NCBI GenBank assembly: GCA_017550145.1
Contig: JAFZQG010000015.1
Coordinates: 1-64,000 of the forward strand
DNA length: 64,000 bases
Direction of reading: 5' to 3'
Source of the DNA: Erysipelotrichaceae bacterium
GTDB taxonomy: Bacteria > Bacillota_I > Bacilli_A > Erysipelotrichales > Erysipelotrichaceae
Shown here: positions 1-64,000 of the stretch, piece by piece
Layout of the letters: every line of letters begins with the position of its first letter
Position numbering within the stretch: the first letter of the stretch is position 1
Position numbers and translations under genes: made by a program
The notes under the pieces: model-generated
Seen by the model: the letters and a program-made list of their open reading frames with translations, nothing else
The model's database searches: none
Told to the model about the DNA's origin: nothing

Positions 1-32
1 GAAACAACCTCCTTCTTAGACATCTTGATCAT
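1..32 (-). CDS. Start of a minus-strand gene, possibly IstA-type transposase (partial)
   Basis: On the minus strand an AGGAGG (complement of 43-48) lies 11 nt before an ATG at 32, followed by the codons MIKMSKKEVV to the window edge. Only ten residues are visible, so the protein cannot be identified directly. Its place just inside the repeated IS21-like terminal motifs makes the first IS21 gene, the transposase IstA, the natural candidate. This is inference from position only. Confidence 0.35.
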   Translation of the reverse strand, partial: MIKMSKKEVV

Positions 33-141
33 ATGAATTTCAACCTCCTATATCAACGATATAAAAGGGTGATAATCACTGTCTAATCAATGGTGACATT
101 TTCGCTTGGGATTGCGGTGACATTTTCGAGTGTGATTAACA
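1..141 (-). mobile_element. Outer end of an IS21-type insertion sequence (partial)
   Basis: Two direct repeats of GGTGACATTTTCG lie at 92-104 and 116-128, 24 bp apart. Read on the minus strand the element would begin TGTTAATCACA at 141 and then carry two TGTCACC-containing repeats. Repeated terminal motifs of this kind next to a 5'-TG end are typical of IS21-family elements. A minus-strand gene with a good Shine-Dalgarno starts just inside. The element runs off the window, so family and completeness are inferred from the end alone. Confidence 0.42.
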
Positions 142-195
142 TCAGAGAATGAATCTGTTTATTATTTAGAGAATTTGAGTATAATAATCTTATCC

Positions 196-271
196 GGGGT
201 TTTAGCGCAGTTGGAAGCGCGCATCGCTGGCAGCGATGAGGTCACGGGTTCGAATCCCGTAAGCTCCACCA
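196..271 (+). tRNA. tRNA-Ala(GGC)
   Basis: A complete 76-nt cloverleaf with encoded CCA. The acceptor stem GGGGUUU/AAGCUCC contains the G3:U70 wobble pair that is the alanine identity element. The D stem is GCGC/GCGC, the anticodon stem CAUCG/CGAUG encloses CUGGCAG (anticodon GGC), and the T arm is ACGGG-UUCGAAU-CCCGU. It lies 55 bp from the IS end. Confidence 0.97.
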
Positions 272-283
272 TTGAACAATAAA

Positions 284-303
284 GAGCCTTAAAGGCTTTT
301 TTG
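284..303 (+). terminator. Rho-independent terminator of tRNA-Ala
   Basis: The inverted repeat AGCCTT/AAGGCT with a one-base loop is followed by a T run, 13 bp after the tRNA CCA. Confidence 0.75.
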
Positions 304-462
304 TTTACCTCTTATTCTATAAACTGTGCAATATTTGTTATAATTTAGGCGAAAACAAAGCCAAAAGGCCAATATGAAGAAACAAAACAAAATTGTGTTT
401 TTGGCAAAGTATATATAACATACTATATAGAAAGAAAGAATTAGGAAATTATATTAGTACAA

Positions 463-1449
463 ATGAAAAGAAAAGAAACAAACGGATTTACATTAGCCGA
501 ATTGTTGATAGTTGTAGCCATTATCGCTGTACTTGTGGCGATCAGTATTCCTATTTTTAATTCTCAGCTTGAAAAAGCCAGACGGGCTGTTGATATGTCA
601 AATATGCGTAATGCCTATGCTGTTCTGATGGCAGGGATTAATTCCGGAGAGAAGAATCAAGGTGAGACTTATTATTATGACGCCGCTTCCGGTTCTTTGG
701 TTGATGAGAGACCTGAGGGTTATGGTAAGTCTCAGTCAGAATCAGCCGGCTGGTGGAAAGGTGTCGGTATAACACGCGGCACTCCTAAAGGAAAAGCTCT
801 GCTGATTGAAATGAATCAGGACAGCGGCGTAGTCAACTATCTATGGGGTGGATCATACGCTGGACTCAATATAACTAACTCAACAGATTACAACAAATTG
901 AGTGAAACAGCCAAATTAGAACGTGATAAGGTTTTACTTGACAGTCTACAGAACGAGTTCAGGAACATGACTTATGGTCAGCTTCGTGATTTGTTTTTCG
1001 ATGGCAATAAACTGAAATCAGAGTTTAATGGTACAACCTATACGGATGGCAAAGAGCAAAAACTGGTAATAAACAGCAGCGATATTGGAGGATTATGTAT
1101 TACGATCGCAGAGAGCACGATCATCGATGGTAAAGTAAGCACAGAAGGCCAATATAACAACAAAATTTATCTTCCTGAGGTATTCCAGAATACGGGTTAT
1201 AACGTATCGGGGAATACAAACCAAAACTATATTACCACCACGGTTAGTGGTAATCCGGACAGTAATAGTACTATAGGGAAAAACGCCAGAATATGGGTCT
1301 GTCTTGGAATTAGTGAAAGCGAACTGAAAAGCCTTAGCGGCGATCAATTGAATCAGAAAGCCAGTACCGCCTACACTTATATTAAAGGTGCCGGTACAGT
1401 TACTGATCCATCTCTTAGCCAGAAAACCAGGAAAAATCAAAATAACTAG
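463..1449 (+). CDS. Orphan type IV pilin with a long C-terminal head (328 aa)
   Basis: A prepilin: short basic leader (MKRKETNG), cleavage site G8|F9, glutamate at +5 (GFTLAEL) and a hydrophobic stretch to about residue 32, then a roughly 290-residue head with no family I recognise. The 25 residues from GFTLAELL to SIPIF are identical to those of the major pilin at 33872, although the DNA differs at many synonymous sites. The head is about three times longer than that of the major pilin. It stands alone, about 25 kb from the pilus assembly genes, between tRNA-Ala and its own terminator, so it needs the assembly machinery encoded at 26.3-34.3 kb. The Shine-Dalgarno is weak (TAGGAA). It may be an alternative major pilin or a specialised minor pilin. 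Confidence 0.85.
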   Translation: MKRKETNGFTLAELLIVVAIIAVLVAISIPIFNSQLEKARRAVDMSNMRNAYAVLMAGINSGEKNQGETYYYDAASGSLVDERPEGYGKSQSESAGWWKGVGITRGTPKGKALLIEMNQDSGVVNYLWGGSYAGLNITNSTDYNKLSETAKLERDKVLLDSLQNEFRNMTYGQLRDLFFDGNKLKSEFNGTTYTDGKEQKLVINSSDIGGLCITIAESTIIDGKVSTEGQYNNKIYLPEVFQNTGYNVSGNTNQNYITTTVSGNPDSNSTIGKNARIWVCLGISESELKSLSGDQLNQKASTAYTYIKGAGTVTDPSLSQKTRKNQNN

Positions 1450-1495
1450 CATTTGAAACAATTATGATGTAAAACATTCAAAGTGACCTGAAAAG

Positions 1496-1538
1496 AAAAG
1501 AAGAATTTTAATCTTAAAGTTCTTCTTTTATTTTTTTG
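1496..1538 (+). terminator. Terminator of the orphan pilin gene
   Basis: AAAAGAAGAA at 1496-1505 pairs with TTCTTCTTTT at 1520-1529 and is followed by a T-rich run. Confidence 0.7.
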
Positions 1539-1785
1539 ATAGATGGAATGAGTTCAAAAAGTTTTGTTTATTTCTTACCAAAGGCAATCTTTTCGAATAC
1601 CTTAAGTGTCTTGGGGCATATTGAGACAAGCTCATTGATTTTTTGTCTCCCTTAATATTATTAATTATTTTTTTCAGATGAATATTTGATTCATTTACTC
1701 CAAGGAATAGCCATGTTTGCGATTTTGATTAAAACTAAACAATTTAAGAAAACATAAGAAACGCGAAGAAACAGGATAAATATAA

Positions 1786-1835
1786 TTACTAAAAAATAGT
1801 AAGTTTTGATATTAAATTCTACTATAAAATAGTAG
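1786..1835. promoter_or_regulatory. Tandem palindromes TACTA-N5-TAGTA in a 356-bp gap without a gene
   Basis: The gap 1539-1894 is AT-rich and holds no convincing gene. It contains two copies of TACTA-N5-TAGTA, at 1787-1801 (flanked by T and A) and 1820-1834 (flanked by C and G), with centres 33 bp apart, about three helical turns. Two like palindromes in phase are what a dimeric repressor pair would need. No promoter or gene that they would control is evident, so the operator role is a guess. A 64-aa minus-strand reading frame crosses them, but its repeated KTYYF only reflects the DNA repeat. Confidence 0.4.
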
Positions 1836-1870
1836 GTCTTTAATTTTTGACTAAGTAAAATGGTTTCAAT

Positions 1871-1896
1871 AAAAAAGGATTGCACTGCAACCCTTT
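1871..1896 (-). terminator. Terminator of the M42 peptidase gene
   Basis: On the minus strand AAAGGGTTG / CAATCCTTT forms a nine-pair stem (one G-U) followed by a run of six T. It overlaps the stop codon. Confidence 0.75.
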
Positions 1897-2995
1897 AATA
1901 ACGGTTAAGATCGAAATATTTATCCAGTAGATCGATGAAATGACACAGTAGTTCACCGGTCTGTTTAAGATCTTTCACATCGATCAGTTCCAGAGGCGAA
2001 TGTGAGTAACGGTCTGGAGTTCCTAAATCCATACAAGGAATGCCGTCATTTTCCAGCGCAAGATAAGCGGTATCTGATAAAGCGCCTCTGGCAGCCTGTC
2101 TTTGGATCTTGATATCTTTTTCTTCGGCGGCTTTCTTTAACAGTTCGAACATGCCTTTATGGACGATGTTTCCGTTGAGCGTACCTTTACCATGGAAATT
2201 GAACATCGTCACACCAACACCATTATTCATCTTAACGTTGGAGACTTTTCCTCTCTGGTCAGGGGTATCAGCTGCACCCGGACCAAGGATGGAGATTGCC
2301 ATATCGCATTTTGCACTGCGGTTTGCCATCATGGCACCGCGGGCTGAATATTCTTCCCAAACAGTTCCAACCAGTCTGATTGTCGCTTTAGGCTGATTTT
2401 CTTTAAGATATTGAGCGATCTGAATGAGATTGGTCATACCGGCAGCGGCATCGATATATGATCCAGATACACGATCATTCAGTAAGTCATAGTATGCTTC
2501 ACCATACGCAACCGGGCAGCCGACCTGAATGCCCAGATCATAGAGTTCTTGAGCACTTCTGGCACCGATGTCGATAAACAGATCGTTGAGGGAATCGGCT
2601 TTGGCTTTTTCTTCATTGGACATAATGTGGTAGGCTCTGGTTCCGAAGATACCGTTGTAGTATTTTCCGTCTTCGCTGCCGACTCTGACCGGTGTTCCGG
2701 TCATGACTTTTTCCGGGACGCCTCCTACTCTGTCAACAAAGATGAATCCGTCCGGATCAATTCTCTTGATCACAAAGCCGATCGTATCCATATGCGCAAA
2801 CACCATCAGAACAGGAGCGTCTTCTTGACTTCCTTTGAAGGTGGTGATACAGTTGCCGACTTTATCGATAAAGACATCATCTGTGTATTTGGCCATGTCT
2901 TCTTTTAGGCGATAGGCCATTTCTTTTTCATAGCCGCTGACGCGGACAACAGACATGTATTCTTTAAGCTTGTTTTTGAGTTCCCGGACTTCCAT
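1895..2995 (-). CDS. M42-family aminopeptidase (FrvX/YsdC-like metallopeptidase)
   Basis: A cytoplasmic di-metal peptidase of the M42 (glutamyl aminopeptidase/deblocking) family, normally a dodecameric enzyme trimming peptides. Visible landmarks, counted from the chosen start: AHMD near 67-70 (metal His and catalytic Asp), Asp183 in YIDAAAG, the EE pair at 215-216 (general base and metal ligand) and His near 332 in RYSHSP. The usual LDDRAG motif is reduced to IDAAAG, keeping one Asp. At 366 aa it has family length. The reading frame extends to 3049, but AGAGGT precedes the ATG at 2995 and a TATAAT box lies between the two possible starts, so 2995 is preferred. The sugar kinase is transcribed divergently. 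Confidence 0.88.
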   Translation of the reverse strand: MEVRELKNKLKEYMSVVRVSGYEKEMAYRLKEDMAKYTDDVFIDKVGNCITTFKGSQEDAPVLMVFAHMDTIGFVIKRIDPDGFIFVDRVGGVPEKVMTGTPVRVGSEDGKYYNGIFGTRAYHIMSNEEKAKADSLNDLFIDIGARSAQELYDLGIQVGCPVAYGEAYYDLLNDRVSGSYIDAAAGMTNLIQIAQYLKENQPKATIRLVGTVWEEYSARGAMMANRSAKCDMAISILGPGAADTPDQRGKVSNVKMNNGVGVTMFNFHGKGTLNGNIVHKGMFELLKKAAEEKDIKIQRQAARGALSDTAYLALENDGIPCMDLGTPDRYSHSPLELIDVKDLKQTGELLCHFIDLLDKYFDLNRY

Positions 2996-3019
2996 GTTCA
3001 ATACCTCTTTTTCCCTTTC

Positions 3020-3025
3020 ATTATA
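3020..3025 (-). promoter_or_regulatory. -10 box of the M42 peptidase promoter
   Basis: TATAAT on the minus strand. The predicted start point falls about 20 nt before the ATG at 2995 and after the upstream in-frame ATG at 3049, which supports the shorter gene. Its -35 region overlaps that of the divergent kinase promoter. Confidence 0.55.
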
Positions 3026-3042
3026 TCCCAATCGGTGTTTCT

Positions 3043-3072
3043 TCGACATTACTCCTTTGGGGGTGCTACAAT
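3043..3072 (+). promoter_or_regulatory. Promoter of the FGGY kinase, predicted leaderless
   Basis: -35 TCGACA (3043-3048), 18-bp spacer, extended -10 TGCTACAAT (3064-3072). Six bases (GAGTTC) separate the -10 from ATGATG at 3079, so transcription should start at or next to the AUG. No Shine-Dalgarno precedes the gene. Confidence 0.65.
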
Positions 3073-3078
3073 GAGTTC

Positions 3079-4590
3079 ATGATGAGAAGTATGAACGATC
3101 CGATTCTGATGGGGATCGATGGCGGTACCGGTGGTATCAGAGTCGGTCTTTATGACAAACAGGGTAACTGTCTGTCTTTTGCGATCGAAGAATACAAGAC
3201 CGATTTTCCTAAACCCGGCTGGGCACAGCAGAATCCTGAGGACTGGTGGTGCACTTTAAAAACCGCAATCAGTAAAGCTCTGGAAAAGGGAAAAATCAAA
3301 GCGGAAGATATCTCGGCTTTAGCATGTGATACAACATGTACCAGCGTAGTTGTCTGCAAGAAGGACGGAACACTTTTGTATCCGTGTATCATCTGGATGG
3401 ATGTCAGAGCAGGCAAGGAAGCGGATAAGCTGCTGGAAAAGAGCGGTGAGTTCTATTCACCGGAATGGATGCCTCCGAAACTGGCGTGGCTAAAGCGCAA
3501 TGAAAGAAAAATCTATGATGAGGCGGAAGTCTTCTGTGAGTATCAGGACTGGCTGACTTATAAGCTTACCGGTGAGTGGTGTATGAATAATAATACCGCC
3601 TGTAACTGGGGATATTCGATCAAGACCGGCTTCTCAGAAAGAATCTATGAAATACTTGATATCAAGGAAGCTTTAGTTAAATTCCCTAAAGATAAGGTAT
3701 ACAGAGTAGGAGATAGGATCGGTTCTTTATCTGAGAGTGCTGCCGATTATTTAGGTTTGCCTGCAGGTTTACCGATTGCCCAGGGCGGTATCGATTCTTC
3801 GATAGGCTTATTGGGAATCGGAGTTAACCGTTCCGGAAGGATCGGTATGATTACTGGCAGTTCCAATCTGGCCATGGCTTTAAATGAAAGACCGTTACTT
3901 AATCCGACCGGTTCCAATAATGGTCCGGATAATCTGATTGAGGGTTACTATACCGATTATGTAGCGCAGAGTGCTTCGGGTTCGATCCTGTCGTGGTTCA
4001 AGAAGGAATTCTGTCCTGATAAGTCTTATAAGGAGATGGATGATCTGGCTAAGGATGTGCCTATAGGATCTAATGGTTTATTATTACTTGATTATTTCCA
4101 AGGTAACAAACATCCTTATCATGATTCCAAAGTAAAGGGCATGTTTTATGGATTATCACTGGCTCATACCAAGGCCGATATGTATAGAGCGATCTTGGAA
4201 GGTGTAGCTTTCGGCAGCGAAAGGATATTGGATACTTTCAGGGAAAACGGTGTTGATGTCAAGGAGATGAATATCGCCGGAGGCAGTGCCAGAAGTCCGC
4301 TATGGATGCAGATACATGCGGATGTGTCAAATATCGTCATCAATGTGCCAAAGGATATCAATGCGCCTAACTTAGGCTGTGCGATAGCCTGTGCGGTGAT
4401 GTTGGGTATATATCCTTCTTTAAAGGAAGCGGTTGATCAGATGGTCAGATACGAAAGATCGTATTATCCGAATCCTGAGAACCATCTTAAATATCAGAGG
4501 ATCTATGAACTGTATAAGAGTTTCTATCCGGAAACAAAAGAGTGGATGCATAGATTTGCGGATGCATTTGAGGAAAATGAAAAGTCCTGA
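3079..4590 (+). CDS. FGGY-family carbohydrate kinase (503 aa)
   Basis: An ATP-dependent sugar or polyol kinase of the FGGY family (xylulokinase/glycerokinase type). The N-terminal actin-like half opens with MGIDGGTGGIRVGLYD, the phosphate-binding loop. The C-terminal half carries MITGSSNLAMAL, the IAGGSARSPLW adenosine motif near residue 400 and NLGCAIACAVMLG. Substrate cannot be read from the sequence; L-ribulose, xylulose or an unusual polyol are possible. It is monocistronic, divergent from the M42 gene, and shares a bidirectional terminator with the convergent BtpA-family gene. ATGATG is taken as the start because the promoter places the mRNA 5' end there; Met5 (3091) is the alternative. 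Confidence 0.88.
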   Translation: MMRSMNDPILMGIDGGTGGIRVGLYDKQGNCLSFAIEEYKTDFPKPGWAQQNPEDWWCTLKTAISKALEKGKIKAEDISALACDTTCTSVVVCKKDGTLLYPCIIWMDVRAGKEADKLLEKSGEFYSPEWMPPKLAWLKRNERKIYDEAEVFCEYQDWLTYKLTGEWCMNNNTACNWGYSIKTGFSERIYEILDIKEALVKFPKDKVYRVGDRIGSLSESAADYLGLPAGLPIAQGGIDSSIGLLGIGVNRSGRIGMITGSSNLAMALNERPLLNPTGSNNGPDNLIEGYYTDYVAQSASGSILSWFKKEFCPDKSYKEMDDLAKDVPIGSNGLLLLDYFQGNKHPYHDSKVKGMFYGLSLAHTKADMYRAILEGVAFGSERILDTFRENGVDVKEMNIAGGSARSPLWMQIHADVSNIVINVPKDINAPNLGCAIACAVMLGIYPSLKEAVDQMVRYERSYYPNPENHLKYQRIYELYKSFYPETKEWMHRFADAFEENEKS

Positions 4591-4616
4591 TTCATATGAA
4601 CCAGGACTCTTTTTTG
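4583..4616. terminator. Bidirectional terminator between kinase and BtpA-family gene
   Basis: AGTCCTG and CAGGACT flank the inner palindrome TTCATATGAA, giving a long near-perfect hairpin followed by a T run on the plus strand. It includes the kinase stop codon and ends three bases before the convergent gene's stop. Confidence 0.85.
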
Positions 4617-4618
4617 AA

Positions 4619-5458
4619 TTATAAGGTTTTGCGGAAATCTTTGACGATGTCCATGAATTCCTTGACTCTGTTGTAGTCGACAGGGTTTTCAAATTTACCG
4701 TCAACCTTGAACGTTGTGGCACATACTGCACCATCGGAAGCGGAAAGCTGTCTGATGATATTATCCTTATTGCATCCGGTATTGCATAATACCGGTGTTT
4801 TCTTTAAGGCGTTCTTGACCTGAGTCAGAACCTGAGTGTCGGTCTCTGAACCGGCAGTCAGACCGGATACGCAGATGGCATCGGGACGGCAGTTGAATTC
4901 AGTCGTTTTGGCGATCTGCGCGATATCGCGGTCAGCCAGATATTTGGCAGCTTCCGGTACGATGTTGTATAACATCTTTACATCATCAGCTCCGATTCTG
5001 TGTCTGTGTCTGGCAGTTGCGCCCGGATCGGTATTCCAGAGACCAAAGTCGGCGGCGTAAACACCGGAAATGATCTCACGGATGAACTTGCCGCCGGTTG
5101 CTTTGGCGACATCCAAAGAGGCAATCGGATCCCAGAGGCAGTTGATGCCGTAAGGGACGGTAATTTCACTTCTTAACTGTCCTACCACAAAGGCCATGGC
5201 AGCTAAGGTTATCGGTTCCATTTTGGTAAGGTATGGCAAGGCGAATTCATTTGAGAACATGACTCCGTCAACGCCTCCGTCCTGTAAGGCATGAAGGTCT
5301 TTACGGGCACAGTCAACGACTTTGTCCATTCCTCCTTCTTCATCAAAATAAGGATCACCCGGTAACGGCTGCAGATGGCACATTGCGATGATCGGTTTAT
5401 CTACATTGAAGGTTTCTTTCAACCAATTGCTTGTATCTGAATAGAAATCTAAGGCCAT
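4619..5458 (-). CDS. BtpA/SgcQ-family TIM-barrel protein (279 aa)
   Basis: Full-length member of the BtpA/SgcQ family. Family members were named from a cyanobacterial photosystem I biogenesis factor and an E. coli sugar-related gene, but most bacterial members have unknown function. Seen here: PIIAMCHLQPLPGDP near the N-terminus, DGGVDGVMFSNEF, VPYGINCLWDP and FIREIISGVYAADFG, all conserved barrel segments. No signal peptide, so cytoplasmic. A strong AGGGAGG lies 9 nt before the ATG. A role with the neighbouring sugar kinase is plausible because SgcQ sits in a sugar operon, but the two genes are convergent and not co-transcribed. Confidence 0.85.
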   Translation of the reverse strand: MALDFYSDTSNWLKETFNVDKPIIAMCHLQPLPGDPYFDEEGGMDKVVDCARKDLHALQDGGVDGVMFSNEFALPYLTKMEPITLAAMAFVVGQLRSEITVPYGINCLWDPIASLDVAKATGGKFIREIISGVYAADFGLWNTDPGATARHRHRIGADDVKMLYNIVPEAAKYLADRDIAQIAKTTEFNCRPDAICVSGLTAGSETDTQVLTQVKNALKKTPVLCNTGCNKDNIIRQLSASDGAVCATTFKVDGKFENPVDYNRVKEFMDIVKDFRKTL

Positions 5459-5614
5459 AATTAATTCCTCCCTTTATCAATGATAATATAGAGCCTGTTT
5501 CATAGACAATAAATAAGTACAAATCCGGATAAAGATTGAAAATTCAGGCATATAAAATGGGTTTATAATAGATTTGTACAGAATTAAATCTAAACAATAT
5601 TATGGGGGTTCAGT

Positions 5615-6565
5615 ATGAGTGAAACTAAGAAAAGACTGGTAACAAGAAGTGATTTCGATGGCCTTGTCTGTGCCATGATTCTGAAGGAACTGGATATCAT
5701 CGATGACATCAAGTTCGTTCATCCTAAGGATGTGCAGGACGGCAAAGTCGATATCACAGCTAATGATATTACGACCAACCTGCCTTTTGACAAAAGAGTA
5801 GGTCTGGCTTTTGACCACCATGAGTCCGAACTGACAAGACTGGTCGGTGTAGATTATAAAGACCGTTATATCATCGATCCGGATGCCAAGAGTGCGGCCA
5901 GAGTTGTCTATGATTACTATGGCGGTAAGGCAGCTTTACCGCGCATTACCGACGAACTGATGGAAGCTGTCGATAAGGGTGACTCGGCTGACTTTACACT
6001 GGAAGAAGTACTCAATCCAAAAGGCTGGGTGCTGATGAACTTCTTAATGGATGCCAGAACAGGTCTGGGACGTTTCCATACCTTCCGTATTTCCAACTAT
6101 GATCTGATGATGGAACTGATCGATCACTGCATCAATATGAGTGTCGATGAGATCCTGGAACTGCCTGATGTCAAGGAAAGAGTAGACCTCTATTTCGAGC
6201 AGCAGGAACTGTTCAAGAAACAGGTTGAGCGTCTGGCCAGAGTTGAAGGCAGAGTAGTAGTTCTTGATTTGCGTAATGAGGAAACGATCTATGCGGGTAA
6301 CCGTTTCATGGTCTATGCGTTATATCCTGAAGCACAGATTTCGATCCATGTGGCCTGGGGCTTCAAGAAGCAGAATACGGCTGTCATGATCGGCAAATCC
6401 ATCATCAATAAGGATTCCGATGTGAATATCGGTGAGATCTGCTTAAGCTACGGCGGCGGCGGTCACAAGAATGCAGGAACCTGCCAGCTGGATAATGATG
6501 TGGTAGATGCGGAACTTCCGAATATCATCGCCAGAATCAATGAAGGCTGTTCACCGATCGAATAA
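5615..6565 (+). CDS. DHH/DHHA1-family phosphoesterase (exopolyphosphatase-like)
   Basis: Contains the DHH-family motifs in order: SDFDGL (12-17, metal-binding Asp residues), DHHE (67-70) and a C-terminal DHHA1 glycine motif GGGGHKNAG near 279. The family hydrolyses phosphodiester or phosphoanhydride bonds (oligoribonucleotides, cyclic dinucleotides, polyphosphate) with Mn2+. The 316-aa length lacks the GGDEF-like and PAS parts of GdpP, so it is a stand-alone enzyme. A GGGGG Shine-Dalgarno stands 6 nt before the ATG and a TATAAT box lies at 5564-5569. Given two c-di-GMP-type proteins in the window, cyclic-dinucleotide breakdown products are possible substrates, but that is inference. Confidence 0.83.
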   Translation: MSETKKRLVTRSDFDGLVCAMILKELDIIDDIKFVHPKDVQDGKVDITANDITTNLPFDKRVGLAFDHHESELTRLVGVDYKDRYIIDPDAKSAARVVYDYYGGKAALPRITDELMEAVDKGDSADFTLEEVLNPKGWVLMNFLMDARTGLGRFHTFRISNYDLMMELIDHCINMSVDEILELPDVKERVDLYFEQQELFKKQVERLARVEGRVVVLDLRNEETIYAGNRFMVYALYPEAQISIHVAWGFKKQNTAVMIGKSIINKDSDVNIGEICLSYGGGGHKNAGTCQLDNDVVDAELPNIIARINEGCSPIE

Positions 6566-6568
6566 ATA

Positions 6569-6597
6569 ATTCAAGGGCTGCAAAGCCCTTTTGAATT
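6569..6597 (+). terminator. Terminator after the DHH phosphoesterase
   Basis: ATTCAAGGGCT / AGCCCTTTTGAAT forms a long hairpin immediately after the stop codon. The T-run is partly in the stem. Confidence 0.7.
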
Positions 6598-6621
6598 GGG
6601 TAGAGTATAATTAAAGTGTAT

Positions 6622-6697
6622 GGAGGATTAGCTCAGTCGGGAGAGCGTGCTCTTCACAGGGGTGAGGTCGCAGGTTCGAGCCCTGTATCCTCCACCA
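6622..6697 (+). tRNA. tRNA-Val(CAC)
   Basis: A 76-nt cloverleaf with encoded CCA. Acceptor GGAGGAU/AUCCUCC, D stem GCUC/GAGC, anticodon loop UUCACAG (anticodon CAC, codon GUG), T arm GCAGG-UUCGAGC-CCUGU. The anticodon stem UGCUC/GGGUG contains several G-U pairs, which is unusual and makes the call slightly less certain than for the alanine tRNA. Confidence 0.9.
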
Positions 6698-6705
6698 TAT
6701 AAAGA

Positions 6706-6740
6706 AAACCTCTTTTGTACTCAGAAGAGGTTTATTGTTT
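6706..6740 (+). terminator. Terminator after tRNA-Val
   Basis: AAACCTCTT (6706-6714) pairs with AAGAGGTTT (6725-6733), followed by ATTGTTT. Confidence 0.6.
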
Positions 6741-6756
6741 AATGCATGGAGGAGCT

Positions 6757-7356
6757 ATGTATCCGGATAAGAAAGAAGCCGAAAGACTTTTAACCGAAGC
6801 AGGAAAATGCAATCCCGGTAAATGGGTAAGCCACAGTATGACAGTCGCACATTGTGCTGAAAGGATTGCCTACTATGCAGGGATGGATCCCGATAAGGCA
6901 TATGTTCTGGGTTTACTACATGATATCGGAAGAAAGTTCGGAGTAAGTTATCTGAAACATGTCTATGACGGTTATACATATATGATGTCGCTAGGATATG
7001 ACGATGCCGCAAGGATCTGCCTTACCCACTCTTTCAACGACAATAATATCGAAGCTTATGTAGGGAAGTTTGATACGAGCGAAGAAGAAACAAAACTGAT
7101 CCGTGAAAAACTGAAAGAAGTAACACAGGATGATTATGACAGACTGATCCAACTCTGTGATTCAATCGGTGGAGCTGAAGGAGTAATGGATATCATTGAC
7201 CGGATGAGTGATGTGAAGAACCGTTACGGTTCATACGATCAGAACAAGTGGGATACAAATCTGAAACTCAAAGACTATTTTGAAGAAAAGATGGGAAAAG
7301 ATCTTTATGTGGCGGTAGATAAGGACAATTACACGCCCCAATATATCAAAATATAA
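6757..7356 (+). CDS. HD-domain hydrolase (199 aa)
   Basis: A small HD-superfamily metal-dependent phosphohydrolase. The conserved histidine of HSMTVAHCAERIA, the HD pair in LLHDIGRKFG and the later Asp in QLCDSIGG supply the H...HD...D ligand set. Substrate is not predictable. An upstream in-frame TTG at 6715 lies in the tRNA terminator; ATG at 6757 follows GGAGG with 4 nt spacing and is preferred, with ATG 6742 as alternative. Downstream is mgtE, which has its own -10 box and Shine-Dalgarno. Confidence 0.82.
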   Translation: MYPDKKEAERLLTEAGKCNPGKWVSHSMTVAHCAERIAYYAGMDPDKAYVLGLLHDIGRKFGVSYLKHVYDGYTYMMSLGYDDAARICLTHSFNDNNIEAYVGKFDTSEEETKLIREKLKEVTQDDYDRLIQLCDSIGGAEGVMDIIDRMSDVKNRYGSYDQNKWDTNLKLKDYFEEKMGKDLYVAVDKDNYTPQYIKI

Positions 7357-7414
7357 TTTATAATAAATAATCGAAAGAGATAATTAGCCTATGCTATCTG
7401 GGCAGGTGAACTTT

Positions 7415-8806
7415 ATGAACATGGAATTAAACCAGGACAACAATATCAGAGAGATAGTCGAACTGATCAGAAATCAGACTGACGATGATGTTTTAAAAGC
7501 GGAGTTAAAGGATTATCACGATAATGATATTGCGGATTCCTTGAAATCCTTAACTGTTGCGGAAAGAAAACATTTATATAAAGCGATCGGTCCGGAAAGA
7601 ACCGGTGAGATTTTCTCTTATCTGAAGGAAGATGTCGATAAGTTCATCAATGAAATAAATATCAATCAGGCTGCCAGGATCGTCGAAGAAATGGATACCG
7701 ACGATGCGGTCGATCTGCTTGATCAGATCGATGACAGGATCGAGGATCAGATCTTGGAAAAGATGGATGATAAGGTCGAGGAAGAGATCCGTCTGATTCA
7801 GTCTTATGATCTGGAGGAACTGGGTTCTCTGATGACCACCAACTTCATCAAGCTGAATATCCTCTATACGGTCAAACAGGCTATGAGAGAACTTATCAGG
7901 CAGTCTGAGGATAACGATAATATCGATACTTTATATGTAGTCGACAGTAATGATCTCTATTGCGGTGTTGTTGATTTAAGAGATCTTATTAAAGCCCGTG
8001 ATTCCGATAAATTCAATGAACTGGTCATTACTTCCTATCCAGCAGTTTATGACCATGAAAAGATTTCTGATTGTCTGGAGGAGATCAGAAGCTATTCCGA
8101 AAACTCCATTCCAGTTCTTGACGAAGGTCAGCATTTATTGGGTGTCATCACTGCTACCGATATCATCGAGACTGTCGATGAAGAAATCAGTGAAGACTAC
8201 GCTAAACTGGGTGGTCTGTCTGCGCAGGAAGATCTGCATGAACCTCTATTTGAAAGTATGAAGAAACGTCTGCCATGGCTGGCAGCTTTACTGGTATTAG
8301 GTATCGGTGTTTCTGCAGTCGTAGGCATCTTCGAGAATGTCGTCAAAGAGATAGCCATTATCGTCTGTTTCCAGTCTCTGGTTCTGGATATGGCCGGTAA
8401 TGTCGGCACGCAATCACTGGCGGTTACGATCAGAGTTCTGATGGATGAAGAGATATCGGCCAAAGAGAAGTTCCAGCTGATCTTCAAGGAAGTAAGAGTA
8501 GGTTTCTTTAATGGCTTATTACTGGGAACAGCTTCACTTATATTTATAGGTTTATATATTTATCTGTTTAAACACTATCCATTGGCTTTCTCGTTTGGCG
8601 TATCAGCATGCGTAGGAACGGCGTTACTCACGGCGATGCTGATATCGAGCCTGGTAGGTACAGTTGTGCCGATCCTGTTTGATAAGATTCATGTCGACCC
8701 GGCAGTCGCTTCTGGTCCGTTTATCACGACCATCAATGACCTGGTGGCTGTCGTATCATACTATGGTTTAGCTTGGGTTTTATTACTTAATGTAATGCAT
8801 CTGTAG
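7415..8806 (+). CDS. mgtE: Magnesium transporter MgtE
   Basis: A Mg2+ channel/transporter of the MgtE family. The order is as in characterised members: an acidic helical N domain (to about 125) with AARIVEEMDTDDAVDLLDQI, a CBS pair (about 130-255) with LYVVDSNDLYCGVVDLRDL and GVITATDIIETVDEE, and five membrane helices to the C-terminus including the pore region DMAGNVGTQSLAVTIR. The acidic N and CBS domains close the pore at high Mg2+, so regulation is at protein level. ATG 7415 follows AGGTGA at 6 nt; the frame starts at ATG 7391 without such a site. A TATAAT (7359-7364) precedes it. The metal theme continues with FeoAB 18 bp downstream. Confidence 0.93.
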   Translation: MNMELNQDNNIREIVELIRNQTDDDVLKAELKDYHDNDIADSLKSLTVAERKHLYKAIGPERTGEIFSYLKEDVDKFINEININQAARIVEEMDTDDAVDLLDQIDDRIEDQILEKMDDKVEEEIRLIQSYDLEELGSLMTTNFIKLNILYTVKQAMRELIRQSEDNDNIDTLYVVDSNDLYCGVVDLRDLIKARDSDKFNELVITSYPAVYDHEKISDCLEEIRSYSENSIPVLDEGQHLLGVITATDIIETVDEEISEDYAKLGGLSAQEDLHEPLFESMKKRLPWLAALLVLGIGVSAVVGIFENVVKEIAIIVCFQSLVLDMAGNVGTQSLAVTIRVLMDEEISAKEKFQLIFKEVRVGFFNGLLLGTASLIFIGLYIYLFKHYPLAFSFGVSACVGTALLTAMLISSLVGTVVPILFDKIHVDPAVASGPFITTINDLVAVVSYYGLAWVLLLNVMHL

Positions 8807-8824
8807 ATAGAAGAAGATAGGGAT

Positions 8825-11158
8825 ATGAAAACAACACTAAAAGATCTGAAAATCAATGAACATGCCCGTATTACTTCCGTTGGCGGTGATGGGGCTTTAA
8901 GACAGCACTTTCTGGATATGGGTGTCATTCCTGGTGCGGAGCTCACGGTCGTGAAATTTGCGCCGTTAGGTGATCCGATGGAATTACAGATCCACGGTTA
9001 TGAACTGACATTGAGACTGGATGATGCTGCACAGATCGAAATCGAAAAGATCGATGAACGTTCCAATCAGCACAGCCGTGTCAAAACTTTCAATGCTTCA
9101 GAGCACCCCGGTCTTGGTGAAGAAGGACGTTACCATAATAAAGATGAAGAGAATCCTTTACCTGATGGAACTGTTTTGACATACGCTCTTGTCGGCAATC
9201 AGAATTCCGGCAAGACCACATTATTCAATCAGCTGACCGGTTCCAACCAGCACGTCGGTAATTTCCCAGGCGTCACAGTTGACCGCAAGGATGGTGTCAT
9301 CAGAGGCTATCCCGATACTTTGATTACCGATTTGCCGGGTATCTATTCGATGTCGCCTTATACTAGCGAAGAGATCGTTTCGCGTAATTTTGTCTTAAAT
9401 GAAAAACCGAAGGCCATCATCAATATCGTCGATGCGACCAATATCGAAAGAAACCTGTATCTGACAATGCAGTTACTGGAAATGGATGTACCGATGGTCG
9501 TGGCTCTGAATATGATGGATGAGTTATCCGGAAATCACGGCAGTATTGATATCAACGGTATGGAAGAAATGCTGGGAGTACCGGTCATTCCTATTTCCGC
9601 TGCCAAGAACGAAGGTGTTGATGAACTGGTAAGCCACGCGATCCATATTGCGAAATATCAGGAAAGACCGACCAAGCAGGATTTCTGCAGTAAGGATGAC
9701 CATGGCGGTGCGATCCACAGAGGTATCCATGGTGTCGAGACTGTTATAGAGGACCATTGTGAAAAAGCAGGATTGCCGTTACGCTTTGCCGCAACCAAAG
9801 TTATCGAAAATGACCATCTGATCCTTGAACAGTTAAAGCTCGACAAGAACGAACTTGAAACCATCGAACATATGATTCTTCAGATGGAAAGCGAAGGCGG
9901 AATGGACCGCAGTGCGGCTATCGCCGATATGCGTTTTGATTTTATCGAAAGAGTCTGTGAAAAGACTGTCATAAAACCTACCGTATCCAAGGAAAGGATC
10001 CGTTCGGAAAAGATCGATAAGATTTTAACCGGTAAATGGACAGCTATACCTTGTTTCATTCTGATCATGGGAGCGGTCTTTGTGCTGACGTTCAATGTGA
10101 TCGGTGCTTTCTTCCAGGGAATCTTAGAGAGCGGTATCGATAGTCTGGCATTAAGTGTGGCTGATCTTCTGGAGAAGATGAATGTGAATGAAACACTTAA
10201 GTCTCTGGTTCTGGAAGGAATATTCGGTGGTGTGGGAAGCGTATTAAGTTTCTTCCCGATCGTTATCACGATGTTCTTCTTCCTGTCTTTAATGGAAGAC
10301 AGCGGGTATATTGCCAGAGTCGCTTTCTTCATGGATAAGCTGTTAAGAAAGATCGGTCTCTCCGGAAGAAGTATCGTACCGATGCTGATAGGTTTCGGCT
10401 GTACGGTTCCGGCGGTTATGTCGACCAGAACCTTGCCATCCAAGCGTGACCGTTACATGACGATTCTTTTGACTCCGTTCATGAGCTGTTCGGCGAAGAT
10501 TCCAATCTATGCTTTCTTCGTGAATGCTTTCTTCCCGGGCAGAGGCGGACTGATCATGACAGGTCTTTATGTCTTAGGCATCGTCATGGCGATCCTACAG
10601 GCTTTGCTTATGAAGAACACGATCTTTACCGGTGAGGCTGTACCGTTTGTCATGGAATTGCCTAATTACCGTATGCCTGGTGCCAAGAACGTTATCCGTT
10701 TACTTTGGGAAAAGGCTAAAGACTTTATCACCAGAGCTTTCAGTGTCATTCTGGTAGCAACGATCGCTGTCTGGTTCCTGAAGCGTTTTGATTTAAGAAT
10801 GAATATTGCCGCTTCGGATTCCGACAGTATTATGGCAATGCTGGCAGGTTTACTGGTTCCGTTATTCAAACCGTTAGGTTTAGGCGACTGGCGGATCGTT
10901 ACTTCTCTGATCAGCGGCTTCATGGCCAAGGAGAGTGTTGTTGCAACCATGGAACTGGCATTTGGAGAAAAGATCAGTTCGATCTTAAGTACTTCAGCCG
11001 CCGCAACGATGCTGGTGTTCTCTCTGCTGTATACGCCATGTGTGGCAGCTATCGCTTCGATCAGAAGAGAACTGGGCAGCAAATGGGCAGTGGGAGTTGT
11101 TTTCTGGCAATGTCTGATCGCCTGGATCATGGCTTATCTGACCAGTCTGATATTCTAG
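8825..11158 (+). CDS. feoB: FeoA-FeoB fusion, ferrous iron transporter
   Basis: A single 777-aa chain joins FeoA to FeoB. Residues 1-75 form the SH3-like FeoA domain (LRQHFLDMGVIPGAE). After a linker the G domain shows GNQNSGKT (about 123), NFPGVTVD, DLPGIY, NMMD and ISAAK. A helical region follows, then the membrane part from about residue 400, with two Gate-like segments (GYIARVAFFMDK; IGFGCTVPAV with the conserved Cys). It imports Fe2+ across the cytoplasmic membrane under anaerobic conditions. FeoA is usually a separate protein, so fusion is uncommon but known in other bacteria. It lies 18 bp behind mgtE, probably co-transcribed, with its own terminator. Confidence 0.95.
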   Translation: MKTTLKDLKINEHARITSVGGDGALRQHFLDMGVIPGAELTVVKFAPLGDPMELQIHGYELTLRLDDAAQIEIEKIDERSNQHSRVKTFNASEHPGLGEEGRYHNKDEENPLPDGTVLTYALVGNQNSGKTTLFNQLTGSNQHVGNFPGVTVDRKDGVIRGYPDTLITDLPGIYSMSPYTSEEIVSRNFVLNEKPKAIINIVDATNIERNLYLTMQLLEMDVPMVVALNMMDELSGNHGSIDINGMEEMLGVPVIPISAAKNEGVDELVSHAIHIAKYQERPTKQDFCSKDDHGGAIHRGIHGVETVIEDHCEKAGLPLRFAATKVIENDHLILEQLKLDKNELETIEHMILQMESEGGMDRSAAIADMRFDFIERVCEKTVIKPTVSKERIRSEKIDKILTGKWTAIPCFILIMGAVFVLTFNVIGAFFQGILESGIDSLALSVADLLEKMNVNETLKSLVLEGIFGGVGSVLSFFPIVITMFFFLSLMEDSGYIARVAFFMDKLLRKIGLSGRSIVPMLIGFGCTVPAVMSTRTLPSKRDRYMTILLTPFMSCSAKIPIYAFFVNAFFPGRGGLIMTGLYVLGIVMAILQALLMKNTIFTGEAVPFVMELPNYRMPGAKNVIRLLWEKAKDFITRAFSVILVATIAVWFLKRFDLRMNIAASDSDSIMAMLAGLLVPLFKPLGLGDWRIVTSLISGFMAKESVVATMELAFGEKISSILSTSAAATMLVFSLLYTPCVAAIASIRRELGSKWAVGVVFWQCLIAWIMAYLTSLIF

Positions 11159-11164
11159 TCTAAC

Positions 11165-11186
11165 AAAAGGTCTTAGGACCTTTTTT
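11165..11186 (+). terminator. Terminator of the mgtE-feoAB unit
   Basis: AAAAGGTC-TTAG-GACCTTTTTT immediately after the stop codon. Confidence 0.85.
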
Positions 11187-11228
11187 GGTTTACAATTAAG
11201 TTATAGGTAATCTATGCGGAGGCGCTAT

Positions 11229-13646
11229 ATGGAACTCAACGAACATGAAATAACTCATCTTAAAAACATTTATACCTGTCTGGCAGAATGTCTGGTTCTT
11301 TTAAAGAAGAACGGTGATTTCCCTTTGGATAAACCTGGTGAAATTGCCTTATACGGATCAGGCGCAAGACAGACGGTTAAAGGCGGAACAGGTTCGGGAG
11401 AAGTCAATTCCCGTTATTTCGTCAATTGCGAAGAAGGTTTGGAAAACCGCGGTTTTACGGTTGTCACCAAGAAGTGGCTGGATGAGTATGATGAAATCCG
11501 TAAGAAGATGAGGGCTGATTTTATTGCCGACATCAAAAAGAAAGCCCGTAAGCATCATATTTCCGTTATCGGCGAAAGTATGGGCAAGGTCATGCTGGAA
11601 GGAGATTATCAGTTACCGATCGAAGCACAATGCGAAACGGCTGTCTATGTCTTAGGCAGAATATCTGGCGAAGGAAATGACAGAAAAGCTGAAAGAGGAG
11701 ATTTCCTTTTAAGTGAAACAGAAAAGAAAGATCTCTATATCCTGCATCAGAAATACAAGAAACTTTTACTGGTCATCAATGCCGGAGGACCGGTAGATTT
11801 AAGTGAAGTTGATTTTGTTGATAATATCCTGGTCTTATCACAGCTGGGAGTGGAAACCGGAAACGTTTTAGCTGATTTCATCTTAGGCAAAGTATATCCT
11901 TCAGGCAAACTCGCAACTACCTGGGATGCTTATGATAACTATTGTCATGAAGGCGATTTCGGTGATCATGATGATACACATTATAAAGAGGGTATCTATG
12001 TCGGTTACCGTTATTTTGATTCAGCCGGCAAGAAGGCTATGTATCCTTTTGGGTACGGATTGGGTTATGCTGACTTCAGTTTTGAAACAAAAGACATATC
12101 TATAGATGGTACAGACGTTAAAGTAAAAGTTAATGTTAAAAATGATTCTGATAGATTTGCCGGCAAGGAAGCGATACAGATCTATGTATCCAAACCTCAG
12201 GGCAGAATCGATAAGGCTTATCAGGATCTGACAGCTTTTAAGAAAACCGATGAGATCCTGCCTGGTGAAAGTAATGAATTAGAAATCTCATTCCCGTTCA
12301 CCGATCTGACATCCTATGACAGCGATAATCACTGTTATGTATTAGAAAAAGGTGACTACATCATCAGATGCGGAAACAGTTCTGCCAACACAAAGATTGC
12401 GGGAGTGATCAGACTTGAAGAGGATGTGGTAACTAAGATTGTTAAGAACTGTCTCGGTGATCCTGGTTTCAAGGATGTGATATATGAAAGAAAAGAAGAA
12501 GAGTTACCGGATGATGTCAAAGTTCTGACTATCGATTTACATAACTTCAAGACAGAAACAGTTAACTATGATGTCGAAGATGAAGTAGTACCTGAACTGG
12601 AAGACTGTGATGACGAAAGTCTGGCATATCTGAATATCGGTGCCTTCAATCCTAAGGGTGGTCTACTCAATGTTGTAGGCAATGCCGGAGTAAGTGTAGC
12701 CGGTGCGGCTGGTGAAACAGTCTCATTATTCAAAGATAAAGGTTTAAAGAATATCGTTATGGCTGACGGTCCGGCAGGACTCAGACTGGCCAAACAGTAT
12801 TATGTCGATACTAAAGGTGTACATGGTGTGAATGCGAACCTACCGGAGAGCGTTACCGAATATCTGCCAGGTATTGCCAGATGGTTCTTAAAACTGATAA
12901 ACAGAACACCAAAGAATGTCGAAGTCTTTGAACAGGCGTGTACGGCTATTCCGATCGGTACGGCAATTGCTCAGACTTTCAATACCGATTATGCGTATAT
13001 GTTAGGTGATATCGTCGGTAAGGAAATGGAGATGTTCAAGATCGATCTGTGGCTGGCTCCGGCTTTGAATATTCACCGTAATGTCTTATGCGGCCGTAAC
13101 TTTGAGTATTTCTCGGAAGATCCTCTGGTTTCCGGAAAAATGGCAGCCTCTATAACAAAAGGTGTTCAAAGGCACATTGGAAAGGGCGTAACTATTAAGC
13201 ACTATGCCGCCAATAATCAGGAGAATAACCGTTACGGAAATAACTCTCTGGTTTCGGAAAGAGCGATGCGTGAGATCTATCTGAAAGGTTTTGAGATCTG
13301 TATAAAGGAAGCTGATCCGTTTGCGATCATGAGTTCGTATAATCTGCTTAACGGTATTCATACTTCCGAGCATATGGGACTCTGTGTCGATATCTTAAGA
13401 AGAGAATTCGGTTTTGATAAGATCCTGATGACCGACTGGATTACAGGCATGAGTTTCTTAACCAAGAATAATATCTATGATGATCCGAATGCAGCTAAAG
13501 TCGTCAGATCTTCACATTCACTGTTTATGCCGGGATGCAAGAAAGACTATAAACAGATCATGGATGGTTTGAAGGATGGAACGATCGATTCAAGACAACT
13601 TAAGATAAACGGATCCAGATTATTCAAGGTATACGGAAACAGATAA
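11229..13646 (+). CDS. Glycoside hydrolase family 3 beta-glucosidase, permuted domain order
   Basis: An intracellular GH3 enzyme of 805 aa with inverted domain order. The (alpha/beta)6 GH3 C domain comes first (LLLVINAGGPVDLSEV; LGKVYPSGKLATTW; GIYVGYRYFD), then a fibronectin-like domain (about 275-385), and the TIM-barrel GH3 N domain is last, with DGPAGLRL, ALNIHRNVLCGRNFEYFSEDP, KHYAANNQE and the nucleophile Asp in ILMTDWITG near residue 735. This permutation is known from Ruminococcus and Butyrivibrio beta-glucosidases. No signal peptide, so it acts on imported oligosaccharides. ATG 11229 follows GGAGG by 6 nt and is chosen over ATG 11214. It stands alone between terminators. Confidence 0.92.
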   Translation: MELNEHEITHLKNIYTCLAECLVLLKKNGDFPLDKPGEIALYGSGARQTVKGGTGSGEVNSRYFVNCEEGLENRGFTVVTKKWLDEYDEIRKKMRADFIADIKKKARKHHISVIGESMGKVMLEGDYQLPIEAQCETAVYVLGRISGEGNDRKAERGDFLLSETEKKDLYILHQKYKKLLLVINAGGPVDLSEVDFVDNILVLSQLGVETGNVLADFILGKVYPSGKLATTWDAYDNYCHEGDFGDHDDTHYKEGIYVGYRYFDSAGKKAMYPFGYGLGYADFSFETKDISIDGTDVKVKVNVKNDSDRFAGKEAIQIYVSKPQGRIDKAYQDLTAFKKTDEILPGESNELEISFPFTDLTSYDSDNHCYVLEKGDYIIRCGNSSANTKIAGVIRLEEDVVTKIVKNCLGDPGFKDVIYERKEEELPDDVKVLTIDLHNFKTETVNYDVEDEVVPELEDCDDESLAYLNIGAFNPKGGLLNVVGNAGVSVAGAAGETVSLFKDKGLKNIVMADGPAGLRLAKQYYVDTKGVHGVNANLPESVTEYLPGIARWFLKLINRTPKNVEVFEQACTAIPIGTAIAQTFNTDYAYMLGDIVGKEMEMFKIDLWLAPALNIHRNVLCGRNFEYFSEDPLVSGKMAASITKGVQRHIGKGVTIKHYAANNQENNRYGNNSLVSERAMREIYLKGFEICIKEADPFAIMSSYNLLNGIHTSEHMGLCVDILRREFGFDKILMTDWITGMSFLTKNNIYDDPNAAKVVRSSHSLFMPGCKKDYKQIMDGLKDGTIDSRQLKINGSRLFKVYGNR

Positions 13647-13659
13647 AAAAGCACTTAAG

Positions 13660-13688
13660 ACCGGTCATAAACAGACCGGTTTTCTTTT
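13660..13688 (+). terminator. Terminator of the GH3 gene
   Basis: ACCGGTC-ATAAACA-GACCGGT followed by TTTCTTTT. Confidence 0.88.
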
Positions 13689-13789
13689 GCTTAAACGAAT
13701 AATGAAAATTGTTTCATTTATATTTGTGAAAAAATGTTAAAAAGATGGTTTTTTGAGCGTGTATTCTATTTAAATTAACCGTCAAAAGG

Positions 13790-13832
13790 TGCTACAATGG
13801 TCTAGAATTCGGTTTTTTTAGAAAACGTTTAA
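13790..13832 (+). promoter_or_regulatory. pckA promoter with cre-like operator
   Basis: An extended -10 TGCTACAAT ends at 13798, the same box as at the FGGY kinase; no good -35 is seen. At 13820-13831 AGAAAACGTTTA matches the central part of a catabolite-responsive element (consensus TGWAARCGYTWNCW), lying downstream of the start point where CcpA would block elongation. Repression of gluconeogenic pckA by CcpA-type regulators is known in Bacillota; the site itself is a sequence match only. Confidence 0.5.
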
Positions 13833-13845
13833 GGAGGCAATGTAT

Positions 13846-15450
13846 ATGAGCAGTATCGATCTGGAAAAGTACGGTATTACAGGCACAAGTGAAGTTGTCT
13901 ATAATCCTGATTATGAACTTCTTTTCAATGAAGAAATGAAGAGCGAACTGGAAGGTTATGAGAAGGGCCAGCTGACTGAATTAGGTGCAGTCAATGTCAT
14001 GACTGGTATCTATACCGGCCGTTCACCTAAGGATAAATATATCGTTATGGATGAAAACTCCAAGGACACTGTCTGGTGGACTTCCAAGGATTATCCTAAT
14101 GACAACCATCCGATGTCAGAAGAGGTCTGGGCAACCGTTAAGGATCTTGCGAAGAAGGAATTATCAAACAAGAGACTGTTTGTGGTCGATGCGTACTGTG
14201 GAGCTAACGTCGATACCAGAATGGCTGTCAGATTCATCGTTGAAGTTGCCTGGCAGGCTCATTTTGTCAGAAATATGTTTATTAAACCTACAGCTGAGGA
14301 ACTGGAAAACTTTGAACCTGACTTCATCGTTTACGGTGCTTCCAAGGCCAAGGTAGAAAACTATCAGGAACTGGGTCTTAATTCCGCGACCTGCGTAGCT
14401 TTCAATATCACTTCCAGAGAACAGGTCATCATCAATACCTGGTACGGCGGTGAAATGAAGAAGGGTATGTTCTCGATGATGAACTACTATCTGCCTTTAA
14501 AGGGTATCGCTTCGATGCACTGTTCAGCCAACACGGATATGAACGGTGAGAATACGGCGATCTTCTTCGGTCTTTCCGGTACCGGTAAGACTACCTTATC
14601 AGCTGATCCGAAGCGTCTTTTAGTCGGTGATGATGAACACGGCTGGGATGACAACGGTATCTTCAACCTGGAAGGCGGCTGTTATGCGAAGGTTATCGAT
14701 CTCGATAAGGAATCTGAACCTGATATCTATAATGCGATCAGAAGAGATGCTTTATTAGAGAATGTTACTGTTGATGAAAACGGCAAGATCGATTTCCATG
14801 ACAAGAGTGTTACGGAAAATACCCGTGTCTCTTATCCGATCGATCATATCAATAATATTGTCAGACCGGTATCCAGTGCTCCGGCAGCTGAGAATGTCAT
14901 TTTCCTTTCAGCTGATGCGTTTGGCGTACTTCCTCCGGTTTCGATCCTTACATCCGAACAGACCAAGTATTACTTCCTTTCCGGATTTACCGCTAAGTTA
15001 GCCGGTACCGAAAGAGGTATTACCGAACCGACACCTACTTTCTCGGCTTGTTTCGGTCAAGCATTCCTGGAGCTTCATCCGACCCGCTATGCTGAAGAAC
15101 TGGTCAAGAAGATGGAGAAGTCCGGTGCCAAGGCATATCTTGTGAATACCGGTTGGAACGGTACAGGCAAGCGTATTTCCATCAAGGATACCAGAGGTAT
15201 CATTGATGCAATTTTAAGCGGAGCTATCAATGAGTCTCCGACCAAGAAGATCCCTTACTTCGATTTCGAGATCCCTACAGTGCTGGAAGGTGTCGATACT
15301 AAAGTACTGGATCCGCGTGATACCTATGAAGATAAGGATGAATGGGATAGAAAGGCTAAAGATCTGGCTTCCCGTTTCATCAAGAATTTCGTTAAATATG
15401 AAAGCGATCCGGCCGGCAAGAAGCTGGTAGAAGCTGGTCCTAAGATCTGA
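13846..15450 (+). CDS. pckA: Phosphoenolpyruvate carboxykinase (ATP)
   Basis: Catalyses oxaloacetate + ATP to PEP + CO2 + ADP, or the reverse in CO2-fixing anaerobes. The 534-aa length fits ATP-type PEPCK. Key motifs: [11 protein letters not shown] near the N-terminus (substrate loop), kinase-1a P-loop [12 protein letters not shown] near 241, DDEHGWDD (metal site) and [17 protein letters not shown] at 13831-13837 lies 2 nt from ATG 13840 but 8 nt from ATG 13846, so the second ATG is taken as start. The oxaloacetate decarboxylase genes follow 7 bp downstream without a terminator, placing PEP, oxaloacetate and pyruvate conversion in one operon. Confidence 0.97.
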
Positions 15451-15457
15451 GGTTAAT

Positions 15458-16831
15458 ATGGTTAAATTTGTTGAAACATCCGTACGAGACGGTCATCAGT
15501 CGCTGTTTGCGACCAGAATGTCGACCGAAGAAGTAGTGGAACTATGCAAGATCTACGATAAAGCGGGTTTCCATGCGATCGAAATGTGGGGCGGTGCGAC
15601 CTTTGATGCCTGCATGAGATTCCTCGATGAAGATCCTTGGGAGAGATTAAGAGCGGTCAAGAAAGTCTGCAAGAAAACTAAACTGCAGATGCTGTTCAGA
15701 GGCCAGAACATCCTTGGTTACCGCCATTATTCCGATGATGTCGTCGATATGTTCTGCAAGAAGTCGATCGAAAACGGCATCGATATCATCAGAGTCTTTG
15801 ATGCCTTAAATGATATCCGCAACCTTAAACAGGCTGTCGAATCAACCAAAAAATATGGCGGCGAATGTCAGATCGCTTTATCCTATACGACTTCTCCTGT
15901 CCATACGATCGATTACTATGTAAAACTGGCCAAGGAAGTTCAAAAACTTGGTGCCGATTCGCTTTGTATCAAGGATATGGCCGGCGTCCTTCTTCCGGAA
16001 GATGCCAAGAAACTGGTCAAGGCCATTAAAAAGGAAGTTAAGCTTCCGCTGGAATTACACTCACACTGCACAGCCGGCGTTGCCATGATGTCCTATATGG
16101 AGGCGATCGAAGCCGGTGTGGATATTGTCGATGTCTCTTTATCACCGTTATCAAACGGTACGGCTCAGCCTTCGACTCAGGCTATGGCTATGGCCTTAAA
16201 GGGTACGAAGTATGATCCTAAATTAAATATGAAGGCGATCCATGAAGCCGAACCGCTCATGACCAGTATCGTCGAAGAATATATTGAAAAAGGTTTACTG
16301 ATTCCGAAGTCTTTCGAAGTCAACCCGAATATCCTGACATATCAGGTTCCGGGTGGCATGCTGTCAAACATGATCAAGCAGCTGCATGATCAGGGTGCGA
16401 TGGACCGTTATCAGGATGTCCTGAATGAGATTCCTAAGGTCAGAAAAGATCTTGGTTATCCGCCACTTGTCACACCATTATCACAGATGGTCGGTACACA
16501 GGCTGTACTCAATGTCTTGAATGGTGAAAGATACAAAATGTGTGCCAAGGAGATCAGAGATTATCTCCATGGCATGTACGGTAAGGCTCCAGCGAGAATC
16601 AATAAGGAAGTCAAGGAGAAGATCATCGGCAATGACAAGGTCATTACCTGCCGTCCGGCTGATCTCTTGAAGCCTGAGTTTGAAAAGCTCAAGGAGAGAT
16701 ACAAGAATATCGCCAGAAGCGATGAGGATGTACTCTCACTGGCCTTATTTGAACAGGTAGCAGTCGGTTTCTTAAAGAAGAAATATGCTAAAGAAGATAA
16801 TGAAGCCGATGAATTCGAAATGTATGTCTAG
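15458..16831 (+). CDS. oadA: Oxaloacetate decarboxylase alpha, carboxyltransferase domain only
   Basis: The biotin-dependent carboxyltransferase that moves CO2 from oxaloacetate to carboxybiotin. Landmarks: SVRDGHQSLFATRM (residues 8-21, metal Asp), LFRGQNILGYRHY, the carbamylated-lysine loop CIKDMAG near 171 and the metal histidines in LHSHCTAG near 200. At 457 aa it ends before the biotinyl domain that normally closes OadA (about 590 aa); that domain is encoded separately at 17079. Pyruvate carboxylase subunit B is the nearest alternative, but the membrane pump gene downstream argues for decarboxylase. TGAGGT precedes the ATG. Confidence 0.92.
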   Translation: MVKFVETSVRDGHQSLFATRMSTEEVVELCKIYDKAGFHAIEMWGGATFDACMRFLDEDPWERLRAVKKVCKKTKLQMLFRGQNILGYRHYSDDVVDMFCKKSIENGIDIIRVFDALNDIRNLKQAVESTKKYGGECQIALSYTTSPVHTIDYYVKLAKEVQKLGADSLCIKDMAGVLLPEDAKKLVKAIKKEVKLPLELHSHCTAGVAMMSYMEAIEAGVDIVDVSLSPLSNGTAQPSTQAMAMALKGTKYDPKLNMKAIHEAEPLMTSIVEEYIEKGLLIPKSFEVNPNILTYQVPGGMLSNMIKQLHDQGAMDRYQDVLNEIPKVRKDLGYPPLVTPLSQMVGTQAVLNVLNGERYKMCAKEIRDYLHGMYGKAPARINKEVKEKIIGNDKVITCRPADLLKPEFEKLKERYKNIARSDEDVLSLALFEQVAVGFLKKKYAKEDNEADEFEMYV

Positions 16832-16840
16832 GAGGTAAAA

Positions 16841-17077
16841 ATGTTAGAGGCATTAAATAAGTATTCCGGCATTATTGCCATCCTGGTCTACAGCATGATC
16901 CTGTTTGTGATCATGAAGATCAAAAGAAACAAGGCCGAAGAAGAAGAAAAAGAACACGCTGCCGTATCACTTGATCTGAATGATGAAGATGCGACAGTTG
17001 CCTGCCTGGTTGCGGCAATCGAATGTCGTAATGAAACACATAAGAACGTAAGAATCGTAAGCGTAAGAGAGGTTTAA
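16841..17077 (+). CDS. oadG: OadG-like gamma subunit of the decarboxylase pump
   Basis: A 78-aa protein with one N-terminal membrane helix (residues 10-26, IIAILVYSMILFVIMKI), a basic stop-transfer and an acidic hydrophilic tail. Such small subunits join the soluble carboxyltransferase to the membrane subunit OadB and stabilise the complex. Sequence conservation in the family is low, so the call rests on topology, size and position between oadA and the biotin carrier. Strong TAGGAGG 6-7 nt before the ATG. Next gene begins 1 bp after its stop. Confidence 0.75.
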   Translation: MLEALNKYSGIIAILVYSMILFVIMKIKRNKAEEEEKEHAAVSLDLNDEDATVACLVAAIECRNETHKNVRIVSVREV

Positions 17078-17078
17078 G

Positions 17079-17429
17079 ATGAAAGTTTATAAAGTTAAAG
17101 TCAATGGTAAGGTTTACGAAGTCGAAGTTGAAGCTGTCGATGAAGTAAAAGGTTCAGTTGAAACAGTAAAGACTTCCAAGAAAACTGAAAAGTCCGCTCC
17201 GGTAAAGAGCGAAGGTGCCAATAATATCCTGGCTCCGATTGCCGGTAAAGTACTCGATGTGAAAGTAAACGTCGGTGACGTGATCAAGAAAGGCCAGACC
17301 GTAGCGGTTATCGAAGCTATGAAACTGGAAAACGAAATCCAGTCGGCTTATAACGGCAAGGTAAAGGAGATCCTGGTTTCTAACGGTGATGATGTCCGCA
17401 ACAAGGACGTCCTGATCGTTCTGGAATAA
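17079..17429 (+). CDS. Biotin carrier subunit of oxaloacetate decarboxylase
   Basis: A 116-aa biotin/lipoyl carrier. The N-terminal 45 residues are a charged, Lys/Glu/Val-rich linker; residues 48-116 form the barrel with the biotinylation motif EAMKLEN, target Lys82. It carries CO2 between the carboxyltransferase (15458) and the membrane decarboxylase (18158). Its separation from OadA resembles the methylmalonyl-CoA and glutaconyl-CoA decarboxylases. One base separates it from the biotin ligase that would modify it. Confidence 0.93.
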   Translation: MKVYKVKVNGKVYEVEVEAVDEVKGSVETVKTSKKTEKSAPVKSEGANNILAPIAGKVLDVKVNVGDVIKKGQTVAVIEAMKLENEIQSAYNGKVKEILVSNGDDVRNKDVLIVLE

Positions 17430-17430
17430 G

Positions 17431-18144
17431 ATGCGCAAACTCTTCTTTGAATCTCTGAATTCGACCAATACCTATCTGAAGGAACATTATCCTGAACTTG
17501 AAGATCTGACCTTTGTTTTCGCAGAATATCAGAGTGAAGGCAAGGGCAGAAACGGCAGAAAGTGGCTTTCGGACAAGGGTGAGAGTCTGATGTTTTCGAT
17601 CCTGATCAAGGATCAAACACTGATTCAGAAATATCAGTCCTTATCAGTTATCTGTGCCTATACGATATTGAAAGTACTTAAGGATTACGGTATTGAAGAC
17701 GTTATGATCAAATGGCCTAATGATGTTTATGTTAAAGACTGTAAGATCTGCGGAATCCTGCTGGAAGCTGTTTCCAGGGAAATGATTGAAGCTCTGATCT
17801 GCGGTATCGGATTGAATGTCAATCAGAAAGAATTTGCCGGAGAATACAATACCGAACCGGTTTCGATGAGAATGTTACTTAATAGAGAAATCGAAATCAG
17901 AGAACTTCAAGAAAGAGTAAGCGAAAGCTTTATTGAGAATATTGAAAAACTTAAACGTGGATATGATTTCCATGAAGAGATCAGCGGTTACGATTATCTC
18001 AAAGACAAAGAAGTCTTTGCGTTGATCGGAAACGAAAGAAAAAGAGTAAAGGTCACAGGTATCGATGAGGATTATTCCTTAAAGGTAAACTGTGATGGTG
18101 AGGACTTGAATATCTCTTCGGGTGAGATTACTTTCCATTTATAG
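17431..18144 (+). CDS. birA: Biotin-[acetyl-CoA-carboxylase] ligase, HTH-less
   Basis: Activates biotin to biotinyl-AMP and transfers it to a carrier lysine. Motifs: ESLNSTNTYLKE (biotin pocket), EGKGRNGRKW (the GRGRxGR adenylate loop), KWPNDVYVKDCKICGILLE and CGIGLNVNQ. At 237 aa it lacks the N-terminal helix-turn-helix of repressor-type BirA, so it should be a pure ligase. Translationally packed 1 bp behind its probable substrate, the carrier with Lys82. A dedicated ligase inside the operon ensures the pump is biotinylated. Confidence 0.93.
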   Translation: MRKLFFESLNSTNTYLKEHYPELEDLTFVFAEYQSEGKGRNGRKWLSDKGESLMFSILIKDQTLIQKYQSLSVICAYTILKVLKDYGIEDVMIKWPNDVYVKDCKICGILLEAVSREMIEALICGIGLNVNQKEFAGEYNTEPVSMRMLLNREIEIRELQERVSESFIENIEKLKRGYDFHEEISGYDYLKDKEVFALIGNERKRVKVTGIDEDYSLKVNCDGEDLNISSGEITFHL

Positions 18145-18157
18145 AGGGGGAGTATAT

Positions 18158-19276
18158 ATGAGCTTTTTATACGAAAATCTGTTTGCCCTGACCTGGCAGC
18201 AGGTTACGATGTGGGTGATAGGCGGTATCCTGATCTATCTGGCGATCGAAAAGGATATGGAACCGTCATTACTGTTACCGATCGGTTTCGGTGCTATTCT
18301 GGCCAACCTGCCGTTTTCGGGTGCGGTATCACAGTACATTAACGGCGTGTTCCAGGAAGGACCGTTATCCACACTTTATGATGCGGGTATTGCGAATGAA
18401 CTGTTTCCGCTCTTACTGTTTATCGGTATCGGCGCAATGTGTGATTTCGGACCGTTACTTTCTAATCCGACATTAATGATGTTTGGTGCAGCGGCACAGT
18501 TCGGTATCTTCTTTACTTTCTGTATCGCTTCGATGTTTTTCCCGGTCAATGATGCGGCATCAATCGCAACGATCGGTGCAGCCGATGGACCGACGGCTAT
18601 CGTCGTAGCTCAGAAGCTACATTCGACTTATCTGTCGCCGATCATGGTGGCGGCATACTCATATATGGCTCTAGTTCCGATCATTCAGCCTCCGGTAATC
18701 AAACTGCTTACTACGAGAAAAGAAAGACTGATCAGAATGGACTATGAACCGAAGGATGTTTCGCGTGTTACCAGAATCCTTTTCCCGATCATCATTACGG
18801 TTATTGCTGGTCTGATTTCTCCGGCTTCCGTATCATTAGTCGGTTTCCTGATGTTCGGTAACCTGCTTAAGGAATGCGGCGTGCTCAATGGTTTATCCGA
18901 TACCGCTCAGGGTGCGATGGCCAATATGATCACCTTACTCTTAGGTATCACTGTTGCTTCGCAAATGCAGGCTGAACACTTCTTACAGGTCGATACCCTA
19001 ATGATCCTGGGCTTAGGCTTATTTGCCTTCGTCTTTGATACAGCCGGTGGTGTACTGTTTGCGAAATTCCTGAATATCTTCCTTAAGAAGAAGGTCAATC
19101 CGATGATCGGTGCAGCCGGTATTTCGGCTTTCCCGATGTCCGGAAGAATCATCCATAAGATGGGTTTGGAAGAAGATAATCAGAACTTCTTACTGATGCA
19201 TTCAATGGGTGTTAACGTTTCCGGCCAGATCGCTTCCGTTATTGCGGGTGGTCTGATCATGTCGTTCTTTATGTAG
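18158..19276 (+). CDS. oadB: Sodium-pumping decarboxylase membrane subunit OadB
   Basis: Integral membrane subunit that decarboxylates carboxybiotin and exports Na+. The 372 aa are almost wholly hydrophobic. Conserved features: the aspartate loop TIGAADGPTAIVVAQKL (equivalent to the essential Asp of Klebsiella OadB), the PPVIKLLTTRKER segment, and GAAGISAFPMSGRIIHKMG near the C-terminus. ATG 18158 follows GAGGGGGAG and is preferred to the upstream in-frame ATG 18122 inside birA. Gives a sodium-motive force in an organism with limited respiration. Confidence 0.95.
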   Translation: MSFLYENLFALTWQQVTMWVIGGILIYLAIEKDMEPSLLLPIGFGAILANLPFSGAVSQYINGVFQEGPLSTLYDAGIANELFPLLLFIGIGAMCDFGPLLSNPTLMMFGAAAQFGIFFTFCIASMFFPVNDAASIATIGAADGPTAIVVAQKLHSTYLSPIMVAAYSYMALVPIIQPPVIKLLTTRKERLIRMDYEPKDVSRVTRILFPIIITVIAGLISPASVSLVGFLMFGNLLKECGVLNGLSDTAQGAMANMITLLLGITVASQMQAEHFLQVDTLMILGLGLFAFVFDTAGGVLFAKFLNIFLKKKVNPMIGAAGISAFPMSGRIIHKMGLEEDNQNFLLMHSMGVNVSGQIASVIAGGLIMSFFM

Positions 19277-19287
19277 GAGGAGAGAAA

Positions 19288-19422
19288 ATGAATTTTACAC
19301 CGTTAAACTTTGTTTTGAATCTTCCTTACCTGCTTAAGGGAGAACTCGGACTGTTTACTGCTTTAGGGCTGATCGCCTTATCGACAATCGTTCTGAGTAT
19401 AATCTTCGAAGAAAAGAAATAA
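19288..19422 (+). CDS. 44-aa membrane protein at the end of the oad operon
   Basis: A short gene with excellent signals: TAGGAGGAG ends 5-6 nt before the ATG, 11 bp behind oadB, and the operon terminator follows at 19447. The product begins MNFTPLNFVLNLPYLLKG, then a hydrophobic helix (about residues 20-39, GLFTALGLIALSTIVLSIIF) and ends EEKK. It is not a family I know. Topology and position suggest a small accessory or stabilising subunit of the OadB pump, in the way small subunits support other ion pumps; this is inference. Confidence 0.75.
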   Translation: MNFTPLNFVLNLPYLLKGELGLFTALGLIALSTIVLSIIFEEKK

Positions 19423-19446
19423 TCATTCATTCTTGATATTCTTCAT

Positions 19447-19490
19447 AAAAGGATTCGATTTGTATCGGATCCTTTTATATTGTTTTTACA
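19447..19490 (+). terminator. Terminator of the pckA-oad operon
   Basis: AAAAGGATTCGAT-TTGT-ATCGGATCCTTTT, a 13-bp stem with one G-U, followed by a T-rich stretch. Confidence 0.9.
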
Positions 19491-19493
19491 TAC

Positions 19494-19507
19494 AAATTAG
19501 CTAATTT
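19494..19507. repeat. 14-bp perfect palindrome AAATTAGCTAATTT
   Basis: A perfect palindrome upstream of the DUF1016 nuclease. Shorter forms of it recur at 25170-25181 and 25194-25203 upstream of the GNAT module. It could be a regulator site or chance in AT-rich DNA. Confidence 0.35.
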
Positions 19508-19673
19508 ATATGTAATTATCAAAAAAATATGTTGATTTAGTATCAATAACTCTTTTTTTCTTGAGTGATATTAATAATTGAAATAAAATAAAGTTATACT
19601 TGAAAAAAAATCAAATGTGAAAATGAGGTACAAAATATAGGAACTGATTTTTCAGAAAGAAAGGGGAAGGACA

Positions 19674-20828
19674 ATGAATGAATTACAGAAATATGATGAA
19701 GCAGTAAAAACCATCAAAAGCGCAATCTTGCAGAGCCAGTATGAAGCCATACGTTCAGTGAACGAAAAACAGTTGAAACTGTATTACGGTATTGGCAAGT
19801 ACATTTCCATGAATTCTCGGAAAGGGTTCTGGGGCAAAGGCGCGATTGATGCCATAAGCGATAGACTGGATAAGGAATTGCCAGGATTGAAAGGTTTTTC
19901 CGCCAGAAATCTACGAAATATGAGAATATTCTTCGAAGAATGGACTGTTTTCGATCGACACATGACTGTTCTAACTAAAGAAGAACTTTTAGAAGAAGCA
20001 TCTGCCAAAAATGACGATAAAAATGCAATGCAAATTTGGCAGACACATCTGCCAAATTCAGAAGACTTTCCCATAAATGAATTTTTACAAGTGGGATTCT
20101 CTCATCACATTCTTATTCTGTCGAAAGTTAAGGACTATAATGAGCGCTTCTTTTATATCAGAAGAGTTGCATCAGATAAACTCAGTTATGAAGAACTGAA
20201 AAGAGGAATTACAGCTGATGATTATCATCATCAAGGCAGTCTCCCCAATAATTTTATGAGGACACTTCCAGCATCAGAACAGGCTTTCCGTGCTATAAAT
20301 GCTTTCAAAGATGAGTATCTATTGGATTATATTAATGTGGAAGAATTGGACATTCGAGATAAACAGGATATTGATGAACGGGTCGTAGAGAATACAATTA
20401 TTCACAATGTGAAAAACTTTATTCTGACATTTGGGAAGGGGTTTGCATTCATCCGTAATCAGTACCATCTGGATGCATTTGGTGAGGACCAGTACATCGA
20501 TCTTTTGTTTTTTAATCGAGAGTTAAATTGTCTGGTGGCAGTGGAATTGAAAACCGGAAAGTTTAAAACATCTTATCTCGGACAATTGCAAGGATATCTG
20601 AGCTTGCTGGATGGTTTTGAGCGCAAACCGCATGAGAATCCGGCAATCGGTATTATTCTTTGCAAGGACATGAATAAAACCTTTGTTGACTATGTAATTC
20701 AGGACTACACCAAGCCGATGGGCGTAGCAACATACAAAACATCAAAAGATATGTCGGAGGAACTGCGCAAAGCTCTACCTGATGTTGAAGATCTGAAAAG
20801 GGTACTGAATTCAGAAGAAGAATTGTGA
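19674..20828 (+). CDS. DUF1016/YhcG-family PD-(D/E)XK nuclease
   Basis: A 384-aa member of the YhcG/DUF1016 family. The N-terminal helical domain shows YYGIGKYIS, WGKGAIDAISDRLDKELP and FSARNLRNMRIFFEEW. The C-terminal nuclease fold carries the acidic residue in DQYIDLLFFN and the core VAVELKTGKF (Glu near 291, Lys near 293), then YLGQLQGYLSLLD. Family members often neighbour restriction-modification, toxin-antitoxin or other accessory genes; E. coli RpnA-like functions are not established for this one. An AAAGGGGAAGGA stands before the ATG. An Xre-type protein follows after 43 bp. Probably accessory. Confidence 0.88.
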   Translation: MNELQKYDEAVKTIKSAILQSQYEAIRSVNEKQLKLYYGIGKYISMNSRKGFWGKGAIDAISDRLDKELPGLKGFSARNLRNMRIFFEEWTVFDRHMTVLTKEELLEEASAKNDDKNAMQIWQTHLPNSEDFPINEFLQVGFSHHILILSKVKDYNERFFYIRRVASDKLSYEELKRGITADDYHHQGSLPNNFMRTLPASEQAFRAINAFKDEYLLDYINVEELDIRDKQDIDERVVENTIIHNVKNFILTFGKGFAFIRNQYHLDAFGEDQYIDLLFFNRELNCLVAVELKTGKFKTSYLGQLQGYLSLLDGFERKPHENPAIGIILCKDMNKTFVDYVIQDYTKPMGVATYKTSKDMSEELRKALPDVEDLKRVLNSEEEL

Positions 20829-20871
20829 TGATATTATTGTAGAGATAAAGAAACAATACGAGGTATAAAAA

Positions 20872-21192
20872 ATGGCACAAAAGAATGAATTTTATGGAAG
20901 CATCGTTCGTGGTTTAAACGAAGCAATTGAAGGAAAAAATGTAAAGAACAGTAAAAGATCAATTGCTGTAATGCCAATCAAACACTATTCTCCGAAAAGA
21001 ATTATAGAGATCAGAAAGAAATCAAATTTATCTCAGAAAATGTTTGCAGAATATATGGGTGTTTCCATTAAAACGGTTGAAGCATGGGAAAGCGGAAAAA
21101 ACACACCATCAGGAAGTTCAAGCAGAATCTTATCGATGTTTGAAATGGATGATGATCTTACAAAAAGATTTCCGTTTGTTACAGAAGGATAA
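20872..21192 (+). CDS. Xre-type HTH protein, NadS/HigA-like antitoxin or regulator
   Basis: A 106-aa protein with a C-terminal helix-turn-helix: SPKRIIEIRKKSNLSQKMFAEYMGVSIKTVEAWESG (in two halves, about residues 42-78). The pattern of SQ..FA..MGVS..TVE.WE.G is that of HigA/NadS/MqsA-type antitoxins. No RelE/HigB toxin gene adjoins it; the only neighbour on the same strand is the DUF1016 nuclease upstream. It may regulate that gene, or be an orphan antitoxin. A GAGGT lies before the ATG. Its terminator also serves mscS on the other strand. Confidence 0.8.
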   Translation: MAQKNEFYGSIVRGLNEAIEGKNVKNSKRSIAVMPIKHYSPKRIIEIRKKSNLSQKMFAEYMGVSIKTVEAWESGKNTPSGSSSRILSMFEMDDDLTKRFPFVTEG

Positions 21193-21199
21193 TTATTAA

Positions 21200-21238
21200 A
21201 AGGTCCGTTAGTTCATAAGAACAATCGGACCTTATTTT
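21200..21238. terminator. Bidirectional terminator between Xre gene and mscS
   Basis: AAGGTCCG (21200-21207) pairs with CGGACCTT (21226-21233), with a weaker inner GTTC/GAAC stem, and is followed by ATTTT. It abuts the mscS stop codon. Confidence 0.78.
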
Positions 21239-22010
21239 AATACATTTCTATTTTGTGTTTCTTCAAGGCTTTATATATTTCAGGCAGTACTCTGTTTCTG
21301 ACTTCACCGAAGTCCTGAAGTGTTTTTGTGTGGATAGGGAAGGCAGCCAGATAGCCGTTCTTATCGATACTCTTAATAACAAGTTTGGTATCTTTGCCCT
21401 GATTAACAAGCTCTTCTTTATCCAGGATATCATCGATGATCTTCTGAACTTTATCAAGATCGGTATTTCCCATGAGTTTCAGTTCGATAAGTTCGGAATA
21501 GTTACCGGAACTCATATCTTCGATGACGGCCGTATTCATGATCGTATTAGGAATAATGATTTCGGTATGTTCCTGAGTTAAGAGAACAGTATGGCGGAAG
21601 TTGATTTCCTGAACCGTACCGGAGAGTCCTCTTTCTTTGATGAAGATGATATCTCCGACTTTGAAAGGCTGATGGATCGCCAGGAAGAAACCGGCAATAT
21701 AGTTTCCGAAGGTCGTCTGGGCGGCAATACCGACGGCGACAGCTACGATACTGGTTGCGCCCAAGATCGTGTCACCTAAGGAACTTAACGGTTTGATCTG
21801 TTTGATTATGATAGTAATACAGACCAGCCAGACAATAGTTCTGATGGTCAGATATAAATACTGATTGGTTGTGATCTTGTCTTTGTGTTTCTCGTTGAAC
21901 CTTCTGGTCAATGTCTTGCATATAAGATCGGCAACGATTGCCATCAGTAAGGTTACAATCGAGGAGATCAGAAAGAAAGTAAATCCGTTAGTAAAAAATG
22001 TATCATTCAT
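21237..22010 (-). CDS. mscS: Small-conductance mechanosensitive channel MscS family
   Basis: A 257-aa channel protecting against hypo-osmotic lysis. Three membrane helices: residues about 9-30, 52-68 (TIRTIVWLVCITIIIKQI) and the pore helix TM3 about 80-112, with the Ala/Gly-rich ATSIVAVAVGIAAQTTFGNYIAGF. The beta domain follows: PFKVGDIIFI, GTVQEINFRHTVLLT and IIIPNTIM, all signature MscS positions. The leading ATG has no Shine-Dalgarno; a promoter ending 6 nt before it suggests a leaderless mRNA. It is separately promoted from the EAL gene upstream. Confidence 0.94.
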   Translation of the reverse strand: MNDTFFTNGFTFFLISSIVTLLMAIVADLICKTLTRRFNEKHKDKITTNQYLYLTIRTIVWLVCITIIIKQIKPLSSLGDTILGATSIVAVAVGIAAQTTFGNYIAGFFLAIHQPFKVGDIIFIKERGLSGTVQEINFRHTVLLTQEHTEIIIPNTIMNTAVIEDMSSGNYSELIELKLMGNTDLDKVQKIIDDILDKEELVNQGKDTKLVIKSIDKNGYLAAFPIHTKTLQDFGEVRNRVLPEIYKALKKHKIEMY

Positions 22011-22016
22011 AGTTTT

Positions 22017-22046
22017 AGTATAGCTTATCTATTAAAAAGGCATCAA
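22017..22046 (-). promoter_or_regulatory. mscS promoter, predicted leaderless
   Basis: Minus strand: -35 TTGATG (22041-22046), 18-bp spacer, -10 TATACT (22017-22022), then AAAACT and the ATG. The predicted start point is at or within one base of the AUG. The -35 overlaps the stop codon of the upstream EAL gene. Confidence 0.68.
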
Positions 22047-22055
22047 TCTGATGCC
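22031..22055 (-). terminator. Terminator of the EAL gene, overlapping the mscS promoter
   Basis: Minus strand GGCATCA-GAT-TGATGCC followed by TTTTTAAT. The right arm of the hairpin contains the mscS -35 hexamer. Confidence 0.8.
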
Positions 22056-24943
22056 TGGGTTACTGCGTGAAGAATGACAATATATTCGATAGATCCCCGA
22101 TCTTTAACTCTGTCAGCTCTGGCGGCAAGATTCAGTTTTCTGCCATCAGGAAGTGTGACTTTTAATCCTTTACTGCTGCCGCTGATCGAATTAATGAAGA
22201 TCTCTGTATACTGATGATGCGGAATGTCATCACGGTAACCTTCAATCATCTTGCAGAAATCACCGTTATTTAAGGCTTCTTCAAACTGTTTGGCTTCCAT
22301 GCCTAAAGTGTTCTTTAAGCCGTGGACCGCAACTTCATATTCGAGCACGTTGTTTTTGCGGTGCAGGAAGAGGATGGAGTCGGTCAGATAATCGGAAAGG
22401 ATCGCCATCTGGTTTCTGATGTGCATGACATCGGTAATATCGATAATGGTCGACTGCCAGCATGGTATACCGAAGTTATCGGAGAGTCTGTTCTGTTCGG
22501 CAACATAGATATAATCACCGTTCTTGCGGATTATTCTGTAAGGCGTTATATTACCTTTTTTATTGCGAATATAATCTTTAGCCTGTTTCTGTAGTAGTTC
22601 ACGATCATCCGGATGGACCATATTGATGTAGAGATTATTGAACATCTTCTGGATCTCTTCCTCATTAAAACCGGTGAGTGACTGGAAACTCCTGGAAATA
22701 TACAAGAATTCATATGTATCATCGGTCGTACAGCGGTAGTAGCCGCCCGGGAAGTCCGTATTGATATACTGCAGTTCCGAAACATCGTGAGCCGAGACAT
22801 AGAACTGTTTGCCTTGATCGTTTTCTCCGACAAAATAGATCTGTAAAGACAGTGAAGATACCGTACCGTCCGGTCTGTAGGCTCTTACGACACCTTTGGA
22901 TCCGATGGTATGATTATCGACTGCTTCCTGTAATAATTTATAAAGCTTCTGATCATCACCCGGATACATGGCATCCTGAATGTGGATCTTGCGTTTGATG
23001 AATTCACTGACGTCGATTCCAACCATCTGGAAGAACTGCTGGTTATATCTGATGATGTCGACATCCTTGCCGTTCCAGTTATAGAAGACCACCGGTCCGA
23101 TGATGTTGTTTAACATGGTGTCAGAATAGATGTTTTCATCCATGAATTCCCTGATGTTTAACTGCTGATTGGCTTTGAAGATGAAACCATGGGTATCGAT
23201 ATTGTTTTCATCACAGATAAGTTCTTCAAAATCTTCCAAAGGCATCGGTTTGTGGAAGTAGTATCCCTGCATGTAGCTGCAGCCCAGATCCGATAGGAAC
23301 TTCAGCTGAGCATCGGTTTCGACACCTTCGACGATGATCGGAGTGGCAAGGTTTCTGGTCATATTCAGGATGGATTCCAGAATACTGACACCTTTCTGTT
23401 CCTCGGTATTGCCGATCTTCAAAAACTGCGCATCGAGTTTAATGACATCGACACTGACACTTCTCAACATATTTAAAGAAGAATAGCCTGATCCGAAGTC
23501 ATCCATCAGGACGAGGAAACCGAATTCTCTTAATTTCTGAATCGTTTCACCGACAACGTTAGCGTCCTGGGCATAGGCCGATTCGGTTATTTCGACTTTG
23601 ATATTGTTTATATTGAGATCATATTTCTTAACAAGACCAGACAGATATTCCGGTACATCGATCGAGAAGATATCGATTCTTGAAACATTGATGGAGATTG
23701 GAACCGGCGTATGACCATCATCGATCCATTTTCTTAACCACTTGCAGACTTCTTCCCAGATGAAAACGTCCAGTTTGATGACAATACTGTATTTTTCTAA
23801 AACAGGGACAAAGACAGCCGGTGATACAAAAGAACCGTCTTTTCTGTGCCATCTGGCCAGAGCTTCGGCACCGACGATCTTATAGTCCGGAACTCTGCAC
23901 TGCGGCTGGAGCCAGAAATCGATGAGACCGCCGTTTATCGCATCTTCGAATTCATTAAGTAAACGGTATTCTTCGGAGTTCTGTTTATGAAGTTCCGCAT
24001 TATAGACTTTGATATGGTGATTCAGATCATGTTTGATTTCTTCAACAGTCAAAGCAGCACGGTTGAAGTATTCACGGATATCAACGCAGCTTCCGTCGAT
24101 TATGGCAATACCCAGAGCCGGAATAAAACCTTCAATCCTGCTGACTGAAGAAATAATTTTTAACAGATCGTTCTGAAGATTATTGATGGTATCTTCATCG
24201 TATGGGATTATCAGAACGAATTCTTCCTGACCCATGTAGCCCGGCATACCGTTATTGTCGGCAGCTGTCCTCTTTAAGACTTCGGCAACTCTGGTTAAAA
24301 GATACTGTCCCTCATCAAGACCGTACCAGTCGGAGAAGAGTTTATGATGGACGATATTGATATTGATGACACACCAGCTTCCATCAGTTTCCAGGGTATT
24401 GAGGAATTTCTGAGCCGGACGGTAGAAGTTCATGCCATCCAGTAATCCGGTTATTTCTTCCCTGATGACTGTTTCTCCAAGGAAAGTCTTGGCGACATTT
24501 TCTTTCTTAAGATCAAAGACATAACATATGACGGTATCTTCGTCTAAGCCGAAGATCTTTCCGGAAATAAAGAACTGATGCGTGTCGATCCAGTTATCAT
24601 CAGTTCCTTTTATACGGAAGACGCCACTGATTACGCCTTTCTTATCTTCAGCAGCCAGACGTTCCTTTAAAGTATCGGGATCGGCAATTTCCTTATAAGA
24701 CTTTGCATCATCCGGATGAACAAAGCTCTCGATTGCGAAATTATAAAGACGGTTAAAATCACCCTGCAGCATATTGCCCATAAACTTGTTGTCGGTATGG
24801 GTAAGCATACGGTAGGTCTTGTCCTTGAGGTTGATTTCGATTTTCTCATCAAAGTCACTGCTGTCTAACTTTTCGGCAATACTGAAATAGTCTTTGGGAT
24901 CGCAGTTTCTGATCAGAGCTTTGAAGTTGTATTTTTCTTTCAT
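22043..24943 (-). CDS. Multidomain PAS/degenerate GGDEF/EAL c-di-GMP phosphodiesterase
   Basis: A 966-aa signalling protein without membrane segments. An N-terminal PAS-like region (to about 135) precedes a degenerate GGDEF domain in which the signature reads MGQEEF (about 237), so no cyclase activity is expected. The EAL domain (about 320-570) looks intact: AEALARWH, ISINVSRIDI, VEITES, MDDFGSGYSSLNML, IKLDAQFLK, IVEGVET and MQGYYFHKPMP. Two PAS domains follow (about 600-720 and 735-860; FLYISRSFQSLTGFNEEE) and a C-terminal tail of unknown type. Expected to cleave c-di-GMP in response to a PAS-sensed cue, perhaps affecting the type IV pili. The ATG has only a weak GAGAT upstream. Confidence 0.9.
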   Translation of the reverse strand: MKEKYNFKALIRNCDPKDYFSIAEKLDSSDFDEKIEINLKDKTYRMLTHTDNKFMGNMLQGDFNRLYNFAIESFVHPDDAKSYKEIADPDTLKERLAAEDKKGVISGVFRIKGTDDNWIDTHQFFISGKIFGLDEDTVICYVFDLKKENVAKTFLGETVIREEITGLLDGMNFYRPAQKFLNTLETDGSWCVININIVHHKLFSDWYGLDEGQYLLTRVAEVLKRTAADNNGMPGYMGQEEFVLIIPYDEDTINNLQNDLLKIISSVSRIEGFIPALGIAIIDGSCVDIREYFNRAALTVEEIKHDLNHHIKVYNAELHKQNSEEYRLLNEFEDAINGGLIDFWLQPQCRVPDYKIVGAEALARWHRKDGSFVSPAVFVPVLEKYSIVIKLDVFIWEEVCKWLRKWIDDGHTPVPISINVSRIDIFSIDVPEYLSGLVKKYDLNINNIKVEITESAYAQDANVVGETIQKLREFGFLVLMDDFGSGYSSLNMLRSVSVDVIKLDAQFLKIGNTEEQKGVSILESILNMTRNLATPIIVEGVETDAQLKFLSDLGCSYMQGYYFHKPMPLEDFEELICDENNIDTHGFIFKANQQLNIREFMDENIYSDTMLNNIIGPVVFYNWNGKDVDIIRYNQQFFQMVGIDVSEFIKRKIHIQDAMYPGDDQKLYKLLQEAVDNHTIGSKGVVRAYRPDGTVSSLSLQIYFVGENDQGKQFYVSAHDVSELQYINTDFPGGYYRCTTDDTYEFLYISRSFQSLTGFNEEEIQKMFNNLYINMVHPDDRELLQKQAKDYIRNKKGNITPYRIIRKNGDYIYVAEQNRLSDNFGIPCWQSTIIDITDVMHIRNQMAILSDYLTDSILFLHRKNNVLEYEVAVHGLKNTLGMEAKQFEEALNNGDFCKMIEGYRDDIPHHQYTEIFINSISGSSKGLKVTLPDGRKLNLAARADRVKDRGSIEYIVILHAVTQASD

Positions 24944-25286
24944 GTTAAATCTCAGCTTCTATTTCACGTTATTTAACCTGGCCATCAATGAACAATTGTC
25001 AGGAACAGTTTCTGATTAAATATCTTGATTATGTTTGAATTACAGTTAACTTATCTGTATACCTAATTCTACCTTATAACATGTATTTTTGGGAATAAAT
25101 TAACATGGATTATTTATATTAAAAAACCTTGTTTTATAAGCAAATAAAGGGAGTCTGATCAGGCTTTTCAAATTAGCTAATGAAATTTGAAGTAAATTAG
25201 CTAAAAGCCCCATTTTAAAGGCTTTTTTCGATGTTTTTTAGCAGATTTCTATTACTTTGCACACATAAAAGTGGGCCTGAAAATGA
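24944..25286. other. Intergenic region with repeated AATTAGCTA sites
   Basis: About 340 bp between the divergent EAL and small-protein genes, strongly AT-rich. It holds AAATTAGCTAAT at 25170-25181 and AAATTAGCTA at 25194-25203, 24 bp apart, directly before a terminator-like hairpin (25203-25228), and the GNAT-module promoter at its right end. I see no gene and no recognisable RNA in the remainder. Confidence 0.5.
25203..25228 (+). terminator. Stand-alone terminator-like hairpin
   Basis: AAAAGCC (25203-25209) pairs with GGCTTTT (25220-25226), followed by further T. No plus-strand gene ends before it, so it may insulate the GNAT module or end a short unrecognised RNA. Confidence 0.55.
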
Positions 25287-25292
25287 TATAAT
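25284..25292 (+). promoter_or_regulatory. Extended -10 promoter of the GNAT module
   Basis: TGATATAAT; the predicted start lies about 30 nt before the first small gene, leaving room for its GAAGGAGGT ribosome site at 25311-25319. Confidence 0.6.
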
Positions 25293-25328
25293 AAATGTGT
25301 AAGAAAAAGTGAAGGAGGTACATAAAAA

Positions 25329-25508
25329 ATGAGTGAGATCAGATATGGAAAACCCAATATGAACAACCTTCCATATGAGCTTGGAAAGGCAATATTTGAA
25401 GAGATTCGAAATTCGCCTAGAGTAGATCGAGAAGCAATACGAAAAGAAGTAGAAGAGTTTAAGAAAAGAGTTATCGAAGAAAGAAGAAGGAAGGGCTATG
25501 ATTACTAG
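25329..25508 (+). CDS. 59-aa small protein A, first gene of the GNAT module
   Basis: A short gene with GAAGGAGGT before the ATG. It begins MSEIRYGKPNMNNLPYELG and continues with a helical, charged C-terminal half (EVEEFKKRVIEERRRKG). It is a paralogue of the protein at 26087: 24 of the first 26 residues are identical while the codons differ at many third positions, a sign of selection on the protein. The last 11 bases overlap the GNAT gene, so translation is probably coupled. It does not look like a ribbon-helix-helix antitoxin. Order, size and overlap suggest an antitoxin or partner of the acetyltransferase; function unproven. Confidence 0.78.
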   Translation: MSEIRYGKPNMNNLPYELGKAIFEEIRNSPRVDREAIRKEVEEFKKRVIEERRRKGYDY

Positions 25509-26073
25509 GAATGAGTTATTCAGAGCCATTCCTCTTTTTGACTCTGGGCTTACTGACAAAGAAATCAGTTCTTTTTCTGTAAAGCATAAACAGGGGAAAG
25601 GACTCGTAAGATACCTGTATGGTTATGCAGAAACCGAAGAAGAAAACAGAACCATGAGAACATATATCGTTAGAGATAATAAGAACGATGAGTTTGTAGG
25701 CTATTATTCTTTAAAAGCAGGCATGATTTCGATAAATGAACAGAGGGTTGAGGGAAAAGTGTTATTTGATACTATGCCAGGAATTGAACTAGCGAATTTC
25801 GCTGTTAACGATACATATATTTCTAGGTACGATGAAATTAAAGGATGTGGCATTATGATTTTTTATGATTTAATAATGCCGATAATATATGATGTGTCCG
25901 AAAAGATAGGGGTCAACCTTATTTATATCTTTTCTCTACCTTTTGATGCTTTGATAAACAGATATTCAAAATATGGTTTTAAAAGATTGTCTTCAGATCA
26001 GGAAAAAGCACTTCATAAAAGAGTAAAGCCAAATTATGATACAGGCTGCATATTCATGTATCAGGAATTATAA
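25498..26073 (+). CDS. GNAT-family N-acetyltransferase, possible toxin
   Basis: A 191-aa protein with GNAT features: FVGYYSLKAGMISI (beta strands), LANFAVNDTYISRYDEIKGCG with the acetyl-CoA loop R-x-x-x-x-KGCGI, and the C-terminal motif YSKYGFKRL. GNAT toxins such as TacT and AtaT acetylate aminoacyl-tRNA and are encoded just after an overlapping antitoxin. Here the upstream small gene overlaps by 11 bp and a second copy follows 13 bp downstream. The antitoxins of known GNAT systems are ribbon-helix-helix proteins, which these are not, so this is either a new pairing or a non-toxic enzyme. Confidence 0.75.
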   Translation: MITRNELFRAIPLFDSGLTDKEISSFSVKHKQGKGLVRYLYGYAETEEENRTMRTYIVRDNKNDEFVGYYSLKAGMISINEQRVEGKVLFDTMPGIELANFAVNDTYISRYDEIKGCGIMIFYDLIMPIIYDVSEKIGVNLIYIFSLPFDALINRYSKYGFKRLSSDQEKALHKRVKPNYDTGCIFMYQEL

Positions 26074-26086
26074 ACGAGGAAGAAAT

Positions 26087-26272
26087 ATGAGCAATATTAG
26101 ATATGGCAGGCCAAACATGAACAATCTCCCTTACGAATTGGGGAAAGCGATATTCGAAGAAATATTGCACTCAAAACCCGTTAATAGAGAACAGTTTAAT
26201 AAAGAAGTAGATGAGTTTAAAAAGCAGATGATTGAAGCAAGAAGAAAAGAAGATAACGAAAAATCGGAATAA
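26087..26272 (+). CDS. 61-aa small protein A-prime, paralogue of the upstream small gene
   Basis: Begins MSNIRYGRPNMNNLPYELG, then FNKEVDEFKKQMIEARRKED, and ends in a charged tail. GAGGAAGA precedes the ATG at 26087; the frame is open further upstream (26036) inside the GNAT gene but without a start signal. Nearly the same N-terminal 26 residues as the 59-aa protein, with a more diverged second half. It could be a second antitoxin, or the surviving half of a duplicated two-gene unit whose GNAT copy was lost. Confidence 0.78.
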   Translation: MSNIRYGRPNMNNLPYELGKAIFEEILHSKPVNREQFNKEVDEFKKQMIEARRKEDNEKSE

Positions 26273-26286
26273 AACGCTAGTATACC

Positions 26287-26312
26287 AAAGGACATTAATC
26301 ATGTCCTTTTCT
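26287..26312 (+). terminator. Terminator of the GNAT module
   Basis: AAAGGACAT-TAATC-ATGTCCTTTT followed by CTTCT. Confidence 0.82.
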
Positions 26313-26316
26313 TCTG

Positions 26317-26325
26317 TGCTAAAAT
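26317..26325 (+). promoter_or_regulatory. Promoter of the type IV pilus operon, very short leader
   Basis: Extended -10 TGCTAAAAT, nine bases before the ATG at 26335. The mRNA would begin 0-3 nt before the AUG and no Shine-Dalgarno is present. Confidence 0.55.
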
Positions 26326-26334
26326 AAAAAAGAT

Positions 26335-26766
26335 ATGAGAAGATTAAACAACAAGGGAAGAATATCTTTATTAGAATTAGTTATTATTATCGTTCTGATC
26401 ATAGAAGGATTTTTCCTTTTGGGCAAAGCATTTGGCTGGACTGCAGATAAGGCAACAGGTGGTGATGACCGCTTGCTGGTTAATACAGCTGAAAGCACTG
26501 CGGCGGTAAATTCCTTAAATGGTATGTGCTGTCCTGTAAGCAACTGTGGCAGTTCCGGTGAATGTGTTCACAAGATGGCCGGATGGTATGTTGGTTATTA
26601 TGATGATCTGACTCATAATATCGTTGCTTATCCTCCTAAAGGTTATAACCAGAATCAGGAGATGCGTATCAAAAACAAGAAGTATTACGGCGATCCGGGT
26701 ACGATGGTCGTACAGATAAAGTGTAAAGAAGGCGTAGTCGAGTTAGACTGGGTCAAAGGCAAATAA
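26335..26766 (+). CDS. Cys-rich pseudopilin-like protein, first gene of the pilus operon
   Basis: A 143-aa protein with a prepilin-like N-terminus: basic leader MRRLNNKG, then RISLLELVIIIVLIIEGFFLLG. The Glu is at +6 after the Gly rather than +5 and the +1 residue is Arg, so processing by PilD is uncertain. The exported part carries four cysteines in MCCPVSNCGSSGEC and one more at IKCKEG, and a conserved-looking AGWYVGYYDDLTHNIVAYPP. I do not recognise the family. Its stop codon overlaps the prepilin peptidase start by one base, which ties it to pilus assembly, perhaps as an initiating minor pilin. Confidence 0.72.
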   Translation: MRRLNNKGRISLLELVIIIVLIIEGFFLLGKAFGWTADKATGGDDRLLVNTAESTAAVNSLNGMCCPVSNCGSSGECVHKMAGWYVGYYDDLTHNIVAYPPKGYNQNQEMRIKNKKYYGDPGTMVVQIKCKEGVVELDWVKGK

Positions 26767-27542
26767 TGTTTATCAGTGAAACATGGCTGATTATATACAT
26801 ATCATGTGTTTTATTCATGTTCGGAGCAGTCTTCGGCAGTTTTATTAATTGTGTAGCCGGAAGAATCGTAGCAGGCAAAGACTGGATCAGAGGCAGGAGC
26901 TATTGCGGGAGCTGTGGACATGAATTAAGCGCTTTGGATCTGGTTCCGATCCTCAGTTATATCTTTTTAGGTGGTAAATGCCGTTATTGTCATACTCATA
27001 TAAGCGCCAGATATATGCTGACAGAATTACTTCTGGGAACGCTGTTTGTCTGGCGTTTTCTGGTGTTTAAGACCGTTGATTTTCTTATGTTCAGAGACCT
27101 GATTTTATTTGTATTACTGCTGGGTTTGTCTCTGGTTGACCTTGATTCTTATATAATTCCTGATGGTTTTATCGTTGCAGGCATCATAAACTGGCTTATA
27201 AGCATCATTTTTGTCGAAAATAAGCTGTCTTATTTCATTAAAGGCATAACCGGAGGACTGTTTATCGGAGGCGGAATCCTGGTTCTTTCTCTGATTATGG
27301 ACAAGATTCTGGGCAAGGAATCTTTAGGCGGAGGAGACGTTAAGCTTTTATTCATGGTTTGTCTCTATACAGGACCTTATATAGGCCTATTTCTTTTGTT
27401 TCTTTCGTGTGTTATCGGCTTATTATTTGTGCTATTATTAAAAAAAGGAAAGATTCCTTTTGGTCCTTCCATTAGCATGGCGGCTTTTGTTGCCGCGCTT
27501 TATGGTGAGGTGATCTTAAGGTGGTATCTTTCATTATTCTAG
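26766..27542 (+). CDS. pilD: Prepilin peptidase/N-methyltransferase PilD
   Basis: A 258-aa bifunctional A24 aspartic peptidase that cleaves and methylates prepilins at the membrane. The N-terminal methyltransferase region has the zinc-type pairs CGSC (GRSYCGSCGHEL) and CRYC. The catalytic aspartates are in SLVDLDSYIIPDGF and in LGGGDVKLLF. About seven or eight membrane helices. Expected substrates in this window are the pilins at 463, 33872, 36922, 37254 and 37810. It overlaps pilM's open frame, but pilM starts at 27554. Confidence 0.95.
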   Translation: MFISETWLIIYISCVLFMFGAVFGSFINCVAGRIVAGKDWIRGRSYCGSCGHELSALDLVPILSYIFLGGKCRYCHTHISARYMLTELLLGTLFVWRFLVFKTVDFLMFRDLILFVLLLGLSLVDLDSYIIPDGFIVAGIINWLISIIFVENKLSYFIKGITGGLFIGGGILVLSLIMDKILGKESLGGGDVKLLFMVCLYTGPYIGLFLLFLSCVIGLLFVLLLKKGKIPFGPSISMAAFVAALYGEVILRWYLSLF

Positions 27543-27553
27543 GGAAAATTTAT

Positions 27554-28534
27554 ATGGCAAACATACTGGGGATTGAAATCGGAAACAAGACGGTCAAAGT
27601 CGTCGAAATCAAAGGTAATACCTTGAAGAACTTTGCGGTGGTTGACCTTCCCGACAATATCGTCGTAAACAATGAACTGATTGCTTTTGAAGCAATGGGC
27701 GATCTGCTTAAGGATATTGTCAGAGAACACAGAATGTCGACCAGAAGAGCCGCGCTGGTACTGCCTGATACGGCAGTTTATCTGAGAAGGATGGTCTTAC
27801 CGGCCATGAATGAAAAACAGCTGGCAGTAAACATGCCTTATGAGTTTAAGGATGTTCTGTCAGAAGAAAAAGACAAGTACATTTACGATTATTCCATGAT
27901 CGGATACCGCAAAGATGAAGAAGACAAGGTAACGGAAATGGAACTTTTAGGCGCTGTAGCAAATAGAGGTTTAATCGAAAAGTATCAGGAAATGTTCAAG
28001 AGAGCCGGATTGAAACTTGTTAAGGCTGGTCCGAGAGAAACAGCATTAAGTTGCCTGGTCAACATTCTCAACGAAGACAGCGAAAAGAAAGACTTCGCAA
28101 TACTTGACATAGGCTATAAATCAACCAAAGTCGAGATCTTCAAAGAAGGTGTCTATGAAGTAACCAGAACTATCGATTCCGGTGCGGAAGATATCGTTAA
28201 TGTTGTTTCGGAAGTCTTTGATGTTGATCCGCATGTCGCTTCAACATTCTTAGAGACAAATAAAGATAACGTTCAGGAAAATGAAAAGTGTGTCGATATT
28301 TATTCTAGTATCGCTACTGAAGTTATGCGTGTCATGAACTATTACAGTTTTGAAAACAGAGATTCAACTCTGGATACTTTATACTACTGTGGTGGCGGTA
28401 GTTATATTCCTAGATTTATTGAAGAAATCAAGGAAATGGTTTCGTTAGAACTTGAACCTTTATCATCACTTTCAGAAGTCGATAAAGATGCAATCGGTAA
28501 GTGTGCTCCTGCTATTGGAGCTTGTTATGAATAG
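27554..28534 (+). CDS. pilM: Type IV pilus assembly protein PilM
   Basis: A 326-aa actin-like cytoplasmic ATP-binding protein. LGIEIGNKTVKVVEI is the phosphate-1 loop; FAILDIGYKSTKVEIF the second; YYCGGGSYIPRF near the C-terminus matches the adenosine motif. PilM binds the short cytoplasmic tail of PilN and links the inner-membrane ring to the motor. AGGGAA precedes ATG 27554; the frame continues upstream into pilD but has no better start. pilN follows after 9 bp. Confidence 0.92.
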   Translation: MANILGIEIGNKTVKVVEIKGNTLKNFAVVDLPDNIVVNNELIAFEAMGDLLKDIVREHRMSTRRAALVLPDTAVYLRRMVLPAMNEKQLAVNMPYEFKDVLSEEKDKYIYDYSMIGYRKDEEDKVTEMELLGAVANRGLIEKYQEMFKRAGLKLVKAGPRETALSCLVNILNEDSEKKDFAILDIGYKSTKVEIFKEGVYEVTRTIDSGAEDIVNVVSEVFDVDPHVASTFLETNKDNVQENEKCVDIYSSIATEVMRVMNYYSFENRDSTLDTLYYCGGGSYIPRFIEEIKEMVSLELEPLSSLSEVDKDAIGKCAPAIGACYE

Positions 28535-28543
28535 AGGTGGCTT

Positions 28544-29131
28544 ATGAATCTGAATAAAGAAATATCATTCAAGAAGAATAAGAATAATCTTCCTTCAAAA
28601 ACATCTATCAACTTCATTGTTGATACAGAAACAAAGACTAATCGTATTTCGATTGTTTCTTTTTTGATTTTCCTTGTATTGTTAGGTTTATTTACCAAGT
28701 TTGCGGTATTAGATCCATTAGCTAAAGTTGCGAAAGCTGAAAGAGAATATAGAGCGGCTGAAAAACAGCTTGATGTCTACCGAAATGAATTAGTCAATTA
28801 TGGAGAAGTAGCAGCTGAATATAACGAAAAAGTCGGTACTTTCCTTACTGATGATGAGAGGTCTTATCTTGACCGTACCGATATATTACAGATGGTCAAG
28901 GAAGATATTTTCCGTTATGTGAATGTCAGAAGTATTTCTATTTCCGGCAATGTTGTCAGAGTTTCAACTGCAACTACAACTATGGATAAGATTTCTGATA
29001 TCGTTCAGGTTTTGCTTAATGACTCCAGAGTCTCTTATGTAACACCTAAGACTACAAAAGTCGATAATGATGCAAGCGAAAATGTAACCGCTGATCTGGA
29101 GATCGGTTACAGAGGAAAGACAGGTGAATAA
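28544..29131 (+). CDS. pilN: PilN-like pilus alignment protein
   Basis: A 195-aa bitopic membrane protein: 35 cytoplasmic residues containing KTSINFIVDTETK, one helix (about 36-56, ISIVSFLIFLVLLGLFTKF), a coiled-coil stretch (AKAEREYRAAEKQLDVYRNEL) and a ferredoxin-like outer domain. The classical PilN tail INLLP appears only loosely as INFIV. Identity comes mainly from position between pilM and a PilO-like gene and from topology. GAGGTGG precedes the ATG. Confidence 0.8.
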   Translation: MNLNKEISFKKNKNNLPSKTSINFIVDTETKTNRISIVSFLIFLVLLGLFTKFAVLDPLAKVAKAEREYRAAEKQLDVYRNELVNYGEVAAEYNEKVGTFLTDDERSYLDRTDILQMVKEDIFRYVNVRSISISGNVVRVSTATTTMDKISDIVQVLLNDSRVSYVTPKTTKVDNDASENVTADLEIGYRGKTGE

Positions 29132-29134
29132 GAT

Positions 29135-29713
29135 ATGTTAAACCGTGGTTTTTCAGTCAGAGAAAAGGTTCTATTAGTGTTGTGTGCTGTTATTGGTTTA
29201 GGTATTTTTTATTACGAAATAGCTTATAAATCTTTTAAGAATTCTCTGGAAGCCTATGATATTAGTAATATCCAGAACGAAACTGTCATCTTACAGGCTC
29301 AAGTCTCCAATAAGAGAATGATGGAACAGTATCTGATCGATCATAAGAACGATACTTATGGTGAGTTGGCGCTCTACAACAACCTGTCAAAAGAAATCAG
29401 TGAGCTTTCTATGATTTTTGACGGTATTGATAATCTATCGATTTCCTGGTCGGATCCGACCTTATTGAATACAACAGTAAGAAGAAACGCAAACGTTTCT
29501 TTCACGACTGTTGGATATCAGAAAGTTGTTGATCTGGTTAAAGCGATTCATAATTGCAAATATCGTTGTTTGATTTCTGATCTAAGTATTTCAACTAACA
29601 GAGATGAAGTGTTGGATGATAACAGCGATGTTAAAGTAAATATTGTTATTACTTTCTTCGAAACAATTGATGATAATACAAATCTTGAAGGTTTGACGGT
29701 TTTAAGTAATTAA
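29135..29713 (+). CDS. pilO: PilO-like pilus assembly protein
   Basis: A 192-aa bitopic protein with one N-terminal helix (about 11-28, VLLVLCAVIGLGIFYY), a helical segment and a C-terminal alpha/beta domain, the PilO/GspM arrangement. It should form a heterodimer with the PilN-like protein on the outer face of the membrane. Primary sequence is weakly conserved in this family, so the order M-N-O-B-T-C is the main support. AGGTG lies before the ATG, 3 bp behind pilN. Confidence 0.78.
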   Translation: MLNRGFSVREKVLLVLCAVIGLGIFYYEIAYKSFKNSLEAYDISNIQNETVILQAQVSNKRMMEQYLIDHKNDTYGELALYNNLSKEISELSMIFDGIDNLSISWSDPTLLNTTVRRNANVSFTTVGYQKVVDLVKAIHNCKYRCLISDLSISTNRDEVLDDNSDVKVNIVITFFETIDDNTNLEGLTVLSN

Positions 29714-29726
29714 GGGAGATTAAGAC

Positions 29727-31403
29727 ATGAAAGCTAAAAGATTAGGTGACATACTGGTCGAAAGTGGTGTTCTGACCAATGAAGATATCGAAAAAGCCCT
29801 TGAATTACAGAAGGGTACAAATAAACGTCTTGGTGAAATACTGATCGATGAAAAGTTCATTACCGAAACGCAATTCATCGATTCTTTAAGAATGCAGTTG
29901 GGTATTGATTTTATTGATTTAGGTAAAGCTCAGATTGACCCAGCATTAACTGCGTTAATTCCTAAAAATATTGCCAGACAGTATCGTGTAGTTCCGGTTA
30001 AACTGGTTGCGGATAGGCTATACATTGCCATGGAAGATCCGATGAACTTCCGTGCCGTTGAAGCTGTAAAAGAAGTTTCTCATAAACGTGTAACTGTTAT
30101 GATTGCCTATCGTGAGGCAATTGAAAGAGCTTTGGCAGTTCTTTATGAAAACGAAGGTGCCAATATAGCTATACAGGAGATGAAGGAGGAACAGGGACTT
30201 GTTTCTATTGAAGAAAGAAGTGCTGAAACTGAGAATTCTAACGCTCCGACAGTTAAGCTGGTTAACTCCATCCTCGAAAGAGGTATTGTTGAGAAGGCAT
30301 CAGATGTTCATATTGAACCTCGTGAAAATGATATGCGTGTTCGTATCAGAGTTGATGGCCGTCTGACAGAAATATTAACAATACCAAAGAATCTTCAAGG
30401 TGCTGTTGTATCTCGTTTGAAGGTAATGTCCAATATGAACGTTACCGAAAGAAGAATTCCTCAGGATGGCAGAGCTGTAGTAAGATCTTCTACTGGCAAG
30501 GATATCGACCTTCGTGTTAACACTTTGCCAACCATTTTTGGCGAAAAAGTAGTTATCCGTTACTTATGGAGAGACTCAACAACTTTAACCAGAAAAGGAA
30601 TCGGTATTACTGATAAAGATTCTGAGAAGTTTGATCGTATCATTAAGAACTCATCCGGTTTAATTCTCATCGTTGGTCCTACTGGATCAGGTAAAACATC
30701 AACCTTATATACAATTATTCAGGAAGTTAACCAGCCTGATGTCAACATGATTTCTTTGGAAGATCCAGTTGAGTATCAGATTGACGGCGTAACTCAGGTT
30801 TCTATAAATGAAAAAGTTGGTTTGACTTTTGCTGAATGCTTGAGAGCCTGCTTAAGACAAGACCCGGATATCATCTGTGTCGGTGAGATTCGAGATGGCG
30901 AAACAGCAGAAATCGCCATGCGTGCTGCTATGACTGGCCACCTGGTTTTATCAACGATTCATACCGAAGATGCAATTAGTGCTGTCGACAGATTAAAGGA
31001 CATGGGCGTTGAACCGTTCCTGATTTCAGGATCTCTTAGAGGTGTTATTTCTCAGCGTCTGGTCAGAAAGATCTGTCCGGATTGCCGACAGGAAGTTGAA
31101 GCAGATCCGTTTACTGCCGATTTAGTAGGTATTAAAGATTACAAGAATTTCCATTTCTATAAAGGTGCCGGCTGTCACAAGTGCTTTGATTCCGGTTATC
31201 GTGGACGTACCGGTATCTTTGAAATACTTACACTGAATTCAGAGCTTCGTGATGCAATCAATTCCGGTGTTCCTTCAAGCGAATTACGTAAAATGATTTA
31301 TTCATCAGACTTTACACCGATGATTGTTAATGCAAGACAACTGATTGAAGATGGTGTAACAACTGTAGAAGAAGTATTGTCTGAAGTTGCAACTATCGAA
31401 TAA
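29727..31403 (+). CDS. pilB: Pilus extension ATPase PilB
   Basis: A 558-aa GspE/PilB hexameric motor that powers pilus polymerisation. N-terminal GspE-II/MshEN domain (1-150, RLGDILVESGVLTNEDIEKA), then the ATPase core: Walker A GPTGSGKTS near 316, Asp box, Walker B VGEIRDGETAEIAM near 385 and the His box. The tetracysteine zinc site (CPDCRQ ... CHKCFDSGYRGRTGIFE) near 453-485 distinguishes extension ATPases from PilT. The MshEN domain can bind c-di-GMP in some homologues, a possible link to the EAL proteins here. GGGAG before the ATG. Confidence 0.96.
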   Translation: MKAKRLGDILVESGVLTNEDIEKALELQKGTNKRLGEILIDEKFITETQFIDSLRMQLGIDFIDLGKAQIDPALTALIPKNIARQYRVVPVKLVADRLYIAMEDPMNFRAVEAVKEVSHKRVTVMIAYREAIERALAVLYENEGANIAIQEMKEEQGLVSIEERSAETENSNAPTVKLVNSILERGIVEKASDVHIEPRENDMRVRIRVDGRLTEILTIPKNLQGAVVSRLKVMSNMNVTERRIPQDGRAVVRSSTGKDIDLRVNTLPTIFGEKVVIRYLWRDSTTLTRKGIGITDKDSEKFDRIIKNSSGLILIVGPTGSGKTSTLYTIIQEVNQPDVNMISLEDPVEYQIDGVTQVSINEKVGLTFAECLRACLRQDPDIICVGEIRDGETAEIAMRAAMTGHLVLSTIHTEDAISAVDRLKDMGVEPFLISGSLRGVISQRLVRKICPDCRQEVEADPFTADLVGIKDYKNFHFYKGAGCHKCFDSGYRGRTGIFEILTLNSELRDAINSGVPSSELRKMIYSSDFTPMIVNARQLIEDGVTTVEEVLSEVATIE

Positions 31404-31423
31404 ATAAAGAAAGATTTAATAAT

Positions 31424-32521
31424 ATGAAAACTATTGAAGAAATCGTTGCTTTAGGTAACAGTAACAATGCCAGCGATATTCATATCGCCTGTGATTCACC
31501 AGTTATGTACAGAATTGACGGTGAACTTCAGAAACTAGACGATGATGTTTTGACATATGAAGACTGCGAAAGATTAGGCGAGAGTATGGCTAAAGAACAG
31601 TTTATAAAGATGAAAGATTCCGGTGAACTGGATTTGGCTGCTACATATAATGATGTACGTGTACGTATAAATCTTTTCAGATCTAAAGGTTCTACAAGAG
31701 CCTCTTTACGTATTTTACACTCACATATTCCACAGTTAAGCACATTGGGATTACCACCTGTAGTTAATGATTTCCCTTCGTATGGTAAAGGTATTATCTT
31801 AGTAACGGGTGAAACCGGTTCAGGTAAGTCTACCACTATGGCTGCAATCTTAAACGAAATCAATCATACTCGTAGAGAACATATCATTACACTTGAAGAC
31901 CCGATAGAATACATTTATGAAAATGATAAATGTCTGATTTCTCAAAGAGAAATTGGAACAGATACCGAGAGTTATTCCGAAGGTCTTAGAGCAATTTTAA
32001 GAGAAGATCCTGATGTTATTCTGATTGGTGAAATGCGTGACTCAGTAACTATTGAAACTGCTTTAACAGCTGCCGAAACAGGTCACTTGGTTTTTGCTAC
32101 ATTACATACAAATTCGGCTGTTGATTCTGTAGATAGAATTGTAGGTACATTCCCAGCTGAAAAGCATGCCCAGGTACGTATGCAGTTATCTACAACATTA
32201 AAAGCAGTATTGTCACAGCAACTTTTAGTTAGAAAAGGCGGCAAAGGTAGAGCTGCTGCTGTCGAATGCATGGTTATGACTCCAGCCATTAAGAACCTCA
32301 TCAGAGAAGGAAATACCGCTCAGATGGAATCAGCATTATTATCGAGCGCAAACTTAGGAGCTATTACCATGGATAACTGTTTAATCAATATGGTTAAAAA
32401 TAATGTTATCGAAGCTGGTACAGCTATTGATGCAGCAAATAACGCTGAATATGTCAGACAGAATGTTGGTGGCATGAAGAGTGCATATTTTGATCCTAAA
32501 GGCGGAGGCAAGAAGATATGA
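31424..32521 (+). CDS. pilT: Pilus retraction ATPase PilT
   Basis: A 365-aa PilT-type ATPase. SDIHIACDSPVMYRIDGEL opens the N-terminal PAS-like domain; Walker A GETGSGKSTT is near 128; VILIGEMRDSVTIETALTAAETGH is the Walker B region (given here across two stretches, VILIGEMRD and TALTAAETGH); PAIKNLIREG matches the C-terminal AIRNLIRE motif that marks retraction motors. Its presence beside PilB predicts dynamic pili capable of twitching and DNA uptake. The last 4 bases overlap pilC. Confidence 0.95.
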   Translation: MKTIEEIVALGNSNNASDIHIACDSPVMYRIDGELQKLDDDVLTYEDCERLGESMAKEQFIKMKDSGELDLAATYNDVRVRINLFRSKGSTRASLRILHSHIPQLSTLGLPPVVNDFPSYGKGIILVTGETGSGKSTTMAAILNEINHTRREHIITLEDPIEYIYENDKCLISQREIGTDTESYSEGLRAILREDPDVILIGEMRDSVTIETALTAAETGHLVFATLHTNSAVDSVDRIVGTFPAEKHAQVRMQLSTTLKAVLSQQLLVRKGGKGRAAAVECMVMTPAIKNLIREGNTAQMESALLSSANLGAITMDNCLINMVKNNVIEAGTAIDAANNAEYVRQNVGGMKSAYFDPKGGGKKI

Positions 32522-33729
32522 TTACTTATAAATACTCTGCAATTTCCAAAGATGGTGCTAAAGTCAGTGGCATAATTAAAGCTATTGATGAGTATCAGGC
32601 TGTAGAAAGAGTTAAAGCTCAATATCCAGTTGTTGTAAAGATTGATGAAGTTAAGGATACATTGATGAATCAAATCCTTAATTTTGAAATTGGTAAAAAG
32701 TTTGATGCAAAAGCCTTATCTGTCATGTGCTCGCAGTTTGGAATCGTTCTTGAGAGTGGTGTGCCAATTGATGAATGTCTGAAAATGATTGCGGCTCAAA
32801 CAAAGGACAAAAAGATTAAAAAGATGCTTGAACTTTCTGCTGAAGATGTGGCTCAGGGAACGCCGATAGCTACAGCTTTTGAAAAGAATTATCCTGATCT
32901 TCCGGTAACTTTCTTGGAAACAATTAGAGCCGGCGAAGTATCTGGTACACTTGATAAATCTTTTGCATCGTTAGCTGATTTCTATGAAAGAAGTTATACT
33001 CTGGAACAGAAAGTCAGATCCGCAATGAGTTATCCTTTATTCGTTTTAGGTGTAGCGATTGTAGTTTTAATTGTTATCATGGCGTTTGTAATGCCGAAAT
33101 TTACTTCAATGTTTGATGACTTGGGTGGTGAATTACCTGGTATTACAAAATTATTAATTGCCTTTACCAATTTTTTCCAGAAATGGTGGCTATTAATTGT
33201 TGCGGTTATTATTATTCTTATAGTATCCATTATTTTGTATAAACGCTCTGATACTGGAAGAATGAAATGGGCAGAGTTAATGTTGAAACTGCCAGTAATA
33301 GGTAATTTGAATATTTTACAAGCATCAACTGAATTTGCATCTACCATGACTACACTTCTTCGAGCTGGTTTAACGGTTGGCGACGCATTAAATGTTACTA
33401 GTAAAGTAATTCAAAACTATGCGATTGCTTCTGAAGTAAAAACTATGGAAGAAAAGATCAAGACGGGTCAGGAGCTCGGTAATGTCATGAGAACCAGCAA
33501 ATACTTTCCACAGGTTTTAAAAGAAATGACTGCTGTCGGAGAAAAAACCGGTGAATTGGAAACCACACTTGATACAATCTCTACTTACTATAACAACGAA
33601 TATAACTATGCGGTAGGTAAAGCCATTGCCAAACTGGAGCCGGCAATGCTTGTGTTCTTAGCGCTGTTCGCTGGTTTCATTGTTATAGCACTGTATCTTC
33701 CTATGTTTACAATGTACGATTTGATGTAA
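32518..33729 (+). CDS. pilC: Pilus platform protein PilC
   Basis: A 403-aa GspF/PilC inner-membrane platform with two repeated cytoplasmic helical domains (about 60-180 and 265-385) and three membrane helices (about 170-195, 215-240, 370-400). Characteristic segments: MCSQFGIVLESGVPIDECL with its second-domain counterpart FASTMTTLLRAGLTVGDAL, and VTFLETIRAGEVSGTLD with EMTAVGEKTGELETTL. It couples the PilB/PilT motors to pilin insertion. Start overlaps pilT (ATGA), and GGAGG lies within the end of pilT. Confidence 0.95.
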   Translation: MITYKYSAISKDGAKVSGIIKAIDEYQAVERVKAQYPVVVKIDEVKDTLMNQILNFEIGKKFDAKALSVMCSQFGIVLESGVPIDECLKMIAAQTKDKKIKKMLELSAEDVAQGTPIATAFEKNYPDLPVTFLETIRAGEVSGTLDKSFASLADFYERSYTLEQKVRSAMSYPLFVLGVAIVVLIVIMAFVMPKFTSMFDDLGGELPGITKLLIAFTNFFQKWWLLIVAVIIILIVSIILYKRSDTGRMKWAELMLKLPVIGNLNILQASTEFASTMTTLLRAGLTVGDALNVTSKVIQNYAIASEVKTMEEKIKTGQELGNVMRTSKYFPQVLKEMTAVGEKTGELETTLDTISTYYNNEYNYAVGKAIAKLEPAMLVFLALFAGFIVIALYLPMFTMYDLM

Positions 33730-33742
33730 AACATATAAAATT

Positions 33743-33800
33743 AACGTTCTGTAAGCGGTAACATTTTTTAGTAAAAAAATATTGCAGGACGTTTTTATTT
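33743..33800 (+). terminator. Terminator or attenuator between pilC and pilA
   Basis: AACGTTCTGTAA (33743-33754) pairs with TTGCAGGACGTT, a 12-bp stem with G-U pairs and an AT-rich loop, followed by TTTTATTTT. Termination here would separate pilin expression from the assembly genes. Confidence 0.78.
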
Positions 33801-33871
33801 TATGTATACTTTATTTAGCAATATTGTTTTTTTGAATTGCGAATAATTGTTTATAAGAAAGGATTTCGAAA

Positions 33872-34300
33872 ATGAAAAAATTAAACAAAAAAGGTTTCAC
33901 ATTAGCTGAACTGTTAATCGTTGTAGCTATCATCGCCGTATTAGTAGCTATCTCTATTCCAATTTTCACAGCGCAGTTAGAGAAAGCCAGAGATGCTGTT
34001 TCTGTATCTAACATTCGTGCAGCCTACGCAGAAGCTTCTGCATCATATCTTACATCTAACGGAAAAGATGTAACCGAAGGAAGAGTTGTAGTTGATGCTG
34101 ATGCTAAAACAGCTACAGTGACTGGCGTTAATCTCAAAGGAACACAGAGCGGTTGGAGCGGTCTTGATGCAGAATTAGATGGTTTTACTCATACAACAAT
34201 GACTGATGCTATAGGTGGAGAACCAGGCACTTACACTGCAGTGTTCACTTTTAGCGATGAAGGCACTTGTACGTTAACCTCGCTTGCAGAAGAAGATTAA
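33872..34300 (+). CDS. pilA: Major type IV pilin (expressed copy)
   Basis: A 142-aa prepilin: leader MKKLNKKG, cleavage G8|F9, Glu+5 in GFTLAELLIVV, hydrophobic helix to residue 32, then QLEKARDAVSVSNIRAAYAEA and a short head of about 90 residues ending in a beta-rich GTYTAVFTFSDEGTC. AGAAAGGA precedes the ATG. It is separated from pilC by a terminator, so it is probably transcribed strongly on its own. Codons 25-32 lie in a 24-bp sequence repeated in inverted orientation in the truncated pilin at 35267-35620; recombination there would exchange the head for another one. Confidence 0.95.
   Translation: MKKLNKKGFTLAELLIVVAIIAVLVAISIPIFTAQLEKARDAVSVSNIRAAYAEASASYLTSNGKDVTEGRVVVDADAKTATVTGVNLKGTQSGWSGLDAELDGFTHTTMTDAIGGEPGTYTAVFTFSDEGTCTLTSLAEED
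33944..33967 (+). repeat. 24-bp inverted repeat, copy 1 (inside pilA codons 25-32)
   Basis: Exact 24-bp identity, in inverted orientation, to 35585-35608. It encodes VAISIPIF. Flanking positions match less well (GCCGTATTA versus GCTGTATTG upstream; alternate mismatches downstream). Confidence 0.92.
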
Positions 34301-34387
34301 TCAATATTGTTAATACGATAGTCTAAATTAATGCGTGGTTTTGAGAATCCTTCTCTAAACTCATGCGTGGGTGACTATTAACTTATT

Positions 34388-34436
34388 AAAGGCAGATATA
34401 CAGTGGACATCATATACTGTACGATCTGCCTTTTTG
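34388..34436 (+). terminator. Terminator downstream of pilA
   Basis: AAAGGCAGAT (34388-34397) pairs with ATCTGCCTTT, followed by TTTT. The 34310-34387 stretch before it also has two ATGCGTGG motifs (34331 and 34361) around GAGAA-TCC-TTCTC, possibly an IS end. Confidence 0.7.
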
Positions 34437-34453
34437 TATGGATAGAAGTGTGA

Positions 34454-35227
34454 TTACTCTTTGACCTTTCTGTATGGACCTCTTGTCTTGCCTGTTCTTT
34501 TCACGCTTTTTAGGATATTGGTAAGAGAATAGAAGATTTTGGGATTGAGGGCGAACAGAACCCTTTTCCTGAATCGTTCGAAGTTAGTGATCCCTCTGGA
34601 GATTATCAGGTAGGAAGCGATCTTACCGTTGATGTTTTCACTAAACGCATTGGACAGCTTTCTTTCATCGTAAGGCCTTAAGAAGGAATTGAGTATCTCT
34701 GTCTTCCAGTTTTTAAGGATATTGACGAATTCATAGTATTCCTTGATATCCGCATCCTCAAATTCCTTAACTAAGATGTCATAGTTCTCCACAGCTTCCT
34801 CATAGGACATATTCCTGTTGAAGGAGCGATACTTCTCCTTAAGGTAATAGGCTTCATTTAAAACGGGCGATAGATCCAGAACCATCTTCAGTATCTGTTT
34901 CCTGTTTAGCTTCATTTTAAAGCGCCTGTTGTATTCCGGCTCATTGTCCAGATCGACCTTTCTTATATCCTTCTCCAGTAACCAGTTCCATTTCTTGAGA
35001 AGATAATAGGCGTTGGAGTTATATACACACTGATTCATGATGTTGATCCTGACCTGTCTGAAATCCTTGCGCAGATGTTCGATCACGTGGAAGGGATCCA
35101 CGGCTACAATACAGTTTCTGAAGTGTTTATAGGCTAAATCCCTATATGATTGCCACATATCGATGGTCACATATTTTACTCTGTCCTTTTCTTCTTGCGT
35201 GTAGGTATAGAAATAGTTATCCAGCGC
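34454..35227 (-). pseudogene. ISL3-family transposase, C-terminal fragment
   Basis: The open frame runs from 35227 (after an in-frame TAA at 35228-35230) to the stop at 34454 and encodes 257 residues, ALDNYFYTYTQEEKDRVKYV at its start. VTIDMWQSY, the DDE-region VAVDPFHVIEHL with its Asp, and the acidic residue in LSNAFSENINGKIA are typical of ISL3 transposases. The N-terminal 180-200 residues, with the zinc-binding and first catalytic Asp, are missing, so it is inactive. It lies between the two pilin copies and points the same way as the truncated pilin. Confidence 0.88.
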
Positions 35228-35266
35228 TTATACGACTAAAAATAAATGAATTATCGTACTTAAGAA

Positions 35267-35620
35267 CTAGTTTTTTACACAAGTCCAAGTACCATCAGCT
35301 TTTACAGTAACAGTAACAGAATCCCCTACTTTAACATCAGGAATTTTGTTTGTGCTTGTTGCACCCGTACCATAATCATTTCCAACAATCTCGCCCGAGG
35401 ACAGCCAACCAGAAGTTGCTTGTTTGATTGCAACGCTTTTTGATGCAGTGCCATCAGCCTCTGTATAAGTAACGCCATTTGCACCATCGTCTGTTTCTGA
35501 CAATACGGCTGCTGAACATTCCGCATAAGCTGAACGAATATTAGCTAAGTCTGTTGCTTCTTTCGCTTTTTCTAATTGAGCTGAGAAAATTGGAATAGAG
35601 ATAGCTACCAATACAGCACT
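35267..35620 (-). pseudogene. Promoterless truncated pilin, candidate silent or alternate cassette
   Basis: On the minus strand the frame encodes AVLVAISIPIFSAQLEKAKEA and a head of about 100 residues ending DGTWTCVKN. The leader, cleavage site and first half of the pilin helix are absent: homology to pilA begins abruptly at GCTGTATTGG (35620-35611) and the DNA before it is unrelated and lacks a start or ribosome site. The remainder is open and well preserved, with the same layout as pilA (QLEKA, NIRxAYAE, SGW, final beta strand with Cys). It could be a donor or inversion partner for pilA, or a recent relic. Joined at the 24-bp repeat it would give a 137-aa pilin. Confidence 0.85.
35585..35608 (-). 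repeat. 24-bp inverted repeat, copy 2 (inside the truncated pilin)
   Basis: Exact inverted counterpart of 33944-33967, 1.6 kb away, in the same codon phase of the truncated pilin. Confidence 0.92.
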
Positions 35621-35624
35621 GGTA

Positions 35625-36067
35625 TTAGGCGGATATATATAACAATAAAAAGAGAATCATCACACTTTGCGCTATGATTCTCTTATCATTGTTGTTTGAT
35701 TTAGTAATTATCCCAAAAAGTGATAAATAGAAGATTTTATTATGTTTTAAAGATCTGCCAAGAAAATGTTGTCGGGAATAGAGAATTTTGAATAGCCTAG
35801 CATGATGTAATCCGGTTTGATTTTCTACACCAAGAAGTAGAAAATTCGTTTTATTATCTGTCATTATCTGAATAAGTTTTAGATTATCTCTTATTCTCTG
35901 AAGCATAGTGTTATTTTTTAAATCTGTAGCAATTTGTGTTGTATCTTGGCCAATAAGTTCCTTGCTGTTTACAACTTGCTTTACTTCAAACACGAAAACA
36001 TTGAAAAGATCGGCGAATTTTCGGGATCTGATATGTATTTATTGGTAATAATATCCAGTTTTGCCAT
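35625..36067 (-). pseudogene. Rpn-family PD-(D/E)XK nuclease, frameshifted and truncated
   Basis: From ATG 36067 the minus strand reads MAKLDIITNKYISDPEN, then a one-base loss near 36016-36020 shifts the frame; the next frame continues FADLFNVFVFEVKQVVNSKE and later LLLGVENQTGLHH. Together these match the N-terminal part of Rpn/transposase-like PD-(D/E)XK proteins. After about codon 90 the similarity stops and the frame runs on through unrelated sequence to 35625. It is a decayed remnant beside the truncated pilin. Confidence 0.7.
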
Positions 36068-36274
36068 TATTAGTTTTTGGTATTACATTATTTGCAAAAA
36101 ACAGGGTAATACCTACATAAAATACAATTTTTCTATATATTTTCTATACAAAATATTCTTAATATGACAAAAAATAGCCAAATATTAACATATTTATTTA
36201 AAATTGTTAACTAACTATACAAAACAGTGGATCCATCATTAGAAAAATATGTTTGATAAACATATTTTGTATTA

Positions 36275-36304
36275 TTGCGGGGGTGAAAATTTCTTTAGTA
36301 TAAT
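36275..36304 (+). promoter_or_regulatory. Promoter of the minor pilin operon
   Basis: -10 TATAAT at 36299-36304, with a weak TTGCGG at 36275-36280 and an 18-bp spacer. The 36068-36274 stretch before it is AT-rich and shows no gene. Confidence 0.6.
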
Positions 36305-36312
36305 ATAGATGG

Positions 36313-36346
36313 GTTTCTATACACATTTTTTTGTGTGAAACTTTTT
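36313..36346 (+). promoter_or_regulatory. 5'-leader hairpin before the minor pilins
   Basis: GTTTC-(TAT)-ACACA / TGTGT-GAAAC forms a ten-pair stem with a T6 loop right at the predicted start point and is followed by TTTTT. It could act as an attenuator or a stabilising 5' stem. The ATG at 36356 has no Shine-Dalgarno. Confidence 0.5.
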
Positions 36347-36355
36347 GATTGATAG

Positions 36356-36925
36356 ATGAAGATGAAGAATATTGCGGTTAAAAAAATAAAATCTAACAAA
36401 GGAGCTTCTTTATCAATAGCGCTGTTATTCTTTTTAATTTGCGCTGTTATTTCTTCTGTGGTTTTAACTGCAGGAACAGCTGCTGCAGGCAGATTAAGCA
36501 AGAGAGCAGAATTGGATCAGCAATATTATCTTGTTAATTCGGCTGCTGAATTAATAATCGAAGAACTAGAAGGCAAAACGGTTTTAGTTGACAAAAGCAA
36601 GAATCCTGTAGCTTATTTGGACAATCTCGGAGAAAATAATATTCCTACTAATTCTCTTGTATACAAACTCGCAACAGGGAGTATTAATTCGAATGATACG
36701 TGTGAGTTGAATATTTCGTATGATAGCGGAAAATCCGCTACTGCTTATTTTAATTTATATTTAGTTTCTCCTAGTTATTTGAAAATAAACGTGAGAAATA
36801 AACCGGATATAGATGATCCCGATGCATATGCATTAACACTGTATTTTTCTCTTGATGATTCTCCTGTCGGTAGTTCGTTTGAAAGTGTTACATGGCTTTT
36901 GAAAGATTTTTATAAAGGAAAATGA
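36356..36925 (+). CDS. Minor pilin-like protein (PilX/ComGF-like position)
   Basis: A 189-aa protein with a basic N-terminus (MKMKNIAVKKIKSNKG), one hydrophobic helix (ASLSIALLFFLICAVISSVV) and an exported domain. The KG|ASLS junction resembles a prepilin site but lacks Glu+5, as in PilX/GspK-like minor pilins that cap the tip. Exported part: YYLVNSAAELIIEELEGK and a beta-rich C-terminus. First of four genes that overlap by a few bases (next start 4 bp before its stop), so they form one translationally coupled unit. Confidence 0.75.
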   Translation: MKMKNIAVKKIKSNKGASLSIALLFFLICAVISSVVLTAGTAAAGRLSKRAELDQQYYLVNSAAELIIEELEGKTVLVDKSKNPVAYLDNLGENNIPTNSLVYKLATGSINSNDTCELNISYDSGKSATAYFNLYLVSPSYLKINVRNKPDIDDPDAYALTLYFSLDDSPVGSSFESVTWLLKDFYKGK

Positions 36926-37254
36926 AGAATACGCTGATAAGAAAATTTAGAAACAATAAAGGTGAAACGATAGCGGAAACGCTGGTTGCTTTGTTAATTG
37001 CAGCGTTAGGATTACTTATGTTAGCTACAGCCATCAATTCAACTGTAAAAATTATAAATAACAGTAATAAGAAAATTAAAGAATATATCGGCGAAGATGT
37101 TGTTGTTGCTGAACAGAAAGGCGGTTCAGTAAGCGGAAGCGCGTCATTTAGCACTAGCCCGTCATACGACACAAAAGATAGTATCGGTGTAAATGTATAT
37201 GTTAACGATACAGTAAATAAAATAGAGATTATTTCCTTTAAAAAGGCAGATTAA
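36922..37254 (+). CDS. Minor pilin, PilV-like
   Basis: A 110-aa prepilin-like protein: basic leader, KG|ETIAETLVALLIAALGLLML with Glu at +5, then VKIINNSNKKIKEYI and a short beta-rich head. The ETLVALLIAALGLLMLA helix is typical of PilV/ComGD-type minor pilins. Overlaps the preceding gene by 4 bases and the next by 1. Likely part of the tip complex that primes polymerisation. Confidence 0.8.
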   Translation: MKNTLIRKFRNNKGETIAETLVALLIAALGLLMLATAINSTVKIINNSNKKIKEYIGEDVVVAEQKGGSVSGSASFSTSPSYDTKDSIGVNVYVNDTVNKIEIISFKKAD

Positions 37255-37817
37255 TGATTAATAAAGTGTATGGTAAAAATGGTTTTACATTAGCAGAATT
37301 GTTACTGGCAATAATAATTCTTCTTTTGGCAACCGGAATTGTGGCTGGTGGAATTCCGGCAGCAATAAATGCTTATAGAAAGGTCGTAGATGCCGCCAAC
37401 GCCCAGATTCTGCTTACAACTACAACAACTTGTTTAAGAGATGAGTTTGATTTGGCTTCCGATATAAAAGTAAAAAATATCGGAACAGAAGGAAATCCGG
37501 AATTAGTAGTGGAATATACCAGCCCTCAAAGATGGAGATGTGTGCTCAAGAATGTAACCAGTGGAGAAAAAGGGATTACTGTTATAAAGGGCTTTTCAGA
37601 TAACTCGATGCTGTTGGTCTCTGACCATGCTGCAGCCGAGACATTTTATGTCACATATGACTCTGTAAGTATCAGTGATAATGTTCTAACTTTCAGTGAT
37701 CTTCAGGTATATAAGAAAGGTACGAACGGTTCAGCTGATTCTGTTGTCCCAAACGTAAGTTTGGAGAGTTATAAAGTAAAAGCGATAAAAAAGAATGTGG
37801 AAGTTAAAGATGATTAA
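37254..37817 (+). CDS. Minor pilin, PilW-like
   Basis: A 187-aa prepilin: leader MINKVYGKNG, cleavage before FTLAELLLAIIILLLATGIV (Glu+5 present), then a head with VDAANAQILLTTTTTCLRDE. The N-terminal helix has a Gly/Pro-containing segment (VAGGIPAAI) as in PilW/GspJ proteins. Overlaps the upstream pilin by one base and the downstream adhesin by 8 bases. Confidence 0.82.
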   Translation: MINKVYGKNGFTLAELLLAIIILLLATGIVAGGIPAAINAYRKVVDAANAQILLTTTTTCLRDEFDLASDIKVKNIGTEGNPELVVEYTSPQRWRCVLKNVTSGEKGITVIKGFSDNSMLLVSDHAAAETFYVTYDSVSISDNVLTFSDLQVYKKGTNGSADSVVPNVSLESYKVKAIKKNVEVKDD

Positions 37818-40116
37818 ATCCGGTGAGAGAAAAAACAAAGGATTTTCTATGGCTGAATTAATGGCTGTAGTAGGAATTATTGCCGTTTTAGCGGGAGTTA
37901 TTTTTATTGCACTTGGTTATTACTTCAGACTGCTCAAACAGCTGGAGTATGATGCAATAGCAAAAGAAATCTTTATTTCCGCTCAGAATCATCTTTCTTT
38001 GGTGGAAAATGAAAACTATTTAGGAATCGATGATGATGCATTTGGAACTCCTGAATCTAGTGATGATATAGATGAATCTGTTTATATTGTTGGAGCTTAC
38101 TATTACATTGTTGGTGAAGACAAAACTGTGCTGAGAGAGAATAATTCATTATCACTTATGATGCCGTTTGCTTCAATTGATGATACGGTTAGACTAAGCG
38201 GTTCATATATAATCAGATACCATAAAGATACAGGCAGAGTATTAGACGTCTTCTATTCATCTCCAAAATCTTATTATGGATATACTTTTAATAGTTCTGA
38301 TTCAGATTCCGAAAATGAAGCAGAGTATAATACGCTGTTAACGAATTATCGAGGAACTGATAAAGTTTCAAAAAAAGCAAGAAGAGAATATGGCTCTGGT
38401 AAGAAAGTAATTGGTTATTATGGTGGCGAACAAGTTAATTCTTTGGAAACTGTTGATGACCTTTATGAACCTGAATTGGAAATTGTAAATGCCGAAAGAC
38501 TGAAAGCATCAGTCAAAAATATTAAAGATATTTTACAGCAAGATTCAAATGCAAAAATAAGATTAATTGTAACCGGTTTAACAAGCGGCAACAGCAGATA
38601 TATTGATGTCGAAATAAAAACAGTTGGAGAAGATGTTGTTGCAGAAGCTGTTTTGGATAGTATCACAGAACAGAACAGTCATTTTTATGATATGTTCTGC
38701 AACGGAGAGAATACCACTACGCATACAAATATAAAGGGCAAGGATAATCTGATTCCTGGCGAAAACATCACTGTGCAGGCTAAAGTATTCAGAAGTGATG
38801 CATTGGGCAAGATTGCCTTCAGTGATAAAAAACAGACTAATAGCATATTTGCTACAAGCAGCACCGATTCCAAAGCTCTTATTTCAAATATTAGACATCT
38901 GGAGAACTTAAGCGTTGAAGTATCAAAACTAGATAATAATAGAAAAACCAAAACAATAAACGCTGAACAGGTAAGCGATCTCGATTATAGAGATTTCAAA
39001 CAAATAGTTGGTAGTTATAATGGTGTTTATGTTTGTGGCAATAATACAGTAGCTACAAGTGAATTCCTTCCTGTATCAATAGCTATTGCGGATTCACTTT
39101 CATATAATGGTGGAAATCACAAAATAAGCTATATTGTTGTTAATAAAACGGGAGATACAGGCTTATTTGGCAGCGTAACAGGATGCAATATAAGCAACCT
39201 TGAACTGATTAACTTCAGTATAAGTGGCGGAAACAACGCAGGTGCTTTAGCTGGAAGCATTAGCAGCACGGGCATCGATAATGTAATAGCAATAGAGCAG
39301 GGTAATTTTTCATCCGATATAAAAGGCACATCAAATTCCGGTGGCCTTGTTGGTTTGATGACTAATGGCAGAATGAATTATTGTGCAGCTGCTGTACATG
39401 TAAGCAGTACTGCTAATAACAGTAATGCCGGCGGTCTAATCGGTTCGGTTTCAGCGACCGAAACAGGAACAGTCGACATTAAAAACAGTTATTCGGCTGG
39501 TCATACCAGCAATGGTAAGTATATGGAAAACAAGATTGATGTCGAATCAACTTCTGGCAACGCCGGTGGTCTTATTGGCTACGCAAATAAAGTTAAAATT
39601 GATTCATGCTATTCAACTTGTTCTACAGACGGTGGAATATCTGCCGGAGGATTAATCGGTAGTTTATCAAATTCGGAGATGAAGAACACTTATGCAGTAG
39701 GATATGTCAAACTGGATAAAAATGCTGATGGTGAGTTTATCACCAACAACAAAGGAGCGCTTGTTGGTGCTGATTCGAGCAACAGTTATACAGGTGACAA
39801 CAGATATTTAGCTATTGCAAATAACAGCTCTTTGAAAGGTGTCTCTGATAAGACGATCAGCAATGTTTATGCAGCTGATGAAAAAACAGCGTTATATACA
39901 TCAACTGAGAATTATTCAAGACTTCTCAGTGAGTATTTAAAAGGTAGCGGGTCAGGTGTTGATGCCAAGCCTTATGATAACTATCTAATAACACGCTATC
40001 AGAATAAGTATCAGTATTTAGGAATTAAAGAATTGTCAAGTGTTAGTGATGAAAAATTCGTTTCAAAACATTATGGTGACTGGCCTTCATATGAAACATT
40101 CATTATTAACGAATAG
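37810..40116 (+). CDS. Large minor pilin with GLUG-repeat adhesin head (768 aa)
   Basis: The N-terminus is a prepilin signal: MIKSGERKNKG|FSMAELMAVVGIIAVLAG, Glu+5 present. The rest is an unusually large head. Residues about 370-650 contain several GLUG-type repeats: DTGLFGSVTG, NAGALAGSIS, SGGLVGLMTNG, NAGGLIGSVS, NAGGLIGYAN and SAGGLIGSLSN, which form a beta-solenoid in bacterial surface adhesins. This looks like a pilin-anchored tip adhesin. ATG 37810 follows GGAAG and is preferred to the in-frame ATG 37795. A TATAAT promoter for the giant gene follows. Confidence 0.85.
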   Translation: MIKSGERKNKGFSMAELMAVVGIIAVLAGVIFIALGYYFRLLKQLEYDAIAKEIFISAQNHLSLVENENYLGIDDDAFGTPESSDDIDESVYIVGAYYYIVGEDKTVLRENNSLSLMMPFASIDDTVRLSGSYIIRYHKDTGRVLDVFYSSPKSYYGYTFNSSDSDSENEAEYNTLLTNYRGTDKVSKKARREYGSGKKVIGYYGGEQVNSLETVDDLYEPELEIVNAERLKASVKNIKDILQQDSNAKIRLIVTGLTSGNSRYIDVEIKTVGEDVVAEAVLDSITEQNSHFYDMFCNGENTTTHTNIKGKDNLIPGENITVQAKVFRSDALGKIAFSDKKQTNSIFATSSTDSKALISNIRHLENLSVEVSKLDNNRKTKTINAEQVSDLDYRDFKQIVGSYNGVYVCGNNTVATSEFLPVSIAIADSLSYNGGNHKISYIVVNKTGDTGLFGSVTGCNISNLELINFSISGGNNAGALAGSISSTGIDNVIAIEQGNFSSDIKGTSNSGGLVGLMTNGRMNYCAAAVHVSSTANNSNAGGLIGSVSATETGTVDIKNSYSAGHTSNGKYMENKIDVESTSGNAGGLIGYANKVKIDSCYSTCSTDGGISAGGLIGSLSNSEMKNTYAVGYVKLDKNADGEFITNNKGALVGADSSNSYTGDNRYLAIANNSSLKGVSDKTISNVYAADEKTALYTSTENYSRLLSEYLKGSGSGVDAKPYDNYLITRYQNKYQYLGIKELSSVSDEKFVSKHYGDWPSYETFIINE

Positions 40117-40167
40117 AAAGCAGAGAAAAAGATGTTTTCAGACAAAATTAAGGGAAGCAATTTGTAG

Positions 40168-40173
40168 TATAAT
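40168..40173 (+). promoter_or_regulatory. -10 box upstream of the giant surface protein
   Basis: TATAAT, about 36 bp before the ATG at 40210. No good -35 seen; read-through from the minor pilin operon is also possible because there is no terminator in the 93-bp gap. Confidence 0.5.
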
Positions 40174-40209
40174 TGTAATAATGGAATAATAGATATTTCA
40201 GGTTTTTGT

Positions 40210-43200
40210 ATGTATATGGAAAGATTATTTGAAAAGATTAAAAAACAGTCAAAAGGATCATCATTGATCAACCTTTTCTTGATACCTTTTTTGACTGCTA
40301 TGATGATCATTACCAGCATTCCGGTCAATGTCTCGGCAGCAGAATATCAGACTTTAACGTATGACTATGACGATAAATACAAAGTCATCTTAACTTATGA
40401 TGAGGCTTCTTCAATACCTGAAGGGTCTACATTACATGTCGAAGAGTATGCGGATAATGATAATGAGTATCTCAACAAGACAAAAGAGCTTTTGGAATGG
40501 GAAGAAAGTGACTTTAACGTTTATTCATTATTGGATGTTTATATCGAAGATAAAGACGGAAACAGAGTAATTCCGCACGATAAGGTTAAGATCAAAATTC
40601 AAACGATAGAACCCGAAGATAATGATGAAGAAATAGAAGAAATCATCGACCAGACTAAACTTGTTATTTTAGGCGAAGATAATGATAACGTAATTGTTAA
40701 TAATCAGGGTGACAATGTCGTAGTTAAGGAAGATACCAACTTCTCGATTACTTTTAAAAACGAAAACGAAGAATCAGAAGCTTCTTTCCCGATTGTAGCT
40801 GTAGCTCAGGTAGTAAGGGAAAAGATTATAAAGGCTTCTGATGGCAACAATTACAGCATCAAAGTATCTTATGATGCTAACGCAGGAATCCCTTTAGATG
40901 CAGAATTAAGAGTAGAAGAGGTAAGCAGTGATGGATATCTGGAATACGGTTTGGATTCGCTTAACGTTCCTAATACCAGCGTCTCTTTTGCTTACGCATT
41001 TGATATTAGCATCGTTGATGCTTATGGAAATGAATGCGAACCTGAAGGCAGTGTAAAAGTAAGCATTGAATTATTAAACGAAGAATTCAATGATGATCTT
41101 AACATTGGTGTATTACATATTGCTGATGATAAGAGCGAACTTATAAATCATGAGATCAATGAAGGAACAGTAGAATTTGATACTAATGGATTCTCTGTTT
41201 ATATGATCGTTGGATACAACACTGATTTCTATTATGTTGACTGCGAAGGGGAAACATGGAAGATCAGTGCAACATATAGTGCTGATTCAGATATTCCTGA
41301 AGATATACAGCTTGTAGTCCGTGAACTGGAATCAAATGAGTGTGAAGAATATCTTGATGATGCTGCAAGAGCTCTTGGTGTTTCTGATAACGAAGTTAAA
41401 ATAGCTAAAGCATTCGATATTCATCTAGAAAAAGACGGTATTGAATATCACAATACTGAAGACGAATTTGAAGTAAAGATTCAGTTAAGCGATATAGATT
41501 TATCTGAAATGCAGATTCTTCATTTCAGTGATGATTCAAATGATGCAGAAATGGTAGAAGCAACTTCTGATGAAGATTCGTTGAGTTTTAAAACTGATGG
41601 ATTCTCAGTTTATGCGATTGTTAAAACCACGATTGTTACTACGATAGAAGCAAGCGATGGCAATACATATAAGATTACGGCAGAATATGATTCTGATTCA
41701 GGTTTACCTGAAGATACAAGACTTGAAGTAATAGAGATCAGTTCAGATTCTGATGAATTTGAACAGTATATTGATGCTACTGCTGAAAAGTTGAATAAAA
41801 ATGCTGAAGAATTCAAATTTGCAAAAGTATTTGATATCAGCATTGTTGATAATAATACAGGGAAAAAATATCATCCGAATGAAAACGTTAAGGTCAGCAT
41901 TGAACTCTTAAAAGAAGAAATCGATGAAGAAGAGACTGAAGTCAGCGTTGTTCATTTTACTGATTCCTCAGATGCTGAGGATCTTTATGATTATGCAGAG
42001 ATAATCAGCAATTCAATAGTAGATGGCAAAGTTGAATTTGAAAACGATGATTTCAGCGTATATGCAATTGTTTCATACACTGTTGATTTCCATTGGGGCG
42101 ATTATACATACAGCATTGCAGGTGAAGACAGCATCCTTTTATCTGAACTACTTGAGAAATTAGGTATCACAGAAGTTACTGTTGAAGATATAGAAGATGT
42201 TAGTTTTTCTGATACATCTTTAATTACTGTAGAAAAAACAGAAAATGATTGGCTTTTGACCAGCCTTGAAGCATTTGCTACAGAACAGACATTAACCTTA
42301 GTTCTGAAGAACGGCAAGAATGTTTCGATTAAAGTGACTGATGAGCAGCTTCCGAAAGAAATTACTATTACTGCAGATAGTGCTTCAAAGCCTTGGGATG
42401 GAACAGAATTAACAAAGAACTCATATACTTATACTGATCTTTTACCAGGCGACAGTATTGAAAGCGTCACAATAACGGGCAGTCAGACAGCATCAGGAAT
42501 AAGTGAAAACGTTCCTAGTGATGCAAAGATTGTAAACAGCAACGGTGATGATGTTACGGGTAATTACAACATCATATATGTTAACGGTACATTAGAGGTT
42601 ATAGGCACAAAGATAAAAATCACATCTAATACTGCATCGAAGACATATGATGGAACTCCTTTGACAGACAACGGATATACCGTTGTTGGTGAGTTAAATG
42701 ATAATAGTCATACTATTTCGGTAAATGTTACTGGTTCTCAAACAAATGCAGGATCAAGCGATAATACATTTGATGTAACAATACTTGACGGCAACAGTGA
42801 TAGCGTTACAGCTCAGTATTCAATTGAATGTGTATATGGAACATTAACAGTAGATCCGATTAGTGTAACTCTCAGTGCAAACAGTGGCACAAGAAAGGTA
42901 AACGAAAGCGGAGATCCAATTAACCTTGGCTATACATGTAGTGTAGAAGGTTTGACTTTTGATGGTGTATCAGTTACATCTGCATCAACTGTAGGTATGC
43001 ATGATGTTAAATTCTATGGTGTTACTCTTGGTGAAACTAAAGATACCACCGGAAACTATGTTGTTACTAAAACGAATGATGGTCTTCTGATTATCGAAGG
43101 CAATACACCATTTGTAACTAAATCACTTACAGATTTCAATATAAATCTTGCATATTATAAGATCGAAATAAACCAAGGCGGCGACATAATAAATGATGGA

Positions 43201-46200
43201 AACTATTATGTAATAAAGGATACCTTTAGTAGCAATCAATCTATTAATTATGGATCTATAAGAATCACTTGTGATCCTGTAGTCGATAATAATGTAACTT
43301 ATGATTACAGTGGATATACTGGTACTTTTAATATTCCTGATGGCACTCATGTAACCATTACTTACTATACTCGTGTTCAAGGCGACACCGATCAGGAAAT
43401 AGATGTTAATAATACAGTAGAACTAGGAAAGATGATTGAATCTTCCTTTGTTAGTGCTTTTTCAACAACAGTAACTGAAACCGTTAAGATTAAGCCTGAT
43501 ATTAATGGCACCGGTGGAGTATATACAATCGGCCTTTATGTCTATGCTAACGGTCATATGGAACAAGGGCTTTCAGGAGCATCGTTCCGTCTGTTGGATT
43601 CTAATAAGCAGCCTATGACTTATCTGGCAGGCGATAAAGCTGGAGAAGAAATAACATTTACTACAGGTTCTGGCGGTGTAGACGGTTATGTATTAATTGG
43701 CCTTGATGAAGAAACTGATGGTGTTTCAATTCATAAGAACACACCTTATTATCTTGAAATGATTACAGCGCCTTATACGTTTGATGGAGAGAATTATATA
43801 TATTATCAGAAGGATAATACATACTATAGTTTCCTGGTTACAGACGATCCAGATTACAGTTATGGCGGAATATACAGCTACTTTGACGGCGATGTTTTGA
43901 AAGTGCGTTGTTATCCTGAAACAGGTGGTGTCAATGTTACAAAACGTTTCTCTGGCAATTACAACTTAACTAACGAACAGAAAAACGCTATTACATTTAA
44001 ATTACAGAAATATAATGCTGGCGAATGGGAAGATGTTGAAGAGCATGCTTACGGAGAGTTTTCTTATGGTTCCTTAAACTTTGATATAAAAGGATCAGAA
44101 CTGGAAGATAGTGAAGTTTATCGAGTCGTTGAAGTAAATGGCCTTCCTGAAGAATTGGAAGGAACGATTGATTTAAATACAACTTACAGTATTTCTTACC
44201 AGAGAAATGGTGAGCCGGTAGAAATACCATGGAATGAGTTCTTGGTAAATCCTGATGATGCTATCCAATTCAGCTATAATTTATCGTTCACTAACGAGTA
44301 TATTGATCATAAATTAACAATCGGCAAATTAGACGAGTTGACCGGTACAATGTTAAGCGGTGCGGTCTTCAAAGTTTATAAAGCTTTAGACGAAAGCAAT
44401 GAAATTACCTCATACGTTACAGGCAATGATGGTACATTTGATATAAAGAAAGGTGATACAAACAAATATCAAACTGATACTCTTTATTACGTACAAGAAG
44501 TTACAGCGCCTGCTAATTATATACTTTCAGATCAGAAGGTTTTTTTCTATTTCTCAAACAATAGTACAGCTGTGCCATCTGGTTTACCTGAAGGAGAAAC
44601 AGCTACTGATTTAACAACTAGATATAACTCTGTAATCGTCGCGGATAGAAAAGAAACAACAACGATCCCCGTAACTGTTACTTGGGGTTTGAATGGATTA
44701 GACGAATGGCCAAATAATGTTTCTAGCGTTATAATTGGTCTTTATCAGTCAACAAATGGTTCAGAACCGACAAAGGTATTAGACAATAATAATCCGAAAA
44801 CACTCACGCTTACAAAGACACAGTATTATGACAGGACGACTTTTGTAAACCTTCCTGCCCAGGATACGTCAGGAAACCGCATTACTTATTCTATTAAAGA
44901 AGAAGCCATATATGATAGTGAGAACAACAATATAATTACCTCTTATGCTCAAACAAACAGTATAAGTAGTCCTGGCTGGTATATTGTAAATAATCAGGAA
45001 GCAGTTAGTGTTGTTGTTAGAAAAGAATGGTATCAGATTGATGGACAGCTAATTAGCGATACAAGCGGAAAAGAATCAGTTACTTTTGATTTGTATCAGC
45101 TAACAACTGATTTTACAGGCGATGATCTTGATCGTTCGGAAGTAAGCGAAGTATTAGGCGATGCTACTCCAATAAAAACAGGATTAGTTCTTTCTTCTTC
45201 AAATGGCTGGACACAGGAAATCGATTCGTTAAAGAAGACTGATGGTACAAATAATTATTACTACTTAGCTTTGGAAACTGTTCCAGATAACCAGGAAGAC
45301 AGTTATACAATTGCTGATGAAGCAGGCGAAAACAGAACAATTACTATTAAAAATACTCAAACACCTTCAACTGTTACCATTAAAGCAAAAGATTTAAACA
45401 AGAAATATCTTGAAAACGATCCTGCATATGAGTTTTCTGCTTCTGTAATGGAAGATGGTTCAACAGTAAACATTACAGGATCAGACAGTGAATTTACTGC
45501 AACAGTAAGTAACTCCGGTAGCGTTACTGCTGAAATAGAATTTACTGTAACTCGTGTTGGAGGAGAAAATGTCGGAACGTATACAATAACTCCTTCAAGC
45601 ACTACTCTTCCAAGCAATTATAGAGTTCTATTTGAAACAGGCACATTAACAATAAGCCAAGCAGAAGTTACTGTAACAGCCGGTGCAGAAAAACGATATG
45701 GAAGCGAAACTCCGGCATTAGCAAAAGTAACAGGACTTCCTGATGGTGTTGATGAAAGCGCGATTTCTTACAGCGCTAGCTGGGAAGAAAACGAAGACGT
45801 TGGTGAATATCCTATTACTTTAACTGGAGAAACAGATCAAGGTAATTACAAAGTAACTTATGTAAATGGTTATATGGTGATTACCCCTGCTCCTGTAATC
45901 GTATCAGCTAATAATGCAAGTAAAATCTATGGCGATGATGATCCAGAATTTTCAGCAGACATTAGCGGTTTGTTAAACGATGATAATCCAACAGTTATTT
46001 CGTATCAAATTACTCGTGATATTGGCGAAGATGTTGGATCTTACGCTCTTGTTCCTGATGGAGATACTATTCAAGGAAACTACTCTGTTACATATAGCAA
46101 TGGTGAGTTCACAATTACAAGTGCTCCTTTAACTGTTAAAGTTGGAAACAGTGAAAAGACATATGGCGATGGCGACCCTGAATGGATTATTATTTATGAC

Positions 46201-49200
46201 GGATTACAGGGCGATGATGATGGCGATACACTTATTAGCTATAACGTAAATCGTGAAGAAGGCGAAGATGTTGGCGAATACTCTGTTACTTTGACAGGAG
46301 AAGCAGATCAAGGCAACTATTCAGTATCATTTGTTGATGGTACTCTTACGATTATCAGAGCCGAACTTAGTGTTAAAGCTGATAATATTGTTAAAGCTTT
46401 GGGAGTTGCAGAGGATCCATTATTAACAGCAACTATAACCGGTTGGACTAATGATGATAATCAAAACACATCTATTTCTAATGTAGATGAGAATACTGTT
46501 ACTTGGACTTATACGCGTAACGACAAAACTATTCTTTCTTTCACTCTGCAGCGCAGTGCAGGAGAAGAAGAAGGCGAATATGAAATAATTGCTAGCGGTG
46601 CTCAAGAACAGCATAACTATAATGTTTACTATGAGAATGGCAGTTTCAGCATTCTCTCTATGTTCAATGTTGATGTATCACAAGCAACAGTAGACCCAGT
46701 TGGTTCAGATACAGAGCAAACGTATAGTTATACTGCCAATGTAGAACTAGCCACAACAGGAATAGGTGGTTCTTATAATGAGAACGGTTTTGTTGATGGA
46801 AGCATGTCTTTCAATTTACCAGACACTTCTTCTGAAAATCCGAACACGAAGACATTGACTATTCCTGCTGGCGCGAAATTAACAGTAAAGCAGAATAATG
46901 AACATAGTAATTATTCAACATCTATTTTATTAGACAATAATGATTACAGTAGCGAAAACAACACATGTGTTATTGATGGTGTTGATGATTTCTATGCAAT
47001 CAAATTTGTCCATAGTCGCATTAGTATGAACGTAATTGCGATGATTACTGATGATACACCGCAACTTGTAAACGGTAGCAGCGGATACATCGGAATTCCT
47101 GAAGGCGAAGAAACTATAGATAGTAGTTTTGTTTCAAATTATAAAGCAAGAGTCGGTTATACATTACCAAGCGACAAGTATTATGTATTTACAAAAGCTA
47201 CTATAGATAATGATGAAGTACAAGCTATTCGTTATGACAGCGAGAATTCAAAATGGCAATATAAGCGCAACGGAACATATCATGATGTACCAGATGGCAA
47301 ACAGCTGACATTGTTATATAAATCAGCATATATCTGCAAGATTGGTAATACACAATTCTATACCTTGAACGATGCAATGGATTATGTTGCAAATACTTCA
47401 AATCGTACTGCAACAATAGAAATGTTATTAGATGATTATCCAATGCCTTCTACAGATAAGGTAGTTATTCCTGTAGGCTATGATATCACTATAACAACAG
47501 CTAGAAATCTTAGTGGCAAATTCACTATAAGCAGAGCTTATGATTTTACAAGTGGACATATGTTTGCCAATAATGGCGGTTCTTTGAAGTTTGATAATAT
47601 TATTTTGGATGGTAAAAATGTATCTGCTTCCGATGCCATGATACTAAATAATAATGCAAAAATTGCAGATGAAACATATACAGGTATACTGATTATTTCT
47701 GAAGATACTGTATTAAAGAATTCCGATGGAAATAATGGTGGAGCAATTTATATTTCAAATGGCGAAGTAACTGTTAATGGTGAAATATCAAATAACAATG
47801 CTGAACAAGGTGGTGCTATTTACGTTAATGGCGGAACAGTAACGATAGAAGGCGAAGATAGCATAATTAAGAATAATACTGCCGCAAAAGGTGGTGCAAT
47901 TTTTGTAGCAAACGGTGCTTTAAACATTAATAATACTTCAATAAATAACAATAGTGCATTATATGGCGGCGCTGTATTTACAACCGGTGGAACAACAACT
48001 TTAAATAACTTACAAATCACTGAAAATAATGCTACTTATGGCGGTGTTATTTCTATGACGGCTGGAACAGTAACAATTGATGGTGAAAATACCGACATCA
48101 ACAATAATACCGCTTCAGAAGGTGGCGTGGTCTATATTGAGGGTGGAACAATAAACATTTCAGCAGGCACAATTCAAAACAACACTGCTTCTATTAGCGG
48201 TGGCTTTATTTACGGCACAAATGGTCAGATAACAATTTCGGATGGGACAATTAAAGAAAACGTAGCTGAAAACGGAAACGGTGGCGCCATTTATTATATG
48301 GGTTCAGGAAACGTTAATATTTCAGGCGGATCGTTTACTGGAAATATTGCAAATAATGGATATGGTGGCGTATTATATCAGTCTGCAGGAACTGCGACTT
48401 TATCTGGTGGAACAATAGGCAAAGAAAGCGAAGAGAATAGAGCAATTAATGGTTCGGCAGTATTCGTATCAGATGGAGCATGTACATTTAATGGTGTTAC
48501 AATAAAAAACAATATAGCTACCAATGGCGGTGCAGTTGGAATAGAAAACATTACTGCAAGATTACATTTTTCTGGAAACACTGTTATAAGTGAAAATAAA
48601 ACCGAAACCGGAATAAAGAATAATGTATATCTGAATATTGATTCAGACACAATAATTAATACTGCAGGACTTGGCAATAATGCTAATATAGGCATTTATG
48701 TATCTGATGATTATTTAAGTACTCGTGGAGATGCATGTAAATCTTTTGGAGAATATTCAAACAGAGATGCTCAAAATTTAACAAAATTTACAAATGATAG
48801 AAGCAATGTATTAAAAGCATATTACAGCAATTATAAGTTAATTTGGAGCACACAAGTATATGTGAAAGTATATTATATTAGTTCATTTAATAATGTTTTT
48901 TCAACGAATTTTAAAGCCGGAACTACTGGTGAACAGAAATATTCAGGTAGTTTTTATCCAACTTCAACAGAGAATTCAATTTATGAATTAGTGTCACAGT
49001 TGTATAAGAATTTATATAGTAGCAAAGTTCCTTCAGATTCAGTATATGCATACACTTTTGCTAAAGATAAAAAGAATTTTGAACAATTTATGACAGAACT
49101 AAATTGGGATAGTCCGCAACAAAAGTGGAGATATATAAATAGTTCTACTTATGATTTTGGTAACACGTTGTGTATTTACTATTCTGATCCGGCGTATATT

Positions 49201-52200
49201 TCAATAACAAACAACTCTGGTTATGATTTAGAGGTTAATGACTTAACGGTATTACGAAACAATATCATTGATAAGAACTACGGTTATCCTACTGTTATTG
49301 ATTATCTTACTCAAGAAACATTAATTCCAATAAGAAGTTCATCTGTTTATAATTCAGTAAAGAACACAATAGTTATCCCTTCAGGAGGCTATGTAAAAAT
49401 ATTATTCCCTGGTGCTTGTGAAAGCGATTTTACAATATCGGGTAAATTTACAGGGGAATCTCCAAAGAGTATAACGTATACGTTGAATTCTCTGGGTGAG
49501 GAAGACGAGCAAGAAACAGATACCCTATATTCAGAAAGTGGCGATCTTATGTTCACATTAGGCGGAACCACTTTGGCAAAAGGCGATACTTTTGATGTTC
49601 TTTTCGGAAACCCGACACCTATTTGTAAGGTTGAAGATGCAAATGAAGAACACCCATTCACTAAACTCAAAGAAGCAATAAAGTTTATTACTGAAAATGA
49701 ACTTAGAACGGCTACTATAGAAATGCTAATGGATTACCTGCAGCCCGGAGACGATGTACTGATAATTCCTGAAGGATATAATATTACTTTAACTACCGCT
49801 GCTGCCAAGGGATCAGAAGAAGCCATAGGCAAGAGATACACATATTCTGGAGAAGATTCAGAAAGAGCTACTATTAGCCGTGACTCAACTAATGATGGCG
49901 CAGCTGTAATTGCAGAAGCTTATCCTGACTTGATCTGCGAAACAGAGGAAGATTGTAATTCTTCTTTGACAGTTAAATATCTGATTTTTGATGGTAAAGC
50001 ATTAGCTAAAAGTGGTAATGGCGGTGCGATAAGTACAAGAAACAATAAAGTTACAATAAGCAATTGTGATTTTAAAGGTTATCAGGCAAGCCGTGGAGGC
50101 GCAATCTTTGTTAAATGGGGCGCTCTGATTATTTCGGATTCTATTTTTGCAAATTGTATTACACGATCTGCAACTGGTATTGATAAAACTGGCGGCGGCG
50201 CAATCTGGACAACGGCAAAAGAATTGGAAATTAATAGATGCCAATTTATAAATTGTAGTTGTATTGCCGGACCAACTCAAGGTGGTGCGATTTTCCACAA
50301 TATTAGAAATGATGGCGCAGTAGTATATGATGGCAATAGTGAAGTATTCCCTACTAATTTTTCTATTGGCTCTATAACTAATATTGAAAATTGTAAATTT
50401 GAAAATTGCTACTCTGCGCTTGCTTCCGGAGGAACTGTTGAATCAGATGCATTAAATGTTTCGATTAAATACAGCTCGTTTAAAGGAAGTTATACAGGCA
50501 AAAGTAACGGCAATGGTGGTGCAATAAATATCTATGTTAACGATGGAGTAAACTACAATAACATTAATTCATCCTTAGAAATAATCGGCTGTTCTTTTGA
50601 AGATTGTTCAGCTCCAAACGGAAGTTCTCTTGGTGGCGCAATTCGTACTTTAACTAGAAATACAGTAATAAAAGACAGTACATTTAATAACTGCAGCGCA
50701 TATAAAGGCGGAGCAATTTGCGTAGCAAAGGCAACCAATTCAAACGTTTCTGAAACTAATTTTGAAGTATATGGAAGTACGTTTGAAAACTGTACAGCAA
50801 GGGCTGAAGATGGAGCTATTTATACATGTGCCTCAACTTTAATAATCAGTTCTTGTTTGGATATAAACAATCAAGAGCGGCACTCACTTTTCAAAAACTG
50901 TTCTGCACCTAAATATGGTGGAGTATGTCAAAACAAGGATTCAAACGGATCTAGTGCCACTATAGAAAAATCAATGTTTGAAAACTGTGTATCAAGTAAC
51001 AGCGAAGCTGGAGCGTTATACACAAAAGCAAAGAGTCTTAGCATAACCGGCATTGATAATACGACTACATTCAAAAATTGTACTGCTTCAACAAATGGCG
51101 GCGCTGTTTATCACAGTGGTACTACAGAAATACTAGCTAATGTTTCATTTGAAGAATGCAAGTCTAACAAAAATGGTGGTGGTGCATATTTAAGTGCTGG
51201 TTCGATTACTATTAGTGGTTCAAGTTTTGCAGATTGTTTAGCAACAAATTTAGGTGGCGGACTTTATATTAATCCTACAAATGGTAATAACATTGCAAAC
51301 ATAACTGGTTGTGAATTCTCAGGGAATGTTCTTTCGGCGCTTGATAGCTGTGGTGGTTCACTTTACATTCAACAAAACAAGGTAAAAATTTCTGGTGGTT
51401 CTATCAGCAATAGCGTTGCTGCTAATGGTGGTGGTATTTATCAAGCGTCAGGAACTTTATATCTTAATGAAAATGAAATATCAAATTGTAAGGCAAACAT
51501 TTCTGGCGGTGGCTTATATTCTAAAGGAACATGTTATTTGGGAGATATAGCGGATGCAAACGAACAAACAATAGAAAATTGTTATGCCGCAACTTCCGGT
51601 GGTGGCATTTATCATACTAACAATCTATATGCAAGAAAAGTAAATATAAATAAATGTAAAGCCTCAAAAGGTGGTGGTATTTATTCTTCTGCGTATATGG
51701 ATGTTTCTGCTACAAATGGAAGCGTTACGATTAGCAATTGTCAAGCTAAAAATATAACCATTAACGATGATAGAACCATAACTGAAGCAGATGGCTTTAT
51801 TTCTGATAACCTTGGCGGTGGTTTATATAAGAGTGGAAATAGTAATCTAGTTTTCAAAAATTCAGATGTAGTAATAGAAAAGTGTTCTGCTTATGGTGGT
51901 GGCGGTGTATATTATGATACTTCAGGAACATTTACATTAAATAAAGCAATTATTCAAAATAACTCGGCTGTAAACAATGGTGGTGGATTATACCAAAATT
52001 CAGGAATAATTAAAATGTCTACCAATGACTCAACTATTATTTCAAATGTTGCGATAGAAAATGGTGGTGGTATATATAAAGCTGATGGCAATTTAGAATT
52101 ACTTGGCGGTGTAATTGGCGGTTCGAGCGAAGATGCTAATATTGCAAATAATGGAGCAGGTTTGTTTGTTGCTGATAGTCAATCAGTTACTATCGGTAGC

Positions 52201-55200
52201 GTAAGCATTACGCATAATAAAGCTACTGCTGCGGGTGGCGGTATTTCTGTTGGCGGAAACAATACAAAATTGTATTTCCAAAACAATGCTGTCGTGCATA
52301 ATAATACAATGGGTTCTGAGGAAAACACTGTAACATGTAACGTTTATCTGGATCATGATACTAACGGTATTATCAATACTACTGGAACTCAATTAGGAAA
52401 TGGATCGTATATCGGAGTTTATTGTTCTGATGAACAGGATCCATCACACGGCTTTGCAGGTATGCCTTTTGGTACATATAATAAAACAGATAATCTTAAT
52501 CATTTCTTCAATGATAGAAGACCATATTATTATGGAGTCCAAGGCGGCACAGATAATCAGATAGTCTGGTCGACATTTGTATGCAAAATTACTGATAGCA
52601 ATGGCAAACTGCTGTATAAAGATGCAGACAAGACTATGCCGGCAATATTTACATTGCTGGAGAACGGTGCTAGCGATGTCACAAATAGTGCTTTCGGATA
52701 TATTCGTGACAACCGCACCCTCTATAACGATGACGGGTCTTGTACAGATGATTTCCAGATTCAAATGTTGGTTCAGGAATATTCACAGACTAGCACGAAT
52801 TATGCATATTTGAAAAACGGAAGGAAAATAACTCTTACAACAGCTTCTGCTACACCTGATGAAGAAGGATTCTATTACAATGGCGACCAGAAGCATCCTT
52901 ATGCAACTATTAAGAAGACTGTCGCTACGTCAAATATGATAAGGAATGATGGTGGCGAATTAACACTAAAAGATATTATTCTTGATGCAGGATCTGATTT
53001 ATCAGTCGAAACACGTCCTGAAATATACAGTGATAAAGATGGTGGAATTATTCAAATTGGAGAAAATGGTATTGTAACCATTGGCGAAAACGCAACTCTT
53101 CAAAACTCATATACAACGCAAAATGGCGCAGCTGTAGCTCTCACAAACAGAAATGCAACTCTTAATTTGAATGGTGGAACTATTAAGAATTGTGTAGCAG
53201 AGAAAAATGCTGGCGCTGTATATCTAAATGCAACCAATGATGTATTTAATTATTCAAGTGGATTAATTACAAATTGTTCCGGTACTAAAGGTGGAGCAGT
53301 TTATATAGAGAATTATGAAAACGCAAAGATGAATATGTCTGGCGGAACCATTACGAAATGTAATGCTACTACATCCGGCGGTGCTGTTGCAGTAGGCGGA
53401 TCAAATTACTCGTTATATTTCTCTGGTTCACCAGTAATAACTGGAAATACTTTGAATAATGAAACAAATTGTAATGTTCAGCTTGATCATGACAGCGTCA
53501 GAATTATAACTGCTTCTAATCTTAAAAAAGGTGCAGAAATAGGTATTTATGTTCCTGGTGAAGATGTTGAAGGATCTCAGTATTCAAAACACGGTATAGA
53601 AGGAACGCCATTTGGAATCTGGACAGATATTCCATGGCAAGATGATGGTACTGAAAAACCGTATTCTTTTGTTAATGACCGCAATACACTTCTTCGTGGT
53701 TCACAAGGAAATACTGATGACCAGAATATTTATTGGGCACAGAATTTCTTGTTAACTATTAATACAAATGTTATTAGTGACCTTTTAGCAGATAAAGATG
53801 TTATATTCAACTATACGCTAAAAGTTGATACTGATAAAGTTGTGGGAAAGACATTCAGTGATTATCACTTTAATGTTAATCGTGAAACAACTTTAGATAT
53901 GAAAGATGGAGATTCTATTACTATCTATTTCCCTAAAACAATTTTGCATACTGAGGAAGAAAAAATAGATTATTTCGTTGTAGTGAATTATACTGACGAA
54001 CAAGGTAATGATTATCATTGCACAATACAGAATAACGAAGACGAACCTGTTTCTGGAGTATTAGAAACTAGCGGCAAATTGGGCGAGAATCTTTCTCATA
54101 CCCCTCCTTCTGGTAGATCTTATGTAACATATAATCATTATCGCAATACTGTGAATATGACTATCAGCAAGGTAGTAACTAGTAAGGAAGAAGCAGATAA
54201 GGCTACAGAATTCTCATTTATTATAGAATTCGGAGATACCAGCATTAATAAAACTTATTCTGCTAAAGACGTTGAAGGTCATACGATTGAAGATGGAATT
54301 TCCTTTGTATCTGGTAAAACATCATTTGTTTTAACCGACGGTAATGCTATTACAATAGAAGGTTTGCCAACAGATCTTTCTTATACCATCACAGAAGATA
54401 TGAGCGGTATCGAAAACGCATCTCGTATTAGAACAAAAATAAATAAAGATGGAGATGAGATTACATCGCGTTCACAAACCGGAATTGTTAGTGGCAACTC
54501 GAATATAGTGTTTACAAATAATTTCATGGAAATAATCTGTAAGATTACTGATAAAAACCGTAACCTTCTTTATTACAGCGAGAGTAATGGTGACCTTGTA
54601 CCTGCAATCTATGACAATTTGTCAGAAGCATTCAATCAAGTAAATAATGGTGGATTAAGAAAAGCAAATGGTGGTAGTGTAACTGGTTTCTTAAGAATTG
54701 AAATGGTTGTTCCAGAATACACAACAAGTGAAATGGCAGTATTAAATAGTGGTAGAACAGTTACTCTGTCAACCGCTAAAGCAAATGATGAAGACGGATA
54801 TCCATACAGACCAAGCGGTGATGAAGATGATGGCGTATCTACGATTTATCGTGGCGATTTCACTGAGAGCATGATTGTAGATAATGGTGTTCTGACCTTA
54901 GATAGTATTGTCTTAGACGGTTCGAATGATGGTTCTATCACAGAAAATATAGCAGATGACAATGGCGGTTTAATAAGAGTTTATGGTTCTGCAGCTAAAC
55001 TTACTGTTAGCAAAAATGCGACATTACGCAATTCCAAAACTGACCTCAATCATAATGGTGGAGCAATCTGGGTAGGCAGTGGTGCTTCATTAGATATGAA
55101 AGGTATTATTGACAATTGCTCAGCAGCTTCAGGCGGTGGTATATTTGCCGATGATGGATTCGGAACGATTAATATTTCTGGTTCTGCAGATGACGGCACA

Positions 55201-58200
55201 GGATTAATCGCCAATTGTGAAGCTATTACTGGAAATGGTGGAGCAGTTAGCGCGCTAACTGGTTCAGCAGTCAATATTTCTAACGAGTCGGTATTAGCCG
55301 GAAACTCTGCATACAAGAATGGTGGTGCAGTATATTCAAAAGCAAATGTCGTTTTAAGAGGCTCTATTGGCACATCAGAGAGCGGAAATAGTGCACGTGA
55401 AAATGGTGGCGGAATCTATATGGATTCTGAAACAGTATTCACTATGTATTCTACAAGTACAATCGACAATAATACCTCTACTAATGGTGGCGGATTATAT
55501 ACTATAGGTGTTGCGCGTATTTCCGGCGGCAACCTCAGCAACAATATTGCCGATGGTTTAGGTGGTGGCGTGTATGTAGCTGAAGATTCTGAGCTTACTA
55601 TTTCTAGCTCGTCAACATTTATTGATAACGAAGCTGCTAGGGGTGGCGCTATTTATGACAATGGATATGTATTGATGAATAATGGTAGTCTTACTGGCAA
55701 TATTGCTTCAGAAAAAGGCGGTGCTGTATTTGTTGCTGACGACTGTACTTTTGCAATGTCTGGTGGTTCAATCAATAACGGCAATAAATCACCTGAAGGT
55801 GCTGTTTCTACTGGATTAAATAGTGTATTAAAATTCTCTAATAATGTGGTAGTTTCAGGTAATACCGGAAGCGATAACAGTACCGCTATGAATGTATATT
55901 TAGGTTATGATAGCAATGCCATTATACAAACTACAGGTCTTGGCACAAATGCAAATATTGGTGTGTATGTTGCGGATGGCCCTGAAAAGTCGATTTATTA
56001 TCAACATGGTATTGCTTCAAGAAATTTCGGTACATATACTGGAACTAGCATTAATAGTGCGAGATTGTCTAAGTTTGTTAACGACAGAGATAATGAATTA
56101 ACCGGTATGAGTGGTGCTGAAATACCTGATAGCGAAAACTTCTATATCATGTGGAAGGGCAAGGGTTTGAGATTAGCAGTTTATAAATATAAACCTGATA
56201 CAGATATTTCGAATTTAGAAGTAGATAGTAATGTTTATTTCACTCTTACTAATATACATGATGAAAATGACGATTCTGACGATGTTCAGGTTTGGTCAGG
56301 AAAGAGTGAAAACGATGGAACTGTATTTGTTCCTTGGGGTTCGATCGAATCCAAAGATGGTAATGTTGCTTCATTTGTTTCTGGAAATACTTACATTTTG
56401 AAAGAGACTAGGTCAAACAGCGATAATCCTGGAACAGTATTACCTGGAGGCTATTGGAAGTTATTGGTTGGAGACAATAACTTTGCTATCTGGACTACAG
56501 TAATTCCAACTACAGATCCAACCGAAAGAAACAGAACACACGATATCGTGCCTGCTGATGAAGACCATTTGTTCGTAGGTGACACTTTTGTGGTTTATAA
56601 TGACACAGAACCTAAGATTACCTTTATCGCAAATGGAGGAAAGTTTGCCGATGATAGTGTAGTCCATGAGTATAATATTGATTTTACAACAATGGAAATT
56701 AATCATAATTATACGATTGAGGAGAAAGATCCATTATACGGTAGCTATGTATTCTTGAAATGGGCAACCTGGCCATCACCAAATACACCTCCAGAGAGTG
56801 GTCAAACAATTGAGTATAAAGAGTATGGCATAAAAGGTGATGCTGATTCATTTAATATTACTTGGTTCCGTAATTCGGATAACGATGATTTAACTCTCTA
56901 TGCTATATGGGAACAGCCTGTGTGCAAGATTACGGATGCAAACGATAGATTACTCTACAAACAGGATGGAAGCCCTGCTGTATACAGTACTCTTGAGGAT
57001 GCTTTTGATGCAGTAAATAATGATAAAGCTTTCTATTATAATGCAGAAGGAACGAGTCGAGTTTACTCTACAATTCTGAAGATTAAGATGCTTAAAGAGA
57101 ATTATACTTTAGAGGAAGATGTAACTTTGACAAGAAATGAGTATAGAAATATAACTCTTACTTCGGCATTGAGTTCTGATAATGATGGTTATCCTGGTGT
57201 ATATGATGGAACAAATTCTAATACAGCAAGCGTCATTACTCGTGGAAACAATTTCAGCAGTTCAATGATTACCAACTATTTCAATCTGACGTTAACTAAT
57301 ATCGTACTGGATGGTAACTCTCAGAATGGAACTGTTGCAAATACAAACGGTGGCATAGTAAGCACTGCTCAATCATCCGCTGTTCTTACAATTGGCTCCG
57401 GTGCTGTTCTTCGTAACTCTGTTGTAATAAAGAACACTGATAATGAAAAAGGCCTTGGTGGCGCTGTTTATGCAATTAGAGGTTCAACGATAAATATTAC
57501 TGGTGGAACAATATCAGGTAATAAAGCAAACAACGGCGCTGGTATATACTTAAGCGAAGGTGGTACATTGAATATTTCCGGATCTCCTTCTTTCGGAGGC
57601 GGAAATAATATTCCATTAGGAACTGGTCAAGTCATAACCAATGGCGGAGTTGATTATAATTATGCTCGTCAGGATATTTATATTGAAGGCTATGCAGGTG
57701 ATGAAAAAGCCGTTACTTCTCTTGTTGTTAATGGACAATTAACTGGAGACGAAGGTTCTATTTGGGTATGGGTAGAAGAAGATCCGCATTATAAGACATT
57801 AGAACAATTTGCAAGAATTAAGAGTGGTCTATCTATATCTTCCGATTCCTTAAAAGTATTCAGAAATGCTAAGGATGATAGCGTAACAGATAATGACACC
57901 GAAACATATTTATATGGTACTGATGAAGGAGATATCAGCGGTTATGTATACTGGAGCGGAACAAGAGGATATGGAAGAGTTATTCTCAGGAAGATTAATG
58001 GTAGTTATTCGTCTTTGAGCGGAAAAGTATTCACTATCTATAAAGGCAATAGTACAAGCCCATATAGATTAAAAGACGGAACTATTCTTTCTTCGCTTGT
58101 TTCTGATGCGGCAGGTTGTATCTGGGTTGGTGAATTGCCATATGGAATCTATTATCTAGAAGAAATCGAACCGAATAAATGGTTCTATGTGATAGTAGAT

Positions 58201-58296
58201 GAAAAAGGAACATCAAATATGGCACAAGGTTATGACAACAGAGAAGCAGCAAAAACTGCAGCACTTGCAGAAAAAGCCCAACGGGATAATTCTTAA
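40210..58296 (+). CDS. Giant multidomain surface protein of 6028 aa without LPXTG anchor
   Basis: A secreted adhesin-like protein of about 650 kDa. Signal peptide 1-43/44 (cleavage near VSA|AE). Order of parts: four repeats of about 135 aa (45-624); three MBG-type repeats (718-965); SpaA and Cna-B type domains (about 1103-1717); five more MBG repeats (1720-2148); then five units, each a CKI-x-D-type header, a right-handed beta-helix of GGAIY/GGGIY repeats resembling chlamydial Pmp repeats, and a tail with FGxY and NDR; between units are Cna-B-like and InlB/Flg_new-like domains; a last SpaA domain (about 5920-6000) ends near the C-terminus. The tail EKAQRDNS has no LPXTG, hydrophobic segment or repeat for wall binding. 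A CAGG site precedes the ATG. It follows the pilus tip genes directly and its attachment route is unclear. Confidence 0.93.
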   Translation: MYMERLFEKIKKQSKGSSLINLFLIPFLTAMMIITSIPVNVSAAEYQTLTYDYDDKYKVILTYDEASSIPEGSTLHVEEYADNDNEYLNKTKELLEWEESDFNVYSLLDVYIEDKDGNRVIPHDKVKIKIQTIEPEDNDEEIEEIIDQTKLVILGEDNDNVIVNNQGDNVVVKEDTNFSITFKNENEESEASFPIVAVAQVVREKIIKASDGNNYSIKVSYDANAGIPLDAELRVEEVSSDGYLEYGLDSLNVPNTSVSFAYAFDISIVDAYGNECEPEGSVKVSIELLNEEFNDDLNIGVLHIADDKSELINHEINEGTVEFDTNGFSVYMIVGYNTDFYYVDCEGETWKISATYSADSDIPEDIQLVVRELESNECEEYLDDAARALGVSDNEVKIAKAFDIHLEKDGIEYHNTEDEFEVKIQLSDIDLSEMQILHFSDDSNDAEMVEATSDEDSLSFKTDGFSVYAIVKTTIVTTIEASDGNTYKITAEYDSDSGLPEDTRLEVIEISSDSDEFEQYIDATAEKLNKNAEEFKFAKVFDISIVDNNTGKKYHPNENVKVSIELLKEEIDEEETEVSVVHFTDSSDAEDLYDYAEIISNSIVDGKVEFENDDFSVYAIVSYTVDFHWGDYTYSIAGEDSILLSELLEKLGITEVTVEDIEDVSFSDTSLITVEKTENDWLLTSLEAFATEQTLTLVLKNGKNVSIKVTDEQLPKEITITADSASKPWDGTELTKNSYTYTDLLPGDSIESVTITGSQTASGISENVPSDAKIVNSNGDDVTGNYNIIYVNGTLEVIGTKIKITSNTASKTYDGTPLTDNGYTVVGELNDNSHTISVNVTGSQTNAGSSDNTFDVTILDGNSDSVTAQYSIECVYGTLTVDPISVTLSANSGTRKVNESGDPINLGYTCSVEGLTFDGVSVTSASTVGMHDVKFYGVTLGETKDTTGNYVVTKTNDGLLIIEGNTPFVTKSLTDFNINLAYYKIEINQGGDIINDGNYYVIKDTFSSNQSINYGSIRITCDPVVDNNVTYDYSGYTGTFNIPDGTHVTITYYTRVQGDTDQEIDVNNTVELGKMIESSFVSAFSTTVTETVKIKPDINGTGGVYTIGLYVYANGHMEQGLSGASFRLLDSNKQPMTYLAGDKAGEEITFTTGSGGVDGYVLIGLDEETDGVSIHKNTPYYLEMITAPYTFDGENYIYYQKDNTYYSFLVTDDPDYSYGGIYSYFDGDVLKVRCYPETGGVNVTKRFSGNYNLTNEQKNAITFKLQKYNAGEWEDVEEHAYGEFSYGSLNFDIKGSELEDSEVYRVVEVNGLPEELEGTIDLNTTYSISYQRNGEPVEIPWNEFLVNPDDAIQFSYNLSFTNEYIDHKLTIGKLDELTGTMLSGAVFKVYKALDESNEITSYVTGNDGTFDIKKGDTNKYQTDTLYYVQEVTAPANYILSDQKVFFYFSNNSTAVPSGLPEGETATDLTTRYNSVIVADRKETTTIPVTVTWGLNGLDEWPNNVSSVIIGLYQSTNGSEPTKVLDNNNPKTLTLTKTQYYDRTTFVNLPAQDTSGNRITYSIKEEAIYDSENNNIITSYAQTNSISSPGWYIVNNQEAVSVVVRKEWYQIDGQLISDTSGKESVTFDLYQLTTDFTGDDLDRSEVSEVLGDATPIKTGLVLSSSNGWTQEIDSLKKTDGTNNYYYLALETVPDNQEDSYTIADEAGENRTITIKNTQTPSTVTIKAKDLNKKYLENDPAYEFSASVMEDGSTVNITGSDSEFTATVSNSGSVTAEIEFTVTRVGGENVGTYTITPSSTTLPSNYRVLFETGTLTISQAEVTVTAGAEKRYGSETPALAKVTGLPDGVDESAISYSASWEENEDVGEYPITLTGETDQGNYKVTYVNGYMVITPAPVIVSANNASKIYGDDDPEFSADISGLLNDDNPTVISYQITRDIGEDVGSYALVPDGDTIQGNYSVTYSNGEFTITSAPLTVKVGNSEKTYGDGDPEWIIIYDGLQGDDDGDTLISYNVNREEGEDVGEYSVTLTGEADQGNYSVSFVDGTLTIIRAELSVKADNIVKALGVAEDPLLTATITGWTNDDNQNTSISNVDENTVTWTYTRNDKTILSFTLQRSAGEEEGEYEIIASGAQEQHNYNVYYENGSFSILSMFNVDVSQATVDPVGSDTEQTYSYTANVELATTGIGGSYNENGFVDGSMSFNLPDTSSENPNTKTLTIPAGAKLTVKQNNEHSNYSTSILLDNNDYSSENNTCVIDGVDDFYAIKFVHSRISMNVIAMITDDTPQLVNGSSGYIGIPEGEETIDSSFVSNYKARVGYTLPSDKYYVFTKATIDNDEVQAIRYDSENSKWQYKRNGTYHDVPDGKQLTLLYKSAYICKIGNTQFYTLNDAMDYVANTSNRTATIEMLLDDYPMPSTDKVVIPVGYDITITTARNLSGKFTISRAYDFTSGHMFANNGGSLKFDNIILDGKNVSASDAMILNNNAKIADETYTGILIISEDTVLKNSDGNNGGAIYISNGEVTVNGEISNNNAEQGGAIYVNGGTVTIEGEDSIIKNNTAAKGGAIFVANGALNINNTSINNNSALYGGAVFTTGGTTTLNNLQITENNATYGGVISMTAGTVTIDGENTDINNNTASEGGVVYIEGGTINISAGTIQNNTASISGGFIYGTNGQITISDGTIKENVAENGNGGAIYYMGSGNVNISGGSFTGNIANNGYGGVLYQSAGTATLSGGTIGKESEENRAINGSAVFVSDGACTFNGVTIKNNIATNGGAVGIENITARLHFSGNTVISENKTETGIKNNVYLNIDSDTIINTAGLGNNANIGIYVSDDYLSTRGDACKSFGEYSNRDAQNLTKFTNDRSNVLKAYYSNYKLIWSTQVYVKVYYISSFNNVFSTNFKAGTTGEQKYSGSFYPTSTENSIYELVSQLYKNLYSSKVPSDSVYAYTFAKDKKNFEQFMTELNWDSPQQKWRYINSSTYDFGNTLCIYYSDPAYISITNNSGYDLEVNDLTVLRNNIIDKNYGYPTVIDYLTQETLIPIRSSSVYNSVKNTIVIPSGGYVKILFPGACESDFTISGKFTGESPKSITYTLNSLGEEDEQETDTLYSESGDLMFTLGGTTLAKGDTFDVLFGNPTPICKVEDANEEHPFTKLKEAIKFITENELRTATIEMLMDYLQPGDDVLIIPEGYNITLTTAAAKGSEEAIGKRYTYSGEDSERATISRDSTNDGAAVIAEAYPDLICETEEDCNSSLTVKYLIFDGKALAKSGNGGAISTRNNKVTISNCDFKGYQASRGGAIFVKWGALIISDSIFANCITRSATGIDKTGGGAIWTTAKELEINRCQFINCSCIAGPTQGGAIFHNIRNDGAVVYDGNSEVFPTNFSIGSITNIENCKFENCYSALASGGTVESDALNVSIKYSSFKGSYTGKSNGNGGAINIYVNDGVNYNNINSSLEIIGCSFEDCSAPNGSSLGGAIRTLTRNTVIKDSTFNNCSAYKGGAICVAKATNSNVSETNFEVYGSTFENCTARAEDGAIYTCASTLIISSCLDINNQERHSLFKNCSAPKYGGVCQNKDSNGSSATIEKSMFENCVSSNSEAGALYTKAKSLSITGIDNTTTFKNCTASTNGGAVYHSGTTEILANVSFEECKSNKNGGGAYLSAGSITISGSSFADCLATNLGGGLYINPTNGNNIANITGCEFSGNVLSALDSCGGSLYIQQNKVKISGGSISNSVAANGGGIYQASGTLYLNENEISNCKANISGGGLYSKGTCYLGDIADANEQTIENCYAATSGGGIYHTNNLYARKVNINKCKASKGGGIYSSAYMDVSATNGSVTISNCQAKNITINDDRTITEADGFISDNLGGGLYKSGNSNLVFKNSDVVIEKCSAYGGGGVYYDTSGTFTLNKAIIQNNSAVNNGGGLYQNSGIIKMSTNDSTIISNVAIENGGGIYKADGNLELLGGVIGGSSEDANIANNGAGLFVADSQSVTIGSVSITHNKATAAGGGISVGGNNTKLYFQNNAVVHNNTMGSEENTVTCNVYLDHDTNGIINTTGTQLGNGSYIGVYCSDEQDPSHGFAGMPFGTYNKTDNLNHFFNDRRPYYYGVQGGTDNQIVWSTFVCKITDSNGKLLYKDADKTMPAIFTLLENGASDVTNSAFGYIRDNRTLYNDDGSCTDDFQIQMLVQEYSQTSTNYAYLKNGRKITLTTASATPDEEGFYYNGDQKHPYATIKKTVATSNMIRNDGGELTLKDIILDAGSDLSVETRPEIYSDKDGGIIQIGENGIVTIGENATLQNSYTTQNGAAVALTNRNATLNLNGGTIKNCVAEKNAGAVYLNATNDVFNYSSGLITNCSGTKGGAVYIENYENAKMNMSGGTITKCNATTSGGAVAVGGSNYSLYFSGSPVITGNTLNNETNCNVQLDHDSVRIITASNLKKGAEIGIYVPGEDVEGSQYSKHGIEGTPFGIWTDIPWQDDGTEKPYSFVNDRNTLLRGSQGNTDDQNIYWAQNFLLTINTNVISDLLADKDVIFNYTLKVDTDKVVGKTFSDYHFNVNRETTLDMKDGDSITIYFPKTILHTEEEKIDYFVVVNYTDEQGNDYHCTIQNNEDEPVSGVLETSGKLGENLSHTPPSGRSYVTYNHYRNTVNMTISKVVTSKEEADKATEFSFIIEFGDTSINKTYSAKDVEGHTIEDGISFVSGKTSFVLTDGNAITIEGLPTDLSYTITEDMSGIENASRIRTKINKDGDEITSRSQTGIVSGNSNIVFTNNFMEIICKITDKNRNLLYYSESNGDLVPAIYDNLSEAFNQVNNGGLRKANGGSVTGFLRIEMVVPEYTTSEMAVLNSGRTVTLSTAKANDEDGYPYRPSGDEDDGVSTIYRGDFTESMIVDNGVLTLDSIVLDGSNDGSITENIADDNGGLIRVYGSAAKLTVSKNATLRNSKTDLNHNGGAIWVGSGASLDMKGIIDNCSAASGGGIFADDGFGTINISGSADDGTGLIANCEAITGNGGAVSALTGSAVNISNESVLAGNSAYKNGGAVYSKANVVLRGSIGTSESGNSARENGGGIYMDSETVFTMYSTSTIDNNTSTNGGGLYTIGVARISGGNLSNNIADGLGGGVYVAEDSELTISSSSTFIDNEAARGGAIYDNGYVLMNNGSLTGNIASEKGGAVFVADDCTFAMSGGSINNGNKSPEGAVSTGLNSVLKFSNNVVVSGNTGSDNSTAMNVYLGYDSNAIIQTTGLGTNANIGVYVADGPEKSIYYQHGIASRNFGTYTGTSINSARLSKFVNDRDNELTGMSGAEIPDSENFYIMWKGKGLRLAVYKYKPDTDISNLEVDSNVYFTLTNIHDENDDSDDVQVWSGKSENDGTVFVPWGSIESKDGNVASFVSGNTYILKETRSNSDNPGTVLPGGYWKLLVGDNNFAIWTTVIPTTDPTERNRTHDIVPADEDHLFVGDTFVVYNDTEPKITFIANGGKFADDSVVHEYNIDFTTMEINHNYTIEEKDPLYGSYVFLKWATWPSPNTPPESGQTIEYKEYGIKGDADSFNITWFRNSDNDDLTLYAIWEQPVCKITDANDRLLYKQDGSPAVYSTLEDAFDAVNNDKAFYYNAEGTSRVYSTILKIKMLKENYTLEEDVTLTRNEYRNITLTSALSSDNDGYPGVYDGTNSNTASVITRGNNFSSSMITNYFNLTLTNIVLDGNSQNGTVANTNGGIVSTAQSSAVLTIGSGAVLRNSVVIKNTDNEKGLGGAVYAIRGSTINITGGTISGNKANNGAGIYLSEGGTLNISGSPSFGGGNNIPLGTGQVITNGGVDYNYARQDIYIEGYAGDEKAVTSLVVNGQLTGDEGSIWVWVEEDPHYKTLEQFARIKSGLSISSDSLKVFRNAKDDSVTDNDTETYLYGTDEGDISGYVYWSGTRGYGRVILRKINGSYSSLSGKVFTIYKGNSTSPYRLKDGTILSSLVSDAAGCIWVGELPYGIYYLEEIEPNKWFYVIVDEKGTSNMAQGYDNREAAKTAALAEKAQRDNS
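40342..42081 (+). repeat. Four N-terminal ~135-aa repeats of the giant protein
   Basis: Copies begin near residues 45, 204, 338 and 475. Each has Y-x-I-x-x-x-Y-x-x-x-x-x-I/L-P, an L-x-V-x-E strand, A-x-x-F-D-I-x-I, V-K-I/V-x-I, and copies 2-4 end FSVYxIV. The first copy is the most diverged. Confidence 0.8.
42361..43104 (+). repeat. MBG-type repeat array 1 (three copies)
   Basis: About 82 residues each, starting at residues 718, 800 and 884. Typical phrases: SKPWDGTEL, SKTYDGTPL, GNYNIIYVNGTLEV. The third copy is degenerate. Confidence 0.75.
45367..46653 (+). repeat. MBG_2-type repeat array 2 (five copies)
   Basis: About 78-100 residues each, with KxYGxxDPE (KRYGSETPA, KIYGDDDPE, KTYGDGDPE), GEDVGEY and QGNYxVxYxNG phrases. 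Copies start near 45367, 45658, 45892, 46123 and 46361. Confidence 0.85.
47329..48855 (+). repeat. Beta-helix unit 1 of the giant protein
   Basis: Header YICKIGNTQFYTLNDAMDYV, then a run of GGAIY/GGAIF/GGVVY turns, and tail GLGNNANIGIYVSDD ... FGEY ... FTNDR ... LIWST. Confidence 0.8.
49612..52572 (+). repeat. Beta-helix unit 2 of the giant protein (longest)
   Basis: Header PICKVEDANEEHPFTKLKEA, about 800 residues of helix turns rich in FENC/FxNCS with Cys at regular positions plus GGGIY turns, and tail GNGSYIGVYCSDE ... PFGTY ... FFNDR ... IVWST. Confidence 0.8.
52573..53745 (+). repeat. Beta-helix unit 3 of the giant protein
   Basis: Header FVCKITDSNGKLLYKDADK, ITLTTASATPDEEGFYY, GGAVYLN-type turns and tail KKGAEIGIYVPGE ... 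PFGIW ... FVNDR ... IYWAQ. Confidence 0.8.
54526..56160 (+). repeat. Beta-helix unit 4 of the giant protein
   Basis: Header IICKITDKNRNLLYYSESN, VTLSTAKANDEDGYPYRP, GGGIY turns and tail GLGTNANIGVYVADG ... NFGTY ... FVNDR ... YIMWKG. Confidence 0.8.
56917..57964 (+). repeat. Beta-helix unit 5 of the giant protein (short)
   Basis: Header PVCKITDANDRLLYKQDGS, ITLTSALSSDNDGYPG, only a few GGAVY turns, and a diverged tail ending YVYWSG. Confidence 0.75.
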
Positions 58297-58308
58297 TACC
58301 AAAATAAT

Positions 58309-58360
58309 AAAAAGCATCTAACATCGTACAAAATCATGTGCGGTGAATAGATGCTTTTTA
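58309..58360. terminator. Terminator after the giant gene
   Basis: AAAAAGCATCTA (58309-58320) pairs with TAGATGCTTTTT (58348-58359). It works in both directions and also serves the convergent ECF gene. Its presence right after the stop argues against a hidden downstream anchor exon or frameshift. Confidence 0.82.
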
Positions 58361-58403
58361 TAATGCAAATCCATATTTATCGAACTTTCTAGTGTTTTTA
58401 AAA

Positions 58404-58883
58404 TTATTTTATTATTCTGATTTTTTTACTGAGAATTACACCAATTATCATAGGTATCACATCCGCAATATAAGCTACGCAATTACTTAGGGTTTTTGCC
58501 CAGAAAGGATAATGATACATCGCGATTTCTATAGCTGTTTTTATTACGACGATTCCTATAAAAGTACTGATAATACAATAGATAATCTTAAGCCACATCT
58601 TATCTGTTTTTGGTAAAAGATATCCTAACGATAATCCGATGAAGGCCTGTCCTGTTGCCCAGGCAATAGGTAATGATCCTCCTTTCAGAAGATTTCCTAT
58701 AATACATCCGAATACACCTACAAGCGTTGAAATCATTCCGAAGGTATTAAGATATAAGCCAAAGACAATATATCCTAGATCAAGTTTTATACGGTTTATG
58801 ATCGGAATGTAGACAAATGCTGAGAGAACCGCATATAGCGCAATTCCTAGTCCGATAAATGCTATTTTTCTGTTTCTGTTCAT
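58404..58883 (-). CDS. ECF-transporter substrate-binding (S) component
   Basis: A 159-aa polytopic membrane protein with about five or six helices. RKIAFIGLGIALYAVLSAF followed by an IKLDLGYIVFGLYLNTFG loop, and GGSLPIAWATGQAFIGLSLGYLLP, has the look of the S component of an energy-coupling-factor vitamin/metal transporter. Substrate cannot be assigned; riboflavin-type and unknown-specificity S proteins look alike at this level. The energising EcfA/T genes are not in the window. No Shine-Dalgarno; a TACAAT box ends 6 nt before the ATG. Confidence 0.78.
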   Translation of the reverse strand: MNRNRKIAFIGLGIALYAVLSAFVYIPIINRIKLDLGYIVFGLYLNTFGMISTLVGVFGCIIGNLLKGGSLPIAWATGQAFIGLSLGYLLPKTDKMWLKIIYCIISTFIGIVVIKTAIEIAMYHYPFWAKTLSNCVAYIADVIPMIIGVILSKKIRIIK

Positions 58884-58889
58884 AAACTA

Positions 58890-58895
58890 ATTGTA
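58890..58895 (-). promoter_or_regulatory. -10 box of the ECF gene, predicted leaderless
   Basis: TACAAT on the minus strand, then TAGTTT and ATG: the same six-base gap as at the FGGY kinase and mscS. No clear -35. Confidence 0.5.
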
Positions 58896-58982
58896 CTACG
58901 TATGTAAGAATATCTTGTTTATTCATATGCTATGGGATAGCTAATTATTGTAAAATAAGAGTGTAAAACTTAGGAGGAAAAG

Positions 58983-59726
58983 ATGAAACTAGTTTTAGTT
59001 AGACACGGCGAAAGTGAATGGAATAAACTTAATCTCTTCACAGGCTGGACAGATGTTGATTTAAGTGAAAAAGGTCATGCGGAAGCTGCACAGGCCGGTA
59101 AACTTCTGAAGGAAGAAGGCTACGACTTCGATGTATGTTATACATCATATCTGAAGAGAGCAATCCATACTCTGAATCATATTCTTGATGAAATGGATCG
59201 TAACTGGCTGCCGGTATATAAGACCTGGAAACTGAATGAGCGTCACTATGGTGCTTTACAGGGTTTAAACAAATCCGAAACTGCTGAAAAGTACGGTGAG
59301 GAACAGGTTAAGATCTGGAGAAGATCATATGATGTTAAGCCACCTGCATTAGAGCCGACAGATGAGAGAGCTCCGCAGAATCAGGATACTTATCGTAATG
59401 AAGATCCTAAAGTCATGCCTTTGAATGAATCACTTGAAACAACTGTCGAAAGAGTTGTTCCATTCTACAATGAAGTTATCCTTCCGGATATGAAAGCCGG
59501 CAAGCGTGTCATTATTGCTGCACATGGTAACTCATTAAGAGCGCTGGTTAAATATCTTGATAATATGACCAAGGAAGAAGTCATTTCTCTCAACATCCCT
59601 ACCGGTGTACCACTAGTGTATGAATTCGATGATGACTTCAATGTTGTTAAACACTACTACTTAGGCGATCAGGAAGCTCTGAAAGCTAAGATGGAAGCTG
59701 TTGCCAACCAGGGTAAGGCTAAATAA
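58983..59726 (+). CDS. gpmA: 2,3-bisphosphoglycerate-dependent phosphoglycerate mutase
   Basis: Interconverts 3- and 2-phosphoglycerate in glycolysis. RHGESEW at 7-13 contains the phospho-histidine His8; [14 protein letters not shown] and [10 protein letters not shown] are substrate-binding segments; the second catalytic histidine is in [14 protein letters not shown] near 181. 247 aa is typical of dPGM. TAGGAGG lies 7 nt before the ATG, with TAAAAT at 58951-58956. Confidence 0.97.
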
Positions 59727-59736
59727 GACTGATACG

Positions 59737-59767
59737 AAAGGATTGTCTCACATGGCAGTCCTTTTTA
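59737..59767 (+). terminator. Terminator of gpmA
   Basis: AAAGGATTG / CAGTCCTTT stem (one G-U) followed by TTTAT. Confidence 0.78.
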
Positions 59768-59770
59768 TAT

Positions 59771-59794
59771 GAAAAAGAAGACCTAATGGTCTTC
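59771..59794 (-). terminator. Terminator of the barnase-barstar pair
   Basis: Minus strand GAAGACC-ATTA-GGTCTTC then TTTTTC, overlapping the barstar stop. Confidence 0.8.
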
Positions 59795-60307
59795 CGAGAA
59801 CTCGTATGTTACTTTGATGTTGCCGTATTCATCGGCCACATCATCAAAGATATCCAGAAACTTCAAAGAGAACTTATTCAGATAATCAGAATTCATTACG
59901 ATGATTTCCGTATCATCAAGTTCCGATAAACAGTCATACAGGGCATCAAGATTCTCACCGTAATAGTCTGGGAAATCAAACAGTTCCTTGAGATACTGAT
60001 GTCCTTTTTCATTGAGTTCACGCACATCCATGATGATCTTCTTACGATCTGGGGATAGAGTGGTTTCGCTGTATCCCAAGGAGATATTTCCATAGTCTTC
60101 ATTGACGTCATGGATTATTCTGATGACAGTTAAGGAGAAATCGCTTATTTCTCGATAGTCATCAATGAGGACTTCATAATCTTCAAGATAAGTAAGATAG
60201 GCGAAGAACGAATCAAAATCATCTCCATCATAGCCTTCAAAGGCTTCTCTGAGATAAGCGAATTCTTCCTCATTAAGTTTTCTGATATTAAGTTCTACTC
60301 TATTCAT
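59783..60307 (-). CDS. Tandem barstar-family RNase inhibitor (two barstar domains)
   Basis: A 174-aa cytoplasmic inhibitor made of two copies of the barstar fold, where ordinary barstar has about 90 aa and one. The C-terminal copy (about 92-174) has the classical pattern RELNEKGHQYLKELFDFPDYY followed by GENLDALYDCL, including the Tyr/Gly/Asn/Asp inhibitor-helix region. The N-terminal copy (about 3-85) is similar (RKLNEEEFAYLREAF, GYDGDDFDSFFAYL) but has lost the YYGxNLDAL core. It starts 8 bases inside the end of the RNase gene with GGAG 6 nt upstream, so toxin and inhibitor are translated in step. Confidence 0.88.
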   Translation of the reverse strand: MNRVELNIRKLNEEEFAYLREAFEGYDGDDFDSFFAYLTYLEDYEVLIDDYREISDFSLTVIRIIHDVNEDYGNISLGYSETTLSPDRKKIIMDVRELNEKGHQYLKELFDFPDYYGENLDALYDCLSELDDTEIIVMNSDYLNKFSLKFLDIFDDVADEYGNIKVTYEFSEDH

Positions 60308-60812
60308 TTATATCTCCGTATAAAAGGGTAAAGGTTTTATAGTGATCATCGGTATAGAAGATCAGACCATCATTGGAATAGACAAGCCTTTTGGCGTTTC
60401 TGGTTCCACCTTCATAATCGATATCACATTCATGGTAATCACGGCCTTCCTTAAGCGGTAAGACTTTTTCATGATCGATATAGTATACGTCACCGCCGAT
60501 ACTGCAGCCCTTGCAGACATCTCTTAAATTGCCTTTGCTCGCAACCCAGCCCATTTTCTTTGCTTCCTTTTTGGTTACATAATTGGAAGGCAGTTTACCG
60601 TATAAATGCAGATATAAAGAAACATCCTCCTTGGAATTATATTGACCGTCTTCCCTGATAGTTGTGACGGGATCGACTGTCGGTTCGTTCTGGCTTTTGA
60701 TATAAGCGGTATAGAGATAAATACCGCTGAACAATAAAAGCGCAATAAGCAGGAATTTAAAGATTTTTTTCGTTCTATTAGTAGATTTTGTATGATTCAT
60801 AAAACCAATCAT
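60300..60812 (-). CDS. Barnase-like extracellular guanyl-specific ribonuclease
   Basis: A 170-aa protein with an N-terminal membrane/signal segment (about 20-40, FKFLLIALLLFSGIYLY) and a C-terminal RNase closely following Bacillus barnase: YVTKKEAKKMGWVASKGNL, SIGGDVYYI, the general base Glu in HECDIDY, the two Arg in TRNAKRLVYSNDGLIFY and the acid His in TDDHYKTF. All catalytic residues are kept. Extra cysteines occur in CKGC and HEC. Met5 (60800) may be the real start; neither has a clear Shine-Dalgarno. Used by Bacillus as a secreted nuclease; here it may stay membrane-anchored because no obvious signal-peptidase site is seen. Confidence 0.92.
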   Translation of the reverse strand: MIGFMNHTKSTNRTKKIFKFLLIALLLFSGIYLYTAYIKSQNEPTVDPVTTIREDGQYNSKEDVSLYLHLYGKLPSNYVTKKEAKKMGWVASKGNLRDVCKGCSIGGDVYYIDHEKVLPLKEGRDYHECDIDYEGGTRNAKRLVYSNDGLIFYTDDHYKTFTLLYGDINE

Positions 60813-60826
60813 TTAGTACAACTTGG

Positions 60827-60832
60827 TATAAT
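60827..60832 (+). promoter_or_regulatory. -10 box of the glyA operon
   Basis: TATAAT, predicted start about 37 nt before the 50-aa gene. Confidence 0.5.
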
Positions 60833-60875
60833 AAGTATATATAAATTATATCGCAATAAGGGAGACTAACTAGTT

Positions 60876-61028
60876 ATGAATAAAGGTTTATCAATTCTGT
60901 TAATGATTCTGCTTTCAGCAGTAATAATCAGTTTCCTTACTGATTTTTCCAGTATGATTCCGGGAATTCTTCTGATGGGTTATGCGGTTCTGATTATTGT
61001 GGGATACGTAGTTAATCTGAAGAAATAG
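60876..61028 (+). CDS. 50-aa two-helix membrane protein upstream of glyA
   Basis: [20 protein letters not shown], a DFSSMIPG turn, then a second hydrophobic helix ending VVNLKK. GGGAG lies 11 nt before the ATG, which is loose. Only one base separates its stop from the glyA start, so it is probably translationally coupled. Not a family I recognise; the short hairpin topology is common among small membrane proteins of unknown role. Confidence 0.62.
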
Positions 61029-61029
61029 T

Positions 61030-62253
61030 ATGACAGACACAGTAATTAAGGATCTGATCCGAAAAGAAGAAGAGAGACAGCATTATAATATCGAACTGAT
61101 TGCTTCGGAGAACTACTGTTCAAAAGAAGTTATGGAAGCGGTAGGAAGCTGTCTGACCAATAAGTATGCGGAAGGTTATCCGGGTAAGCGTTACTACGGC
61201 GGCTGTTTTAATGTTGATGAAATTGAAGAACTGGCAAGGAAGAGAGCCTGTGAGCTCTTTAAAGCTGAACATGCCAACGTTCAGCCGCATTGCGGTTCCG
61301 CAGCTAATATGGCTGTATATCGCTGTGTATTAAAACCTGGTGATAAGATCTTGGGTATGTCTCTTGATGCCGGAGGACATCTGACTCACGGTTATAAACT
61401 GAGTTTCTCCGGTCAGGATTATGAGACATATTCCTATGGTGTAAATAAAGAAACGGAAATGATCGACTACGATGAAGTCGAAAGACTGGCCATGGAAATT
61501 AAACCGAAGATCATCGTTGCCGGAGCCAGTGCTTATGCGCGTTTCATCGACTATAAGAGATTCAGAGAGATCTGTGATAAATGCGGAGCCTTACTGATGG
61601 TAGATATGGCCCATGTGGCAGGACTGATTGCGGCAGGTCTTCATCCTTCACCTGTTGAATATGCGGACTTTGTGACTTCTACTACCCATAAGACCTTAAG
61701 AGGTCCAAGAGGCGGATTGATTCTGTGTAAAGAGGAATATGCCAAGGATCTTGATCGTTCTGTCTTCCCTGGTATCCAGGGCGGACCGTTATGTCATGTG
61801 ATCGCAGGCAAGGCTGTCTGCTTCCATGAAGCCATGGATGAAAGTTTTGTGGAATACCAGAAACAGGTCATAAAGAATGCGAAAGTCTTATGTGAAACCT
61901 TAAAGAAAGAAGGCTTCAGGATCGTATCTGGGCAGACTGATAATCATATGGTTTTGGTAGATGTGAAGAACTCGATCGGTATTACGGGTAAACAGCTTGA
62001 ACAGCGACTTGATGAAGTCAACATTACGGTCAATAAGAACTCGATTCCGTTTGATGAAGAAAGACCGGCCTATACCAGCGGTGTAAGACTAGGCACACCG
62101 GCTATGACGACCAGAGGCTTTAAGGAAGAGGAATTTATTAAAGTAGGTGAATGGATCTCACTGATCGCTCATCATATCGATGATGAAGAAATAAAAGAAA
62201 AAGTTAAGAAAGAAGTCAGGGAACTGATGGAGAGATTCGCATGGACGAAGTAA
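61030..62253 (+). CDS. glyA: Serine hydroxymethyltransferase
   Basis: PLP enzyme converting serine and tetrahydrofolate to glycine and 5,10-methylene-THF. Conserved blocks: [51 protein letters not shown] and the PLP-lysine motif [14 protein letters not shown] (Lys near 223). 407 aa is full length. The nitroreductase start lies 13 bases inside its end. Confidence 0.97.
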
Positions 62254-62768
62254 TCAAGGCCATTAAGGAAAGAAGAAGTATTCGTAAATTCAAGAAAGAA
62301 AAACCGGATAAGGAAGTGATCGATCAGATCATTGAAGCCGGATTATATGCGCCAAGCGGTATGAATCTTCAGGATACGATCATCATTGAGATCAGCGATG
62401 AAAAAACCAGAGAGAAATTCGTAAAAGCCAACAGAAGAATCTGGGGTAAGGAAAATGATGTAGATCCATTCTATGGAGCTCCGATAATACTGGTTGTACT
62501 GGCTCAGAAGGGCTGGCGCAATGCGGACTTTGATGGAAGCCTTGTAATGGGCAACTTATTACTCGCAACGCACGCGTTAGGATTAGGCGGTATCTGGATC
62601 AACAGAGCCAGAGAAGAATTCGAGGAAGAGGAATTCAAGGATTTCTTAAAAGATCTGGGTATTGAAGGAGAATGGCAGGGCATAGGACATTGTGCGATCG
62701 GTTATATCGATGGTGAGATGCCTAAAGCGCCTGTAATCAAAGAAAACAGAGTATATTACGTAGATTAA
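62241..62768 (+). CDS. Nitroreductase-family FMN protein
   Basis: A 175-aa FMN-dependent NAD(P)H oxidoreductase. [11 protein letters not shown] is the classic FMN-phosphate-binding start, [14 protein letters not shown] the flavin/ring loop and [13 protein letters not shown] the C-terminal flavin region. Substrate is open: nitro compounds, quinones or enones. GGAGAG lies before the ATG inside glyA and the two genes overlap by 13 bp, so they are co-expressed. Confidence 0.9.
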
Positions 62769-62773
62769 TGTGT

Positions 62774-62799
62774 GAAGCTGTCTAAAGACAGCTTTTCAT
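62774..62799 (+). terminator. Terminator of the glyA operon
   Basis: GAAGCTGTC-TAAA-GACAGCTTTTC. Confidence 0.85.
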
Positions 62800-62854
62800 G
62801 TATCAAAGTACTTAATTAATAGGCTGAAATATCGTAAAATAAAAGAAGTTAATT

Positions 62855-64000
62855 ATGTCAGACAATACATTCAAAACATACTCGATGAATGAGAAGAGAC
62901 TCGTTCTGATCGTAGAAGATGAAAAGACGAATCAGGAACTTTTCGGTGTTATTCTGAAGAATTCTTTTGACCTGATCTATGCGTCTAACGGCAAGGAAGC
63001 GTTAAAGAAAGTCAGAGAAAACAGGCATAGTCTTTCGTTAGTCATTCTGGATCTGTATCTGCCAGATACTGATGGAAGAAATGTCTTAAAGACCTTAATG
63101 AAGGATCGTGAATTAAAGAATATTCCGGTCATCGTCTGCACAGGTGATCATGAAGCGGAAGTAGAATGTCTCAAATTAGGTGCAGCTGATTTCATCACGA
63201 AACCATACCCGAAACCGGAGATCATCGAAGCCAGGGCCTTAAAGGCTATCGAGTATAACGAAAACAGAGAAATAATCCACCTGACCGAACGTGATCATCT
63301 CACGGGTCTTTATAACCGTGATTATTTCTACCGTTATGTCGAACAGTATGATCTGCATAATCCGGATATCGAGATGGATGCGCTGGTTCTGGATATAAAC
63401 CGTTTCCGTCTGATCAATGAAAGATACGGCAGAGAGAATTCCGATAAGCTGCTTTATGAAGTCGCCAGATCTTTACTTAAACATTACGGCAAGAACGGTA
63501 TGGTATCAAGAAGACTGGCTGATACCTATATGGTCTATACACCGCATCTGAAGAACTATAAGAGAGTTATCAGTGATATCAAGGAAGATCTGAAAAAGAC
63601 TGATTTAGATAATATAAATGTGCATTTCCGTCTGGGTGTTTATGCCTATGTCGATAAGAAAGTCGATGCGGAAAAGCGTTTTTCGCGTGCCAAGCAGGCT
63701 GCCGATACGATCAGAGATGACTACAACAATTATGTAGCTTTCTATACCGAGGAACAGCAGAATATCGAACTGTATAAGGAACAGCTGATCGAAGATTTGG
63801 AGAATGCCTTAAAACTTCACCAGCTGGAGATCTACTATCAGCCGAAGTTTAAAGTCTTCCATGATAAGTATATCCTGCATTCCGCTGAAGCCCTCGTTCG
63901 TTGGCAACATCCTCAGCTCGGTTTCATTTCACCGAATGACTTTATTCCGTTATTTGAAACCAACGGTCTGATCAGACAGCTGGACCGTTATGTCTGGCGC
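62855..64000 (+). CDS. Response regulator with degenerate GGDEF and EAL domain (cut by window end)
   Basis: 382 codons are visible. Receiver domain 15-130: VEDEKTNQ acidic pocket, phospho-acceptor Asp66 in VILDLYLP, CTGD and the Lys in FITKPYPKPE. Next a GGDEF-like domain (about 145-290) starting DHLTGLYNRDYF, in which the signature position reads RLADTY, so it should be catalytically dead. The EAL domain begins near 310: LEIYYQPKF and SAEALVRWQHP with the intact EAL signature, then runs out of the window. Predicted c-di-GMP phosphodiesterase controlled by a histidine kinase not seen here. A TAAAAT box ends 16 nt before the ATG; no Shine-Dalgarno. Confidence 0.9.
   Translation, partial: MSDNTFKTYSMNEKRLVLIVEDEKTNQELFGVILKNSFDLIYASNGKEALKKVRENRHSLSLVILDLYLPDTDGRNVLKTLMKDRELKNIPVIVCTGDHEAEVECLKLGAADFITKPYPKPEIIEARALKAIEYNENREIIHLTERDHLTGLYNRDYFYRYVEQYDLHNPDIEMDALVLDINRFRLINERYGRENSDKLLYEVARSLLKHYGKNGMVSRRLADTYMVYTPHLKNYKRVISDIKEDLKKTDLDNINVHFRLGVYAYVDKKVDAEKRFSRAKQAADTIRDDYNNYVAFYTEEQQNIELYKEQLIEDLENALKLHQLEIYYQPKFKVFHDKYILHSAEALVRWQHPQLGFISPNDFIPLFETNGLIRQLDRYVWR

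Follow-up and report, generated by a model that had tools for sequence, protein, structure and literature searches.

To our knowledge, programmed variation of a type IV major pilin is known only from Gram-negative bacteria, by RecA-dependent gene conversion or by Piv inversion, and our search of one literature library on the topic found no Gram-positive or serine-recombinase case of pilin variation. In Moraxella, Piv-mediated inversion exchanges the variable part of the major pilin, with the crossover in its N-terminal coding region. The pilin inversion of Moraxella bovis and M. lacunata is among the work cited in PMC11868660. In the R64 shufflon, only the core and the right arm of the sfx sites are conserved, the left arm being variable (PMC11852207). 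The locus described here resembles the shufflon in its alternative pilin ends, inverted segments, and fixed crossover; Moraxella in the inversion reading, the N-terminal crossover, and the major pilin's variable part as target; and Neisseria pilE/pilS in its silent partial pilin copies lacking promoter and leader. Whereas the plasmid-borne shufflon varies the C-terminus of the minor pilin adhesin PilV, here all but 22 residues of a major pilin would be exchanged, on the chromosomes of low-GC Gram-positive bacteria.

The window, the 64,000-nucleotide stretch of DNA analyzed here, corresponds to contig C21 of the 2.02-Mb draft genome (94% complete) of a gut bacterium of the Erysipelotrichaceae. 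It holds a type IV pilus operon (26766-40116) encoding a prepilin peptidase, PilM/N/O-like proteins, two ATPases, PilC/GspF, PilA, and minor pilins (names partly our own reading), with pilA immediately 3' of the pilC/gspF gene. Approximately 2 kb between pilA and the minor pilins are occupied by a fragment of an ISL3 transposase and by a leaderless pilin in inverted orientation, and the locus is made up as follows:

32518..33729, plus strand: pilC/gspF, type IV pilus platform protein (PF00482), with the same gene order in relatives G014, G094, and G099
33872..34300, plus strand: pilA, full-length type IV pilin of 142 aa, presumed expressed copy (N_methyl PF07963 / TIGR02532)
33935..33967, plus strand: predicted crossover site and conserved arm in pilA, GCC followed by GTATTAGTAGCTATCTCTATTCCAATTTTC, at the boundary common to the cassettes of six genomes
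34388..34435, plus strand: terminator-like hairpin with T run, after pilA (z -5.4)
34454..35170, minus strand: ISL3-family transposase relic, C-terminal half only (profile match, positions 183-369 of 370), between the arms
35267..35617, minus strand: pilin head cassette without leader, its frame uninterrupted between the Ala/Val codons and the stop, opposite to pilA (sequence comparison, reading frame)
35585..35617, minus strand: predicted crossover site and arm in the cassette, GCT followed by GTATTGGTAGCTATCTCTATTCCAATTTTC (sequence comparison)
35640..35700, minus strand: terminator-like hairpin directly upstream of the cassette (-24.9 kcal/mol, z -7.4), as also before several cassettes in relatives
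35724..35801, minus strand: relic of companion gene ORF239 (54% over 26 aa; 78% over 50 nt; 0/2000 shuffles as good)
36356..40116, plus strand: minor pilin genes, 3' of the cassette locus and in the same position in G014 and G094

PilA scores over the PF07963 cut-off for the N-terminal methylation motif and the cassette, as expected, is without it. Directly 3' of the minor pilins, a single open frame of 6028 aa (40210-58296) probably encodes a giant repetitive surface adhesin.

An earlier sequence-only reading of this DNA had reported an exact 24-bp inverted repeat shared, in the same codon phase, by pilA and a leaderless inverted pilin copy. Both observations hold: the repeat (GTAGCTATCTCTATTCCAATTTTC) lies at 33944-33967 and 35585-35608 with its arms in the same phase, and no leader or start precedes the head at 35617-35267. 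The surrounding ungapped inverted match (33928-33996 / 35556-35624; 69 nt, 83%) is the longest inverted repeat within 28 kb. Counted from the crossover, the two arms are identical at 31 of 33 nt; from the Val codon on, GTATTAGTAGC.. in pilA and GTATTGGTAGC.. in the cassette, preceded by GCC and GCT, respectively, differ at one of 30. By our estimate a 24-mer inverted repeat is expected by chance in 64 kb at ~1e-5, a figure for which common pilin ancestry has to be allowed. From VLVAIS on, the truncated copy stays open for 115 codons up to its stop, and the predicted product of an inversion, an intact pilin of 137 aa, is borne out arithmetically (22 PilA residues plus 115, frame open). A DNA search of the window's genome with this stretch found no further copies of the arm outside pilA. 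The only close pilin elsewhere in that genome is full length (463-1449, ~328 aa), with the same N-terminal helix in unlike codons, and serves as a control for arm similarity. A single-sequence structure model of the cassette head, a helix followed by strands, has a mean pLDDT of 48 and is too weak to carry weight.

Relatives were searched at the genus, family, order, and class levels, several hundred genomes in all. In the order-wide search (316 genomes, 80 genera), where a pilin was taken as leaderless if its match to PilA started only at residues 14-27, leaderless heads were found in six genomes from two genera, namely the window's genome (G000), G014, G094, G099, G118, and G074. The 15 cassettes that we aligned, casD of G074 among them, keep intact frames of ~100-139 codons wherever a contig end does not intervene, and 14 of them start at one and the same nucleotide, a Gly/Ala codon followed by GTATTAGT..., with similarity to pilA beginning at the G of the Gly/Ala codon that precedes VLVAISIPIF. 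The exception is casb of G118, in which similarity to pilA extends ~15 nt further. Sharing sequence from the GTATTAG after the Gly/Ala codon onward, with unrelated sequence upstream, the cassettes recall the right-arm-only site of the shufflon. A shorter copy in G074 (G074:C3:145149; L111:5025-5270) starts later and adjoins an apparent transposase C-terminal sequence, as the window cassette adjoins a transposase fragment. Protein scans and an exact-pattern scan of viral contigs found no relevant relative.

In G094 the order is pilA, five cassettes (orientations + - + - -), a large serine recombinase, and minor pilins. As in the shufflon, G094 thus has several segments in alternative orientations (two direct, three inverted); the window has one left. 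Genes for Fic-HTH, YefM-YoeB, and an HTH regulator lie between the G094 cassettes (L110:8142-12026), recalling the toxin-antitoxin genes of large integrons. At one contig end of G014, on the minor-pilin side, lie ORF239, a recombinase, and two cassettes, and pilA is at the end of another contig; G074 has, in order, an ORF239 homologue, two recombinases, and cassettes. The large serine recombinases of G014, G094, and G074 are 46-48% identical, stand 54 bp, ~0.7 kb, and ~1.6 kb from cassettes, respectively, and lie within the pilA locus in two of these three relatives; all three genes encode Resolvase, Recombinase, and zinc-ribbon domains (the zinc ribbon below cut-off in G014). Thirty other members of the family, chosen as best matches to one query and none of them known from a pilin locus, form a separate clade (100/100); the three linked genes alone form no clade, and all four locus-linked recombinases, including the G074 partner gene, fall outside the clade of 30. 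We rejected the idea that this lineage is exclusive to pilin loci, as it also occurs without pilins in G336 (L192-L193) and G314 (L194, G314:C68), which counts against the exchange reading. G314, from a different family, carries the same lineage together with an ORF239-like companion and no pilin cassettes.

No recombinase gene had been visible in the window to the sequence-only reading, and we likewise found no large serine recombinase in the window's genome (94% complete), no PF07508 protein in G099, and no serine recombinase of the linked lineage in G118, although the latter two carry cassettes; these absences count against the exchange reading. The one small gene with a resolvase domain in the window's genome, at one end of contig C32, is not of the large serine recombinase kind. 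The absence from the window is explained by the recombinase at the corresponding place in relatives and by the ORF239 relic, which, like the ISL3 transposase fragment, had been overlooked. The relic lies on the cassette's strand ~0.1 kb upstream, in the strand and order seen in G014, where ORF239 precedes the recombinase and cassettes; its shortness (26-41 residues) counts against it. The simplest history is therefore an ancestral order like that of G014, with companion and recombinase upstream of the cassette, from which both genes were later deleted; the ISL3 fragment also points to decay of the locus. An overlapping frame (35625-35993), once considered a nuclease remnant, was dropped, having no Pfam or NCBIfam match and being explained in part by the ORF239 comparison.

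We consider it likely that the window holds a shufflon-like locus for site-specific exchange of pilin heads, this copy being without recombinase and probably locked. In such a system, the promoter, leader, and first 22 PilA residues would be constant, and spare heads nearby, without leader or promoter and with a common first nucleotide in the codon preceding VLVAISIPIF, would be the exchangeable part. A large serine recombinase would cut both pilA and a cassette at this point, a one-armed site conserved only to the right of the crossover. Between pilA and an inverted cassette site the segment would flip, swapping heads without loss, whereas direct sites would lead to excision or integration. 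Since inversion loses nothing, inverted cassettes should persist. They do predominate near pilA (in the window and G099, among the G094 cassettes with three of five, and in G014 provided that its contigs join in the expected way), which suggests that inversion is the usual outcome, presumably in the service of varying the pilus surface. Terminator-like hairpins just before several cassettes would insulate the silent heads. Large serine recombinases usually join two unlike sites, and inversion between sites sharing one arm is not textbook behavior, which counts against this mechanism. In the window one inverted cassette is left, the recombinase would have been deleted, and an ISL3 fragment separates the arms; unless some enzyme works on it in trans, the copy is therefore probably locked.

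For the window alone, one may go further and see an inert relic, an old pilin fragment beside pilA that is now incapable of inversion. The missing recombinase, the ISL3 remnant, and the remnant of the companion gene speak for this, the near-identical arms (one mismatch in 30) and intact frame speak against it, and we regard the matter as evenly balanced. An inert window copy is compatible with the exchange reading, which itself holds this copy to be probably locked.

The silent heads of relatives bear on whether the cassettes were ever more than debris. Orthologous silent heads compared with each other give dN/dS values of 0.144 (20 synonymous and 11 nonsynonymous changes) and 0.088 (37 and 20), and the window's silent head and its closest expressed head, the pilA of G014 (91% over 47 residues), differ by 18 synonymous and five nonsynonymous changes over 36 codons. 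These low values imply that silent heads are expressed at times. The decay or absence of the truncated head in relatives, named at the outset as speaking against an exchange locus, is thus not what is found: relatives carry intact cassettes under selection. Arms within a genome are also alike, pilA-cassette pairs differing at a median of 3/30 nt vs 8/30 for other same-genome pilins (p 5e-6, the pairs being not fully independent), and other full-length pilins with the same ten residues differing at 6-12/30 nt from their own genome's pilA or cassettes. Some cassette arms, however, diverge within a genome at 6-8/30, which counts against exchange. The head tree mixes silent with expressed heads: a silent G094 head and the expressed heads of G074 and G099 join the window's expressed head (98/97), the window's silent head pairs with the expressed G014 head (90/71), and one silent G094 head falls with the expressed G035 and G016 heads (99/98). 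The state changes eight times, compared with a shuffled mean of 8.6, and three of these changes are forced by well-supported branches.

Accretion of integrative elements without any switch would have elements with a large serine recombinase insert in pilA at the crossover site, bringing a replacement 3' end, with displaced heads left as leaderless scars and changes of orientation accidental. SCC elements insert in rlmH in a comparable manner. The linked recombinases are nearest to SCC Ccr proteins among named families, although the best score of 112.9 bits is far below the NCBIfam CcrA/B/C cut-off of 900; the superfamily, the accumulation of cassettes at a host-gene site, and the toxin-antitoxin genes of the G094 array, as in large integrons, are likenesses to SCC/Ccr and integrons, whereas cassettes that are pilin heads in both orientations are a difference. 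The Fic, YefM-YoeB, and HTH genes of G094, the several G074 and G118 cassettes that sit far from pilA in islands with foreign genes, and the cassettes in direct orientation (G094 cas1 and cas3, G074 cas) also favor accretion. Insertion would leave the displaced head direct, yet the inverted orientation is commoner near pilA, and purifying selection on silent heads is unexpected for scars; we therefore hold accretion to be unlikely.

Returning to site-specific exchange, flanks and heads are found to reassort at a single base. Two G074 cassettes 67 kb apart (159.9 and 226.5 kb) are alike at 90 of 100 upstream bases, the last 17 identical, and then continue into unrelated heads. Similarly, casB and casC of G074 and casa of G118 combine related flanks with two kinds of head, while casC of G074 and casb of G118 match as one cassette over 530 bp (head and downstream) from base -3 but differ in their flanks. 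One flank thus occurs with different heads and one head with different flanks, which points to site-specific recombination and not gene conversion. Conversion in the style of Neisseria, in which silent partial copies donate sequence to pilA through RecA, does find some echo here, in promoterless, leaderless partial copies with intact frames, some homogenized over the conserved helix, and in within-head mosaics such as the G016 and G035 pilA genes, which are alike for the first 124 nt of the head and diverge after that. It would nevertheless leave donors and flanks unchanged and has movable breakpoints, in contrast to the one fixed breakpoint and exchange of flanks seen here, nor would it account for a recombinase lineage linked to cassettes, and we judge it improbable.

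Equally improbable is inversion by another enzyme in trans, an IS110/Piv-like transposase or an Rci/Xer-like tyrosine recombinase with the serine recombinase as a passenger: two IS110 transposases and several tyrosine recombinases are encoded in the window's genome, and in this genome, G099, and G118 there are cassettes but no recombinase of the linked lineage was found, yet both IS110 genes are on other contigs, none was found in G014 or G099, neither an IS110/Piv-type gene nor a PF00589 protein was found near the cassette loci of G000, G014, and G094, and the G118 integrase ~2 kb from casb is within an island. Three tandem tyrosine recombinases lie ~9 kb from the G074 pilA locus (G074:C3:215206-217620). 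The locus thereby parts from Moraxella, whose Piv belongs to the Piv/MooV (IS110-like) group, and in that cassettes here can be many, in both orientations, and with other genes between; it parts likewise from the shufflon, whose Rci is a tyrosine recombinase while a large serine recombinase is linked here. The interpretation in the sequence-only reading is partly supported. Relatives, through the fixed boundary and the flank/head reassortment, lend strong support to an exchangeable head whose crossover lies in the conserved helix; the Neisseria parallel is disfavored by the fixed nucleotide and the Piv parallel, as to the enzyme, by the lack of such a gene near the loci of G000, G014, and G094.

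A family of exchangeable pilin heads appears to be real, and it is probably driven by the large serine recombinase. More tentatively, and with rather less than even confidence, we suggest a "pilin integron," in which recombinase and companion would collect, invert, and exchange heads at one defined position of the major pilin gene, with islands carrying heads, arrays containing addiction genes, and heads passing between genera. The kind of system is already known; what is new is apparently the large serine recombinase, the low-GC Gram-positive lineage, and the major pilin as target. If true, this would be a third route to major pilin variation, found in gut Firmicutes; its site is short and one-armed, and its candidate enzymes are open to direct testing.

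Assembly ends may carry a trace of such exchange. Contig C30 of G014 ends exactly 141 nt past the boundary, and the largest default k of MEGAHIT is 141. The G014 project was assembled with MEGAHIT 1.1.1, k settings unstated (PMC8199421). A contig ends at k past a point where different upstream sequences converge, suggesting that the G014 head stands behind at least two upstream contexts in its sample. We rejected these contig ends as proof of inversion, as they show only several upstream contexts for one head. Contigs also end within pilA in G016 and G139, and an exchange system would account for the assembly breaks within pilA seen in several of these species. Pilin expansion takes another form in G008, of the same genus, where 16 pilin matches, nearly all full length and some near contig ends, are spread over contigs C18, C24, C28, C31, C42, C46, C49, and C56.
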